From contig JAGVVL010000013.1 in the NCBI GenBank assembly GCA_018287875.1, positions 434,001 through 498,000 of the forward strand: a stretch of DNA of 64,000 nucleotides. The letters are read 5' to 3'. Below the pieces are notes generated by a model. That model ran no database searches. It had not been told where the DNA came from and was given only the letters and a program-made list of their open reading frames with translations. This document shows positions 1 through 64,000 of the stretch, one piece after another; the stretch's first letter is position 1; each line of letters begins with the position of its first letter. The position numbers were made by a program, and so were the translations under genes. The DNA is from Nigrospora sphaerica (lineage: Eukaryota > Ascomycota > Sordariomycetes > Amphisphaeriales > Apiosporaceae).

Positions 1-302
1 TTAAGCAGTAGCTAATTGGACATTTTTCTTATTAAAGGCCTTTTGGATCTTCCGGAAGAGTAGTCGTTATATAGTTAAGTGTTCCACTAGCTGGTTCGAA
101 AGCTGCATTTAGTCTTTAAAGTCCGACGTCTTCTTTAGAGTAGACCAAACTACTATAGAAGTACCGGATCTCTTTGGAGGTGTCGAGAAGACCTTATTCG
201 AGTAGGATTCCTTCGATTTCGTCGTATCGGGTATTGTTTAGTATGTATTTTAAACTACATTCCGGCTTAGAAGCGGTTTAGCTATACACACTGGCTAAAG
301 AC
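1..302 (-). mobile_element. Fot1/pogo DNA transposon (Fot-A), distal part
   Basis: This segment is the reverse complement of the 3' part of the pogo-type element at 27088-28947; its first base corresponds to about 28637 there. It holds the degenerate C-terminal end of the transposase gene. The element is cut at 302 by the LINE-A insertion and resumes at 12097. About 310 bp, including the far terminal inverted repeat, lie outside the window. Bases 285-302 are one copy of an 18-bp target duplication repeated at 12079-12096. The assignment rests on direct base similarity to the intact copy. Confidence 0.85.
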
Positions 303-422
303 AGAGACGACCTTCCTTCCTATTTATTCTTTTCTGGCACCCACTGTTAGTGCCAGCCTGCTATTTACTGCCAAATCCTTAACAATCCTCTAACGGCGCC
401 TCAACGCCAACCCAGAGGCCAA

Positions 423-1790
423 ATGGACTCTGGGACCATCATCGTGATGGCTTCACCTCCTCGTGAGGACATCACCGATGAGGTGATGACGGGAAACGAT
501 CCTCCCGACCACCTGGCAGAAGCTTCCCCCACTTATACTCACAAGAGGAAGCGAACGGGGCAGAATGAGGCCCCTGCGAACGGTCCACTGCGAAACCGAA
601 GGAAGGTCGACGACACTCGAGAAGCTTCGACGACAGAAGAAGCCGCGCTGTAGACTGCAAAGGAAGGACACCAATTGGCCACGGACACACTAGCCCCGAT
701 CCTAGGCGATATAGATAAGCGACATAATACCCGACGATCGGTACTCACGAAGATCGCCCGCGCTTTAGACAACATCATCGAAGAATACTGCGACGAAGAT
801 AAGGAAATAGCCGCGGAGATTATAAAAGGTTTCACGGCGTTCCTACTGGCTAAGACTAGGGAAACGATTGGCCCCCACCCGAACGAACACCTCCTACAGG
901 CGAACGGCCCGACCCGAGCGGAGCCCCTTAAGACCCCCACACGTAGCTAGGCTAACGTCGCCCGAGCTGGACAGAAGCTAACACCCTAAGACGGTTCAGA
1001 TAAGCGAACTAAGGAAACGAATTAACGAGAGGACCTTCGAGTTCTTATAAGGATCCTAGAGGAACATCGAAGCTAGGTACATGCCCAATATAACTTCGCC
1101 CTGCAATAAGCCGTATGTAACACCCTCGACTTATCTTTAGTGGACGTTCCCGATGTCCACTATATAGCGACGGGCGTTGCTGTCTATCCGAGAAATAAAG
1201 AAACAAGGGAGGTTCTCCTCCGAAATAAAGAAAAACTAGCACGAAGCCTCCGAGCTAGCACAGTCGAGGTCCCGGTTACATAGGTGAACTACGTAATTCC
1301 CGGCTACCCGACGCAACTCTTTAACATTTTTAGCAAGATATTCGAGACTGACACACTCTTATAAGACGAAGTTCTTGCCTAAACAGGCATCGAGCTAGTA
1401 AGCGTATGCTGGTCACGATAGGAACCGATTCCGGGGACAAATAAGAGATCATGCATCGTCTTGTTCTTATAAAAAGTTCGTCTATTCCGGCTCTTTAGGG
1501 CGAGTAGGCCTGCCCGGCTGATTGAGAAACGGACGCCTCCTAGCCGCCACAACCCAGGATGCCAAGGATACCACCCGAGCCGGGTGTGTACAAGAACCGA
1601 AAAGTGTAAGAACTGTAGCGCCCAGCTCCCGACAGAACATGAACACCCGCAGCCGTGCCAGGAACGCCCACGATATGCGAACTACTACAGGCCAGCTCCA
1701 GCAAGCCACGAGAACTGCCCGGCGAAGCCAGTGGTGAAACACGGAAAGCTAGTACGCCTAACGCGAAGCGAGCTTGCGAAGATCCGCTAG
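423..1790 (+). pseudogene. LINE-A copy 1 ORF1 (gag-like)
   Basis: One frame runs from the ATG at 423 to a stop at 1788-1790, broken by several stops including one at 651-653. The N-terminal part is hydrophilic and rich in Pro, Asp and Glu, with a basic KRKR patch. A helical segment follows (about 675-950). The C-terminal part has closely spaced cysteines and histidines (CKNC...HEH...C, then H..NC), consistent with nucleic-acid-binding zinc knuckles of a LINE ORF1 protein. The protein would package the element RNA. All broken segments share one frame, so degradation was by point mutation and not by indels. Confidence 0.6.
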
Positions 1791-1869
1791 ACAGGTAGCT
1801 TGCTTTATAAGGCAGCCTAACCGTAAGGAACAAGCCAGGGAGGCAACACACTGGAGGAAGCTAGCCCGG

Positions 1870-4800
1870 GATTAAACACGCTTAATGTCGACAGGAGCAC
1901 CGTCGATGCAGCCATAGAGGACTCAACTTATATGCCTATAGAAGCCCTAAGAAGACAACCTCAGCCCTCCTAAAAGAACAAGACGAAGCGCAGCTAACGG
2001 AATATCCTACGTATCAACTATCATGAATAGGGAAAGCGATCGAACACACTTGACACGCACTAGACTAGGGCGACAAGTCCTATAGGTAGCGTAGGCTAAC
2101 GTAGGCAAATCACCGCCGGCACACACGGCCTTATTATAGCAATGCTGGGAGGATCATATAGACGTGATCCTTATATAGGAGCCATCCGTTATAAACGACA
2201 GCAGGAACAGATTTAACTCGCACCCAGGCTACAGTGCTTACGTTCCGGTTGATAGCTGGGACAGCATCGCTACTCAGCCCCGGGTCATAACCTATGTCTG
2301 GAAAGATAGCAGGCTGAAGACGAGGCAAAAGCGGCCATAGAAGTCTAGAGACCTCCTATAGCTGGAGATCGACTACTTCACCTTGATTAATATTTACAGA
2401 CCCCCATAAGAACCGCTAAGTCAGGCGACAAGACTCCTCTTAAGCCTGCGACCACCAACCCAATACACGGTCGCAGGGGACTTCAACGTATGGTACAGCG
2501 TTTGGGACCCAGACGTGCCCTAAACTCGGAACGGGGGGATTGAGGTCCATGACTGGGCTATCGCTAACGGGCTCAGCTATATTGGCGAGATAGGGACCCC
2601 AACACACGCAGTAGGACGAACTATCGACTTAGCCTTCTTTAACATTCCTTTTGCGGCAGCGGAGGTGGACCCAAGGCTTCGGATAAGAGCAGACCACGAA
2701 ACAATCCGAATCTTAATTCCCTGAAGCGACCAGACACTAGGGACACAGTTCCGGTACTCGATACTAAATAATAAACTCGAAGCTTTTGCCGGCCTAGTCG
2801 CGCTCGGCGTACAAAGCCTCACGCCACTTCTCCCAATACCGACGGCGAATTAACTGGACCAACGGGCAACGGAGATCCTAGCCCTCTTACGTAGAGCGCT
2901 AGAAATAATCGGGAAGCAGCCAATTAAGAACGGTCACAATGCGCCATAGTGGACCGACGCCTGCTAGGCAGCCTAGGACGCGTTCCGACGAGTAAGACGA
3001 CACCACTAAGGGGACTGGAGACACCTAGAAGAACGAAGACACTTCCTTGCGGTGATACGGAGAGAAAAGCGGGAATATTGGCGACGGAAAATCGACTCTG
3101 TCTAGTCCGATCAAGACCTATACAGGGTCGTCTAATGGTATAAACTGCTGCCCGCCTTACAGGCACCTCCTCTAGTTATCGGGGATAAGACAATCGAAGA
3201 CACGGAAGAGAAGGCACACGCCCTACGTAAGGCCCTTCTAAAGCGATTCACAGACGCCGAAGACCTCGAGGACGACCCTCTCAAGATCCCAACGGTACCG
3301 CGGCGCATCCTGCCCTGGAGCACCCACATATCTAAGGAGGAGCTGACAGCCGCCACAATCGCGGTGAAGAGCACTTCGCCCGGGACCGATGGAATCTCGG
3401 TACGGCTACTAAAAGCGTGCTGGGAGGCCATCTAAGAACCTGTACGGTCCCTCTTCTAAGCCTGCCTACGGATCGGTCACTACCCACGCCCGTTCCGCAC
3501 AGCCAAGGTCGTGATGCTTCGGAAGCCGAACAAGAAAGACCTCTCGAACCCCCGCTCCTGGCGACCAATCGCGCTTCTCTCCTGCCTCGGGAAAGGCCTC
3601 GAGAGACTCGTAGCTAGACGAATAGCGAACACTACGCTCTTACATAAGGTGGTCAGCCCACAACAGGCCGGCGCCTTGCCGACACGGGCAGCCTCAGACC
3701 TCCTCGCCTACTTAACACACGAGATCGAGCATTCCCTAGAGAACAAAGGCACAGCCTCGATTCTCACTGTGGACATAAAGGGCGTATTCGACGCTACCCT
3801 TAAGAGGCGGCTTATACTTTGTATAAGGCAACAGGGTTAAGTAACCCAGCTTATTAAGTTTGTCGGCTCCTTTATAGAAGAGAGATAAGCACGGATCCAA
3901 CTCGACGACGTTATAATAAAGCCATAGGCAATCCAATACAGCCTACTATAAGGGTCCCCCGCCTCCCCTGTCCTATTCCTTCTATACATCGCAGACATCC
4001 TACTTAAGGATATAAGACACCGGTTTAGGTATACAGACGATATATGCTTTTACCGAGCTAGCAAGTCCCTACACGATAACGCACGACAGCTAGCAAAGGA
4101 CTTAAACGATGTCCTCAACTAGGGCAAGGGAAACAAAGTCACTATCGACCCGGACAAAAGCGAGCTGCTCTATTTCACGTGCATAAAGAACCCAGGGGAA
4201 CTCCCTAGCGTAACAGCACGGGACCACGGGCTGACCATACACGCCTCGGTCCAGCCTATACGATGGCTCGGCGTCTGGTTCGACTCGAAGCTACGGTTCA
4301 CGGAGCACGTAAAGAGGAAAGCGGCACAAGCGCGAAACGTCGTACGACACCTTCGGAGCCTAGCCAACACTCAGCAAGGCCCTCCGCCAAGAGCCCTCCG
4401 GAAGGCTATCTTTACCTGCATTCTCCCTATCCTCACATACGGGGCCGAGGCATGGTACGAGGGACGCACGAAGACACGAAAGTTCGCTAGCCGACAACAT
4501 AATATGGAGGTGTCGACACGATAAGAGGCACAAATAGACGAAATAGATAGGGTCCTAAGGGAGGCCATACGAGCTGTTCTGCCTATATGGAAGACAACAC
4601 CGATAGCCACGCTATACAGGGACGCAGGTGTCCTAACGGCGCGAATCGCACTGGAAGCGGCGTTCTATCGCTTCGGACAACGGCTCCAGTCAATGGACAA
4701 CAGCCATATGCTAACAGCGCGGACAGCACTGCGGCCCTATTTATCAGGTCGCGGCTACGGCTCTTACCAGCCTACGCGAACCAGGCTCTAGAGAGCGGCC

Positions 4801-5880
4801 AGACTCCTACCTACCATCCCAAGGCCACAGTACCTCCTAAAACGTTACACGTTTAAACCGGACCCGCAGAAGGATAAGAAAACAGCGGCGAAGGAGTTCA
4901 TAGCGTGGCAATTAAAGCTTCCCGACACGCACCTCGTCGTCTTCTCGGACGGGTCAAAAGGACCGGACGAGGCAGTCGGCTGGGGTTTCGTGATCTACAA
5001 AAACGGTCGGAAAATAAGATAAGGAAAAGGCCGACTAGGCCTAGCGGAAGTCTTCGACGGAGAGGCTGTAGGAGCGTGGCAAGGTCTACGCTAAGCCCAC
5101 CGGATCAACCTAGGCGCGACAATCCACGTTTGCCTAGACAACACCTCGGTTATCCAAGGCCTCACGGGAACCGCACTGAAAAGCTCGCAAGAAGTTTTCC
5201 TCGCCTTTTAGGAGATAGCGACTATAACCGACGTCCGCATTCGATGGGTGCCAGGTTATGAGGGGATTCAAGGGAACGAAAAGGCCGACAGGCTAGCGAA
5301 AGAAGAGGCCGCACTCCCAGCACGCCGGTCAGCCTAAGCTACATACGCAGGCGTGAAGCGACTCCGAAAAACAATTATATAAGAACAATTCACGAAGTGG
5401 TGGGAGGAGGCCTCCTAAGGCTGTAAGCGCTACCGAGAGCTTGAATTCACCGACGCTACCCTTAAGGTGCCTAAGGAGCTGGACCTCCCTAAACGGACAC
5501 TCCACAACTTTCTCGCGCTCTGATCAGGACACGGGGACTTCGACTAGTACTATAAGAAATTCCAACATCCCTAAAACGACCGATGCACCTGCCGAATATT
5601 ACGAACACCGGAGCATCTAGTCTACTGCCGCAAAACAAGAAGGCAACAGGCCCGTTGGCCGAAGTTCGACCCCGAACCGAAAACCTTAAAGGAATACTGG
5701 CAACGGCTAATACACGACCTAGAGAGGTTCCAGCTCTTTATAACGTTAACGAAGTACTACGAGGATATATGCCCACCATCGGTAGGCCGCAGAAGTTACT
5801 CTATATAAAGTCGCAGCTATTCAGACGGAGATAAAGCCGGGAACGAGCTCGCACGGAGGAGCCACGGAGACGGTTTGACC
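1870..5880 (+). pseudogene. LINE-A copy 1 ORF2 (endonuclease, RT, RNase H)
   Basis: All recognisable domains lie in one frame. An apurinic-type endonuclease occupies about 1880-2760, with ILI-stop-EP where ILIQEP is expected, then IYRPP, AGDFN near 2473 and a terminal RADH. Reverse transcriptase spans about 3340-4330, with RSWRPIALLS and the catalytic YTDD near 4030. RNase H starts near 4921 with VVFSDGSKGPDEAVGW, then LDNTS and a later DRLAKEEA. A C-terminal CTC...H..YC zinc motif sits near 5585. Such an enzyme nicks the target and copies the element RNA in place. Many stops at Trp and Gln codons make it non-functional. Start and stop positions are approximate. Confidence 0.8.
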
Positions 5881-6010
5881 AAAGGGTTGCCATTGGGCTT
5901 GACATGCGAGATATCTCGTGTTCATATAGATAGACTCTCGCACGCCAGATGCCCCTCGGGAGGCGGGACACTGTCCCAGTATGGCGATAATACACACACA
6001 CACACACACA

Positions 6011-6024
6011 CACTGGCTAAAGAC
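6011..6024. repeat. Target-site copy between tandem LINE-A elements
   Basis: The 14 bases CACTGGCTAAAGAC separate the (CA)n tail of LINE-A copy 1 from the 5' end of copy 2. The same sequence borders the pair on the left (289-302) and on the right (12083-12096). Three copies of one target for two elements means they are joined at the same target sequence. Confidence 0.85.
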
Positions 6025-9000
6025 ACCTTCCTTTCTATTTATTCTTTTCTGGCACCCACTGTTAGTGCCAGCCTGCTATTTACTGCCAAATCCTTAACAA
6101 TCCTCCAACGGCGCCTCAACGCCAACCCAGAGGCCAGATGGACTCTGGAACCATTATCGTGATGGCTTCACCTCCTTGTGAGGACACCACCGATGAGGTG
6201 ATGACGGGAAACGATCCTCCCGACCACCTTAAAGAAGCTTCCCACACTTATACTCACAAGAGGAAGCGAACGGGGCAGAATGAGGCCCCTACGAACGGTC
6301 CACTACGAAACTAAAGGAAGGTCGACAACACTCGAGAAGCTTCGACGACGGAAGAAGCCGCGCTGCAGACTGCAAAGGAAGGACACCAATTGGCCACGGA
6401 CGCACTAGCCCCCATCCTGGGCGATATAGATAAGCAACATAATACCCGACGATCGGTACTCACGAAGATCGCTCGTGCTTTAGACAACATCATCGAAGAA
6501 TACCGCGATAAAGATAAGGAAATAGCCACGGAGATTACAAAAGGTTTCATAGCGTTCCTACTAGCTAAGACTAAGGAAACGATTAGTCCCTACCCGAACG
6601 AACACCTCCTATAGGCAAACGGCCTAACCTAAGCTAAGCCCTTTAAGAACCCTACATATAGTTAAGCTAACGTCGCCTAAGTTAGATAGAAGCTAACACC
6701 TTAAGACGGTTTAGATAAGCGAACTAAGGAAACGAATTAATAAAAGGACCTCTAAGTTCTTATAAGGATCCTAAAGGAATATCGAAGCTGGGCATATACT
6801 TAATATAACTTCGCCTTATAATAAGCTGTATATAACACCCTCGACCTATCTTTAGTGGACGTTCCCGATATCCACTATACAGCTACGGGCGTTGCTATCC
6901 GTCTAAGAAATAAAGAAATAAGGGAGGTTCTCCTCCGAAAGAAAGAAGAACTAGCACGAAGCCTCCGAGCTAGCATAGTCGAAGTCCCGGTTACATGGGT
7001 GAACTATGTAATTCCCAGCTACCCGACATAACTCTTTAATATCTTTAGCGAGATATTCGAGACTAATATACTCTTATAAGATAAAGTTCTTATTTAAATA
7101 AGTATAAAGCTAGTAAGTGTACGCTAGTTACGATAGGAACCGATTTTAGGGACGAACAGGAGATCATATATCGTCTCGTTCTTATAAAAAGTTCGTCCGT
7201 TCCGGCTCTTCGGGGCGAGTGGGCCCGCCTGGCTGATTAAGAAACGGACGCCTCCTAGCCGCCACAACCTAGGATGCTAAGGATACCACCCGAGCTAGGT
7301 GTGTACAAGAACCGAAAGGTGTGAAAACTGTAGCGCCCAGCTCTTAATAGGATATAAACACCCGTAGCTATACTAGGAACGCCCACGATATACGAACTGC
7401 TACAGGCCAGCTCTAGCAAGCCACGAGAACTGCCTGGCGAAGCCAGTAGTGAAACACGGAAAGCTAGTACGCCTAACACAAAGCGAGCTTATAAAGATCC
7501 GCTAAACAGGTAGCTTACTCTATAAGGCAGCCCAACTATAAGGAACAAGCTAAAGAAGCAACATATTAAAGGAAGCCAGCCTAAGATTAGACACGCTTAA
7601 TATCGATAGGAGCACTGTCGATACAGCTATAAAGGACCCAACTTATATACCTATAGAAGCCTTAAGAAGACAACCTCAGCTCTCTTAAAAGAATAAGACG
7701 AAGCGTAGCTAACGGAATATCCCACGTATCAACTACTATGAATAGGGAAAGCGATCGAACACACCCGACACGCACTAAGCTAGGGCGATAAGTCCTATAG
7801 GTAGCGCAGGCTAATGTAGGCAAATCGCCGCCGGCATACACGGCCTTACTATAGCAATGCTAGGAGGACTATATAGATGTGATCCTTATATAGGAGCCAG
7901 CCGTTATAAACAACAGCAGGAATAGATTTAACTTGCACCTAGGCTACAGTATTCACGTTCTAGTTGATAACTGGGACAGCATCGCTACTTAGCCCCGGGT
8001 TATAACCTATGTCCGGAAAGACAGAAGGCTGAAGATAAGGTAAAAGCGGCCATAGAAGTCTAGAGACCTCCTATAGCTGGAGATCGACTACATCACCTTA
8101 ATTAATATTTACAGACCCCCACAAGAACTGCTAAGCTAGGCGATAAGACTCCTCTTAAGCCTGCGACCACCGACCTAATACACGGTCGCAGGGGACTTCA
8201 ATGTATAGTACAGCGCTTAGGACCTAGATGTGCCCTAAACTCGGAACGGGGGGATTGAGGTCCACGACTAGGCCATCGCTAACAGACTCAGTTACATTGG
8301 CGAGATAGGGACCTTAACACACGTAGCGGGACGAACTATCGACTTAGCCTTCTTTAACATTCCTTTTATAGTAGTAAAGGTGGACTTAAGGCTTCGGACA
8401 AGAGCAGACCACGAAACAATCCGAATCTTAATTCCCCAAAGCGACCAGACACTAGGGACACGGTTCCGGTACTCGATACTAGATAATAAACTCGAAGCTT
8501 TTACTGGCTTAATCGCGCTCGGTATATAAAACCTTACGCCACTTCTCTTAATACCGATAGCGGATTAACTAAACTAACGGGCAACAGAGATCCTAGCCCT
8601 TTTACGTAGAGCGCTAGAAACAATCGGGAAACAGCCAATTAGGAACGGTCACAATGGGCCATGGTGGACCGACGCCTGCCGGGAAGCCCGGGACACGTTC
8701 CGATAAGCAAGACGACACCATTAAGGGGACTGGAGACACCTAGAAGAACGAAGACACTTCCTCGCGGTTATATAGAGGGAAAAGCGGGAATATTAGTAAC
8801 AGTAAATCGACTTTATCTAGTCCAATTAAGACCTATACAGGGTCGTCTAATGGTATAAAATGCAGCCTGCCTTATAGGCACCTCCTCTAGTTATCGGGGA
8901 TAAGACAATTGAAGACACAGAAAAGAAGGCACACGCCTTACGTAAGGCCCTTCTAAAGCGATTCACGGACGCCGAAGACCTCGAGGACGACCCTCTTAAG

Positions 9001-9540
9001 ATCCCGACGGTACCACGGCGCATCCTGCCCTAGAGCACCCACATATCTAAGGAGGAGCTGACAGCCGCTATAATCGCGGTGAAGAGCACTTCGCTTGGGA
9101 CCAATGGAATCTCGGTACGGCTACTAAAAGTGTGCTAGGAGGCTATTTAAGAACCTGTACGGTCCCTCTTCTAAGCCTGCCTACGGATCGGTCACTACCT
9201 ACGCCTGTTCCGTATAGCAGAGGTCGTGATACTTCGGAAGCCGAATAAGAAAGACCTCTTGAACCCCTGCTTTTAGCGACCAATTACGTTTCTCTCCTGC
9301 CTCGGGAAAGGCTTTAAGAGACTCGTAGCTAAACAAATAGCAAACACTATACTCTTATATAAGGTGGTCAGCCTATAATAGGCCGGCGCCTTACTGATAT
9401 AGGCAGCCTTAGACCTCCTCGCCTACTTAATACACGAGATCGAGCATTCCCTAGAGAATAAAGGCACAGCCTCGATTCTCACCGTGGATATAAAGGGCGT
9501 ATTCGACGCCACCTTTAAAAGGCGGCTTATACTTCGTATA

Positions 9541-9884
9541 TGTTACAGGTTGGGACCTGGGAGATAGGCTCAGGCGCACCTGGCCTGAGCGTCTCACGAA
9601 CCCCTCACATGAGGCTTCGAGTAGGTCTCTCCATTCGAACGCCAGGCTAGTGGTCAAGACCTAGGAGGGGGGAGCTGAGCAGCGATCCGAACGTTCCGAT
9701 CCGAACGTTCCGGTCCGAACGTTCCGGTCCGAACGTTCCGACCCGAACGTTCCGGTCCGGTCTCGCAAGATTTAACGAGACGCTGCGCCCGGCCTCCTGA
9801 GGACGATTCTCTTCTCTCTTTCTCATCTAGAAAATAAACAGCATTTGGCCCCTTCGATAGTGCTTCAAGGCTCAGCCTCTCACA
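9541..9884. mobile_element. Solo LTR (344 bp) with 5-bp target duplication
   Basis: Copy 1 of LINE-A is continuous here, but copy 2 has 344 extra bases. The insert starts TGTTACAG, ends CTCTCACA and is flanked by GTATA at 9536-9540 and 9885-9889. TG...CA ends plus a 5-bp duplication are the marks of a solo LTR left by recombination between the LTRs of a retrotransposon. It is GC-rich and shows none of the TA enrichment of the LINE around it, so it arrived late or escaped RIP. It is unrelated to the 199-bp copia LTR at 52954. No internal retroelement sequence is present. Confidence 0.85.
9684..9753. repeat. Five tandem 14-bp repeats with GAACGTTC palindromes
   Basis: Five head-to-tail 14-mers of the form GRYCCGAACGTTCC lie inside the solo LTR. 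Each contains the palindrome GAACGTTC, which fits GAAnnTTC, the inverted pair of heat-shock-factor half sites. Units differ only in their first three or four bases. A role as an LTR enhancer is inference. Confidence 0.85.
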
Positions 9885-12096
9885 GTATAAGGCAATAGGG
9901 CTGGGTAACCCAGCTTATTAAGTTTATCGGCTCCTTTATAGAAAAGAGATAAGCACGGATTTAACTCGACGACGTTATAATAAAGCCATAGGCAATCTAA
10001 TACGGCCTACTATAAGGGTCCCCTACCTCCCCTGTCCTCTTCCTTCTATATATTGTAAACATCCTACTCGAGGATATAAGACACCGTTTTAAGTATACAG
10101 ACGATATATGCTTTTATTAAGCTAATAAATCTCTACACGATAATGCACGATAACTAACGAAGGACTTAAACGATGTCCTTAACTAGGGTAAGGAAAATAA
10201 AGTTACTATCGACCTAGATAAAAGCGAGCTGCTCTATTTCACGTATATAAAGAACCCAAGGGAACTCCCTAGCGTGACAGCACGGGACCACAGGCTGACT
10301 ATACACGCCTCGGCCCAGCCTATACGATAACTCGGCGTCTGGTTCAACTCGAAGCTTCGGTTCACGGAGCACGTGAAGAGGAAAGCGGTATAAGCGCGAA
10401 ACGTTGTACGACACCTTCAGAGCCTAGCCAACACCTAGCAAGGCCCTCCGTTAAGAGCCCTCCGGAAGGCCATCTTTACCTGCGTTCTCCTTATCCTCAC
10501 ATACAGGGCCGAGGTATAGTATAAGGGACGCACGAAGACACGAAAGTTCGCTAGCCGACAACATAATATGGAGGTGTCGACACGATAAGAGGCACAAATA
10601 GACGAAATAGATAGGGTCTTAAGGGAGGCCATATAAGCTGTTCTGCCTATATAGAAGACAACACCGATAGCCACGCTATATAGGGACGCGGGTGTCCTAA
10701 CGGTGCGAATCGCATTAAAAGCGGCGTTCTATCGCTTCGGATAACGGCTCTAGTCAATGGACAACAGCCATATGCTAACAGCGTGGACGGCGCTGCGGCC
10801 CTATTTATCAGGCCGCGGCTACGGCTTTTTCCAGCCTACGCGAACCAGGCTTTAAAGAGCGGCCAGACTCCTACCTACCATCCTAAGGCCACAGTACCTC
10901 CTAAAACGTTACACGTTTAAACCGGACCCGCAGAAGGACAAGAAAACAGCGGCGAAGGAGTTCATAGCATGGCAATCAAAGCTTCCCGACACGCACCTCG
11001 TCGTCTTCTCAGACGGGTCAAAAGGACCGGACAAGGCAGTCGGTTAGGGTTTCGCGATCTACAAAAACGGTCGGAAAATAAGATAAGGAAAAGGCCGACT
11101 AGGCCTAGCGGAAGTCTTCGATGGAGAGGCTGTAGGAACATGGTAAGGTCTACGTTAAGCCCACCGGATCAACCCAGGCGCGACAATCCACGTTTACTTA
11201 AATAACACCTCGGTTATCTAAGGCCTCACGGGAACTGTACCGAAAAGCTCGCAAGAAGTTTTCCTCGCCTTTCAGGAGCTAGCGACTATAGCCGACGTCC
11301 GCATTCGATAGGTGCCAGGTTATAAAGGGATTTAAGGGAACGAAAAGGCCGATAAGCTAGCGAAAAAAGAGGCCGCACTCTTAGCACGTCGGTTAGCCTA
11401 AGCTATGTACGCAGGTATAAAACGACTTTGAAAAACAATTATATAAGAACAATTCACGAAGTGGTAGGAGGAGGCCTCTTAAGGCTATAAGCGCTACCGA
11501 GAGCTTGAATTCACCGACGCTACCGTTAAGGTGCTTAAGGAGCTGGACCTCCTTAAACGGATACTCCACAACTTTCTCGCGCTCTAATTAGGATATAGGG
11601 ACTTCGACTAGTACCATAAGAAATTCCAACATCCCCAAAACGACCGATGCACCTGCCGACTATTACGAACACCGGAATATCTAGTCTACTGCCGCAAAAT
11701 AAGAAAGTAACAGGCCTGTTAGCCGAAATTCGACCCCGAACCGAAAACCTTAAAGGAATACTAGCAATAGCTAATACACAACCTAAAGAGGTTCCAGCTT
11801 TTTATAATGTTAACGAAGTATTATAAGGATATATACCTATTATCGGTAGGCCGCAGAAGTTACTTTATATGAAGTCGCAGCTATTCAGACGGAGATAGAT
11901 CCGGGAACGAGCTCGCACGGAGGAGCCACGGAGACGGTTTGACCAAAGGATTGCCTTTAGGCTTGACATGCGAGATATCTCGTGTTCATGTAGATAGGCT
12001 CTCGCACGCCAGATGCCCCTCGGGAGGCGGGACACTGTCCCAGTATGGCGATAATACACACACACACACACATATACATACACACTGGCTAAAGAC

Positions 12097-13345
12097 CGGC
12101 TGCTTTCCACCCATTCCGGATATTCTGGTCGTTAAGGCCGGCTAAGTAAGCTTTCTGATAACAGGTAAGAAAATTCCGCTTACCAACTACTGTTAAGTCC
12201 GTTAGTTAGGTCAGAAATCTAAGCTCTTTTTAATACACCGATTTTAGAGAACTGAAAACGGCTAAATCGAGAGGTTGGAGGATGTGAGGGGTATAAGGGG
12301 ACAAAAAAAGAAGATAAATCGGATAAGAAAAGTATTGAAAAATAAAACCATTTGTTATATAGCTGCTATAGCCGTCTATAACAAGTAGGCAGTACTCGGA
12401 AGGGTCTTTAAGGGCGGTATTTGGGATAAAGACCTTCTCGAGCTACACGAACGCTATTTAATCTATAATCCATCCGTTTTCAGTTACAGTGAACTTCCAG
12501 CCTCTGAATTAGCTTAAATCGAGCGGGAACTATTATTATTAAACTATCTTGCCCTTAAAAATGACCAATAAGGGCAGGGCATGGCCTTAAGTAGAGATGC
12601 ATTCGATAAAGGACGTCTAAATATAAGAACCAGGCTGTTTCTTTCGGACTGAGCGTTTTTCTGAACCTCCAAGTACTAGACCGTTCGATCCAGCACCTTC
12701 TAGGAGTCCTGCTTCGTCTATATTATAACGGTTAGCCGGTTTCACCCTTTGGATCTCCGGCAGTTGAAGATATCGGAACTATATACGAATTACCTCGACT
12801 AAGGCGCCATTAACACGCTGCGAGTCGATAGACCGGCTCTTCTGGACCCGTATAGCTGGGTTCCTGCGTAGGAAGGCCTGCAGCCACCTCTTTCCAAGTG
12901 GCTCGCTATCGCCTTAAGCCCGGAGGATGCGTTCGGCGAACTCCTTGACTTGGGCGTGTGAAGGTGGAAGCCCTAGGGCAGCTTAAGTCAGGATCCAAGT
13001 CGTAAGTAGCTCTTCTTAGACTGGTCTAAACCTCTGCTGGTGTGCGAAGGCTTCTGACCTGCGTTGATGCCCTTTAATTCGGCTCCGAAGTGTTGACCTC
13101 GGAATTCCGTATTCTTAAGCGGATTGCTGGACTGAAGCCCCATTAGCAACGGAGTCGAGAGCACTTTGGAGATCTTGTTCTTCGTATAGCTTCATCTTTA
13201 ATTATTACACTTTTAAATTAAATTATAGGTTATTTGGAGTAAAACTGGCGAAGAAATAAAAGATATTAATTTGGGTGGCTGAGATGGCGGTGAATATTTT
13301 AAGGTGGCGAAAAGTGGGGAGTGGCGAAATGGGGGTCACCTAACT
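12097..13345 (-). mobile_element. Fot1/pogo DNA transposon (Fot-A), 5' part with terminal inverted repeat
   Basis: This is the rest of the element split by LINE-A. Its outer end (13305-13345) carries GTGGCGAAAAGTGGGG and GGGGGTCACCTAACT, matching both ends of the intact copy at 27088-28947, followed by the target dinucleotide TA (13346-13347). The transposase start ATG would be at 13195 on the minus strand. The encoded start, MKLYEEQDLQSAL, is the same as in the intact copy and is a psq-type helix-turn-helix. Several stops follow. Inactive. Confidence 0.85.
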
Positions 13346-13347
13346 TA

Positions 13348-14194
13348 GCGGCGCCCTTACCTGATTACAAGGTTAGTATTCCCTAATGAGTCTTTTAGGT
13401 TCTTTCCAAAAGGCTTCTCCATCATGTTTTGGAAGCAAAACGCTCAGCATCGCAGTGGACATGACACATAGCAGAGAAATCCCAGACCAGGACACGAATG
13501 GCAGCACCAGCTCGGTCATGGTATTCACCCCTTTAGTCTGCCCGCATTGGATTCATAAATACGGCTTGTCCATAGAGGCCTTAAAGAGACAGATGTTTTG
13601 TCAAACCCAGAAAGGGACAAAACAATCAGACTGGGACTATGATCGGGATACCAGCAGAGGAGAGTTGGAGCGTGGTAACGGCTCTGTCGGCTCTATCAAA
13701 GGTTCAAGTGGTGGGCGGGACGCGTGGGAGGGGCGCAGCACAACACTCCCGCTACGGGTCAAGACAACGCGGATTATTTTAATCCGGGGGGTAGCCATGG
13801 CGAGATGTTGATCTCATGACCAGCGGGTGTCCCGCGAGGGGGGCGGGGTTTTGAAATTCCACCCGCAATTCCATAAACATGGGGTCATCCATATGAGGCC
13901 ACTCGGAAACTTGGCGCTCCTGGCAGGTCACTTTGGGATCGTATGATAGCTCTGGCGCACCCTTGGCATTGGCTACATTCCTACGTATAGAGCCATCCCT
14001 AGTATCCTCTTTCTTGCGTTCCTTCTGGTATATGACTCGAACCTTGCGCCTGCCATGTACTCTCCAGTGAGACATACGGTTGCGTCACCATATGGGTTGT
14101 TCCACATCTCCGATCATTAGGTACTGTACCAAAAAACCTGGGATCATGGAGTTGTCTTGCTAAATGCGCGCACGTAAGCGGCGCGGCTTTCTAA
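13348..14194. other. Host DNA between transposon and SDR gene; no recognised gene
   Basis: Composition changes abruptly from RIP-type AT-rich to ordinary here. Two overlapping open frames are present: plus 13386-13811 (141 codons) and minus 13779-14075 (98 codons, basic N-terminus, several Trp and His). Neither matches a family I recognise and they cannot both be easily coding. The minus frame is the better candidate for a remnant exon, because it lies downstream of the SDR gene in the same direction. Nothing else is evident. Confidence 0.3.
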
Positions 14195-15000
14195 TCACCA
14201 GGCCTGCTGCTTTCCGTCGTAACGCCACAGCTTCCCTCCGTGGGACCCCTTAGTACTCTCGTCGATCAGCTTGACGACGCCCTCAACCGAATCCTGAAGC
14301 TTGACCGGCGCCTCTTCCAGACCGAAGATTCTGGCGGCCGCATTGCCACCGTCGGATTGAGAGAATCTGGAGAAAGCGGAGTCAGCGGGAGATGAAAAGG
14401 GCGGGTCGAAGGCAGCCCAACGCACCCAGGGTCAACAACGAAGGCTGTGAGCTTCCCCTCCTCGCCGTTGATGCGCTTGGTGAGCCAGTGCACGGCTGCT
14501 TTGGACGGGCCATACGCTGCGTTGGGGATCGGGGCTTGGTTCTCGAGCACGCCGGCCCCGGAGCCGAGGGTGACCCATTTGGCCGTCGCCGCCGCCGACT
14601 TCCGCAGTAGCGGCAAAGTTGCCTGGTAAAGCCAGACCACGGCAAACGTGTTGGTCTTCAGGTGTGTTTGGAGATCCTGGACCCGGAGCTCGGCGACCGA
14701 GGGGAACAGGAGCGCGATGCCCGCGTTGGCCACGACGATGTCGAGGCGATCGATGCAGTGCTCCGTTCGCAGTTGCTGCACCGCCGCCGCCGCGTCGCCC
14801 TCGACCGTCGAGTCGATCTTTACAACGATGAGCTTAGTGCCCTCGCCCTTGGGAATGTCAAACAGCGCCTTGGACGTCGCGTGGCTGGGGTCCCGATTAC
14901 CCGCAATAACAACGTGGTTGGGCCTCGCAAGGAAGGCTTCAAGGAAACCCCTGCCCAGGCCGCGGTTAGCGCCGGTGATCAAAACTGTTGTGTTCGTCAT
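14195..15000 (-). CDS. Short-chain dehydrogenase/reductase, norsolorinic-acid-ketoreductase-like (two exons)
   Basis: NAD(P)H-dependent cytosolic SDR of 248 residues, expected to reduce a ketone or oxidise an alcohol. Exon 1 is 15000-14426 and exon 2 is 14366-14195. The 59-nt intron starts GTGCGT, contains CTGAC and ends CCAG. Splicing joins ...VDPG to FSQSDGG, restoring the usual SDR C-terminal half. Visible motifs are TGANRGLG (residues 9-16, cofactor site), NAG (92-94), Ser147, and Tyr163 with Lys167 in AAYGPSKAA. Length is normal for a classical SDR. An in-frame ATG at 15015 would add five residues. The closest pattern I recall is the norsolorinic acid ketoreductase-like group, a broad annotation that does not fix the substrate. 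The gene looks intact and free of RIP. Confidence 0.88.
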
Positions 15001-15857
15001 GGCATCTGGCAGCATGAATATTGATATGTTACGAAGATAAGATGGCGTATGAGAACAGTTGTTGTCCCTTTTTATAGGCTACGATGAGGAGGGAAACGCC
15101 GAAGAGGAGGTGCCTCGCCGTATCTATAAGTACGCCAACTGCGAACCCCTGCTTACAAATTCCCGTTACCCTTCCTCGTGCCTTGGGTTATGAGGTCTCG
15201 CTGTACAGCGTCAGCAAGAGAGTTGTTACTCTCGCTGGTCGCTCACGCCAAACGCAAAAAGTAGGCTAGCCGACGCGGACGCCCACTTGTCAAGCCTCCA
15301 GTTGACTGTATTCTGGCCGGATTTGTAATCACGTTACACCAACGTACTGTATCTGGCACGATTTGTCAGCTCGTCACCCCAGACCAGGAACCCGGCCCGA
15401 AATGCCTGGGGCCCCGTGTTGCTGACGCCTGGGCGAAACTCTGACACTCGGGCGGGCCGCCTTATTGGATACGGAATGAATAGAATGGGGGTAACCTGTG
15501 GCTGGTTTGTAGGCTAAAGAAATCACGGTATCTTCACCGAAACAGCGGGTCGCGGCACCTAAAATGTAAAGAGGAAAAGACGATGGCGCTCTTCCTGGGC
15601 GCGGCGTCACTACGACAGCGGCGCTCACATCTAAGCCGGCTGGCAATCAGTAGGCGGTTATTTGGGCTGTCGCAGGGCTGGCCAGGCAGAACCTAGCGGG
15701 GAGGGTTGTACAAGTCTTAAGTCGATCCCCGTCACCATGAAGGCGGTCTTGGTCAGATTACCAAAGGCAAAGGTGGGAGACATCATCGATATAAACATAC
15801 GAGCGAAAAGGGAGGTATTTAGCATTACACGCATCCATTTCCGTAAATTCATTGGCC
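15001..15857. other. Intergenic region between two SDR genes
   Basis: This holds the upstream region of the first SDR gene and the 3' flank of the second; both are on the minus strand. Short open frames occur on both strands, none with recognisable similarity. I see no RNA gene or repeat. Confidence 0.5.
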
Positions 15858-18800
15858 CTACGTCCATCTCGTCGTTCCGCTGTGGCTGATGAAGGAGCCG
15901 GAGAACCCATCGGCGATAGTAGACTGTTCAATGGCGGCCAGAACTCTGTCCGCCCCTGCGGTGGGAGACGCCACTGTATAGCCTGGTGCATACTTGGCGA
16001 ACTTGGCGCCCCATTTTATCTGCTTGGCCTGATCCTCCGGCGAGACTGCGAATGAGAGTGGTTGAGTACTTATAACTTGAGAGAAGTTTGATAATTGACA
16101 GGGACCTCAACGTACGTGGCTCTGGCAGGCCCTCGGTGGTGTCGACGAGGCCCGGACATACGGATAGGAGCAAGATACCTTCCTCCTCGTAGTCGGCGGC
16201 GAGCTTAGATACGGCGAGGCTCACGGCGACTTTGCTCGCCGCATATGGGCCGGCGTTGCTGAGCTTGGCCTCATTGACAAGGCCTAGAAAGCGTCGCGTT
16301 AGAAATTCAAACCCACGGAATGGCCGTCCCGGTAGAAGATTCACGTACCGATGTCGCCCAAGGCGCTCGAGAGGGTGACGATCTTCTTGACGCTGCCCTT
16401 GCGAACCAGGGGCAGAAAGGCGAAGATGGTCTTGACCACGCCGAAAACGTTGACCACCATGTACTTGCGCGCCTCTTTGACCCATTGATCCACCTCGTTC
16501 TCACTAATCGCCTTGGAATTCATAAGAACACTTCTTTCCAAGAGAACGGTTGTAATGTAGCTTACTAAAACAAAAAAAAACTTTTCGAAACCGACCCCAC
16601 ACAGCGATAACTTCACAACCGCGACTCTATAAGCTACCGGATAGCCCGGAAACTATTCCTAGGGCTTCAGTTAGCCTAGAAATGGTCGATTCACCACCCT
16701 CGAGGCAAAGCGCGGGTGGTGGGAGCCGCCATAGGCCCGCCCCACCCCCCGAGCCGTCACCTCCGGACTCAAGAACACCATCGCTAGACAGCATTACAGC
16801 ACCTGGACGCAGTCTAGAGGATATACGCAGCACTATAGATAACTTTAAACGCTTCCTAGCTAGTGAAGTCAACATTGCGGCCTTAGCCGCAGCGGTTTAA
16901 GCCGCTATTCCGGTCTTAAAGACGGCGGCCAAGGAATCGGACAACCAGCCCAGCGTCGAAAGACGTATCAATGCTATCGAGAACACGCTGTAAGCTATTT
17001 ATAAGGAAATCAAAGCTCCTAAGACGTACGCTGCAGCCGCTATTGCCCTTACCGCCGCCCCGGCGCCTAGGGCCCCCTAGGTAGCCAAGACTCTGCCTCC
17101 TCGACACGAATAAGAGGTAACGGTTAAGGCCGCAGGAACTAAAGGCCGCACTTACAAAGAGATCGTACGGAAAGTTAACGCAGCAACAGGTAAATAAACA
17201 GCAATAGCTACACGGAAGCTTCCTAGCGGAGATTATGCTATTACCTATAAGACAGCAAAAGAGAAGCGACAGCTGGAAACCGACCCGGCCTGGACCACCG
17301 AGGCCTTTAAAGAGAACGCCTCTATCTAGAAGAGAAAGATCCTAGTGGTGGCTTATGGCATCAATAAGGAGGCTATAAAGACAAACCAAGGGCAGCTAGG
17401 AGTCCAACTCCGGAACCAGCCTGGCGGCCCTATCGACGTCCTAGAGGCCAAGCTCCCTCGCAAGGCTAAGACCTCGTCTAGGAAGGTCACGGCCCTATAT
17501 ATAGCAGTACCTATAGTGCAATAAGCGGAACAGCTATGCCGAGACGGCCTTATTTGGCAGTATAGCTACTATCTATGCGAACCCTTCGCTGAAGGAGCCC
17601 AGCTTAAGCAGTGCTACCACTGCTACCGTTATGGACATATCGCCTGTGTCTGCCGCCACGCACGTAGGTGCAGGCTCTGCTCTTTAACAAAGCATAACGA
17701 TAAAGAATACCTAGAAGCCGAGAATAAGAGCCGGTACTGCTGTCTAGCATACCGAGGACCACACACCGCGTGGTCTAAGGAGTGTCCAGTCCGTTAAGAG
17801 CAGGTCCAGATCGCTAAGGCTACTTATATCATAAGACCGAAGGGATTCGCACTGCCCTCGCAAGAACCCCCTAAGCCAACAGCCGAGGACTGGTAGACAG
17901 TACAGCCGCGAAAGCGTCGAGCAACTAGCTGCTATACTAGAAACACTAGCAAAGCCTGTAGCAGAACCCACGAAGAGATAGACGATATGGACATCGAAAC
18001 ACCGGAGTTAACACTAAACAGCATCCACGCTCGAACAGCGCTAAAGATCCTACATTGGAACACGCAGAAAAGCAAGAAAGCACAGATACCGGTAGTCGAT
18101 GCTATCTCCGAAGATTACGACATCCTAGCTATCCAAGAGCCCTGGCGAAACCCACACATGCTGACCACCTACTGCCTAAGATCCTCTCCGTACTACCTCC
18201 TATACGCTACCGAAGGGGGTAGAGCATGCATCTATATTAACAAGAAGTTCCCCCCAGCACAGTGGACCTACAAGGCGCAGCTAGATAGATGCCATGTCAC
18301 GATCCAGCTGCCAGACGGTCCCATAACGGTTGTCTGCATATACTCGCCTCCCCTTGGGTCCACCAGCAGATCGGACCTGCCAGCTATCGAAGCCCTCCTT
18401 GCCGAACCCCAGCTAAGACGAACAGTCCTCGTGGGAGACTTCAACGTCCACCACCCTATCTGGGGAGGATATAACGTCCGACCCTATAGGGCAGCTAGCA
18501 AGCTGCTCCAGCTAGCAGAATCCTGGAGACTCCAGCTAATCACACCCCCTGGAACACCGACATAGACACAAAAAGGATACGCAGACTCCACAATCGACCT
18601 AGCCTAGGCCACGGACGATCTCCGGGTCGCCTATAATGGATACGCACCGTACGCAGGGTCCGATCACCTCCCTCAGGTGATACGTGTGGCTGGACCTCAT
18701 ATAGACCGCCAAGATAGACTACGACGCAGCTGGAAAACAGCTGACTATAACCAAGCAAAAGCAGAAGCGGCGCACCTACCACAGCTAGGTCGACTCGAGA

Positions 18801-21800
18801 CACTAGAAGAAATCGATAGCTACGCCGAGACGTTAACTAAGGAGCTAACTCGGATAGCCGACTTAGTTGCCCCCCTCTGCTACTCTAAGGGGAGAGGCAA
18901 GGCCTGGTGGAATCACGACATAAAAAGAGCTATAGAGGAGGAGAGACGAGCCCAGCGAGCATAGCTATCCGACAGGACAGACGCAGCCTGGCGAGCTCTT
19001 CGGTAAGCATCCCTTGCGAAAAAGAAAACGATCCGAGAAGCCAAGACAGCGTCCTGGAGACATATACTCCACGAGGCTTCTAGTCAGCCAGCTAGCATCT
19101 GGAATATTGCGAGATGGGTAAGAACGGAAGGAGTAGCAACGCCGTTACCCCCCGCAGTCCCTACGCTCTACACACCGCGTGGCGAAGTAACGACCCATAA
19201 GGAGAAAACAGAGGCCTTCCGAGAGAGGTTCTATCCCCTTCCTAAAGCTACGCACACTGGCTTCCGAATAACGAACCGGCTCGCAGCGCCTCTCAATATG
19301 GACAGCAAAGTGACAGCAGAACAAGTCCAAGACGTCCTCAATAAAGTAGGCCAGTGGAAGGCGCCTAGGCCAGACCAGCTTCCGAACGGATTCCTTAAAC
19401 GCTTAGGAAATCCCCTCTTCCAGGCCTTGGCCTCCCTAGCGGAAGCATGCTGGCGTATAGGATACTACCCAACAGCGTTCCGCAAAGCAGTGACCGTTAT
19501 CCTCCGGAAACCAGGAAAGCAGTTAAACGAGTACCACTAAGCCAGCGGATGGAGACCTATCGCCCTACTTAACACTATAGGGAAGGTAATCGAGAGCCTA
19601 CTAGCGCAACGGCTAGCTAGCTTCGCCGAGGAGAACGGGCTGCTCCTAGACGAACAGATAGGGATCCGAAAGGGCCGCTCTATAGAAACGGCCCTACAGC
19701 TGCTAACGGACCTGGTCTGTACAGCCTGGAAGCATGGAGGCGCAGCAACCCTTCTATCGCTGGATATCTCAGGCGCTTTCGACTCCGTCGACTATAGAAG
19801 GCTTATTGTTAACCTGCGAGCGCTGAGGGTCCCTATATAGACTATTAGCTGGATCCGAAGCTTCCTATCTAACCGGTCCACGACGCTATTCTTCGACGGC
19901 TAAGAATCGGACGAGATCCCAGTCCTAGCAGGCGTCCCACAGGGCTCACCCCTATCGCCTATCCTCTTCTGCCTTTATACAGCCGGTCTCTATAAGGCTC
20001 TCCGCGCTATACCAGGGATAGCTACTATAGCCTTCGCAGACGACACGAACCTCGTGGGCTTCGGCTTAAACCCCGAGCAGACCTGCGAGCGGCTGGGAGC
20101 CGCTTATAGGATCTATAAAGAATGGGCAGTCAGCCACGGCATAACCTTCGCAGTCCAGAAATATCACCTAGTCCACTTCTCTCGAAGACGGAAAGGTCCG
20201 GACACGAAGATAGCCTTAGAAGGCCACGAAATCGAACTAGAAGACTCCTGCCGCGTCCTTGGCATCCAGGTGGATAGACGTCTCCGCTGGGACGTCCATA
20301 TCCAGTCGATATCGAAGAAGATGGCGACACAGGTCTATGCCTTAAACCGCATAGCCGGCTTTACGTGGGGCGCGTCTCTTCAACGAGCCCGCCAAGTCTA
20401 CATAGCGGTTATACGGTCTGCGATAGGCTATGGAGCTTCAGAGTGGCACCGCCAAATCTCGAAAAATAGAGCTAAGGCACTTAACGACGTCTAAACAGAG
20501 TGCCTCCGAAAGGTCACAGGAGCTTTCAAAGCCACGGCTACCGTAATACTAAAAACAGAAGCTTACGTGTCCCCCTTAAACATGTGGCTTAACAGAAGGG
20601 TGGCGGCGTCGGAAGAGAGGCTCCAACAGCCGCGCATCGCATCACTTATCCAAGCTAGATGCGACATGGCAGCTAGGTGGATCCTAACAAGGCCGACTCG
20701 ACGGCGCAGACCGACAGGTCCGGAAGTCCCCGACCGCAAGAGATGGCTAGACACGTGGCTAGCTGGAGAGTCGGCAAGTAAGGCCGAGGAGAGAGACTGG
20801 CTCCAGAGATGGCAGCAAAGCCAGACACTGCGGCAAATCCAGACATCGCGAGCTCCAGCAATAATAACAAAAAAGCCTCCAGATAAACACGTCCTTAATC
20901 TCCATAAAAGACTTCACAAGGCAGAGAGCTCGATCCTCGTCTAAGCGAGGACCGGCAAGATTGGGCTGCGAGACTTCCTTTTTAAGCGCAGGGTTCCAGG
21001 CTTCGACAGCCCATGGTGTGACTGCAGTCAGGGTAGGGAGACCATCCGGCATATCCTCGTTTTCTGCCCACGGGAAAGAGAAAGACGAGATCATCTCGTC
21101 CAAGCTCTAGGAGGACCGGTAGACACGGATAGGATGCTCGACACCCCCGGAAAAGCAGGAATTATCGCGAGATAGCTACTCCGCTCGGGCAGGCTGGACA
21201 TGTTCCAGCTGGCGAATCAACTCATTAGCTAGGAAGCGGGCGCGCTAAGCCCGATCTCGGTATAGCAGGTCAAAGAGCAGATAAAAGCGGTGCGACGCAG
21301 CGGAACCTAGGTTTTTCACCCGGCCGGACGTTAGCCCGGAACGGTTTTCCTAGGCTAAAATGCGCAGGGGGTCCTCATGGCCTAGATAGGTCGCTAGGTG
21401 TAAGAACAATAATAATAATAATAATAATGTAGCTTACTACTCGCTCGAGGACTTGAGAGCCCTCGAGTTATCAGTGTAGGCGGCGTAATTGATGAGCACG
21501 TCTAGTCCGTGGCGCCCCAGTAGTATGTCGACTTCCGCCACCGCGTGACTGATAGTCTCGTCGTCGGTGATGTCAGCCTCGACGAGGTGCACGTGGCTCA
21601 GGCTGTGGGACTGGAGGCGCGCCTCAGTCGCACGCTTGTCGCGCACCAAGCCCACAACCGTATTGGCGGGACTGGCGGCGAGGCGCTGCATGAAGGCATA
21701 CTGTGGCGTGGTTCAGCGTCTAACTGCGGGCACTGGCACTGGGGATTTCTTTTCCGTGAGGTTTTCGCCGGAAAGGGTTCATGGGCAGTAGGCACTAGCC

Positions 21801-22005
21801 TCCGCCTGCGGCCGCACTCGGTCCCGCGGGACGTCACCGTCGCTCTCAGTCTCGGACAGAAATCACACCTGGAATTCAAGTCCTCGGTGAGGTTCCCACT
21901 GCGTTTCCCCTGCTTCAATATCTTTTCGTGGGCAGGTTCTCAGAAGAAGGGAGAATAACTCACTCCCAAGCCTCGACTGGCTCCGGTGACTAGGTAGGTC
22001 GGCAT
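15858..22005 (-). CDS. Short-chain dehydrogenase/reductase interrupted by a LINE in an intron (five exons)
   Basis: Proposed exons are 22005-21964, 21700-21441, 16503-16349, 16283-16116 and 16045-15858, giving a continuous 270-residue classical SDR. Motifs are TGASRGLG (7-14), an NYAA in place of NNAG (85-88), Asn119, Ser147, and Tyr166 with Lys170 in PYAASK. Introns 1, 3 and 4 are 263, 65 and 70 nt with GT-AG ends; intron 3 contains CTAAC. Intron 2 would be 65 nt (GTAGTAAG...GATTAG). A 4.86-kb LINE-B sits inside it with duplicated target sequence, so the intron is now about 4.9 kb. No stop or frameshift is seen in any exon. A second LINE-B lies 80 bp upstream of the ATG. Function on NAD(P)(H) and an unknown substrate is inferred from the family. 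The gene could be silenced, or spliced with a giant intron. The intron 2 boundaries are the least certain. Confidence 0.75.
16553..16567. repeat. Left target-site duplication of LINE-B copy 1
   Basis: TAATGTAGCTTACTA occurs here and again at 21425-21439, right after the (AAT)n tail. Eleven bases (GTAGCTTACTA) are unambiguous; the first four may belong to the tail. This proves that the LINE between them is an insertion into a once-continuous sequence. Confidence 0.9.
16682..17989 (+). pseudogene. LINE-B copy 1 ORF1
   Basis: Degraded RNA-binding ORF1 protein starting MVDSPPSRQSAGG. A proline-rich N-terminus and an Ala-rich helical middle are followed by three CCHC knuckles (CYHCYRYGH..., CRLC..., then a third with one Cys lost). 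At least ten in-frame stops are present. Start and motif order match the better copy at 30926. Confidence 0.75.
17990..21400 (+). pseudogene. LINE-B copy 1 ORF2 (endonuclease and RT)
   Basis: Endonuclease start ILHWNTQKSKKAQIP, then AIQEPW, GDFNVHHPIWGGYN and GSDHLP. RT follows with WRPIALLNT, LLSLDISGAFDS and FADDTNLVGFG. The C-terminal zinc motif lies near 21020-21075. Long stretches remain open (for example 20054-20494), but stops at Trp and Gln codons break every domain. Typical of a LINE polymerase that has been through RIP. Confidence 0.8.
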
Positions 22006-22096
22006 AGTATAGGCCAGAGATGAAACTGAACCGTGAAGAGACTTATAATGGTGAGGGAGAGGGTAGTTCGCTCAACATCCCAAGAAAGCTCGGATG

Positions 22097-25000
22097 TTAT
22101 TATTATTATTATTATTCTTACACCTAGCGACCTATCTAGGCCATGAGGACCCCCTGCGCATCTTAGCCTAGGAAAACCGTTCCGGGCTAACGTCCGGCCG
22201 GGTGAAAAACCTAGGTTCCGCTGCGTCGTACCGCTTCTATCTGCTCTTTGACTTGCCATACCGAGATCGGGCTTAGCGCGCCCGCTTCCTAGCTGATAAG
22301 TTGATTCGCTAGCTATAAAATGTCCAGCCTTCCGGAGCGGAGTAGCTATCTTGCGATAATTCCTGCTTTTCCGGGGGTGTCGAGCATCCTGTCCGTGTCT
22401 ACCGGTCCTCCTAAAGCTTAGACGAGATGATCTCGTCTTTCTCTTTCCCGTGGGCAGAAAACGAGGATATACCGGACAGTCTCCCTGCCCTGACTGCAGA
22501 CACACCAGGGGCTGTCGAAACCTAGGACCCTACGCTTAAAAAGGAAGTCTCGCAGCCTAATCTTACTAGTCCTCGCTTAAACGAGGATAGAGCTCTCGGC
22601 CTTATGGAGTCCCTTATAGAGCTTAAGGATATGCTTATTTAGCGGTATCTTAGTTACTGCTAGGGTTTATACTGTTCGATTTTATTACACTTATTACTAT
22701 CTTGAAAGCTAGTCTCCCTCCTCAGCCTTATATGCTAAGTCTCTAGCTAGCCATTTGTCTAGCTACCTCTTACAATCGGGAGCGTCGGGGCCTTTCGGTC
22801 TACACCAGCGAGTCGGTCTTGTTAGGATCTATTTAGCTGCGCTATCGCATCTCGCTTAGATAAGTGATGCGATACGCGGCTGTTAGAGCCTCTCTTCCGA
22901 TGCCGCCACCCTTCTGTTAAGCCACATGTTTAAGGGGGACACGTAAGCTTCTGTTTTTAGTATTACGGTAGCCGTGGCTTTGAAAGCTCCTGTGACCTTT
23001 CGGAGGCACTCTGTTTAGACGTCGTTAAGTGCCTTAGCTCTATTTTTCGAGATTTGGCGGTGCCACTCTGAAGCTCCATAGCCTATCGCAGACTGTACGA
23101 CGGCTGTATAGACTTGGCGGGCTCGCTGGAGAGACGCGCCCTATATCGAGCCGGCTATCTGGTTTAGAGTATAGACCTGCGTCGCCATTTTCTTCGATAT
23201 CGACTGGATATGGACGTCCTAGCGGAGACGTCTATCCACCTGGATGCTAAGGACGCGGCAAGAGTCTTCTAGTTCGATTTCGTGACCTTTTAAAGCTATC
23301 TTCGTATCCGGACTTTTCCGTCTTTAAGAAAAGTGGACTAGGTGATATTTCTATACTGCGAAGGTCATGCTGTAGCTGACTGCCTATTCCTTACAGATCC
23401 TGTGAGCGGCTTCTAGCTGCTCGCAGGTCTGCTTAGGGTTTAAACTGAAGCCCACGAGGTTTATGTTATCTATGAAGGCTATAATAGCTATCCTTAATAT
23501 AGCGCGGAGAGCCTTATAAAGACCGGCTATATAGAGGCAGAAGAGGATAGGCGATAAAGGTGAGCCCTGTAGGACGCTTGCCGGGACTAGGATATTGTCC
23601 GATTCCTAGCTGTCGAAGAATAGTATAGTGGACTAGTTAAATAGGAAGCTTCGGATTTAGCTAATAGTCTATATAGGAACCCTTAGCACTCGTAGGTTAG
23701 CGAGGAGCCTTCTATAGTCGACGGAGTCGAAAGCGCCTGAGATATCCAGCGATAAAAAGGTTGCTACACCTCTATGTTTCTAGGCTATGCAGACTAGGTC
23801 CGTTAGCAACTGTAAGGCCGTTTCCGTAAAGCGGCCTTTCTGGTTACCTATTTGTTTATCCGGGAGCAGTCCGTTCTCTTCGGTAAAGTTAGCTAGCTGT
23901 TACGCTAGTAGGCTCTCGATCGCTTTCCCTATAGTGTTAAGCAGCGCGATAGGTCTCTATCCGCCAGCTTAGTGGTACTCCCTTGGCTGCTTTCCTGGCT
24001 TCCGGAGGATAACGGTGACTGCTTTATGGAACGCTCTTAGATAGTATCCTATACGCTAGCACGCTTCCGTTAGGGAGGCCAAGGCCTGGAAGAGGGGCTT
24101 TCCTAGGTGTTTAAGAAATCCGTTCGGAAGCTGGTCTAGTCTAGGTGCCTTCCACTGGCCTGCCTTAGTGAGGACGTCTTGGACTTGTTCTGCTGTCACC
24201 TTGCTGTCTATATCGAGAGGCGCTGCGAGCCGGTTCGTTATTCGGAAGCCAGTGTACGTAGCCTTAAGGAGGGGATAGAACCTGTCTCGGAAGGCCTCTG
24301 TTTTCTCCTTATAGGTCGTTGCTTTACCACGCGGTGTATAGAGCGTAGGGACTGCTGGGGGTAATAGCGGTGCTGCTCTTTCCGTTCTTACCTATCTCGC
24401 AATGTTCCAGATGCCAGCTGGCTAACTAGAAGCCTTATAGAGCATATATCTCTAGGACGCTGTCTTAGCTTCTCGGATCGTTTTCTTTTTCGTAAGCGAT
24501 GCTTGCCGAAGGGCTCGCCAGGCTACGTCTGTCCTATCGGATAGCCATACTTGCTAGGCTCGTCTCTCCTCCTCTATAGCTCTTTTTATATCGTGGTTCC
24601 ACTAAGCCTTACCTCTCCCCTTAAAGTGGCGGAGGGGGGCAACTAGGTCGGCTATCCGAGTTAACTCCTTAGTTAACGTCTCGGTGTAGCTATTAATTTC
24701 TTCTAGTGTCTCGAGTTGCCCTGGCTATAGTAGGTGTGCCGCTTTTGCCTTCGCCTGGTTATAGTCAGCTGTTTTTTAGCTGCGTCGTGGCTTGTCTTAA
24801 CGGTCTATATAGGGTCCAGCTACACGTATCACCTAGGGGAGGTGATCGGATCCAGTAAATAGGGCATACCTATCGTAGGCAGCTCGGAGATTGTCCGTGG
24901 CCCACGCTAAGTCGATTGTGGAGTCCATACACCCTCTTCGAGTCCATATCGGTGTTCCAAAGGGAGTGATCAGCTAGAGTCTCCAGGATTTTGCTAGCTG

Positions 25001-26745
25001 GAGTAGCTTGTTAGCTGCATTATAGGGTCGGACGTTATATCCTCCCTAGACGGGGTGGTGGATATTGAAGTCTCCTACGAGGACTGTTCGTCTTAGCTAA
25101 GGTTCAATATAGAGGGCTTCGATAGCAGGCAGGTCCAATCTGTTAGTGCACCTAAAGGGAGGTGAGTATATACAGACGACTGTTATAAGGCCGTCTAATA
25201 GTTGGATTATAATACGACACCTATTTAGCTGCACCTTATATATCCACTGTATTAAGGTGTACTTCTTATTAATATAAATATATACCCTACCTCCCTTAGT
25301 TATGTAAAATAGGTAGTATAAAGAGGATCTTAAGTAGTAGGTAGTCGGTATATATAGGTTTCGCTAGGGTTCTTAGATAGCTAGGATATTATACTCTTTA
25401 GAGATGGCATCGACTACTAGGATCTATGCTTTCTTACTTTTCTACGTGTTCCAGTGTAGGATCCTTAGCGCTGTCATAGTCGAGCATAAATGCTGTTAAG
25501 TGTTAACTCCGGTGTTTCGATGTCTATGTTGTCTGTCTCTTCGTGGGTTCTACTGCGGGCTCTGCCAGTGCTTCTAGTGCGGCAGCTGGTTGCTCGACGC
25601 TTTCGCGGCTGTACTATCTGCCAGTCCTCGGCTGTTAGCTTAAGGGGTTCTTACAAGGGCAGTGCGAACCCCTTCGGTCTCGTAATATAAGTAGCCTTGG
25701 CGATCTGGACCTGCTCTTGGCGGACTGGACACTCCTTAGACCACGTAGTGTGTAGTCCTCGGTATGCTAGACAGCAGTACTGGCTTTTATTCTCGGCTTC
25801 TGGGTATTCTTTATCGTTATACTTTATTAAAGAGCAGTGCCTGCACCTGCATACGTGGCGGCAAACACGGGCGATATGTCCATAACAGTAGCAGTGGTAG
25901 TATTGCTTAAGCTGTGCTCCTTTAATAAAGGGCTCACATAGATAGTAGCCATACTGCTAAATAAGGCCGTCTCGGTATAGCTATTCCGCTTGTTAAACCG
26001 TGGGTACTGCAATATATAAGGCCGTGACCTTCCTAGACGAGGTTTTGGCGTTGCGAGGGAGCTTGGCCTCTAGGACGTCGATAGGGCCGCCGGGCTGGTT
26101 CCGGAGTTGGACTTCTAGCTGCCCTTGGTTTGTCTTAATGGCCTCCTTGTTGATGCCATGAGCCACCACTAGGATCTTTCTCTTCTGGATAGAGGCGTTC
26201 TCTTTAAAGGCCTCGGTGGTCTAGGCCTGGTCGGTTTTTAGCTGTCGCTTCTCTTCTGCTGTCTTGCAGGTAATAGCATAGTCTCTGCTAGGAAGCTTCC
26301 ATGCGGCTATTACTGTTTCTCTGCCTGTTGCTGCGTTAACTTTCCACACGATCTCTTCGTAGGTGCGGCCTTCAGTTCCTGCGGCCTTAACCGTTACCTC
26401 CCGTTCGTGTCAAGGAGGCAGAGTCTTAGCTACCTAGGGGGCCCTAGGCGCCGAGGCGGCGGTAAGGGCAGTAGCAGCTGCAGCGTACGTCTTCGGAGCT
26501 TTAATTTCCTTATAAATAGCTTGCAGCGTGTTCTCGATAGCATTGATACGTCTTTCGACGATGGGCTGGTTGTCCGATTCCTTGGCCGCCGTCTCTAGGA
26601 CCGGAATGGCGGCTTGAACTGCTGCGGCCAAGGCCGCAATGTTTACTTCACCAGCTAGGAAGCGTTTAAAGTCGTCTATAGTGCTGCGTATATCCTCTGG
26701 ACTGCGTCCAGGTGCTGTAATGCTGTCTGGCGATGGTGTTCTTGA
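22097..26745 (-). mobile_element. LINE-B copy 2, 5'-truncated, RIP-degraded
   Basis: Minus-strand LINE-B with its (AAT)n tail at 22097 and its 5' break at 26745. Relative to copy 1 it lacks about the first 210 bp. A 12-bp duplication, AAAGCTCGGATG, lies at 22085-22096 and 26746-26757. 5' truncation with a target duplication is the normal product of target-primed reverse transcription. Degraded ORF1 (zinc knuckles about 25700-25910) and ORF2 (RT about 23300-24200) can be followed on the minus strand. Heavy loss of CpA and TpG, many stops. Confidence 0.88.
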
Positions 26746-26757
26746 AAAGCTCGGATG

Positions 26758-27087
26758 AGTATTTTATAGTGAATGAGTAGCGGCATACAAATGGCGGCTT
26801 CCTGTGGAGTTCACCTGTAGAATTAATTTGTGTTTAGAAGCCTTCGACACGTCGTCTAGCTAACAGGGGGCAATAGATATCAGTTAAGCCGAGTCTAAGT
26901 TTTAAGACCGGTGCGCGGGTTTCCAATTTAGTCGAAAATCTGACATCTTACCGAAAACGTTCCAGCGCTGAACATTCGAGGTCCTGACCCCGCTAGGATG
27001 CATATTACTCATGCTGACCTTTCATAGTCAGCGGCCGAGCCGTACAACGAAGTATAGCCGGCAGGGTGTGACATATGCCGTGTGATA
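26758..27087. other. Short host segment between LINE-B copy 2 and a pogo element
   Basis: About 330 bp of ordinary-composition DNA. Before both insertions it would have adjoined the 5' flank of the SDR gene (22006-22096). It may therefore hold part of that gene's original promoter. No coding frame, RNA gene or repeat is seen. Confidence 0.5.
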
Positions 27088-28947
27088 AGTTAGGTGACCC
27101 CCATTTCGCCACCCCCCACTTTTCGCCACCTTAAAATATTCACCGCCATCCCAACCACCCAAATTAATATCTTTTATTTCTTCGCCAGTTTTACTCCAAA
27201 TAACCTATAATTTAATTTAGAAGTGTAATAATTAAAGATGAAGCTATACGAAGAACAAGATCTCCAAAGTGCTCTCGATTCCGTCGCTAATGGGGCTTCA
27301 GTCCAGCAATCCGCTCAAGAATACGGAATTCCGAGGTCAACACTTCGGAGCCGAATTAAAGGGCATCAACGCAGGTCAGAAGCCTTCGCACACCAGCAGA
27401 GGCTTAGACTAGTCCAAGAAGAGCTACTTACGACTTGGATCCTAACCTAAGCTGCCCTAGGGCTTCCACCTTCACACGCCCAAGTTAAGGAGTTCGCCGA
27501 ACGCATCCTCCGGGCTTAAGGCGATAGCGAGCCACTCGGAAAGAGGTGGCTGCAGGCCTTCCTATACAGGAACCCAGCTGTACGGGTCTAGAAGAGCTGG
27601 TCTATCGACTCGCAGCGTGTTAATAGCGCCTCAGTCGAGGTAATTCGCCTATAGTTCCGATATCTTCAGCTGCCGGAGATCTAGAGGGTGAAACCGGCTA
27701 ACCACCATAATATGGACGAAGCAGGACTCCTAGAAGGTGCTGGATCGAACGGTCTAGTACTTGGAGGTTCGGAAAAACGCTCAGTCTAAAAGAAGCAGCC
27801 TAGTTCTCGTGCTTAAACCTTCTTTATCGAATGTATCTCTACTTAAGGCCATGCCCTGCCCCTATTGGTCATTTTCAAGGGCAAGATAGTTCAATAGCAA
27901 TGGTTCCCGCTCGATTTAAGCCAATTCAGAGGCTGGAAGTTCACTGTAACCGAAAACGGATGGATTACAGATTAAACAGCGCTCGAGTGGCTCGAGAAGG
28001 TCTTCATCCCGAATACCGCCCCTAAGGACCCTTCCGAGTACCGCCTACTCGTTATGAACGGCTATGGCAGCTATATAACAACTGATTTTATATTTCAGTG
28101 CTTCTCTTATCGGATTCATTTTCTTTTTTTGCCCCCTTATACCTCTCATGTCCTTTAACCTCTCGATTTAGCCGTTTTCAGTTCTTTAAAATCGGCGTAC
28201 CGGAAAGAGCTTGAATTTCTGACCCAACTAACGGACTTAACGGTAGTTAGTAAGCGGAATTTTCTTGCCTGCTATTAGAAGGCTCGCTTAGCTGGCCTTA
28301 CCGACTAGAATATCCGGAATGGGTGGAAAGCAGCTAGTCTCTGGCCAGTAAGTATAGCTAAACCACTTTTAAGCCGGAATTTGGTTTAAAATATACACCA
28401 AACAACACCCAATACGACAAAATCGAAGGAATCCCACTTGAATAAGGTCTTCTCGACACCTCCAAAGAGATCCGGTACTTCTATAGTAGTTTGGTTTACT
28501 CTAAAGAAGATGTCGGACTTTAAAGACCAAGTGCAGCTTTCGAACCAGCTAGCGGAACACTTAACTATATAACGACTACCCTTCCGGAAGATCCAAAAGG
28601 CCTTTGATAAGAAGAATATCCAATTAGCTACTGCTTAAAGGCAAATTCAAGCCCTCGAAGCTAAGATTGAGACTATTAGACCAAAGAAAAGGAAGAAAGT
28701 GGATTTGAGCTTAAATTCGAAGTTCGCGAATATCGAAGACATCCACCGAGCTCAATTAGCAGTCGGAGAGGCTGAAAGTGGTCTAGATAAAGAGAGCGAT
28801 AGCGAAAGCCTAAGTGAGGCTGGTTTTTGTATCATGGTTCTTATAAAATAAGAATATATAGTCGGTTGAAGTAATAAGACTGATTTTGATGCGGTTAAGC
28901 TAAGGGTGGCGAAAAGTGGGGGGTGGCAAAATGGGGGTCACCTAACT
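27088..28947 (+). mobile_element. Full-length Fot1/pogo DNA transposon (Fot-B), 1860 bp
   Basis: Terminal inverted repeats of about 40 bp (starting AGTTAGGTGACCCCCATTTC) bound this element. A TA duplication flanks them (27086-27087 and 28948-28949), as expected for Tc1/mariner-pogo elements. The interior holds a single transposase frame, 27238-28851. It is the reference for the split copy at 1-302 and 12097-13345. Confidence 0.92.
27238..28851 (+). pseudogene. Pogo/Fot1 transposase, broken by stops
   Basis: A 537-codon frame starts MKLYEEQDLQSALDSV, with a psq-type helix-turn-helix (GASVQQSAQEYGIPRSTLRSR). A CENP-B-like second DNA-binding region follows, then a DDE catalytic domain (first acid region NMDEAGLLEG near 27711), and a basic, coiled C-terminus with RPKKRKK. 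No frameshift is needed, but at least ten stops (mostly TAG/TAA at Trp or Gln) lie within it. The intact enzyme would cut at the inverted repeats and insert at TA. The point-mutation pattern points to RIP. Confidence 0.82.
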
Positions 28948-28949
28948 TA

Positions 28950-30813
28950 CGTGACGGACCTGGGGCCCTGCCAATCTGGGGCAGCTGTCAAGGCCCTGCC
29001 ACCTGATGAAGTGGGGACCGTTTGTTCGAGAGTAAATAATCCCAGCAGCGCCGCCAGCACCGCAGCAGATAGCTTAATCTACACCTTCTGTTTGACCCCC
29101 TCTACTATTCGCGTCACCGTGTCACGGTCCCGAGACTAAAGTAAAGGATACCCAAAGGATGTAATGGCGCGGGTGGGTGGCCAGGAAATGCGAAGTGGGC
29201 GAGATTGGGCAAACAAGCAGGGGATGGGCGGGCGCAACTCGGTTCGATACGAAAGTCAACCGGTGCTGTTACTCCTAGCATTATAAAAGATACGTCCGTT
29301 GTTCTCGTGCCGGGCGGGGCGACGCTGTTGGAAAACTCCGTCTCACCCACAAGTCATGTATGTAAAATGAAACCTCCTCTTCCCTCTCGTGCCGTACCCT
29401 CTACCTCTTTTCTTATTCAATCCATAATTGATCACAGTCATCTCCACCTTCGTTTAACAACCACTGGCTAAGTTTTGTCTTCCAACGATCGCGTAAGTAC
29501 TCTTAGTTATTGTCGACAGTTAATCTCGCATCGTTCCGAAGCAGCTTTACCTAATTTTTCCGCCTCTCACCACCCTACTCACCCTGCACCTCATTACTAA
29601 TTTTACAGTAAGGACCAAGTGATTATTACGTCCTTTAGGCAGTCCTTATCATCGGATAAAGAGCTCGTGTAGCAACCCTTACATGTTTTAATGACATCTC
29701 GGTTCGGTACAATACGAGAAACTTCTTCCCCAGCCCTATTCTTCTAGAACTGTAACGGGCGGTTCGGGATCCCTAAAACCTCGAGATATGCCCCATGAAT
29801 TAGCCTTTCTAGGTACCACAAGACAACAGGGCGCCATGTAGTAAGGCAAGTGTCGGGCGAAGATACAGAAGAACCCAGCGTGATACCTAAATCGGTCCCC
29901 GTACTATAGTTACAAAATGTGCCTGCATTACAGCTCCTACCGACCTACTTGTTACGATCCTAAGGAATCCAAGCCAAGAAAAGTGGCTTAGCACTACACC
30001 AGCCACCAACACCTCCTCCAGCCACAAAGGCAACAATAGGAAGAAGCCCTAGAAAGAAAGGAACCATTGCCGAGCAAGGGAAACATCGCCAGAACTTAGG
30101 ACACTTCCCAATCGGGACGGGAGGTCACGTGACGGATCTCGGGATCTGGGTGAGAGCCAGAGAGCCGGGCTCGATGGGATCTCGCGAGATCCACGAGATC
30201 CAGAATATCAGTGAGGAAATGACTTAGTATATAAGTCAGAAGAATTTCCTAGTTAAACAGTCTGATACGTGGCGGGGGTAGGTAAACAGCAATAAGGTGC
30301 GGTATCCTTGTCAAGGAGGGGTCCTGCTACCCCACCTACCTAGTTGGGATATCGCACCATAGATAGTTTCCTGCCCTGACAGCCACTTCGTGGCCGGCGG
30401 ACGGAATACATCATCTTTCCCTTCACCCCAGTCTTCGCCATATCACAGTCATTACCTTAGTGATTAATCTAAGCATCTATCTTACCTATAGATGGGAGTA
30501 ACCTCCTAACGACCTATTGTGAAGTTCAGACCAGTTACCCGGCCAAGCACCCTCAGTCAGCAGTTACCCTACGACCAGTGTTCAAGCTAGACAGACGCTC
30601 TCTGTCCCTGATTGTACAAACCCTACGTTGCGCAGTACTTAGGTATAGCGTTCGTTACACTACTTTCACGCAACCTCAGTGCCTCACCAACTTCGTACGT
30701 CGGATTGTCAAAACGAGAGCCGCGGACCGTTCTGGAGGCGTGGGAACTGGTTTACTTATCTGTCTTCTCTAGCTGTGGAACGCGTGGGCTTATTCATCCA
30801 CCATAGTAAATGG
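28950..30813. other. Gene-poor host-like region
   Basis: 1.86 kb of mixed composition with only short open frames, none recognisable. The stretch 30120-30384 is unusual. It has the palindromes GTCACGTGAC (30124-30133) and GGATCTCGCGAGATCC (30177-30192), a TATATAAG box near 30228 and interleaved inverted repeats at 30277-30358. It could be a promoter or a degenerate LTR. I could not show matching LTR ends. Confidence 0.4.
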
Positions 30814-30925
30814 CCGGGGCAAAACTTTTCGAAACCGACTCCACACGGCGATAACTTCACAACCACGACTCTGAAACCCACCGGATAGCCCGGAAACAGT
30901 TCCTAGGGCCCCAATTACCCTAGAA

Positions 30926-32290
30926 ATGGTCGATTCACCACCCTCGAGGCAAAGCGCGGGTGGTGAGAGCCTCCAACGGCCCGCCCCACCGCTTGAGCTA
31001 TCGCCTCCGGACTCGAGAACGCCATCGCCAAGCAGCCTCACAGCACCTAGACCTGGTCTAGATGCCATACGCAGCGCGGTCAACAGCTTCAAACGCTTCC
31101 TAGCCGGTGAACCGGATATGGCAGCTATAGCCGCAGCCACCCAGACCGCCATTCCGATCCTAGAGGCGGCCCAGACAGCCGAGGGGCCAAACAGCTGCAC
31201 TAGCATCGAAAAGCGCATTAACGCTATCGAGAACACGCTACAGGCTATCCATAAAGACATTAAAGCCCCTAAGACGTACGCAGCTGCTGCTTCCACTATA
31301 ACTGCTACCCCCGCACCTAGAGCCCCCCAGACAGCCAAGGCACTGCCTCCACGGCAGGAACGAGAGATCACAGTTAAGGCCGCAGAGGTAGAAGGACGCA
31401 CCTACGCAGAGATCGTACGCAAGATCAACGCCGCCGCAGGGAGAGAGGCAGCAGTAGCAGCTCGGAAGCTCCCCAGTGGAGACTACGCTGTTACATGCAA
31501 AACAACAGCAGAGAAACAGGCCTTAGAAGCCGACCTAGCCTGGACCGCCGAGGCCTTCGGAGAGAACGCCTCTATCCAGAAGAGAAAGATCCTGGTGGTA
31601 GCCCATGGCATCAACAAGGAAGCCGCAGAAACGAACCTAGGACAGCTAGGAACCCAGCTTCGGAACCAACCAGGAGGCCCTATCGACGTCCTGGAAGCAA
31701 AGCTCCCTCGCAACGCCAAGACGTCGTCCAGGAAGGTCACGACCCTATATATCGCCGTCGCTACTGTTCAGCAAGCAGAGCAGCTATGCCGAGACGGCCT
31801 TATCTGACAGTACGGGTACTATCCATGTGAGCCTTTCGCCGAAGGAGCGCAACTTAAGCAGTGCTACCACTGCTATCGATACGGACATATTGCCCGAGTC
31901 TGCCGTCACGCACGAAGGTGCGGACTCTGCTCTTCGACTAAGCATAACGATAAAGAATGCCCCGAAACGGAGAACCAAAGCCGATACTACTGTCCTGCAT
32001 GTCGAGGACCACACACGGCGTGGTCTAAGGACTGCCCAGTCCGCCAGGAGCAGGCCCAGATCGCCAAGGCTGCTTATATCACGAGACCGAAGGGATTCGC
32101 ACTGCCCCCGCAAGAACCCCCTAAGCCAACAGCCGAAGACTGGCAGACAGTACAGCCGCGGAAGCGTCGAGCAACCAGCTGCCGTACTAGAAGCACTGGC
32201 AGAGCCCGCAGCAGAACCCACGAAGCGATAGACGACATGGATATCGAAACGCCGGAATCTACGCAGGACAGCATCCACGCCCGCCAATGA
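30926..32290 (+). pseudogene. LINE-B copy 3 ORF1 (RNA-binding gag-like protein)
   Basis: 454 codons with a single nonsense codon at 31805-31807, where other copies have TGG (Trp), so one TGG to TGA change broke it. Order of parts: Pro-rich N-terminus (1-60), Ala-rich helical region (60-150), a basic region with ETNLGQLGTQLRNQPGG (about 230-260), then three CCHC knuckles: CYHCYRYGHIARVC, CGLCSSTKHNDKEC and CPACRGPHTAWSKDC. The Arg-rich C-terminus ends QPRKRRATSCRTR and on to the stop. It would coat LINE RNA. Its stop overlaps the ORF2 start by four bases (ATGA). Confidence 0.85.
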
Positions 32291-35200
32291 CAGCTCTAAG
32301 GATCCTACACTGGAACACGCGGAAAAGCAAGAAAGCGCAGATACCGGCAGTCGAGGCTATCCACGAAGAGTACGACGTTCTAGCTATACAAGAGCCCTGG
32401 AAGAACCCGTATATACCGACTACCTACTGCCCGAGATCCTCTCCGTACTACCTTCTCTATGCCACCGAGGGAGGCAGAGCATGCATCTACATTAATAAGA
32501 AGTACCCCCCAGCGCAGTGGACTTACGAGGCGCAGCCAAACAGGTGTCACCTCACGATCCAGCTACCTGACGGTCCCCTAACAGTTGTCTGCATATACTC
32601 GCCTCCCCCTGGGTCCACCAGCAGATCGGACCTGCCAGCTATCGAAGCGCTCCATGCCGAACCCCAGCTAAGACGAACAGTCCTCGTGGGAGACTTCAAC
32701 GTCCACCACCCCATCTAGGGAGGATACAACGTCCGGCCCCATAGAGCGGCCGATAAGCTGCTCCAGCTAGCAGAATCCTGGAGGCTCCAGCTGATCACAC
32801 CTCCTGGAACACCGACATGGACTCGAAAAGGATGCGCAGACTCTACGATCGACCTAGCGTGGGCCACGGACGATCTCCGGGCTGCGTACGACGGGTATGC
32901 TCCATATGCTGGATCCGACCACCTCCCACAGGTGATACGCGTGGCCGGAACTCGAAGCGATCCTCAGGATAGACCGCGACGCAGCTGGAAAACAGCCGAT
33001 TACGACCAAGCGAAGGCAGAAGCGGCACACCTACCGCAGCCAGGGCTACTTAAGACACCAGAAGAGATCGACGGATACACCGAAATGTTAACCAAAGAGC
33101 TAACCCAGATAGCCGACCTCGCGGCACCCCCCCGTCGCTCTAAGGGGAGAGGCAAGGCCTAGTGGAATCGTAATATAAAGGAGTTCATAGAAGAGGAGAG
33201 AAGAGCCCAGCAGACATGGCTTTCCGACAGAACGGACGCAGCCTGGCGAGCCCTCCGACAAGCATCTCTATCGAAAAAGAAGGCAATCCGCGAAGCGAAA
33301 ACATCGACCTAGAGAAGCATGCTACACGAGGCCTCCAGCCAGCCAGCTGGTGTCTGGAGCATCGCAAGATAGGCCAGAACTGAAGGGGCCGCGCCGCCGC
33401 TTCCCCTAGCCGTCCCCACGCTCTATACACCGCAAGGCGAAGCAACGACGCATAAGGAGAAAGCAGAGGCCTTCCACGTAAGGTTCTATCCTCCTCCTAA
33501 AGCTACGCCGACCGGTTTCCGAACAATAAACCGGCTCGCACCGCCTCTTAATATCGATTACGAGGTCACAACGGAGCAAGTACAGGACGTCCTTACTAAG
33601 GCCGGACAGTGGAAAGCGCCTGGACCGGACCAGCTCCCGAACGGATTCCTGAAGCGTCTAGGAAAGCCACTTTACCGAGCTCTAGCCTCTCTAACAGAGG
33701 CATGCTGGCGTATAGGATATTATCCTAGAGCGTTCCGGAAAGCAGTCACCGTTATCCTTCGGAAACCAGGAAAGCAGCTGAGCGAGTACCACCAAGCCGG
33801 CGGATGGAGACCTATCGCCCTGCTTAACACCATGGGCAAGGCGATCGAGAGCCTGCTAGCGCAACGGCTAGCCAGCTTTGCCGAAGAGAACGGACTCCTC
33901 CCAGACGAACAGATGGGTAACCGGAAAGGTCGTTCCACGGAGACTGCTCTGCGGCTACTAACGGACCTAGTTCGTACGGCCTGGAAGTATGGGGGCATAG
34001 CAACCCTCCTCTCGCTGGATATCTCGGGAGCTTTCGACTCCGTCGCCCATGGAAGGCTCCTCGCTAACCTACGAGCGTTAAGGGTCCCTATATAGACCAT
34101 TAACTGGATCCGAAGCTTCCTATCTAACCGATCAACAACGCTGTTATTCGATGGCCAGGAATCGGATGAGATCCCGGTCCCAGCCGGCGTTCCGCAAGGC
34201 TCGCCCCTGTCACCTATTCTCTTCTGCCTCTATACAGCTGGTCTTTATAAAGCTCTCCGCGCCGTCCTAGGGATAGCTGCCATAGCTTTCGCAGACGACA
34301 CGAACCTCGTGGGCTTCGGCTTAGACCCAGAGCAGACCTGCGAGCGGCTAGAAGCCGCTCACAGGGTTTGCAAAGAATGGGCAGTCAGCCATGGTATGAC
34401 CTTTGCAGTTAAGAAATACCACTTGGTCCACTTCTCCCGAAGACGGAAGGGTCCGGACACGAAAATAGCCCTGGAAGGCCACGAAATTAAACCAGAAGAC
34501 TCCTGCCGCGTCCTCGGCATCCAGGTGGATAGACGCCTCCGCTGGGACACCCACATCCAGTCGATCTCCAAGAAGATGGCAACGCATGTCTATGCCCTGG
34601 ACTACATAGCAGCCTCGACATAGGGTGCGTCCCTCCAGCGAGCCCGCCAAGTCTACATAGCCGTCGTGCGGTCTGCTATAGGCTATGGAGCCTCAGAATG
34701 GCACCACCATATCTCGAAAAGCAGGGCTAAGACACTAGGCGATATCCAGACCGAGTGCCTCCGCAAGGTCACAGGGGCTTTTAAGGCGACAGCAGCCACG
34801 ACACTAGAAACAGAAGCCTACGTATCGCCCCTAGAGGTATGGCTTAATAAAAGAGTGGCGGCGTCGGAAGAGAGGCTCCAGCAGCCGCGTATCGCATCAC
34901 TTATCCAAGCTAGATGCGACAGGGCAGCTAGGTGGATCCTAACAAGGCCGACTCGACGGCGCAGACGGATAGGCCCGGAAGTCCCTGACCGTAAGAGATG
35001 GCTAGACGTGTGGCTGGCCGGAGAGTCGGCAAGCAAGGCCGAGGAGAGGGACTGGCTCCAGAGATGGCAGCAAAGCCAGACACTGCGGCAAAACCAGACA
35101 TCGCGAGCTCCAGCAATAACTAAAAGCCTCCGGACAAGCATGTCCTTAAGCTCCATAAGGGGCTCCACAAGGCGGAGAGCTCGATCCTCGTCCAGGCAAG

Positions 35201-35654
35201 GACTGGCAAGATCGGACTGCGAGACTTCCTCTTTAAACGCAGGGTCCCAGGCTTCGACAGCCCACGGTGCGATTGCGGTCAAGGTAGGGAGACCGTCCGA
35301 CATATCCTCGTTTTCTGCCCAAGGGAGAGAGAAAGACGAGAGCATCTCGTCCAAGCTTTAGGAGGACCGATAGACACGGACAGGATGCTCGACACCCCAG
35401 GAAAAGCAGGAATTATCGCGAGATGGCTACTCCGCTCGGGCAGGCTAGACATGTTCCAGCTGGCGAATCAACTTATCAGCTAGGAAGCGGGCGCGCTGAG
35501 CCCGATCTCGGTATGGCAGGTCAAAGAGTAGATAGAAGCGGTACGACGTAGCGGAACCTAGGTTTTTCACCCGGCCGGACGTCAGCCCGGAACGGTTTTC
35601 CTAGGCTGAGATGCGTAGGGGGTCCTCATGGCCTTGATAGGTCGCTAGGTGTAA
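32287..35654 (+). pseudogene. LINE-B copy 3 ORF2 (endonuclease, reverse transcriptase)
   Basis: Starts with an ATG overlapping the ORF1 stop. Apurinic-like endonuclease: LRILHWNTRKSKKAQ, AIQEPW, VVCIYSPP, GDFNVHHPI, STIDLAW and GSDHLP (32290-32940). RT: KAPGPDQLPNGFL, WRPIALLNTMGKAIE, LLSLDISGAFDS, AGVPQGSPLSPILF and the catalytic FADDTNLVGFG (33600-34620). A C-terminal zinc motif CDCGQGRETVRHILVFC lies near 35265-35320. Stops at 32716, 33160, 33310, 33370, 34093 and 34621 fall at Trp codons (TGG to TAG) and a frameshift lies near 35125. The catalytic residues survive. Confidence 0.85.
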
Positions 35655-35676
35655 GAATAATAATAATAATAATAAT

Positions 35677-37466
35677 CGATTACCCAACTATAACGCCTTA
35701 AATTAATTCAAACTAATCAGATTCCGGCTCTTCCGATGTTTCTGCGTTCATTTCACATGTTCGCGCATTATGTCCGGCTGTTCCGCAGATGCCACATCGC
35801 CGCCCGCGCGGTTCTGACCTCGTTACCCGACCGCTCCTTATACGCGTTTCCTCTCCTAACTACGTATGGACGTCCTTTTGATTTAAAAGATCTTAGGCCT
35901 CGCCAATCTCGAGTGTTCCTCCTTGCTGTAGACGGGTCTTTTTTACTCTCTGACGTTTTGCGAGGCTGGAATTCGCCTCTTAAAGAGTCTTAACCTCCGC
36001 CTATAAAAGAGCGACCTCGTGTATCATCGCTATCGCACCCTTTGCAAACTAGTCAACTGCCGATAAAATCGGTATCGGAGAGCTTCCTTAGTGATAGCGG
36101 ACTCGATTTTTAATAAAATCAGTCTGCGAAGTCGCCTCGGTTAAGTTGTGCGGCGTTTAAGAGGCCTATAGGACGCTCGTAGCCGGAAGGCTTCTAGTAG
36201 GCGAAGGTGTCGATAACTTCATATCCAGCTTTGTAAGCACTCTTTCTAGATTTAGAGGCACTAAGCCGGCTTTCAAAAATCCAGCCTTAACGTTATTCGG
36301 TGTAAAAACCTTTATAAATGCGGCTTGGAAGGCGATTAAAAACTCGGCCTTAGTAATATAGTTAACGAGTGACTTTATAAACCCTTCGATTTCGCGACTG
36401 TACGCCTGCTTTAATAGGCTGAAACACCCAACGTCAAGTGGCTGGAGTAGATACGACGAGTGTGGAGGTATAGAGACCGCCACGATGTCCTTTTCTTTAT
36501 AGAAAGCCTGGAATTCGGTTAAAACGTAGCTTTCGTGCCCGTCGATTATTAATAAACGATATCGGCCTGTTGCGCGCAATAAGATGTGTTTATCGAAATG
36601 CCGAATCCAGTCTAGGCCAGTCTCGTTATCGGTCTATCCATTCTGGGTCGGTTTGATTACCTAATTACACGGGAGGGTGCTGTTGGCGTACCAATTGGCG
36701 AGGTGGTAGGCGCTCTTTACCACGATGAACGGCGGGACACACCAACTATCGGAACAGACGTCCTGGATCACGGTAACCCATTCGCGATTACCAGGCTGGA
36801 CTTTTTTTTGCTTTCCGTTGCGATCGGCACCGGTTACAACCATTAAGGACGTGATTTGGCCTATTGTGAAGCCGGTCTCGTTAAAGTTATAGATATCCTC
36901 GTCCTAGATGCCGTACTTGGCCTTTAGGTTCGCGAAAAGCGCAAACTAGCCCGCGATTTTCTTAGGATCTTCGCAGAGGGCCCTCTGGTAGTCGTATACG
37001 CGAGAGAAACGCGTTCGGAGGTCCGGTTGTCGCTTAACAAAGCTTGAGGCCCAACGCGTGCCGACGCGTGACACGTCGCGCGACTCGGTAATAACATTGG
37101 CCATATCTTCCACATCACGAAGTCGCGGTGTAAACCCTCGCGTATCTAGGTCCAGTATGTATCTGATAAGCGTCTTCTCTTCCAGTTCGGTTAATCGAGC
37201 TGACTTAAGGCAGGTATCTTGCCTGGCGTATATGCCAGCTATTCTTTAACGTAGGGTAGTTTCCGGGACGTTATAAATTGTTGCAGCGGCTCGGCGGGTT
37301 AAATAAGGGTCTTTCTGGAGTGCTTGAATAGCAAGAACCATCTGACCCTCTTTAGATGCGTTCTCCATGTTTATTTGTGGAGATGTAGTGTCTTAAAGTT
37401 GAAGTAACGAAGTTTAGCTGGAAGTGCGCCACTCACCCGTCTGCGCCACTCACCCGACACCCACGT
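35677..37466 (-). mobile_element. Pogo/Fot1-type transposon (Fot-C), 3' end missing
   Basis: Minus-strand relative of the element at 60669-62528. Its 5' end is intact: ACGTGGGTGTCGGGTGAGTG reading inward from 37466, with a subterminal direct repeat (GGGTGAGTGGCGCA twice) and TA at 37467-37468. The other end stops at the LINE-B tail at 35676, losing about 70-90 bp including the inverted repeat. Contains a broken transposase gene. Confidence 0.82.
35740..37368 (-). pseudogene. Pogo-type transposase, broken
   Basis: Starts near the ATG at 37368 with MENASKEGQMVLAIQAL and a psq/CENP-B helix-turn-helix. Then come RGFTPRLRDVEDMAN and the DDE_1 catalytic domain: YNFNETGF (first Asp now Asn), VVTGADRNGK, LLIIDGHESYV (second Asp) and PPHSSYLLQPLDVGCF. 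A third block has NVKAGFLKAGLVPLN. Stops interrupt it, but two long pieces (36166-36579 and 36661-36843) are still open. Inactive. Confidence 0.8.
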
Positions 37467-37541
37467 TATATATAACTTAATGAAAATATGTCTTAACATA
37501 GGATGTCTATAATGTAATATAAAAATGGTTACTGAAGTTAC

Positions 37542-37673
37542 TAATGCGTGCCACTGCGGGGGAATGGGGGGGGCCAGCAATAACCTAGTCTGCTAAACTA
37601 GATACGGTGGACATACATAGGCTACTAAGAGTACAATCTGTTAACTGGCAGATCCCTTACCTTTTACCGATCA
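37542..37673. mobile_element. Solo LTR of the TRIM-like element, mutated
   Basis: About 130 bp similar to the 122-bp terminal repeats at 40518-40992, sharing ATGCGTGCCAC, AATAACCTAGTCTGCTAAAC and a terminal GATCA. Flanks GTTAC and GTTCT may be a decayed 5-bp duplication. Several C to T and G to A changes indicate RIP. Confidence 0.6.
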
Positions 37674-37700
37674 GTTCTTAAAGAAAACTTAGTACTTACA

Positions 37701-37812
37701 TGTGGCAATATGAGGCTATCTCTAGTTACGCCTATTAGATCACGTGAGGAGCTACTATGACCTATAGTAGGCCCTGTGGAGCATGTAGGGAGCGATCCCC
37801 AGCTACAAGCAT
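37701..37812 (+). mobile_element. Outer copia-family solo LTR, left part
   Basis: Starts TGTGGCAATATGAGG, as the copia LTR at 52954 does, and is interrupted at 37812 by LINE-B copy 4. The rest of the LTR is at 54334-54420. The whole LTR is 199 bp once the insertion is removed. Preceding bases TTACA match TTATA after the right end, a 5-bp duplication differing by one CpA to TpA change. Confidence 0.82.
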
Positions 37813-38905
37813 ATTATTATTATTATTATTGTTCTTACACCTAGCGACATATCTAGGCCATGAGGACCCCCTGCGCATCTTAGCATAGGAAAACCGTTCC
37901 GGACTGACGTTCGGCCGGGTGAAAAACCTAGGTTCCGCTGCATCGCACCGCTTCTATCTACTCTTTGACCTGCTATACCGAGATCGGGCTTAGCGCGCCC
38001 GCTTCCTAGCTGATGAGTTGATTCGCCAACTGGAACATGTCCAGCCTGCCCGAGCGGAGTAGCCATCTCGCGATGATTCCTGCTTTTCCAGGGGTGTCGA
38101 GCATCCTGTCCGTGTTTACCGGTCCTCCTAGAGCTTAGACGAGATGCTCTCGTCTTTCTCTTTCCTGTGGGCAGAAAACGAGGATATGCCGGACGGTCTC
38201 CCTACCCTGACCGTAGAGGCACTAAGGGCTGTCGAAGCCTGGAACCCTACGCTTAAAAAGGAAGTCTCGTAGCTTAATCTTGCTAGTCCTCGCTTAAACA
38301 CGGATAGAGCTCTCCGCCTTATAGAGTCCCTTATAAAGCTTAAGGATATGCTTATTTAGCGGTATTTTAGTTACTCCTAGGGCTCGTGCTGTTTAATTTT
38401 GCTATGTTTATTACTATCCTTAAAACCAGTCTCTCTCCTTAGCCTTATATACTGGGTCTCTAGTTAACTACTTATTTGGCTACCTCTTATAATCGAGAGC
38501 ATCGGGGCCTTTCGGTCTACGTTAGCAAGTCAGTCTTATTAGAATGTATTTAGCTACGTTATCGCATCTCGCTTAGATAAGCGAGGCGATATATAGCTAT
38601 TAAAGCCTCTCTTCCGAAGCCGCCACTCTTTTATTAAGCTATATATTTAAGGGCGATATATAAGCTTCTGTTTTTAATATCGTGGCTACTACCGCTTTAA
38701 CGGCCCCCGTAACTTTATAAAGGCACTCGGTTTAAATGTCACCTAGTATCTTAGCCCTGCTTTTCGGAATATAATAGTGCTATTTTAAGGCTCCGTAGCC
38801 TATAGTAAACTATATAACCGCTATATAAACTTAGCGGGCTTACTAAAAAGACGCACCTTATATAGAGCCTGCTATAAGGTCTAAGATATAGACCTATATC
38901 GCTAT
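37813..38905 (-). mobile_element. LINE-B copy 4, 3' part
   Basis: Minus-strand LINE-B beginning with its (AAT)n tail. It is inserted into the outer solo LTR, with a 14-bp duplication CCAGCTAC(A/G)AG(C/T)AT at 37799-37812 and 54320-54333. It is cut at 38905 by the copia element and continues at 53158-54319. Heavily mutated. Confidence 0.85.
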
Positions 38906-38963
38906 TGTGGCAATATGAGGCTATCACTAGTTTCGCCCCTGAGATCACGTGAGGAGCTACTGG

Positions 38964-40345
38964 TAAAATCACTGGACAAAAGTCTGCGCACAGGCCACCC
39001 CCCTCGTGCCAACTTCACGACATCAACATAACCACCCTATCTCTTCATCTGCCCATAACTCGCTTAATTAGCCATGGATATGCACGAATTTGGTCGCATT
39101 TTAACCGCAGAGCGCAAGCCTAACGGACAGTTTAGCCCTGAGGCTGTCGCGGCTATTGTAGCTTTCGCTATATGCGGTCAACCGCATAGTGCCATTGCAA
39201 AGGCCTTTGGAACGCGTCGACGCGAAACTATCACCAACCTTGTGAGGCGCGTCACTCAACGGGAAACAACAAAACCTAAGAAAAGAAGTGGTCGACCGCG
39301 TAGGTTAACCTCTCGACAAGAGCGTTACGTATTTCAATTAATACGGAGGAAGCCGCGTGCCACGTGGAAAGAGATCTGCGTCGAGAGAGACGCTCTCTTC
39401 GACCCTCGACTTAGGACCTTCTCTGCAAGGACGGCGAAGCGCGCTCTTCGTAAGAGACATATCGGCCACTGGCGCGCTGCGAAGCGTATTCTCCTCACTA
39501 AAGAAGACGCTATACAGAGGCTTCGTTTCTGCCGTGAGTGGTCCTCTAAAGACGCTCAAGAGCTGCTTATGCGATGCCTCTTCTCCGACGAATGCACGAT
39601 TCAAAACGAACCCTCTAAACCTGGCGAATGGGTGTTCCGATACGCGCGCGAGCGCTTCCGTGAGGACCTCGTGAACCCTCTGCCACACTCAAGGCCTCGT
39701 ATCAGCCTTATGGTATGGGGTATGGTGTGGCAGAGGGATGACGAGTCTGGGATGTCCCCCTCATTTTCTGTGAGGGTGATCCGGACTCTGCACGTAAGGG
39801 CTTCACCTCTACCCGCTATATGGAGGTCCTAGAGGAAGGACTCGTGCCTCTATATGAGGCTGGAGACCTCTTCATGCAAGATAATGCGCGTATACATCGT
39901 TCGCATGTGGTCCGGGACTTCCTCGAAAGTAAGGGCATTTGGACGATTAAGTGGCCTGCTCATAGCCCCGACCTCAACCCTATTGAGCAAGTCTGGAGGG
40001 CCCTAAAGCTTAAGATATATGAAATCGAGCCTCGTTTTCAATATCTGAAGGATAACATAAACGATTACGCGTATGCAAGGGAGATAATCGAGCTGGCGTG
40101 GAGTGAGCTAGATCACGGCCTCATTTTAAAGCTATTAAAGTCAATCCCACGGCGTATAGCAGCGGTACTTCGCGCAAGAGGCTGGTATAGCCATTATTAA
40201 ACTACACTTCGAGAGTTTTCTTTTAAAAAAAAACCTACTTAATTTGCTATCGAATTGAGTGCGTGAGTTGTAATAAAAGTTGAAGGGTAGAAATTAGCGA
40301 GTGGTTGGTGATGTAGTCTGTGCGCAGACTTTTGGCCAGTCACTT
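38964..40345 (+). mobile_element. Tc1/mariner DNA transposon, 1382 bp, barely mutated
   Basis: Inverted ends share the core CAAAAGTCTGCGCACAG, with TA at 38962-38963 and 40346-40347. It lies inside the copia 5' LTR and has ordinary composition, without the stops of its surroundings. It is therefore probably recent. It contains one transposase gene with one frameshift. Confidence 0.9.
39074..40200 (+). pseudogene. Tc1-family DD34E transposase with one frameshift
   Basis: N-terminal helix-turn-helix (about residues 15-60, PHSAIAKAFGTRRRETITNL), a basic linker GRPRRL, then the catalytic domain: LFSDECTIQ (first Asp), MQDNARIHRSH (second Asp) and SPDLNPIEQVW (Glu). 34 residues separate the last two acids, so DD34E. 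The frame shifts near 39753, between RDDESG and DVPLIFCEGDPDSARKGF. Both sides are otherwise fully open to the TAA at 40198-40200. An intact enzyme would cut at the element ends and insert at TA. A single indel, possibly even a sequencing error, is the only lesion. No RIP-type stops. Confidence 0.85.
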
Positions 40346-40486
40346 TACCTGCAGTAGGTCCTAAGGAGCATGTGGAGAGCGGTCCCCAGCTACGAGTATA
40401 TAGTCTGCCATCCCTGGCACTTTCTTTTGTCCTTTCTAATAGATAACCTTGAACCTTTCGCTTCCCACGCCTCCTTTAGTGCGAAA

Positions 40487-40504
40487 GTTATGAGCCTGGC
40501 TTGC
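40487..40504 (+). promoter_or_regulatory. Copia primer-binding site, half-tRNA type
   Basis: Directly after the 5' LTR lies GTTATGAGCCTGGC. Its reverse complement contains GGCTCATAAC, the anticodon-loop sequence of eukaryotic initiator tRNA-Met. Drosophila copia is known to prime from a tRNA-Met cleaved in the anticodon loop. The same mode is inferred here. Confidence 0.55.
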
Positions 40505-40641
40505 ATATATACCTCTATGATGCGTGCCACCACGGGGGGGGGACAATAACCTAGTCTGCTAAACTGGATACCGTGGACATACATAGGCTATTAAGAGCAG
40601 GATCTGTCAACTGGCAGGTCCCCTACCTTTTACGCATCAAA

Positions 40642-40662
40642 TGGTAGCATCTCTCGGTTCCG
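40642..40662 (+). promoter_or_regulatory. TRIM-like element primer-binding site
   Basis: TGGTAGCATCTCTCGG begins two bases past the left LTR. TGG is the complement of the CCA tail of a tRNA. The exact tRNA is not certain; the 3' end GCTACCA is compatible with initiator Met. Confidence 0.6.
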
Positions 40663-40782
40663 TTTTCGTAGCGGTTACCGGTCCGAGACTTTGACGCGTG
40701 GGGCGGGGTACACCTGCTGCACTTCGAGGCCTGGCACACGCGTCCATGGTTGGATACCTGGTGTCCGACTACCCAGGAGAGC

Positions 40783-40809
40783 GGAGTTCGATTCCCGCCG
40801 TGAGCACCA
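40783..40809 (+). other. tRNA-like 3' end with CCA inside the TRIM core
   Basis: Contains GTTCGATTCC, a good B-box/T-loop, followed by CGCCGTGAGCACCA, resembling the T arm, acceptor strand and CCA end of a mature tRNA. A matching 5' acceptor strand and canonical anticodon arm were not found, so this is a fragment or a degenerate tRNA-derived sequence, not a tRNA gene. Confidence 0.4.
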
Positions 40810-41518
40810 CTTGAGGGGAGTTAGGGCGTCCACATCGAGGGCGATGTTTATTCTCCGTGTCCCCGGCATTTTATGCGTGCCACCACGGGGGGGGAACAAT
40901 AACCTAGTCTGCTAAACTGGATACCGTGGACATACATAGGCTATTAAGAGCAGGATCTGTCAACTGGCAGGTCCCCTACCTTTTACGCATCACTCTACTT
41001 CACAATAGAGACGCTGCGCAGGACGCCTAAAGAGCGTGGAAATCACCTTAAACCCCCTTTCTTACTGTCCAACTCCTTTTAAATCCCCTAAGCAGTCCAG
41101 CCAACTTAACAAGCTACGTTCACTATAGCCGACTTCAGGATCTAACAGGTCGCTCTAGTTATAAGATACGACTAGCCTGAATAATACAATAAGCTTCGTA
41201 TGGCCGTTAAGGAGCGACGCATCTAGATATACGTCGATCCTGAAGCCCTAACCTCCGAATACCTTATGAATCCCTTAGAGATACTGCGACCGGGCCAGGG
41301 CTCTTACGTAAGCCTTAATTAAGGGTTTACACAAGTATAAGTTAGGCTTCGGTAGTCCAGTTCATAGTTAGAGACACAGCGCGCTTTTTCCCTCCTTTTA
41401 ATACACTGCTACTCTTAGTACGGCACTTTATGCTCATTTTTCGTGACTATTTTGAGCTTCTTTTACTTCCCTACGTTAAGGATCATCTTGATCTACGATA
41501 TCCTCACCTGATTGTCCC

Positions 41519-44500
41519 TTGGGATCGACCTCACAACCGTGTCTTTCCACCAGACTCCCTCCAGTTTGGGGTTTCTTGGTTCCAATGCCTAACTACAAAG
41601 CCCCTTTAAAGAGCGAGTCGGAAAACACGAAAGCTCTTAACACTGCAGATCGTATATATATACGCGAGCTTAGGACTTACTTAGCTAAGATCAATAACTG
41701 GAACGCCCTTTAATATCACTACATCGCTCTTAGTCAGTAAGTGAAGAGCACAGTTAAAAAAGAGTATCTTTAAGCTGCTTATAGCTAAATCGAAGAAAGC
41801 CTAAACATAACAAAGTCGCTTTAGAACGTCTTTAAGGAGCTAAAGAAGTAGTATAAGCCTTTAAACACTTTAATTAAAACAGCTGTTTACGAACGCTATT
41901 AAGCAATCTTAGTAAGCGCTTTAAAAGGAGGTGTAGCTTTAGAAGCCTAGTATTAGGAGTTCACAGCCGCCTATACACTGGCTAAGAATTATAAGATACC
42001 AGAGTTGGAGGGCAACCTGGCTATTAAAACGTTCCTTAAGGCTATTAAGGAGCGACTCGCTCCCTAGTTAGCTTATAACCTACTAGATAACTTTGTTATA
42101 GATAAAGTTATTAGTAAGGATCCTTTAAAGCTAATCGAGCTAAGCGTTATTTTTATAGAGCAAGTCAATTCTGGGACGCTACCAGGAGCTAAATAACGAT
42201 CGTTCGTAACGCTAGGCGAAGCCAGTATTGTAAATTAAGACTCCTTATTAGCTAGCGAAAAGCTAAAGTGCCTTTGCAATTTAAGATGGCCTTATAAGTG
42301 GAGGCCTATAGATTGCAGAAGACTGGAATATACTATTAGGGGCTTTATAGATCCCTTTAAAGACGGTAAGGCCTTTAACCTAATTCTATATTCGGAGGTT
42401 AAGAAGATCTTTAAGCGCCTAAAGGATAATAAGTGAAAGTTGCTTAAAAATGAGCTCGATAAGCTAGGATAAACTAACAACTCCTTAGCTGGACTTATAA
42501 GTCACATTTTAGCTGTTAGTATTAATCCAAGGCTATTCTAGATAAATACGCACATTAACTTGGCAGTAGCATCGCTTACAGGGCCTTACATACTATCGCA
42601 ATCCACGGTTGTCGACAGTTACGGGTTATCTTACATTATAAACGATATCTCTATGCTTTAGGAGGGATCCTTTGTTCCAGCACCTCTTAAGAGGGTAGTG
42701 GAAGCCGGGTCTGCAGCCTTTAGTATTAAAGGCACTGGCACACGCGTCATTAAGGGGGCACTCCTTAGTGTTGGTGGTGTTAAGCTAGACCTCACGTTAC
42801 ATAACGTGGACTTAGTCGAGGGTTTCTACACTAATGTCATCTCGAAGTCCCTGCTATACAACGTAAGTGTCTGGTACTACGGTAAAAACTGTATACTAAG
42901 GGTTAGTTTGCTTACAAACAGTGTTATAGTGCGACAGTTATAAAGAATAGGCAACCTAGTATTTCTCGAATACAAGCCTCTTTACTTTTCCTACTTTATC
43001 GCTCCACAAACCCCCTCAGCACCGCTAGGAACGATTCGATTATTTGTAGTCGTAAGAAGAGCCCCTATAGGCTATATACCGGTTAAGAAACCAGCAGTAA
43101 GAAAGGACTTAAAGGCTATATAGCACGTTAGAACTGGATATCTTAATATGACGGCCTTAAGGATGCTTCTAGAGCGAAGCAAGAACGTGGGTATCATAGG
43201 CGACCCTATAGAGACATGTGAAGTCTGCAGATTAGCGCATGCCAGTAAGGTTGTTAGCCGACAGCCTATAAAAAGAGCTTTAAGGCCGTTCTTTAAGGTT
43301 TTCTAGGACCTATTCGACTTTCTTAAAGAATACGACGGTTCCCAGTAGCTACTGGTACTAAAGGACGACTACAGCGGCAAGCTTTGGTCCTTTCCAACAC
43401 CCTCAAAAAGCTATACCCAGCTATTTAAGATTATCAGAAGCTTTAAGAGACATATCCTAAGACGCTATAACCTTTACCTCTGTGTTCTAAAGCACAACAG
43501 AGAGAAGGGCGTGATAGCAATCAACAGCATAACCGAATACGAGCGCTAGGCAGATTATAAAGGGATAAAGATTCAGACCTCACCCCTATATATACACAAG
43601 CCGAACGGAGGCCCTAAGAGAGCTAGTTAAGAGATAACTATTCAATCCCTGAAAATGCTATCGCATACCAACCTTCCTAAGGTGCTATAGCTAGAGTTAA
43701 CCACTGCTGCAACAAAGCTTATCAATATAAGCCCAGCTTAATCGCAGCGCTTCCGAAGCCCTAATAAGGTGCTGGACGAATGGTTCTCTCTTAATCAAAC
43801 GCACTATAGCCCTTAGGAGCTACAAGAGGCTTAAGCAGACCTCCGATTAGACTAGAGCAGTATATACGTCTTTGGATATAAGGCTTTTGCCTTTCATTAA
43901 AGACACGCCGCTAAAGCAAACTGCAGAGCGTTTAAGATTTAAAACAGGGCACAGATAGGATAGCTAGTAGGCTATACCGCTAATAACATCTACAGAATCT
44001 GGTTGCTAAAGCACAGCAAGGTCATTTAAATACAAGACATTATATTTGATAAAATGTAATTCTATAAGGGAGGAGAGTTGAAACGGCTGGACCTTAAGGC
44101 GCTAAAGTACTTATAGGTTAAGCTAGGAAGCATCTCTTTAAGCGAGACAGGCTTTATAAATAAAACACTGCAGCTTTAAAACAGGCTTAAGAAGTGAGAT
44201 AATATTGTCGGTACAGTATTATATCCTAAAAGCCCCTAAGAAGCTTACCTTAAGAACTTAAAGGAAAGCAACGCTCCCAAGGGATTAGTCGATAAGAACT
44301 CGGGGGTGGATGTCGCTCCTAAAGGCTCGTCAGGTGCTTATAAGCCTAGTGAACTGAATATATATACTACACCCCTTATACTTAAGTCCACACTAAAACC
44401 TGGGACTATAAGAAAGGGTGCTAGCAATCTATAAATCCTATTAACTGCGACTAATAGAGGTATAAGCTAAGGAACAGCTATTAAAACGCCTTTAAAGGCT

Positions 44501-46224
44501 TCAATAAACTAGGATCGGATCCTCGATTTGATCATAGTGGTTTTACCAGAGTTAGAGGGACCTTAAAGGGAACAGCTTTAGAGAGTCTGCAGACCTCGTA
44601 TATAGCCAACCCCCTTAGCAAATACAGAACTAATAAGGAGTAGGAAAGTCAGGATTAGGAGGGATAGGACGTAGAACTTATTCCTAGCGGTCTAATACAC
44701 CCCTGAAGAGATATAAATGCAGGAGACTAATCACTTTAATGTGCTCCTTAGGACATTCCTCACAAGGAAAGATGTCCTTCAAAACAGGGACACTCTCTAC
44801 AGGACTACTCACGCGCGTATCTTTATAGCATATCGGTTATTAAGAGCAATAAAGAACGAGTCTAAAGAAGAAGGGAGAACTCTATCTTCACTACCACGCT
44901 CTTAATATAAATTAGCTACTTATCCTAGGAGAGAAGACTTTAAAAACGCTATAAAGCTTAAGATTAAGAAGGCAGACGAGATAGGGATCTGGAAGCCAGC
45001 ATGTCGCATACCAGGCCTCTTTACACTGCCCTTAAAGTGGGTTTTCATTAGCAAGTACAACGAGAATAACGTTCACCTACAATGTAAAGCAAGGATCGTT
45101 ATTAGAGGCGATAAGCAGATAGTTAACACTTTTAAAAGCACCTACGTAGCTACTCTAGATGCCAGGTTATTTAAGATTATGATAGCTTTTGTAGCGCGTT
45201 TCGGATATAAAGTACAACAGTTCGATATAGTTAACGCCTTTTTTAACGCACTTTTTAGCAAGGACACAAAGCCTATCTATATAGAGTATCCACTAGGCTA
45301 TAAAAGAGAGGGCTACATCTTACGTCTTCTTAAGGCTCTTTACAGGCTATAAAAATCGTCTCTTTTATAGTTTAGGGACTTCTTGAGCACCCTTGAGAAG
45401 CTCAGACTTCGGTCTTCTTTAAAGAAACTATGCTTATACTATAATAAGAAGCGCACGATCTTTGTGGTATTCTATATAGATAACTTTCTCCTCTATAACA
45501 GGCCTAATAAGTAAGACAAAGCCCTAAGACTTATTAAAGCGTTAAAGAGAGCGTATAAGCTAAAGGACTAAGGTGAAGTCAACTACTACTTTAATGTCAG
45601 GGTCGTTCGCAAGCTATAAAACGGTCTCCTTTAGCTATACCACGACGCTTATCTCGAGAAGATCGTCAAACACTTCAATCTTCACTAAGAAAGAACCCTA
45701 GCGACGCCGCTTCTGTAGATGCCACTTAAAACGTACTCGGGGGTAGCTTCGAAGTATAGGATTCAGGCTTTTTAAGAGTGCGTTGGAAACATCCTCTACA
45801 GCGCTATTATAGTTAGACCGGACTTAGTATACGCAGCCTCGCAGCTATCTCGATATCTAACGAATCCCTCTTAAGACTATTTAAACACAGTAGATTAGTG
45901 TATTTGCTACGCCTATAGCACGAGATTTATGTCTATACGTTATAGGAAGCTATTAATATATTAAACAGCTCCTTAAGCTATAGCAATTTCGATAGACGTA
46001 TCCTTTATAAACGATTTAAATATAAAGAAGTTATCTTAAGGATATCTTATCTAGATATTTAAGGACCAGTTATTTAAGAAGTAAGCTAATAAGCTATAGT
46101 GACCACCTCTACTACTAAAGCCAATTTATTAACCCTTAGTAAGGCAGTAAAGGGAACGGTAGCCTTAAAGCGCCTTTTTAAAGATATCTAATTAATCTTA
46201 GACACTTTATTTAGTATAGCCTAC
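41519..46224 (+). pseudogene. Copia gag-pol, heavily RIP-degraded (part before the LINE)
   Basis: The gag-like start MPNYKAPLKSESENTKAL is near 41587, with a helical gag region to about 42200. A protease-region fragment covers about 42690-42940 (VDLVEGFYTNVISKSLLYNVS). Integrase: GYLNMTALRML, then CEVCRLAHASK near 43212, DLFDFL near 43310 and VLKDDYSGKLW near 43360. RT: MPW-type start changed, ARIVIRGDKQ near 45090, QFDIVNAFFN near 45220 and FYIDNFLLYN near 45471, where the copia YVDD motif has become YIDN. RNase H begins near 45730 (IVRPDLVYAASQLSRYL). Dozens of stops. Interrupted at 46224 and resumed at 51107. Confidence 0.8.
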
Positions 46225-46337
46225 GAGGGAAAAAACTTTTTCGAAACCGACCCCACACAGCGATAACTTCACAACCAAGACTTTAGAAGCTACCGGATAG
46301 CCCGGAAACTGTTCCTAAGGCTTCATTTAGCCTAGAA

Positions 46338-47700
46338 ATGGTCGATTCACCACCCTCGAGGCAAAACGCGGGTGGTAGGAGGCGCTATAGGCCCGCCCCA
46401 CTCCCCGAGCCGTCACCTCCGGACTCAAGAACACCATCGCCAGACAGCATTACAGCACTTGGACGCAGTCCAGAGGATATACGCAGCACTATAGACGACT
46501 TCAAACGCTTCCTAGCTGGTGAAGTCAACATTGCGGCCTTAGCCGCAGTAGTTCAAGCCGCCATTCCGGTCCTAGAGACGGCGGCTAAGGAATCGGCCAA
46601 GGAATCGGACAACCAGCCCAGCGTCGAAAGACGTATTAATGCTATCGAGAACACGCTGCAAGCTATTTATAAGGAAATTAAAGCTCCTAAGACGTACGCT
46701 GCAGCCGCCACTGCCCCTACCGCCGCCCCGGCGCCTAGGGCCCCCCAGGTAGCCAAGACTCTGCCTCCTCGTCACGAACGGGAGGTAACGGTCAAGGCCG
46801 TAGGAACTGAAGGCCGCACCTACGAAGAGATCGTGCGGAAAGTCAACGCAGCAACAGGTAGAGAAACAGCAATAGCTACACGGAAGCTTCCTAGCGGAGA
46901 CTATGCTATTACCTGCAAGACAGTAGAAGAGAAGCGACAGCTAGAAACCGACCCGGCCTGGACCACCGAGGCCTTCGGAGAGAACGCCTCTATTTAGAAG
47001 AGAAAGATCCTAGTGGTGGCCTATAGCATCAACAAGGAGGCCGTAGAGACGAACCAAGGGCAGCTAAGAGTCCAACTCCGGAACCAGCCCGGCGGCCCTA
47101 TCGACGTCCTGGAGGCCAAGCTCCCTCGCAACGCTAAGACCTCGTTTAGGAAGGTCACGGCCCTATATATTGCAGTACCCACGGTTTAACAAGCGGAACA
47201 GCTATATCGAGACGGCCTTATTTGGCAGTATAGCTACTATCTATACGAGCCGTTCGCCGAAGGAGCACAGCTTAAGTAATACTACCACTGCTACTGTTAT
47301 AAACATATCGCCCGTGTCTGCCGCCACGCACGCAAGTGCGGGCTCTGCTCTTTAATAAAGTATGACGATAAAGAATACCTAGAAGCCGAGAATAAAAGCC
47401 GGTACTGCTGTTTAGCATGCTAAAGACCACACACTACATAGTCTAAGGAGTGTCCAGTCCGCCAAAAGCAGGTCCAGATCGCTAAGGCTGCTTATATCAC
47501 GAAACCGAAGGGATTCGTACTGCCCTCGTAAGAACCCACTAAGCCAACAGCCGAAGACTGGCAGATAGTACAGCCGCGAAAGCGTTAAGCAACTAGCTGC
47601 CGTACTAGAAGCACTGGCAGAGCCCGCAGCAGAACCCACGAAGAGACAGACGACATGGACATCGAAACACCGGAGTTAATATTAAACAGTATCCACGCTC
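46338..47700 (+). pseudogene. LINE-B copy 5 ORF1
   Basis: Open for 219 residues from MVDSPPSRQNAGG and then broken at 46995 by a TAG where copy 3 has CAG. Zinc knuckles near 47280-47440 have lost several cysteines. Same order as copy 3. Confidence 0.75.
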
Positions 47701-50700
47701 GACTATAACAGCACTAAGAATCCTACATTGGAACACGCAGAAAAGTAAGAAAGTATAGATCCCGGTAGTCGATGCTATCTCCGAAGAGTACGATATCCTG
47801 GCTATCCAAAAGCCCTAGCGAAACCTAAATATGCCGACCACCTACTACCCGAGATCCTCTCTATACTACCTACTTTACGCAACCGAGGGAGGTAGGGTAT
47901 ACATCTATATCAATAAGAAGTACACCCTAGCGCAATGGATATACAATGCGCAGCCAAATAAGTGTCGTATCACTATCTAACTACCAGACGGTCTTATAAC
48001 GGTTATTTATATATACTCGCCTCCTCCTGGGTCCACCAGCAGATCGGACCTGCCAGTTATCGAGGCCCTCTATAACGAACCCCAGCTAAGACGAACAGTC
48101 CTTGTAGGAGACTTCAACGTCCACCACCCCGTCTGGGGAGGCTACAACGTCCGATCCCATAGGGCAGCTGATAAGCTGCTCCAGCTAGCAGAATCCTGGA
48201 GACTCCAGCTGATCACTCCCCCTAGAACACCGACATGGACTCGAAGAGGGTGCATGGACTCCACGATCGACTTAGCGTGGGTCACGGACGATCTCCGAGC
48301 TGCCTACAACAGGTATGCCCCATTTGCTGGATCCGATCACCTCCCCTAGGTGATACACGTGGCTGGACCCCGTATAGACCGTCAAAACAGACCACGACGT
48401 AGCTAGAAAACAGCTGACTATAACCAGGCGAAGGCAGAAGCGGCACACCTACCACAGCCAGGGCGACTCGAGACACCAGAAAAAATCGATAGCTACACCG
48501 AAACGTTAACTAAGGAATTAACTTGGATAGCCGACCTAGTTGCCCCCCTCCACTACTCTAAAGGGAGAGGTAAAGCTTAGTGGAACCGCGAGATAGAAGA
48601 AGCTATAGAAAAGGAGCGAGGAGCTTAGCGGACATGGCTTTCCGATAAGACGGATGTAGCTTAGCGAGCCCTCCGGCAGTCAACTCTCTTAAAGAAGAAA
48701 GCAATCCGAGAAGCTAAGACGGCGTCCTGGAGACATATGCTCCACGAGGCGTCTAGCCAGCCAGCTGGTGTCTGGAATATTACGAGATAGGCAAGAACGG
48801 AAAGAGCAGTACCACCGTTACCCCCAGCAGTCCCTACACTCTACACACCGCGTGGCGAAGCAACGACCCATAAGGAGAAAACAGAGGCCTTCCAAGAGAC
48901 GTTCTATCCCCTCCCTAAGGCTACGTATACCGGCTTCCAAATAACGAACCGGCTCGCAGTGCCTCTCGATATAGACGGCAACGTGACAGCAGAACAAGTC
49001 TAAGACGTCCTTACTAAGGCAGGCCAGTGGAAGGCACCTAGACCAGACCAGCTTCCGAACGGATTTCTTAAACGCCTAGGAAAGCCCCTCTTCTAGGCCT
49101 TGGCCTCCCTAGCGGAAGCGTGCTGGTATATAGGATACTATCTAAGAGCGTTCCGTAAAGCAGTCACCGTTATCCTCCGGAAGCCAGGAAAGCAGCCAAA
49201 CAAGTACCACCAAGCCAGCAGATAGAGACCTATCGCGCTGCTTAACACTATAGGGAAAGCGATCGAGAGCCTACTAGCGCAATAGCTAGCTAGCTTTACC
49301 GAAGAGAACAGACTGCTCCCGGACGAACAGATGGGCAACCGGAAAGGCCGCTCCACGGAAACGGCCTTGCGGTTGCTAACAGACCTAGTCCGCATAGCCT
49401 GGAAATATAGAGGCGCAGCAACCCTTCTATTGCTAAATATTTCGGGCGCTTTCGACTCGGTCGACTATAGAAGGCTTCTTGCTAACCTGCGAGCGCTAAG
49501 AGTCCTTATATGGACTATCAGCTAGATCCGAAGCTTCCTATTTAACCAGTCCACGACGCTATTCTTCGACGGCCAGGAATCGGACAAGATACTAGTCTTG
49601 GTAGGCGTCCCGTAGGGCTCACCCCTATCGCCTATCCTCTTCTGCCTCTATATAGCCGGCCTTTATAAGGCTCTCCACGCTATACTAAGGATAGCTACTA
49701 TAGCCTTCGCAGACAACACAAACCTCGTGGGCTTCGGTTTAAACCCCGAGCAGACCTGCGAGCGACTAGAAGCCGCTCACAGGATCTGTAAGGAATAGGC
49801 AGTCAGCCATGGTATAACCTTTACAGTCTAGAAATATCACCTAGTCCACTTCTCTCGAAGACGGAAAGGTCCGGACACGAAGATAGCCTTAGAAGGGCAC
49901 GAAATCGAACCAGAAGACTCCTGCCGCGTCCTTAGCATCCAGGTGGATAGACGTCTCCGCTGGGACATCCACATCCAGTCGATATCGAAGAAGATGGCGA
50001 CGCAGGTCTATGCTCTAAATCGGATAGCCGGCTCGATATAGGGTGCGTCTCTCCAGCGAGCCCGCCAAGTCTATACAGCCGTTGTACGGTCTGCAATAGG
50101 CTATGGAGCTTCAGAGTGGCACCGCCAGATCTCGAAAAATAGAGCCAAGGCACTCAACGACGTCCAGACAGAGTGCCTCCGAAAGGTCACAGGAGCTTTC
50201 AAAGCCACGGCCACCGCAGTACTAGAAACGGAAGCTTACGTGTCCCCCTTAAACACGTGGCTCAACAGAAGGGTGGCGGCATCGGAAGAGAGGCTCCAAC
50301 AGCCGCGTATCGCATCACTCATCCAAGCGAGATGCGAAAGCGCAGCTAGATGGATCCTAACAAGACCAACTCGCCGGCGTAGACCGAAAGGCCCCGACGC
50401 TCCCGATCGTAAGAGGTGGCTAGACGAATAGCTAGCTGGAGACTCAGCATATAAGGCTGAGGAGAGAGACTGGCTTTAAAGATAGCAACAAGCGTAGCAA
50501 AATCGAACAGCACGAACCCCGGCAGCAACTAAGATACCGCTAGACAAGCACGTCCTCAAGCTCTATAAAGGACTCCATAAGGCCGAGAGCTCTATCCTTA
50601 TCTAAGCGAGGACTGGCAAGATTGGGCTGCGAGACTTCCTTTTTAAACGTAGGGTCCTAGGCTTCGATAGCCCCTGGTGCGTCTGCGGTCAGGGCAGGGA

Positions 50701-51070
50701 GACCGTCTGGCATATCCTCGTTTTCTGCCCACGGGAAAGAGAAAGACGAGAGCATCTCGTCTAAGCTCTAGGAGGACCGGTAAACACGGACAGGATGCTC
50801 GACACCCCAGGAAAAGCAGGAATTATCGCAAGATAGCTACTCCGCTCCGGAAGGCTGGACATGTTCCAGCTAGCGAATCAACTTATCAGCTAGGAAGCGG
50901 GCGCGCTGAGCCCGATCTCGGTATAGCAGGTCAAAGAGTAGATAGAAGCGGTACGACGCAGCGGAACCTAGGTTTTTCACCCGGCCGGACGTTAGCCCGG
51001 AACGGTTTTCCTAGGCTAAGATGCGCAGGGGGTCCTCATGGCCTAAATAGGTCGCTAGGTGTAAGAATAA
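47701..51070 (+). pseudogene. LINE-B copy 5 ORF2
   Basis: Endonuclease from ILHWNTQK near 47720, GDFNVHHPVWGGYN near 48110 and GSDHLP near 48330. RT from about 48960 to 50030, with NRKGRSTETALRLL and AFADN near 49705. C-terminal CVCGQGRETVWHILVFC near 50680-50730. Numerous TAG/TAA stops. Confidence 0.75.
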
Positions 51071-51106
51071 TAAATATATAAATAATAAATAAATAGTATA
51101 GCCTAC

Positions 51107-51340
51107 AATAACTAGCAGACAATTCGCCTTATAATTGGTAGTAGCAAAAGGATATCTACTAAGCTACATTATATAGATATCCATAACTTATAACTACATT
51201 AAGAATATACTCGAGGAGCGTTCTAATTAACGTATCTTATTATAAAGGATATATTAGCCGACAGATTAATAAAGAACCTAAGTAAGGCAACGTTTAAGCA
51301 CTTCAAGACCCTTTTTAACTTATAAGATATACGATAAGCA
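51107..51340 (+). pseudogene. Copia RNase H, end of pol after the LINE
   Basis: Continues the frame cut at 46224: DNQQTIRLIV, then DILADRLIKNLSK and FKHFKTLFNL, the typical end of a copia RNase H. Broken by several stops. The next 1.6 kb to the purine tract is not pol. Confidence 0.7.
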
Positions 51341-52016
51341 ACGGTGAAGTAAGAGAAGGCTATTAAGAGTTAAAACAGTTTAATTCCGGGGGCCCAGCTA
51401 ACTAGGACACCCCCTTAACTAACTAGCAGCGGGCAAAATATATAAAGTAATACTGGGTATTAGCCTTAATAAGCGAAACAATAAAAAGATATCCGGGCTT
51501 TCGCTTTATAGGCCTTACACTTTTACTCCTCCTCCTCGCCGCCCTCGACCTCGTTCTTTACGAGGTCCGATAAGTCGGCTAAGATATCGGCTAGCGATTC
51601 GCTAGCCTACTATGCCTCCTCGTGAGCGACGGAGGCGGCGCTAACGTCGATAGAGGCGACGCCCTTTCCCTTCTTACCCTTCTTGCTGATCTTCTTTCGG
51701 CCCGGAAGGGTGCTCTCGGATAACGTGTCCGGCTCCGGGGAAAGGGGAGGAGCGTTAGCGGGGGCAGCAGAAGCAACACCGGATAACAAATAGTGGTCGC
51801 CTATATTAGCAATCTTTAAAAGTATATATATAATAACGCGAAGATTATCGACTAGCGCTTATAGCTTATTAATATAGATTTAGAGCGACAATAGTTAAAG
51901 CATTTACTTAGCAGTACTGATTTACAGGGCGTAAAAAGGCTTAAAAGAGGTGATAAGCCGGAGTTTATATAGCCTCTGGGAGCTCTCTATAGTTATAAAA
52001 GACGTTAACACTAAGT
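51341..52016. other. Copia 3' region downstream of pol
   Basis: AT-rich, RIP-type sequence with a GC-richer pocket at 51530-51780. Read on the minus strand, that pocket gives an Ala/Pro/Ser-rich and Lys-rich low-complexity peptide (LPGRKKISKKGKKGKG). It may be the decayed 3' continuation of the antisense gene at 52017-52476. No clear gene. Confidence 0.4.
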
Positions 52017-52476
52017 TTATAGCTTAAAAGGAGAGACCACATACGTGTGATTGTGGTGTACACAATTAAAGCACCGGGAGCTGCCCGTAAGAGTAGTGCC
52101 GTGGCAGTGGCCACGAGGGCCCCGTAGGAGCGACAGCGTGCACTGCTCGCACGGAGTGAAGCGAGCAGCCCCCTTAGTGCGCCGCAGGGCGGCCTCGGAA
52201 CGTTGCTCGGCGAGCTTATCGAGCTTGCTGGCAGCCTTGGCAGCACGCTTCTTCTTGTTGTGACGGCGCAGGAGCTCCCTGGCGCGCGCGACCTCCGAGT
52301 CGGACTCGTCGTCGCTGCTGGAGGGGACCTCCACGCGCTCCTTCTCATGGGTGCGGCCAGGGGGCTTACCTGCACCGCTGTCGCCAGGAGGCAGACCACC
52401 GGAAGAGGACGAAACAGCTACACGATGTCAGTGGCGGCTATGGAGAAGTCCTGAGGAGATACTGACCGGCGGACAT
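52017..52476 (-). CDS. Small basic/acidic protein with CxxC...CxxC motif, antisense inside copia
   Basis: Two exons, 52476-52467 and 52417-52017, separated by a 49-nt intron (GTCAGT, CTGAC branch site, GTAG end), give 136 residues starting MSAAVSSSSGG. An acidic run SSSDDESDSE (about 37-46) precedes a highly basic helix rich in KK and R (50-85). Then comes PCEQC, a Cys at GHCHG, and CFNCVHHNH, a possible zinc-binding CxxC-C-CxxC-H arrangement. Not a family I can name; similar small Cys proteins occur in fungal genomes next to transposons. The ATG is preceded by CACCACCACC. The segment 52040-52720 is GC-rich and unmutated, although it lies inside a RIP-mutated retroelement. Possibly a captured host gene or a domesticated extra gene. 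Confidence 0.5.
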
Positions 52477-52941
52477 GGTGGTGGTGGTGATGGCGTCGGA
52501 TGGGAGAGACCTCGACCAGCGAGGTGGATGTATGTGTGTGTGCGCGCACGCAAGAAGGCTTCACGAGCGACAGTCAGCATCACCGTCGCCAACGAAGCTG
52601 GCGAGATAACAGATGGGGAGACACACGACGATTTAAGGATGGATAAGAAAAGAAACAGGAACACGGGCGCAGCCAGCGATAGACTCCAGCTACTAATGCT
52701 GTCCGCAGCCTCTAAGGCTCAATACCTAGCGCGAACAATAGCATCTCGAATAATGATGTCGCTTAAGAGGACTAGCTATTATCCTTACCTTAAAGATAAT
52801 TGAACCGTAACTAACGCTTTATAAGATAACTAGTAAGCTACTAACCGAGCCAAAACTACAGGGACAATTAAACCCTTATATAGGAATCGGTATAAGCAGC
52901 TAAAGGAGACTAACAAAGGGCCAGCGAGTGATGGAACGTCT
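52477..52941. other. GC-rich to AT-rich segment upstream of the antisense gene
   Basis: The probable promoter side of the antisense gene is CT-rich when read on the minus strand, with a TG/CA microsatellite near 52525. It then grades into RIP-type DNA up to the copia purine tract. No other gene recognised. Confidence 0.4.
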
Positions 52942-52953
52942 GCTAAGGGGGTG
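52942..52953 (+). promoter_or_regulatory. Copia polypurine tract
   Basis: GCTAAGGGGGTG lies directly before the 3' LTR. Purine tracts at this place prime plus-strand DNA synthesis in LTR retroelements. Confidence 0.65.
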
Positions 52954-53152
52954 TGTGGCAATATAAGGCTATCACTAGTTTCGCCCCTGAGATCACGTAA
53001 GGAGCTACTAGTACCTGCAGTAGGTCCTATGGAGCATGTGGGGAGCGGTCCCCAGCTACGAGTATATAGTCTGCTATCCCTGGCACTTTCTTTTGTCCTT
53101 TCTAATGGATAACCTTGAACCTTTCGCTTCCCACGCCTCCTTCAGTGCGACA
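52954..53152 (+). repeat. Copia 3' LTR, 199 bp
   Basis: TGTGGCAATATAAGGC to GTGCGACA. Nearly identical to the 5' LTR (split by Tc1) and to the outer solo LTR. Contains TATATAG near 53064, a possible promoter element. Followed by the GCTAT duplication. Confidence 0.88.
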
Positions 53153-53157
53153 GCTAT

Positions 53158-54319
53158 CTTCTTCGATATCGACTAGATATAGATGTCCTAGCGGAGACGT
53201 CTATTTACCTGGATACTAAGGACATAGTAAGAGTCTTCTAGTTCGATTTCGTAACCTTCTAAGGCTATCTTCATATCCGGATCTTTCCGTCTTCGAGAGA
53301 AGTGGACTAAGTGATATTTCTAGACTGCGAAGGTTATACCGTAGCTAACTGCCCATTCTTTACAGATCCTGTAAGCGGCTTCTAGCTGCTTATAGGTCTA
53401 CTCGGGGTTTAAACTGAAGCCTATAAGGTTTGTGTCATCTATAAAGGCTATAGTAGCTATCCCAAGTATAGCGTAGAGAGCCTTATAAAGACTAGCTATA
53501 TAAAAGCAGAAAAGGATAGGCGATAAGAGTGAGCCCTATAGGACGCCTACTGGGACTAGGATCTCGTCCGATTCTTAGCCGTCAAAGAATAGTATCGTGG
53601 ACCGGTTAAATAGGAAGCTTCGGATCCAGCTAATAGTCTATATAGGGACCCTCAGCGCTCGCAGGTTAGCAATAAGCCTTCCATAGTCGATAGAGTCGAA
53701 AGCGCCCAAGATGTCAGCGAAAAAAGGGTTACTACGCCTCTATACTTCCAGGCTGTATAGACCAGGTCCATTAGCAGCCGTAGGGCCGTTTCCGTAGAGC
53801 GGCCCTTTCGGTTCCCTATCTGTTCGTCTAGGAGCAGCCCATTCTCCTCGGCGAAGCTAGCTAGCTGTTGCGCTAGCAGGCTCTCGATTACCTTCCCTAT
53901 AGTGTTAAGTAGGGCGATAGGTCTCCATCCGCCGGCTTGGTGGTACTCGTTTAGCTGCTTTCCTGGTTTCCGGAGGATAACGGTCACTGCTTTACGGAAC
54001 GCTGTTAGGTGGTATCCTATACTCCAGCATGCTTCCGCTAGGGAGGCCAAGGCCTGGAAGAGGGGCTTTCCTAAGCGCTTAAGGAATCCGTTCGGAAGCT
54101 GGTCTGGCCCAGGCGCCTTCCACTGGCCTACTTTAGTGAGGACGTCTTGGACTTGTTCTGCTGTCACGTTGCTGTCCATATTGAGAGGCGCTGCGAGCCG
54201 ATTCGTTGTTCGGAAGCCAGTGTGCGTAGCCTTAGGGAGGGGATAGAACCTCTCTTGGAAGGCCTCTGTTTTCTCCTTATGGGTCGTTGCTTCGCCACGC
54301 GCTGTGTAGAGCGTAGGGA
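53158..54319 (-). mobile_element. LINE-B copy 4, 5'-truncated remainder
   Basis: Continues exactly where 38905 stopped, as shown by comparison with LINE-B copy 2 around 23187. It holds part of the RT on the minus strand (53652-54179 is open: KAPGPDQLPNGFL, WRPIALLNTIGK). It ends at 54319, corresponding to about 2.6 kb into a full-length element, so the 5' half was never copied. Confidence 0.85.
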
Positions 54320-54333
54320 CCAGCTACGAGTAT

Positions 54334-54420
54334 ATAGTCTGCTATGTCTGGCCCTTTCTTTTGTCCTTTCTAATGGATAATCTTGAACCTTTCGCTTCCC
54401 ACGCCTCCTTCAGTGCGACA
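54334..54420 (+). mobile_element. Outer copia-family solo LTR, right part
   Basis: ATAGTCTGC onward to GTGCGACA at 54420, completing the LTR begun at 37701. TTATA follows, matching TTACA at 37696-37700. Confidence 0.82.
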
Positions 54421-54695
54421 TTATATTTATAAAGACTTTTAAATCTTGACTTAACAAAAAATACTCTACTAATTTAAGTATATATCAATTACCGTTTAAA
54501 ATCCCCTATTGAATATTATAAGAAAACTAATAACTTTGAACCTGTGCGCTTAATCTCAAGAGCCTACGGGCCACGTGAATAACACTATCGCCGGTTGTGG
54601 GCCTGCAGCGGCCTCTTGATACACGCCTTAACTTCAGCGGGCAGTATTAACTACGCGCCTCGTCCACGCCCTTGCCCGGCCTCTCTAGCGGCCGA
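54421..54695. other. 3' flank of the FAS alpha gene
   Basis: AT-rich next to the nest, then GC-rich next to the gene. All three minus frames were read for a PPT domain; none resembles one. No gene seen. Confidence 0.5.
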
Positions 54696-57600
54696 CTAAG
54701 GGAACTCGCGGCGGGCGCGGGGGTCCATAAGAAAGTCGTAGCCATCGCCGGCGTAGGGTGGGTGGTTGTGCGGCCGGAAGAGGCCCTGGCCGTGGAGGCC
54801 GCGGTCGAGGGCGCGGGCGGCGGCGCGGGCGCGGCGGGTCTGCTTGGCGCGGTACTCGTGGTAGCGGGCGGGGCCGAGGGCGGCGAGGAGGTAGCGCGGG
54901 TGGACGATAAGGGCCTGGGCGCCCTTCTGGCCGAAGCCGAACGAGTTGACGGTGAAGGCTTTCATCTGGGGGCGCGGAAGCGCCACGTTGGCGTGCGCCA
55001 GCAGCACCGTCTCGTGCGCCGCGAGGGCGCCGTCGATGTCGTCGGCGTTGCGGTTGCCCGGCACCACGCCGGCGTGCAGCGCCTGCAGCCCGCCGTTGAG
55101 CGCGTAGGCGCCCGAGGCGCCGAGCCCGTGGCCGATAACCGACTTCTGCGCCACTGTGAGCAGCGGATTGCCCGGGTGTCGCCCGAGGTGGCGCATCTGC
55201 AGGTCCAGCGTCGCGCACTCGTTGGTGTCGTTGAGCTTCGTCGCCGTCCCGTGCAGGCTGGCGAAGGTGATGTCATCCACCGTCAGCCCGAAGACCGACA
55301 GCGCGCCGGCCAACGGCGAAACGTCGGCGCTGTGGCGCCAGTACTCCTGCCCCAGCGCCCGTCGCACCGCCCTCTTCTCGACCGCCGCCGCCGTCTGCAG
55401 CGTCGCCGCCCAGCCCGCGCCGCCGTCGGGCGTCGCCGCTGTCGCCGCCGCCTCGACCTGCCGGTGCGTGCGCGCGTCGATGTCGGCCAGCGCGGCGCGA
55501 AGCAGTCGCGCTCGCGCCGCCGGCGCCATGAGGCCGCCCATGCCGCCCGCCACGGGGCCGGCCGGCTGCTTGGCCGCCGTGAGCACGCCGCGGCCGGGCG
55601 CGGGCACCGAACGGCCCAGCTTGTCGGCCGCCATGTGCGTCATGGCGACGACGCCGTAGATGGGGAGGCCCATCTCGAGCGCAAGGCTCGCACTCGCGAC
55701 GACCTGCACGCCGATGCCTTCGCCCAGCACGAAGCCGCCGCGCGTGCTCGTGAAGGGGCGCGACATTTCGCCGAACGCTCGGCCGGCGCGGGCATCGTCA
55801 GCGTTGTCGATGATGGCGCCCATCTCGCCGAACTCGTAGTAGATGGGCCGCGTGAAGATGTCGTAGCCGCCGGCGAGGCACACGCGCGTGCGGCCGCTGC
55901 TGATGAGCTCGCAGGCCGTGTCGAGCGACTCGAGCGACGTGGCGCAGGTTCCGGCGCCGGTCTTGATGGGTCCGGCCGCCGACAGCAGCAGCAGGTTCAC
56001 CCAAGCCGCCGCGGTGCCGACGAAGGCCTCGGAGAGGTTGTCGGCCGGCAGCTCGCGGTTCAGCAGCCGGTGCTCGTGCACGCGCCGCATGGCGGGCAGG
56101 CCGCCGGCGCCCGAGCCGAGGCAGTTGCCCACTTCGGCCACGTGTATGTACTTGTAAAGCTCGTAGACGTCGGTGACGCCGGCGCACAGGAACGCCTCGA
56201 CGGCGCACACAAGCGCGTACAGGCCCGGCTTGTCCGTCTGCGCCGCCACGTCCGCTGGCACGCCGTAACGTGTCGCGTCCCAGCCCGGCGGCACCTGCGC
56301 CGCCACGAAGTAGTTCGAGTTGAGCGCCTTGGGCACGAAGATGGTGGCGCCGCGGCGCACGCGCACGCGCGCCGACCCGCCCTCGTCGGCGAGCACCTCG
56401 ACGGCGTCGCCGTGGCGTGTCCGCAGCTCCGCCGCCGACTGTGACGAGCAGTCGAACGGTGGCAGGTCCTCCTGCATGCCCACCTCGTGCAGCATCTCCC
56501 GTAGTCGCGGGTCAGCGTTGTCGTAGGCCTCACCCTGGTTTTCGATGAGCCGGATGCCCGTGTGCGCCATAATGTGCGCCTCGTACTTGGCCTTGACCTC
56601 AGCATCCTTGATGGGCGCGCCTGAGGCGCACTCGACCCAGCCGGGCCCTTGCGCCCGCCCCTGTGCCGTGCGGTGCCGCTCGTACCGGATGAAGCCCATC
56701 ATCCACGCCAGCTCGACGCAGCCCTCGAGCGAGAAGTGGCCTTGGGCCTCGAGCTCCCACCGCGTGCGCGAGCTGCCCGCCGATCCCAGCTCGGCGAAAC
56801 CCGTGATAACCACCATCGAGTCCAGGTCGAAGAGATCCTCGAAGTCGGCAGCGTTGACGGGGACGGCGTCCTCGTAGTGTTCCGGCAGCACGGGCTCGGG
56901 CGCCGAGCGCCGCACGCGCCGTTCCGACGGTGCTAGCGCGGCGCCGCCACCGCCGTTGGCGCCGGCTGCCGCCTCGGGGACCATGGCCGCATCCTGGTCT
57001 GCCTCGAGCCGGAGCTGCTTTCTGATGGCGATTCGGTCCTCGAAAGACCGACGTATGTCGGCTACGTGATGGCCGAGGTTCGGGATGGTGTGGAGGCCGC
57101 CGCTGAAGTCACATAGCATCGGCGTCAGGTTGCTGGCCTCGGTCAGATCGGGCGTCATGAGCAATGCGAGGAGCGTGGCCATCTCTTCGGCCGAGAAAGT
57201 CCGCACGCCGAGCTCCTCGATGGCGGCGGCGTACATGTTGTTGCTCTTCATGAGCCCCGTGCCGCGCGCCCAGCCCATGCGCACGCCGCAGACGCCCATG
57301 GCGTCACCCCATGGCTCGCTTTCGACCTTCTTCAGCAGCGCCTCGAGCGCGAGCTTACCCTCGGCGTACAGCCCGTCGTTTCCGAACTGGCCGTGGTTGG
57401 GCGAGAGAGGCACGAGAACCTGCGTCGAGTGGTTGACGACGCGCCGCCGGCGCTTCGACGCCACGATATGGCCCATGAGTCGCACCGTGTTGGTGAGCAT
57501 GACGCGCAGCGCGAGCTCCGAGACCGAGTCTACGTCCTCAATGTTTTTGCCATTAGCCGAGACGGCCGCAAAGGGGACCAGATGGTCAATCTCCCAGCCC

Positions 57601-59796
57601 AATTTGCCGTGGATGTGCTCGACGAGGTTGTGGACGTCCTGGACGCTGCCCTGGTTAAAGGGCAGGAGAACGAGCTCGGCGCCCGGCTTGGCTACGTCGG
57701 CGTACATCTTGGAGATGACGGCCCTGTTCTCGCGCGTCATCCGGCCTGTTGTCATGGCGACACAGCACCCGGCCTGCAGCAGGAGGCGCGCAAGAGTGAA
57801 CCCGATGGAGCCCTGCCCGGCCCCAATGATCAGCGTGGTACCCTCGACGGGAAGCTCGCCGCCGATGCCGAAGCGCCACTCGGCCTCGTGCAGCTGCCTC
57901 GTCAGCTGAACGTTGACCTCCCACGCCTGGCCGTTCGGGGTCGAGATGCTGACGGGCACGGCTGTGCCCGGCTGACGCGGCAGATTCGCGTCTTCGCTCT
58001 TGGTCGAGGGCGGCGTTGAAGAGCAGGTGTCCCAAGGGCTCATGTCGTCGGATTGTGTCACAGAGGCCGAGGTGGCGGGCGCAGTAATGGGGACCTCCTC
58101 GAACGTGGCGTGGCCGGTGTCGGAAATGACGGTCCGCGGCACTGTCTTCCGGCTGGGTTGAATGTAGTGTCGTGCCTCGGTGTGCAACTGGTGGTTCTCC
58201 TCAGCCAGGACGCCGTGGAGCAGGAGAGAACAAGCGGCGGATGCCGGGCTGCCGGCCTCGTTCTTCTCCCACCGCTCGAGAAGAAACTCGGCGCAGCGGA
58301 CGAGGCGTGCCGTCTTGCGCTTCCGCAGCCGCCTGCTCTCGGCCTGCACCCATGCCTCGAGATCCTCCTCGGGCGAGGCGGCGGAGCGCGCCATGATGGC
58401 CGACAGCGTCACGTAGAGGTCCTGAATGGCCCAGTTCCAGCCGGACTGATACCGGTACACCATCTCGGGCCGGAAGTACGGCTTCGTCCCCGCTACGAAC
58501 TCAGGACCGAGCTCGTAAGCTAGGTGGTTGGCGCTCTCGGCGCTATCCGCTGCCTCCACCGACGCCGCCTCTTCTTCCTGGGAAGGGAAGTGCTTTGCCA
58601 TGAGTGTAGAGAGCTCCTGTGCAAATTTGGCCAGCTGCGGGCTGCTCGTCACGGCCTCGCCCTGGGTGCCCGGGCCTTGCGGTTGTTGCTGCCCGCTGGA
58701 CTGCGACAGGGGCTGGAGACCTCGGGCTTGCATGTACGCGCCAACCCACTGGGCGACTAGCGACCACGACTCCTTTTCTGACAGCTTCGTGGCTATTTCA
58801 TCAAAGCTCACCGTCAAGAACAGTGTGTCCTGGTGGCCCTTCTTCAGACCGTACGAGAACTCAAGATGGGCACGGAGCTTGGAGACCGAGACGGACGGTG
58901 CTAGCTTGGCCGAGACCTTTTTGTTGAGCCACTCAATCAAGTAGGACCCCAGCTTGCCTGGATACGCCGGTTGCAGCTCCTGGCAAAGCTCAGAAAGGGC
59001 CATGGCCTCGACGGCGTCGGGCAGCTGGCCGAATTCCGCGGCGAGGTTGCCGACGATTTCATTCTGCAGCGAGGACCGGCCTGCATTCCATCCATCCCAA
59101 TTAGCACCTCTCTTTGCCGCTTGAGCAGACGATCTCAAACGAAAAAGTCGAATGGTGTTCTCAAGGGGCGCTGTAAACACACACCTTTTGATAGAAACTT
59201 GATCGATTGCGTAATGTCCAGATCAGCCCTGGCCACCTTGAGTCCGGACGCCACAATCGCCAACAACGCAACAGCTGCCGTGGGAGGCACGTCCTCAATC
59301 GTTGCTGCGGCTACCGCCGCTTGCGCAACAGTAGCCGTAACAGGGACCGGGACGGCGGGGGGGGTCACAGGGGTTGTCTCGGTGGGCTTCACGCTCTCGT
59401 CGTCCTCCGCCTCGGCATCGCTCTCGGGTTCCGGCTCGGATGCCTTGCGGATTGCCTCCAGCTCGTCATTGAACGTCAGACATTCCGGAAGCGCATCGGC
59501 CTGAAGAGCGGACTGTGCCAGCGTCTTCTGCATCATGGTAGCGAGAGTGGCTGAAGGTCCGATCTCAACGAAGCGCTGGTCTTGGTAACCCATGCCGAGC
59601 AGCGAGTCCTGTGTGGTAATCCTGCCGGCACAAGTCAGTGAATGTCCGATATCGGAATGCCGCTATCGCGGGGCGGTGCGCACCATTGAACTGGCGACGA
59701 AAGCTGGTATTCGAGCAGTGCCACGACCAATTCGTACGCCAAGGCATCCTCAGCCTGCGGGTTGCCTGCGGTCGACTCCACGTTCCCCCGCGCCAT
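54696..59796 (-). CDS. Fatty acid synthase alpha subunit without PPT domain (three exons)
   Basis: Exons 59796-59684, 59621-59185 and 59080-54696 encode 1644 residues. The introns are 62 and 104 nt, and the second has GCTAAT 18 nt before its CAG end. Domains: N-terminal part of the malonyl/palmitoyl transferase (LVVALLEYQLSSPVQW, RFVEIGPSATLA, 1-75); acyl carrier protein with KGRSSLQNEI, Ser186 the likely phosphopantetheine site; ketoreductase with GAGQGSIG (about 603-610) and Tyr755 in LYAEGK; ketosynthase with Cys1229 (GTCATSLES), His1460 (SLHGTA) and His1501 (KSVIGHG). The protein ends just after the conserved LMDPRAR at the ketosynthase end. Canonical fungal alpha subunits run to about 1880 residues, with a C-terminal phosphopantetheinyl transferase. 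The partner beta subunit is not in the window. It would make a fatty acyl chain, perhaps a starter unit for a secondary metabolite. Transfer or recent truncation are both possible. Confidence 0.88.
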
Positions 59797-60668
59797 CGCC
59801 GTCGAGGTGAAGGGTTTGTTAACGGGAAAAGAAACGGACGGCCAAGAGAAACGCTCTTCCAACGCGTTGTTTGGCTCCTGGTTAGGTACAAATCGACTGG
59901 TCCGGCACGCCGAGAAGCTTGTGTACGCCAGACCCGTTTGCAAAACGACATATGCCCGGTAAAGTATCGGATCGCGAGGCTTGAGAGGTCAGCGAGCCCA
60001 TCATACCGTTGCGCAGCATCTGTGGGTCGGGAAGTGCCAGACGCTTGGATCCTCGGCGGCAAGTCTTCCACTGGGCTATCCTGTGTACAGAGACCCCAAG
60101 AGACAACAAGTGGTGCACCCCCAGAGCGCCGTTGAAGCGGTGGCTCTACCGATCTAGGTCGTCCCACCCGTCGAGACTGAAGGCGGACTTTTCTGTTAAG
60201 CAAAGACCAGGCAACTGATGGCATGCAAGGAACTCAAGCGCCCTTGCAGCACTACCTGCCTGACCACGCAAGTCACCACGCTGCATGCCGTTCGTGGTCT
60301 GCTCTGCGACGTCTCAAGTCGCACCAGGCTGCGTGGGGTTAGCGGAGAGCAGCGGCATTGGCACCAGACGAGTCGGTGGCACCACGGCATTACACGCCCG
60401 TGCCTAGACCCCGCGCAATCCCCGCAATAGGTGGCACCACCCTAGAATGGAGCGGCTCTGTTACCGAATACAAGAAACTCAAGGTCGAGCCCCTCTACCG
60501 CCCCGCACCACGATTATGCTAACGTGTTCCTAAAGAAACTTAGATGATGAGCAAATCCAGTTTACATAAAATAAGTAATAGAGGATTATATATGATATAA
60601 AATAAAGTGTTTATAGTTATATTTATAACTTTACTTACGAATTTAGTTTTAAAATATGAGTTATTATA
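59797..60668. other. Upstream region of the FAS alpha gene
   Basis: No recognisable gene. Short open frames on both strands up to 60430 look incidental. From about 60540 the DNA is AT-rich up to the pogo element. This should hold the FAS alpha promoter; no specific factor site stands out to me. Confidence 0.5.
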
Positions 60669-62528
60669 ACGTAGGTGCCACCCGTGTGGCGCACCCAACC
60701 AAGTGGCGCACCTACTGCTAAATCGCGATCGATCAACTTCACGACATTACACATCCACAAATAAAAATGGCTGCCTCTTCTCAAGAAGCTCAATTAATCC
60801 TTGCTATCCAATCTTTTAAAAATAACCCTCAAAGTAGCCGCCGAGCGACCGCGAAGATCTACAACGTCCTAGAAACCACCCTACGTCGAAGAATAGCCGG
60901 CACGCCTTCAAAGGCCGAGCAAGGCAGCGCAACTTCTCGATTAACGAGACTAAAAGAAAGGGTGATTATTGAATACATAATTGACCTGGATTCGCGAGGG
61001 TTCTCACCCCGGCTACGCGACATGGAAGATATAGCCAATGTTATTGCCGAGGCGCGTGACGCGTCACGCGTCGGAACGTATTGGGCCTCAAACTTTATTA
61101 AGCGATAACCACAGCTGAAAACGCGTCTTTCGTGTGTATACGACTACCAGAGGGCCCTCTGCGAGGATCCTGAAAAGATTGCGGCTTAGTTCGAGCTTTT
61201 CCGTAGTATAAAAGCAAAGTTCGGTATCCTCGACGACGATCTGTATAACTTCGACGAGACCGGCTTTATAATAGGCTAGATCGCGTCCTTTATAGTCGTT
61301 ACGGGTGCTGATTACGGCGGGAAACGAAAGAAGATCCAGCTTGGTAACCGGGAATAGGCTACCGCGATCTAAGGCGTATATGCGGATGGCTGGTGCGTCC
61401 CGCCGTTTATAACGGTAAAGGGCAAGACTTATCTCGCGAACTAGTACGCCGACAGCACCCTACCACGCGACTGGGTAATCAAACCGACCTTAAATAGATA
61501 GACCAGCAACGAGATAGGCTTAGACTGGGTTCGGCATTTCGATAAACACACGGCGTCGCGTATAAAAGGTCAATATCGGTTATTAGTGATCGACAGGCAC
61601 GAGAGCCACGTTTCGGCCGATTTCCAGGCTTTCTGTAGGGAGAAGAACATCATCACGATCTCTATGCCTCCGCACTTGTCGCATCTTCTTTAGCCACTTA
61701 ATGTTGGGTGTTTTGGTCTACTAAAGCGGGCGTACGGTCGCGAGATCGAAGGGTTTATAAAATCGCATATAAACCACATCACAAAGGCTAAGTTTCTTAT
61801 CGCCTTCCAGGCCGCATTTTTAAAGGTCTTTACACCCGACAATGTTAAGGCCGGATTTAAAGGAGCCGGTATAGTTCCTCTCGACCTAGATAGGGTCATA
61901 TCGAAGCTCGATGTGAAGTTGTCGACGCCTTCGCTAATAAGGAGCCTCACAGCCGCGACTATCCCATGGGCCTCTTAAACGCTGTATAACCCGACCGAGG
62001 CGACTTTATAGACGGACTTTATTAAAAGCCGAGTCCGCCGTCATTAGGGAAGCTCACTGACACCGATTTTATCGGCAGTTAACCAGATTACGAAGGGTAC
62101 GATAGCGATTATACACGAGAATGCCCTCTTAAAGGCTGAGATCCGTTACCTTCGAGAAGCAAATATCGGCCTCGCTAAACATCGCAGGGCAAAGAAAACA
62201 CATATAAGGCAAGGGGGAACACTTACTATCGCCGAAGGACAAGATCTTATAGATCAAATGGATGCGGATACACAGTTGAGGGAGGAAACGCGTGCGGGTA
62301 GTAGTCGTGCAAGGATAGCGCAGCCGCGCGAAAGGCGCTGTGGCATCTGCGGAAAGACCGGTCATAATGCGCGCACCTGTGTAATGGTTAAAGAAACATC
62401 CGAAGAGTAGGATTCCGATCAGTTTAGATTGATTTAAGGCGGTTTGGTTGAGTAATCGATTGATTAGTCGCGAGAGTGCTCTAAGGTGCGCCACTTGGTT
62501 GGATGCGCCACATGGATGGCACCTACGT
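60669..62528 (+). mobile_element. Full-length pogo/Fot1-type transposon (Fot-D), 1860 bp
   Basis: Inverted ends ACGTAGGTGCCACCCGTGTG and ACGTAGGTGCCATCCATGTG (reading inward), with a subterminal CCAACCAAGTGGCGCACC, and TA at 60667-60668 and 62529-62530. Different inverted repeats from Fot-A/B, but related to Fot-C. It lies between the FAS alpha gene and the exporter gene. Confidence 0.92.
60767..62410 (+). pseudogene. Pogo/Fot1 transposase with zinc knuckle, broken by stops
   Basis: One uninterrupted frame of 547 codons, MAASSQEAQLILAIQSF to a TAG at 62408-62410, containing about a dozen nonsense codons and no frameshift. The psq helix-turn-helix (1-50) precedes a CENP-B-type region (60-110). 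The DDE_1 domain follows: YNFDETGF (first Asp), LLVIDRHESHV (second Asp) and NVKAGFKGAGIVPLD (third region). Near the C-terminus lies CGICGKTGHNARTC, a CCHC knuckle typical of this transposase branch. The first 113 residues are still open. Confidence 0.85.
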
Positions 62529-62790
62529 TATAACTTCTTTCTATTTAAACTTTAAAAATTTAACGTTAAAAAAGAAAGAAAACATTTAATTTATTTATCA
62601 TTTAGGTAAACGTTCCTTATAGAGAAAGAAAAAGAAGGATAACTTTTAAACCGTAAAAGTGAAAAGAAACGTTTTTATATAAAAACTTAAAGATAGTATT
62701 GTCTTAAATCATTTTTAATCAGCTGCGTGTGAAAAATTCCCACTACCTACCAGGCCCTCTTTATGATGAATTGGATTGACGGCATCGTCA
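62529..62790. other. AT-rich 3' flank of the exporter gene
   Basis: Very AT-rich with A- and T-runs. It probably contains the exporter's 3' untranslated region. No coding frame. Confidence 0.5.
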
Positions 62791-64000
62791 CTACGCGAGC
62801 ATAACTGGCTCGGCCTCACCCTTGTCTTCTTTGATGCTCTTCCACTCGAAAAAGAGGGTGGCCAGGAATGCGCCAAGGCCCAAGCCTAGGCTAACCTTGG
62901 AGGTGTCCTGGAGAGCCAGCGTGTAAGCGGCCAGCACCGAAGGCCAGGAGTCGGCCTGGCCAGCATTCTCAAGAGCCTGCTTCAGCGCCGCCGCGCCCGT
63001 CTGAAAGACCAATGACGGGCTCACCGAGGGCGCCAGCCTACGCAACGCCACCGATAGGCTGCTCTGGAAGACGGCCTGGCCGATCTGGAGGAATATGGTG
63101 CCTCCCATGGACTGGAAGAAGATTAGGGTTGAGGTCCCGACGGGGATGTCGTCTTGGGCGAGCACCGCCTGCACGGCGGTCTGGGGGACCTGGAAGCCCG
63201 CGCCCAAGCCCGCGCCAGCTAGAACCTGGAAGCCGATCCAGGTGGCGTCCGGCATGGTGGCGTCGTACGTGGTGATGAGGCCGGCACCGACGACGAACAG
63301 GACAGTGCTGCCGATCAGGAAGGGCGTGTAGAAGCCAAAGGTGGTGACGAGGCCACCCGTGATGGCCGATGAGATGACGAGGCCGATCAGCATGGGCAGT
63401 AGTTGGATGCCCGACGTCAAGGCCGAAGACCCCCGGACGCTCTGGAAGAAGATGGGGAGGTAGTACATGAAGAGGTAGGCCGAGCTGCCAAAGAGGGCGA
63501 CGAAGACGGAGCCAGCGGCCACGGTCCGCTGGCACACAATGCGCGGCGGCAGTGTGGCCTTCTCGCCGAGCCAAATTTGCAATCCGATGAAGGCGATGAG
63601 GATGATGATAAAACCGACGAGGAGCCCGATTATGGTCCCACTGTTCCACGAGTACTCTTTGCCGCCCCACTGCGGGACTAGTAGCAGCATGACGATGGCT
63701 GCGGTGAGCAGGCCCGCGCCTGGGAGGTCGAGTTCGCGGATACGAGTCAGGATGGGTTTCCGCGGGTCGGCCCCGGGTGTCGGCGGCAGATTGAGCAGGA
63801 CGAGCACGATAACCGCGGCGACGGCACCTATGGGAAGGCTTTGACGCGGCCGAGTCAGTATTTCAGCGCGCAAAAGTCCAGGGGCCAGGGCAGGCCGAAA
63901 AGCTCGACTAGAAGAAAAAACGGGGCCGTGGCCCCAAACAGGCGACTTACTTGATGTAAAAGCACCAGCGCCACGTCAGATGATCTGTGAAGACGCCGCC
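62791..64000 (-). CDS. MFS multidrug-type exporter (DHA2, 14-TM), 3' part
   Basis: Partial at the window edge. Exon 64000-63951 encodes GGVFTDHLTWRWCFYI and exon 63838-62791 continues NLPIGAVAAV to the stop. The 112-nt intron starts GTAAGT and has CTGAC near its end. WRWCFYINLPIG is the signature after TM5-6 of the DHA2 drug:proton antiporters. About nine further hydrophobic segments follow, including WIGFQVLAGAGLGAGFQVPQT and LGLGLGAFLATLFFEW, with a charged tail KEDKGEAEPVMLA. Perhaps 365 of about 550 residues are present. It would sit in the plasma membrane or vacuole membrane and export small molecules by proton exchange. It is transcribed in the same direction as the FAS alpha gene, with a pogo element between. 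Intact as far as seen. Confidence 0.88.

Follow-up and report, generated by a model that had tools for sequence, protein, structure and literature searches.

The question raised by this locus is whether a gene, into one of whose introns a non-LTR retrotransposon (LINE) has inserted, is still kept with a giant intron, or whether the insertion is recent relative to the decay of the exons. These were the two options left by the first-pass annotation, which had described a LINE in an intron of an otherwise intact SDR gene of Nigrospora sphaerica. We investigated the locus in a window of 64,000 nucleotides (C5:434001-498000), which is a part of the 51.6 Mb assembly of 33 contigs. The coordinates of the features are collected in Table 1.

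Table 1. Features of the SDR gene and of the two LINE copies, in positions of the window
Feature	Position	Strand	Description
SDR exon 1	21964..22005	-	glycine motif TGASRGLG
SDR intron 1	21701..21963	-	263 nt, GTGAGT...CACAG, phase 0
SDR exon 2	21438..21700	-	contains INYAAY; ends SSSE plus two split-codon bases (62-nt intron model)
Target duplication of copy 1, exon 2 side	21425..21439		15 bp; minus sense TA/GTAAGCTACATTA; covers last two exon bases and donor 1 (21437)
Candidate new mini-intron	21382..21437	-	donor 1 to antisense LINE tail; CTTAC branch-like site; CTAG acceptors at 44 and 56 nt
LINE copy 1	16568..21424	+	4857 bp, antisense to the SDR, in intron 2 between exons 2 and 3
Target duplication of copy 1, far side	16553..16567		15/15 match; minus sense TTTTA/GTAAGCTACATTA; contains donor 2 (16565)
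SDR native intron 2 (most likely)	16504..16565	-	62 nt, GTAAGC...GATTAG, phase 2, complete, downstream of LINE copy 1
SDR exon 3	16349..16503	-	active-site Asn of NVFG, Ser of TLSS
SDR intron 3	16284..16348	-	65 nt, GTACGT...CTAG, CTAAC branch-like site
SDR exon 4	16116..16283	-	YAASK
SDR intron 4	16046..16115	-	70 nt, GTACGT...CGCAG
SDR exon 5	15858..16045	-	with stop codon TAG
LINE copy 2	22097..26745	-	5'-truncated, in opposite orientation to copy 1, lies upstream of the SDR start codon
Target duplication of copy 2	22085..22096		AAAGCTCGGATG, perfect 12 bp; other copy 26746-26757

The SDR gene and the two LINE insertions

One classical SDR lies on the minus strand at 15858-22005 in five exon pieces, which are all free of stop codons, as had been noted before, and have GT-AG splice sites. 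Each piece, when aligned singly, falls in the proper order on a protein named fluoren-9-ol dehydrogenase from Lasiodiplodia theobromae (P0001, 273 aa) and on a virK-named protein (P0002), although of exon 3 only residues 16-49 of 50 align with the latter. This confirms that the two halves of the SDR flank the LINE. The identity to P0001 is 54.5% over the exon pieces, and in a profile scan of the exon 4 frame that frame matched PF00106 with 27.4 bits (cut-off 26.6). The glycine motif, the N-S-Y-K tetrad and a similar C-terminal end are common to this gene, P0001 and the virK-named group; the gene differs from them by a Tyr in the place of the second Asn of the NNAG motif and by the LINE which interrupts it. 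By these likenesses the gene is a classical SDR (Pfam PF00106/PF13561), for which the fungal group of P0001 and the virK-named proteins is the closest known.

The size of about 4.86 kb reported earlier for the element in intron 2 agrees with our data. Copy 1 aligns end to end with other copies in the genome. Its likeness to non-LTR retrotransposons consists in the endonuclease (PF14529/PF03372) and RT (PF00078) matches, the (TAA)n tail, the target duplications and the full-length copies elsewhere in the genome. Unlike in intact LINEs, however, the frames of copy 1 are broken by stops, and the two domains are found in separate open pieces (two of the three open pieces scanned gave a match, one domain each). 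We take the clade of the element to be perhaps Tad-like.

The sequence TAATGTAGCTTACTA is identical in 15 of 15 positions between 16553-16567 and 21425-21439. The length of the target duplication is nevertheless better stated as 11-15 bp, as was done before, because the (TAA)n tail may supply a part of the match. The overlap of the duplication with the 5' splice site was likewise described correctly. The exact wording of the repeat has to be changed: GTAGTAAG, which was believed to exist in two copies, occurs only once, the far copy reads TTTTAGTAAGC, and TAGTAAGC is common to both. Transposon insertions in introns or splice sites can inactivate genes. The insertion described here likewise struck a donor and duplicated the target, and the antisense element contains a candidate acceptor, but here the duplication instead preserves a whole native mini-intron beside the element, and the splicing is a predicted one. 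A target preference for splice donors was looked for by eye at the junctions of 12 copies and no common target was seen; several of these copies are without a clear duplication, and the rows of L016 and L018 stop short of the true 3' end.

Copy 2, another insertion of the same family, has left 79 bp of unique sequence (22006-22084) between the start codon of the SDR and its own target duplication, and the original upstream region of the gene now begins 4.7 kb off. The insertion of copy 2 would have removed the promoter of the SDR. Together with the lost Asn of the NNAG motif, which is discussed below, this hit near the start codon does not allow us to maintain that the gene is otherwise intact. 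Copies 1 and 2, about 650 bp apart, make up a long inverted repeat that would yield hairpin RNA if it were read through.

The region around the SDR is dense in repeats. Further copies or pieces of the LINE family are found in the window at 30821-35674, 46230-51084, 37815-38905 and 53153-54320, with 79-91% identity to copy 1, and other repeats pair at 89-92% identity (286-3825 with 6008-9540; 3821-6024 with 9885-12096; 12078-13347 with 27086-28355, inverted). DNA-transposon-like pieces lie at 39068-39832 and 36166-36633 (HTH_Tnp_Tc3_2 and DDE_1 matches), and the AT skew is positive over much of the first 12 kb. Downstream of the broken gene its strand carries a second SDR, an open frame of 270 codons at 14266-15078. 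The open frame of 1508 codons at 54696-59222 resembles the alpha subunit of fatty acid synthase (66% to Diaporthe amygdali, no match above 66% being found among 7993 candidates scored) and reaches up to 73% GC, compared with about 50% over most of the window. Related fungal ketoreductases act in polyketide pathways, and since this fatty acid synthase-like frame is 33 kb away, a role of the SDR as a toxin gene was considered. We rejected it: to judge by their names, the homologs listed (the best 120 of 855) are for the most part uncharacterised NAD(P)-binding proteins from a wide range of fungi, and we saw nothing that links the SDR with a toxin.

The native intron and the predicted splicing

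The exons had previously been joined through an intron of 65 nt into a product of 270 residues. Our comparison leads to a different border. Among the best candidates scored in this genome, the paralog closest to the SDR lies on contig C1 and has 39% and 41% identity to the two SDR halves. By reading, this paralog has a GT-AG intron of phase 2 at the corresponding place, and another intron at the position of intron 1. Counted on the translations, it has 12 residues from NAAL to the split codon and 17 from the split codon to the active-site Asn; the SDR has 12 and 17 with the GTAAGC donor, and 11 and 17 with the GTAGTA donor. Additionally, the GTAAGC donor has a G at position +5, as do the three other introns of the gene (GTGAGT, GTACGT, GTACGT). 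Therefore, native intron 2 is most likely 62 nt long, with donors at 21437 and 16565 and its acceptor end at 16504, and the product under this model would be of 271 residues. Judging by the sequence, intron 2 is older than the LINE insertion.

Both donors read GTAAGC; an intron that starts at donor 1 would span 4934 nt, and one that starts at donor 2 spans 62 nt. As the donor was duplicated, a complete 62-nt native intron survives downstream of the LINE (16565-16504). A survey of 42 eukaryotes reports that animals and plants exceed fungi in introns longer than 200 bp, and concludes that intron definition is the primary mode of fungal splicing (PMC2397502). Since fungi splice mainly in this way, LINE copy 1 is expected to stay in the SDR transcript. 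Donor 1 is intact, and thus could still serve the long splicing over 4934 nt.

Donor 1 could also be spliced to a nearer place. The antisense tail of the LINE offers candidate acceptors 44, 56 and 131 nt from donor 1, with CTTAC or CTAAC branch-like sites. An acceptor by the same rule is found within 80 nt at 58 of the 318 GT positions of the antisense LINE, and therefore, at this background rate, the acceptors in the tail are suggestive only. If donor 1 is not spliced, the frame gives an E followed by two stops, and the three candidate splices into the LINE tail lead to a stop after 6, 0 and 0 codons. All four translated readings stop at most 7 codons past the end of exon 2, and the catalytic Ser, Tyr and Lys would be missing from these products. 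One could argue that a single insertion has made two complete mini-introns here, between which the LINE forms a huge internal exon, because the duplication carries a donor and the antisense tail carries a branch-like site and acceptors. We regard this as rather improbable; if the arrangement were family-wide, the tail would be a splice trap or a source of new introns.

Conservation of the protein, RIP and age of the insertion

The statement that all catalytic motifs are present does not hold. In the alignment of 110 homologs of 250-285 aa (from 122, with P0003 omitted by choice and 11 for length; the homolog search listed the best 120 of 855 matches) the glycine motif TGxxxGxG is intact in the SDR, its three columns holding G in all 110 homologs too, and the Asn-Ser-Tyr-Lys tetrad is intact at conserved columns. 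The NNAG motif is not: its second Asn, which is found in 110 of 110 aligned homologs, is a Tyr in the SDR (INYAAY), while the first Asn is found in 99 of 110. In the literature the motif is given a role in stabilising the central sheet, and Rv2509 is described as carrying an ANAG variant which retains the second Asn (PMC7065075). Another paper assigns to NNAG a role in NAD binding and in the proton relay, and finds it in 86.3% of one SDR set (PMC10579966), and thus NNAG is not universal among SDRs.

At the columns conserved to at least 90% the SDR deviates 8 times out of 61, where the median of the homologs is 2 and 5 of 110 homologs reach at least 8; none of these eight columns belongs to columns 284-307, in which the end of exon 4 overlaps the start of exon 5. 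At 95% conservation it deviates at 3 of 38 columns (homolog median 0; 10 of 110 deviate as often or more). Homologs that are comparable in mean identity number only 4. As these show 4, 7, 9 and 13 deviations, divergence alone could explain the 8 of the SDR, though not the loss of the Asn. In the relative-rate comparison the SDR has about 35 unique residues to 18 of P0001, as a mean of 72 outgroups which are not independent of one another; the counts are about 35 to 19 with P0004, 41 to 23 with P0008 and 26 to 20 with P0021. The acceleration of the SDR is mild and varies with the comparison chosen. By reading, the 8 deviations can all be accounted for without RIP-type changes, and therefore some of them may predate the insertion. 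No close relative of the fungus was seen in the protein set searched: exons 3-5 found 3 matches there, the best of 54%, and the fatty acid synthase-like frame none above 66%.

The LINE was said to be heavily mutated by RIP. The indices TA/AT and (CA+TG)/(AC+GT), for which the usual thresholds are 0.89 and 1.03, are 1.44 and 0.94 in copy 1 and 1.63 and 0.81 in copy 2. By these values RIP is present in copy 1, but only to a moderate degree. The CpA changes on the side of copy 1 against the side of the other copy are 104 to 25 for L010, and 73 to 86 for L013, 78 to 89 for L018 and 60 to 139 for copy 2; these opposing counts imply that the copies vary in the extent of RIP. The possibility that RIP has leaked into the exons was also considered. 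The pooled indices of the SDR exons speak against it, as 0.76 and 1.14 are not RIP-like (0.47 and 1.21 in the SDR frame 14266-15078, 0.54 and 1.13 in the fatty acid synthase-like frame). However, single exons vary (2.00 and 0.80 in exon 1, 1.00 and 1.00 in exon 2, 1.00 and 1.21 in exon 4), and the non-coding flanks give 1.16 and 0.98 and 1.04 and 1.02, so that a slight leakage may have taken place.

Transversions between copy 1 and the other LINE copies amount to 1.4-2.3% (values for 11 of the 12 copies, one strand being searched; there is none for L014, and that for L017 covers a piece of only 1390 bases). With an assumed background of 2:1 transitions to transversions this corresponds to a divergence of no more than about 2% in each lineage after the separation of the nearest copies compared, which is an upper bound on the age of the insertion. 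The chance that 804 coding bases stay free of stops without selection is 0.60-0.68 at 2% and 0.28-0.38 at 5%, indels being uncounted. Thus at this age the open exons are no sign of selection, and of the two options an insertion that is recent relative to exon decay agrees better with the data than a giant intron kept by selection.

The probable state of the gene

Taken together, the data make it probable that the SDR gene is inactive and in early decay, after two LINEs of one family have hit its donor and the vicinity of its start, and with the Asn of NNAG lost. A once ordinary five-exon fungal SDR has taken both elements, the one antisense at the donor of intron 2 and the other near the start codon. 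The insertion of copy 1 duplicated the donor and retained the complete 62-nt native intron on its far side. The spliceosome would mostly use this mini-intron, and perhaps a new tail intron of 44 or 56 nt, so the LINE would stay in the RNA and translation would be expected not to reach the catalytic Ser, Tyr and Lys. The loss of the Asn and the remoteness of the upstream region would add to the inactivity.

One could assume instead that selection keeps the gene, with donor 1 joined to the native acceptor across the 4934-nt intron, a full-length SDR as the product, and transcription starting in the 79 bp or in copy 2. The open exons, the canonical splice sites and the intact donor 1 agree with such a gene. 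Nevertheless, it would have to do without a residue that all 110 aligned homologs have and with a LINE near its ATG, and to splice in a manner contrary to the intron definition which prevails in fungi according to the survey (PMC2397502), while the 62-nt native intron rivals for the same acceptor. Open frames are moreover expected at the estimated age regardless of selection, and thus it is not likely that the gene is kept.

The order of events could also have been a different one: the SDR was already relaxed or specialised, NNAG was altered before the LINEs came, and the insertions struck an unimportant gene. The change from Asn to Tyr and the other deviations need, by reading, no RIP-type change, the nearest homolog among the matches listed is only 54.5% identical, and 4-13 deviations occur also in the four homologs with a comparable mean identity. 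But the Asn of NNAG is retained in 110 of 110 aligned homologs, the divergent ones included, which leaves this order of events a small chance only. Far less credible still is a shorter product of exons 3-5, transcribed from within the LINE and starting at an ATG inside the native intron. An in-frame ATG (MNSKAIS...) is indeed located upstream of exon 3, but such a product would be devoid of the cofactor-binding half.

The most likely reading is a decaying gene, for which the locus provides a clean, otherwise ordinary snapshot of how repeats erode a gene in a repeat-rich region. As evidence for selection, reading frames that stay open next to a RIP-affected repeat are weak. The locus also pits a native intron of 62 nt against one of 4934 nt, with one acceptor in common. 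If the arrangement of two mini-introns were true and family-wide, the tail of this LINE would inactivate genes or seed introns wherever it lands antisense at a donor.
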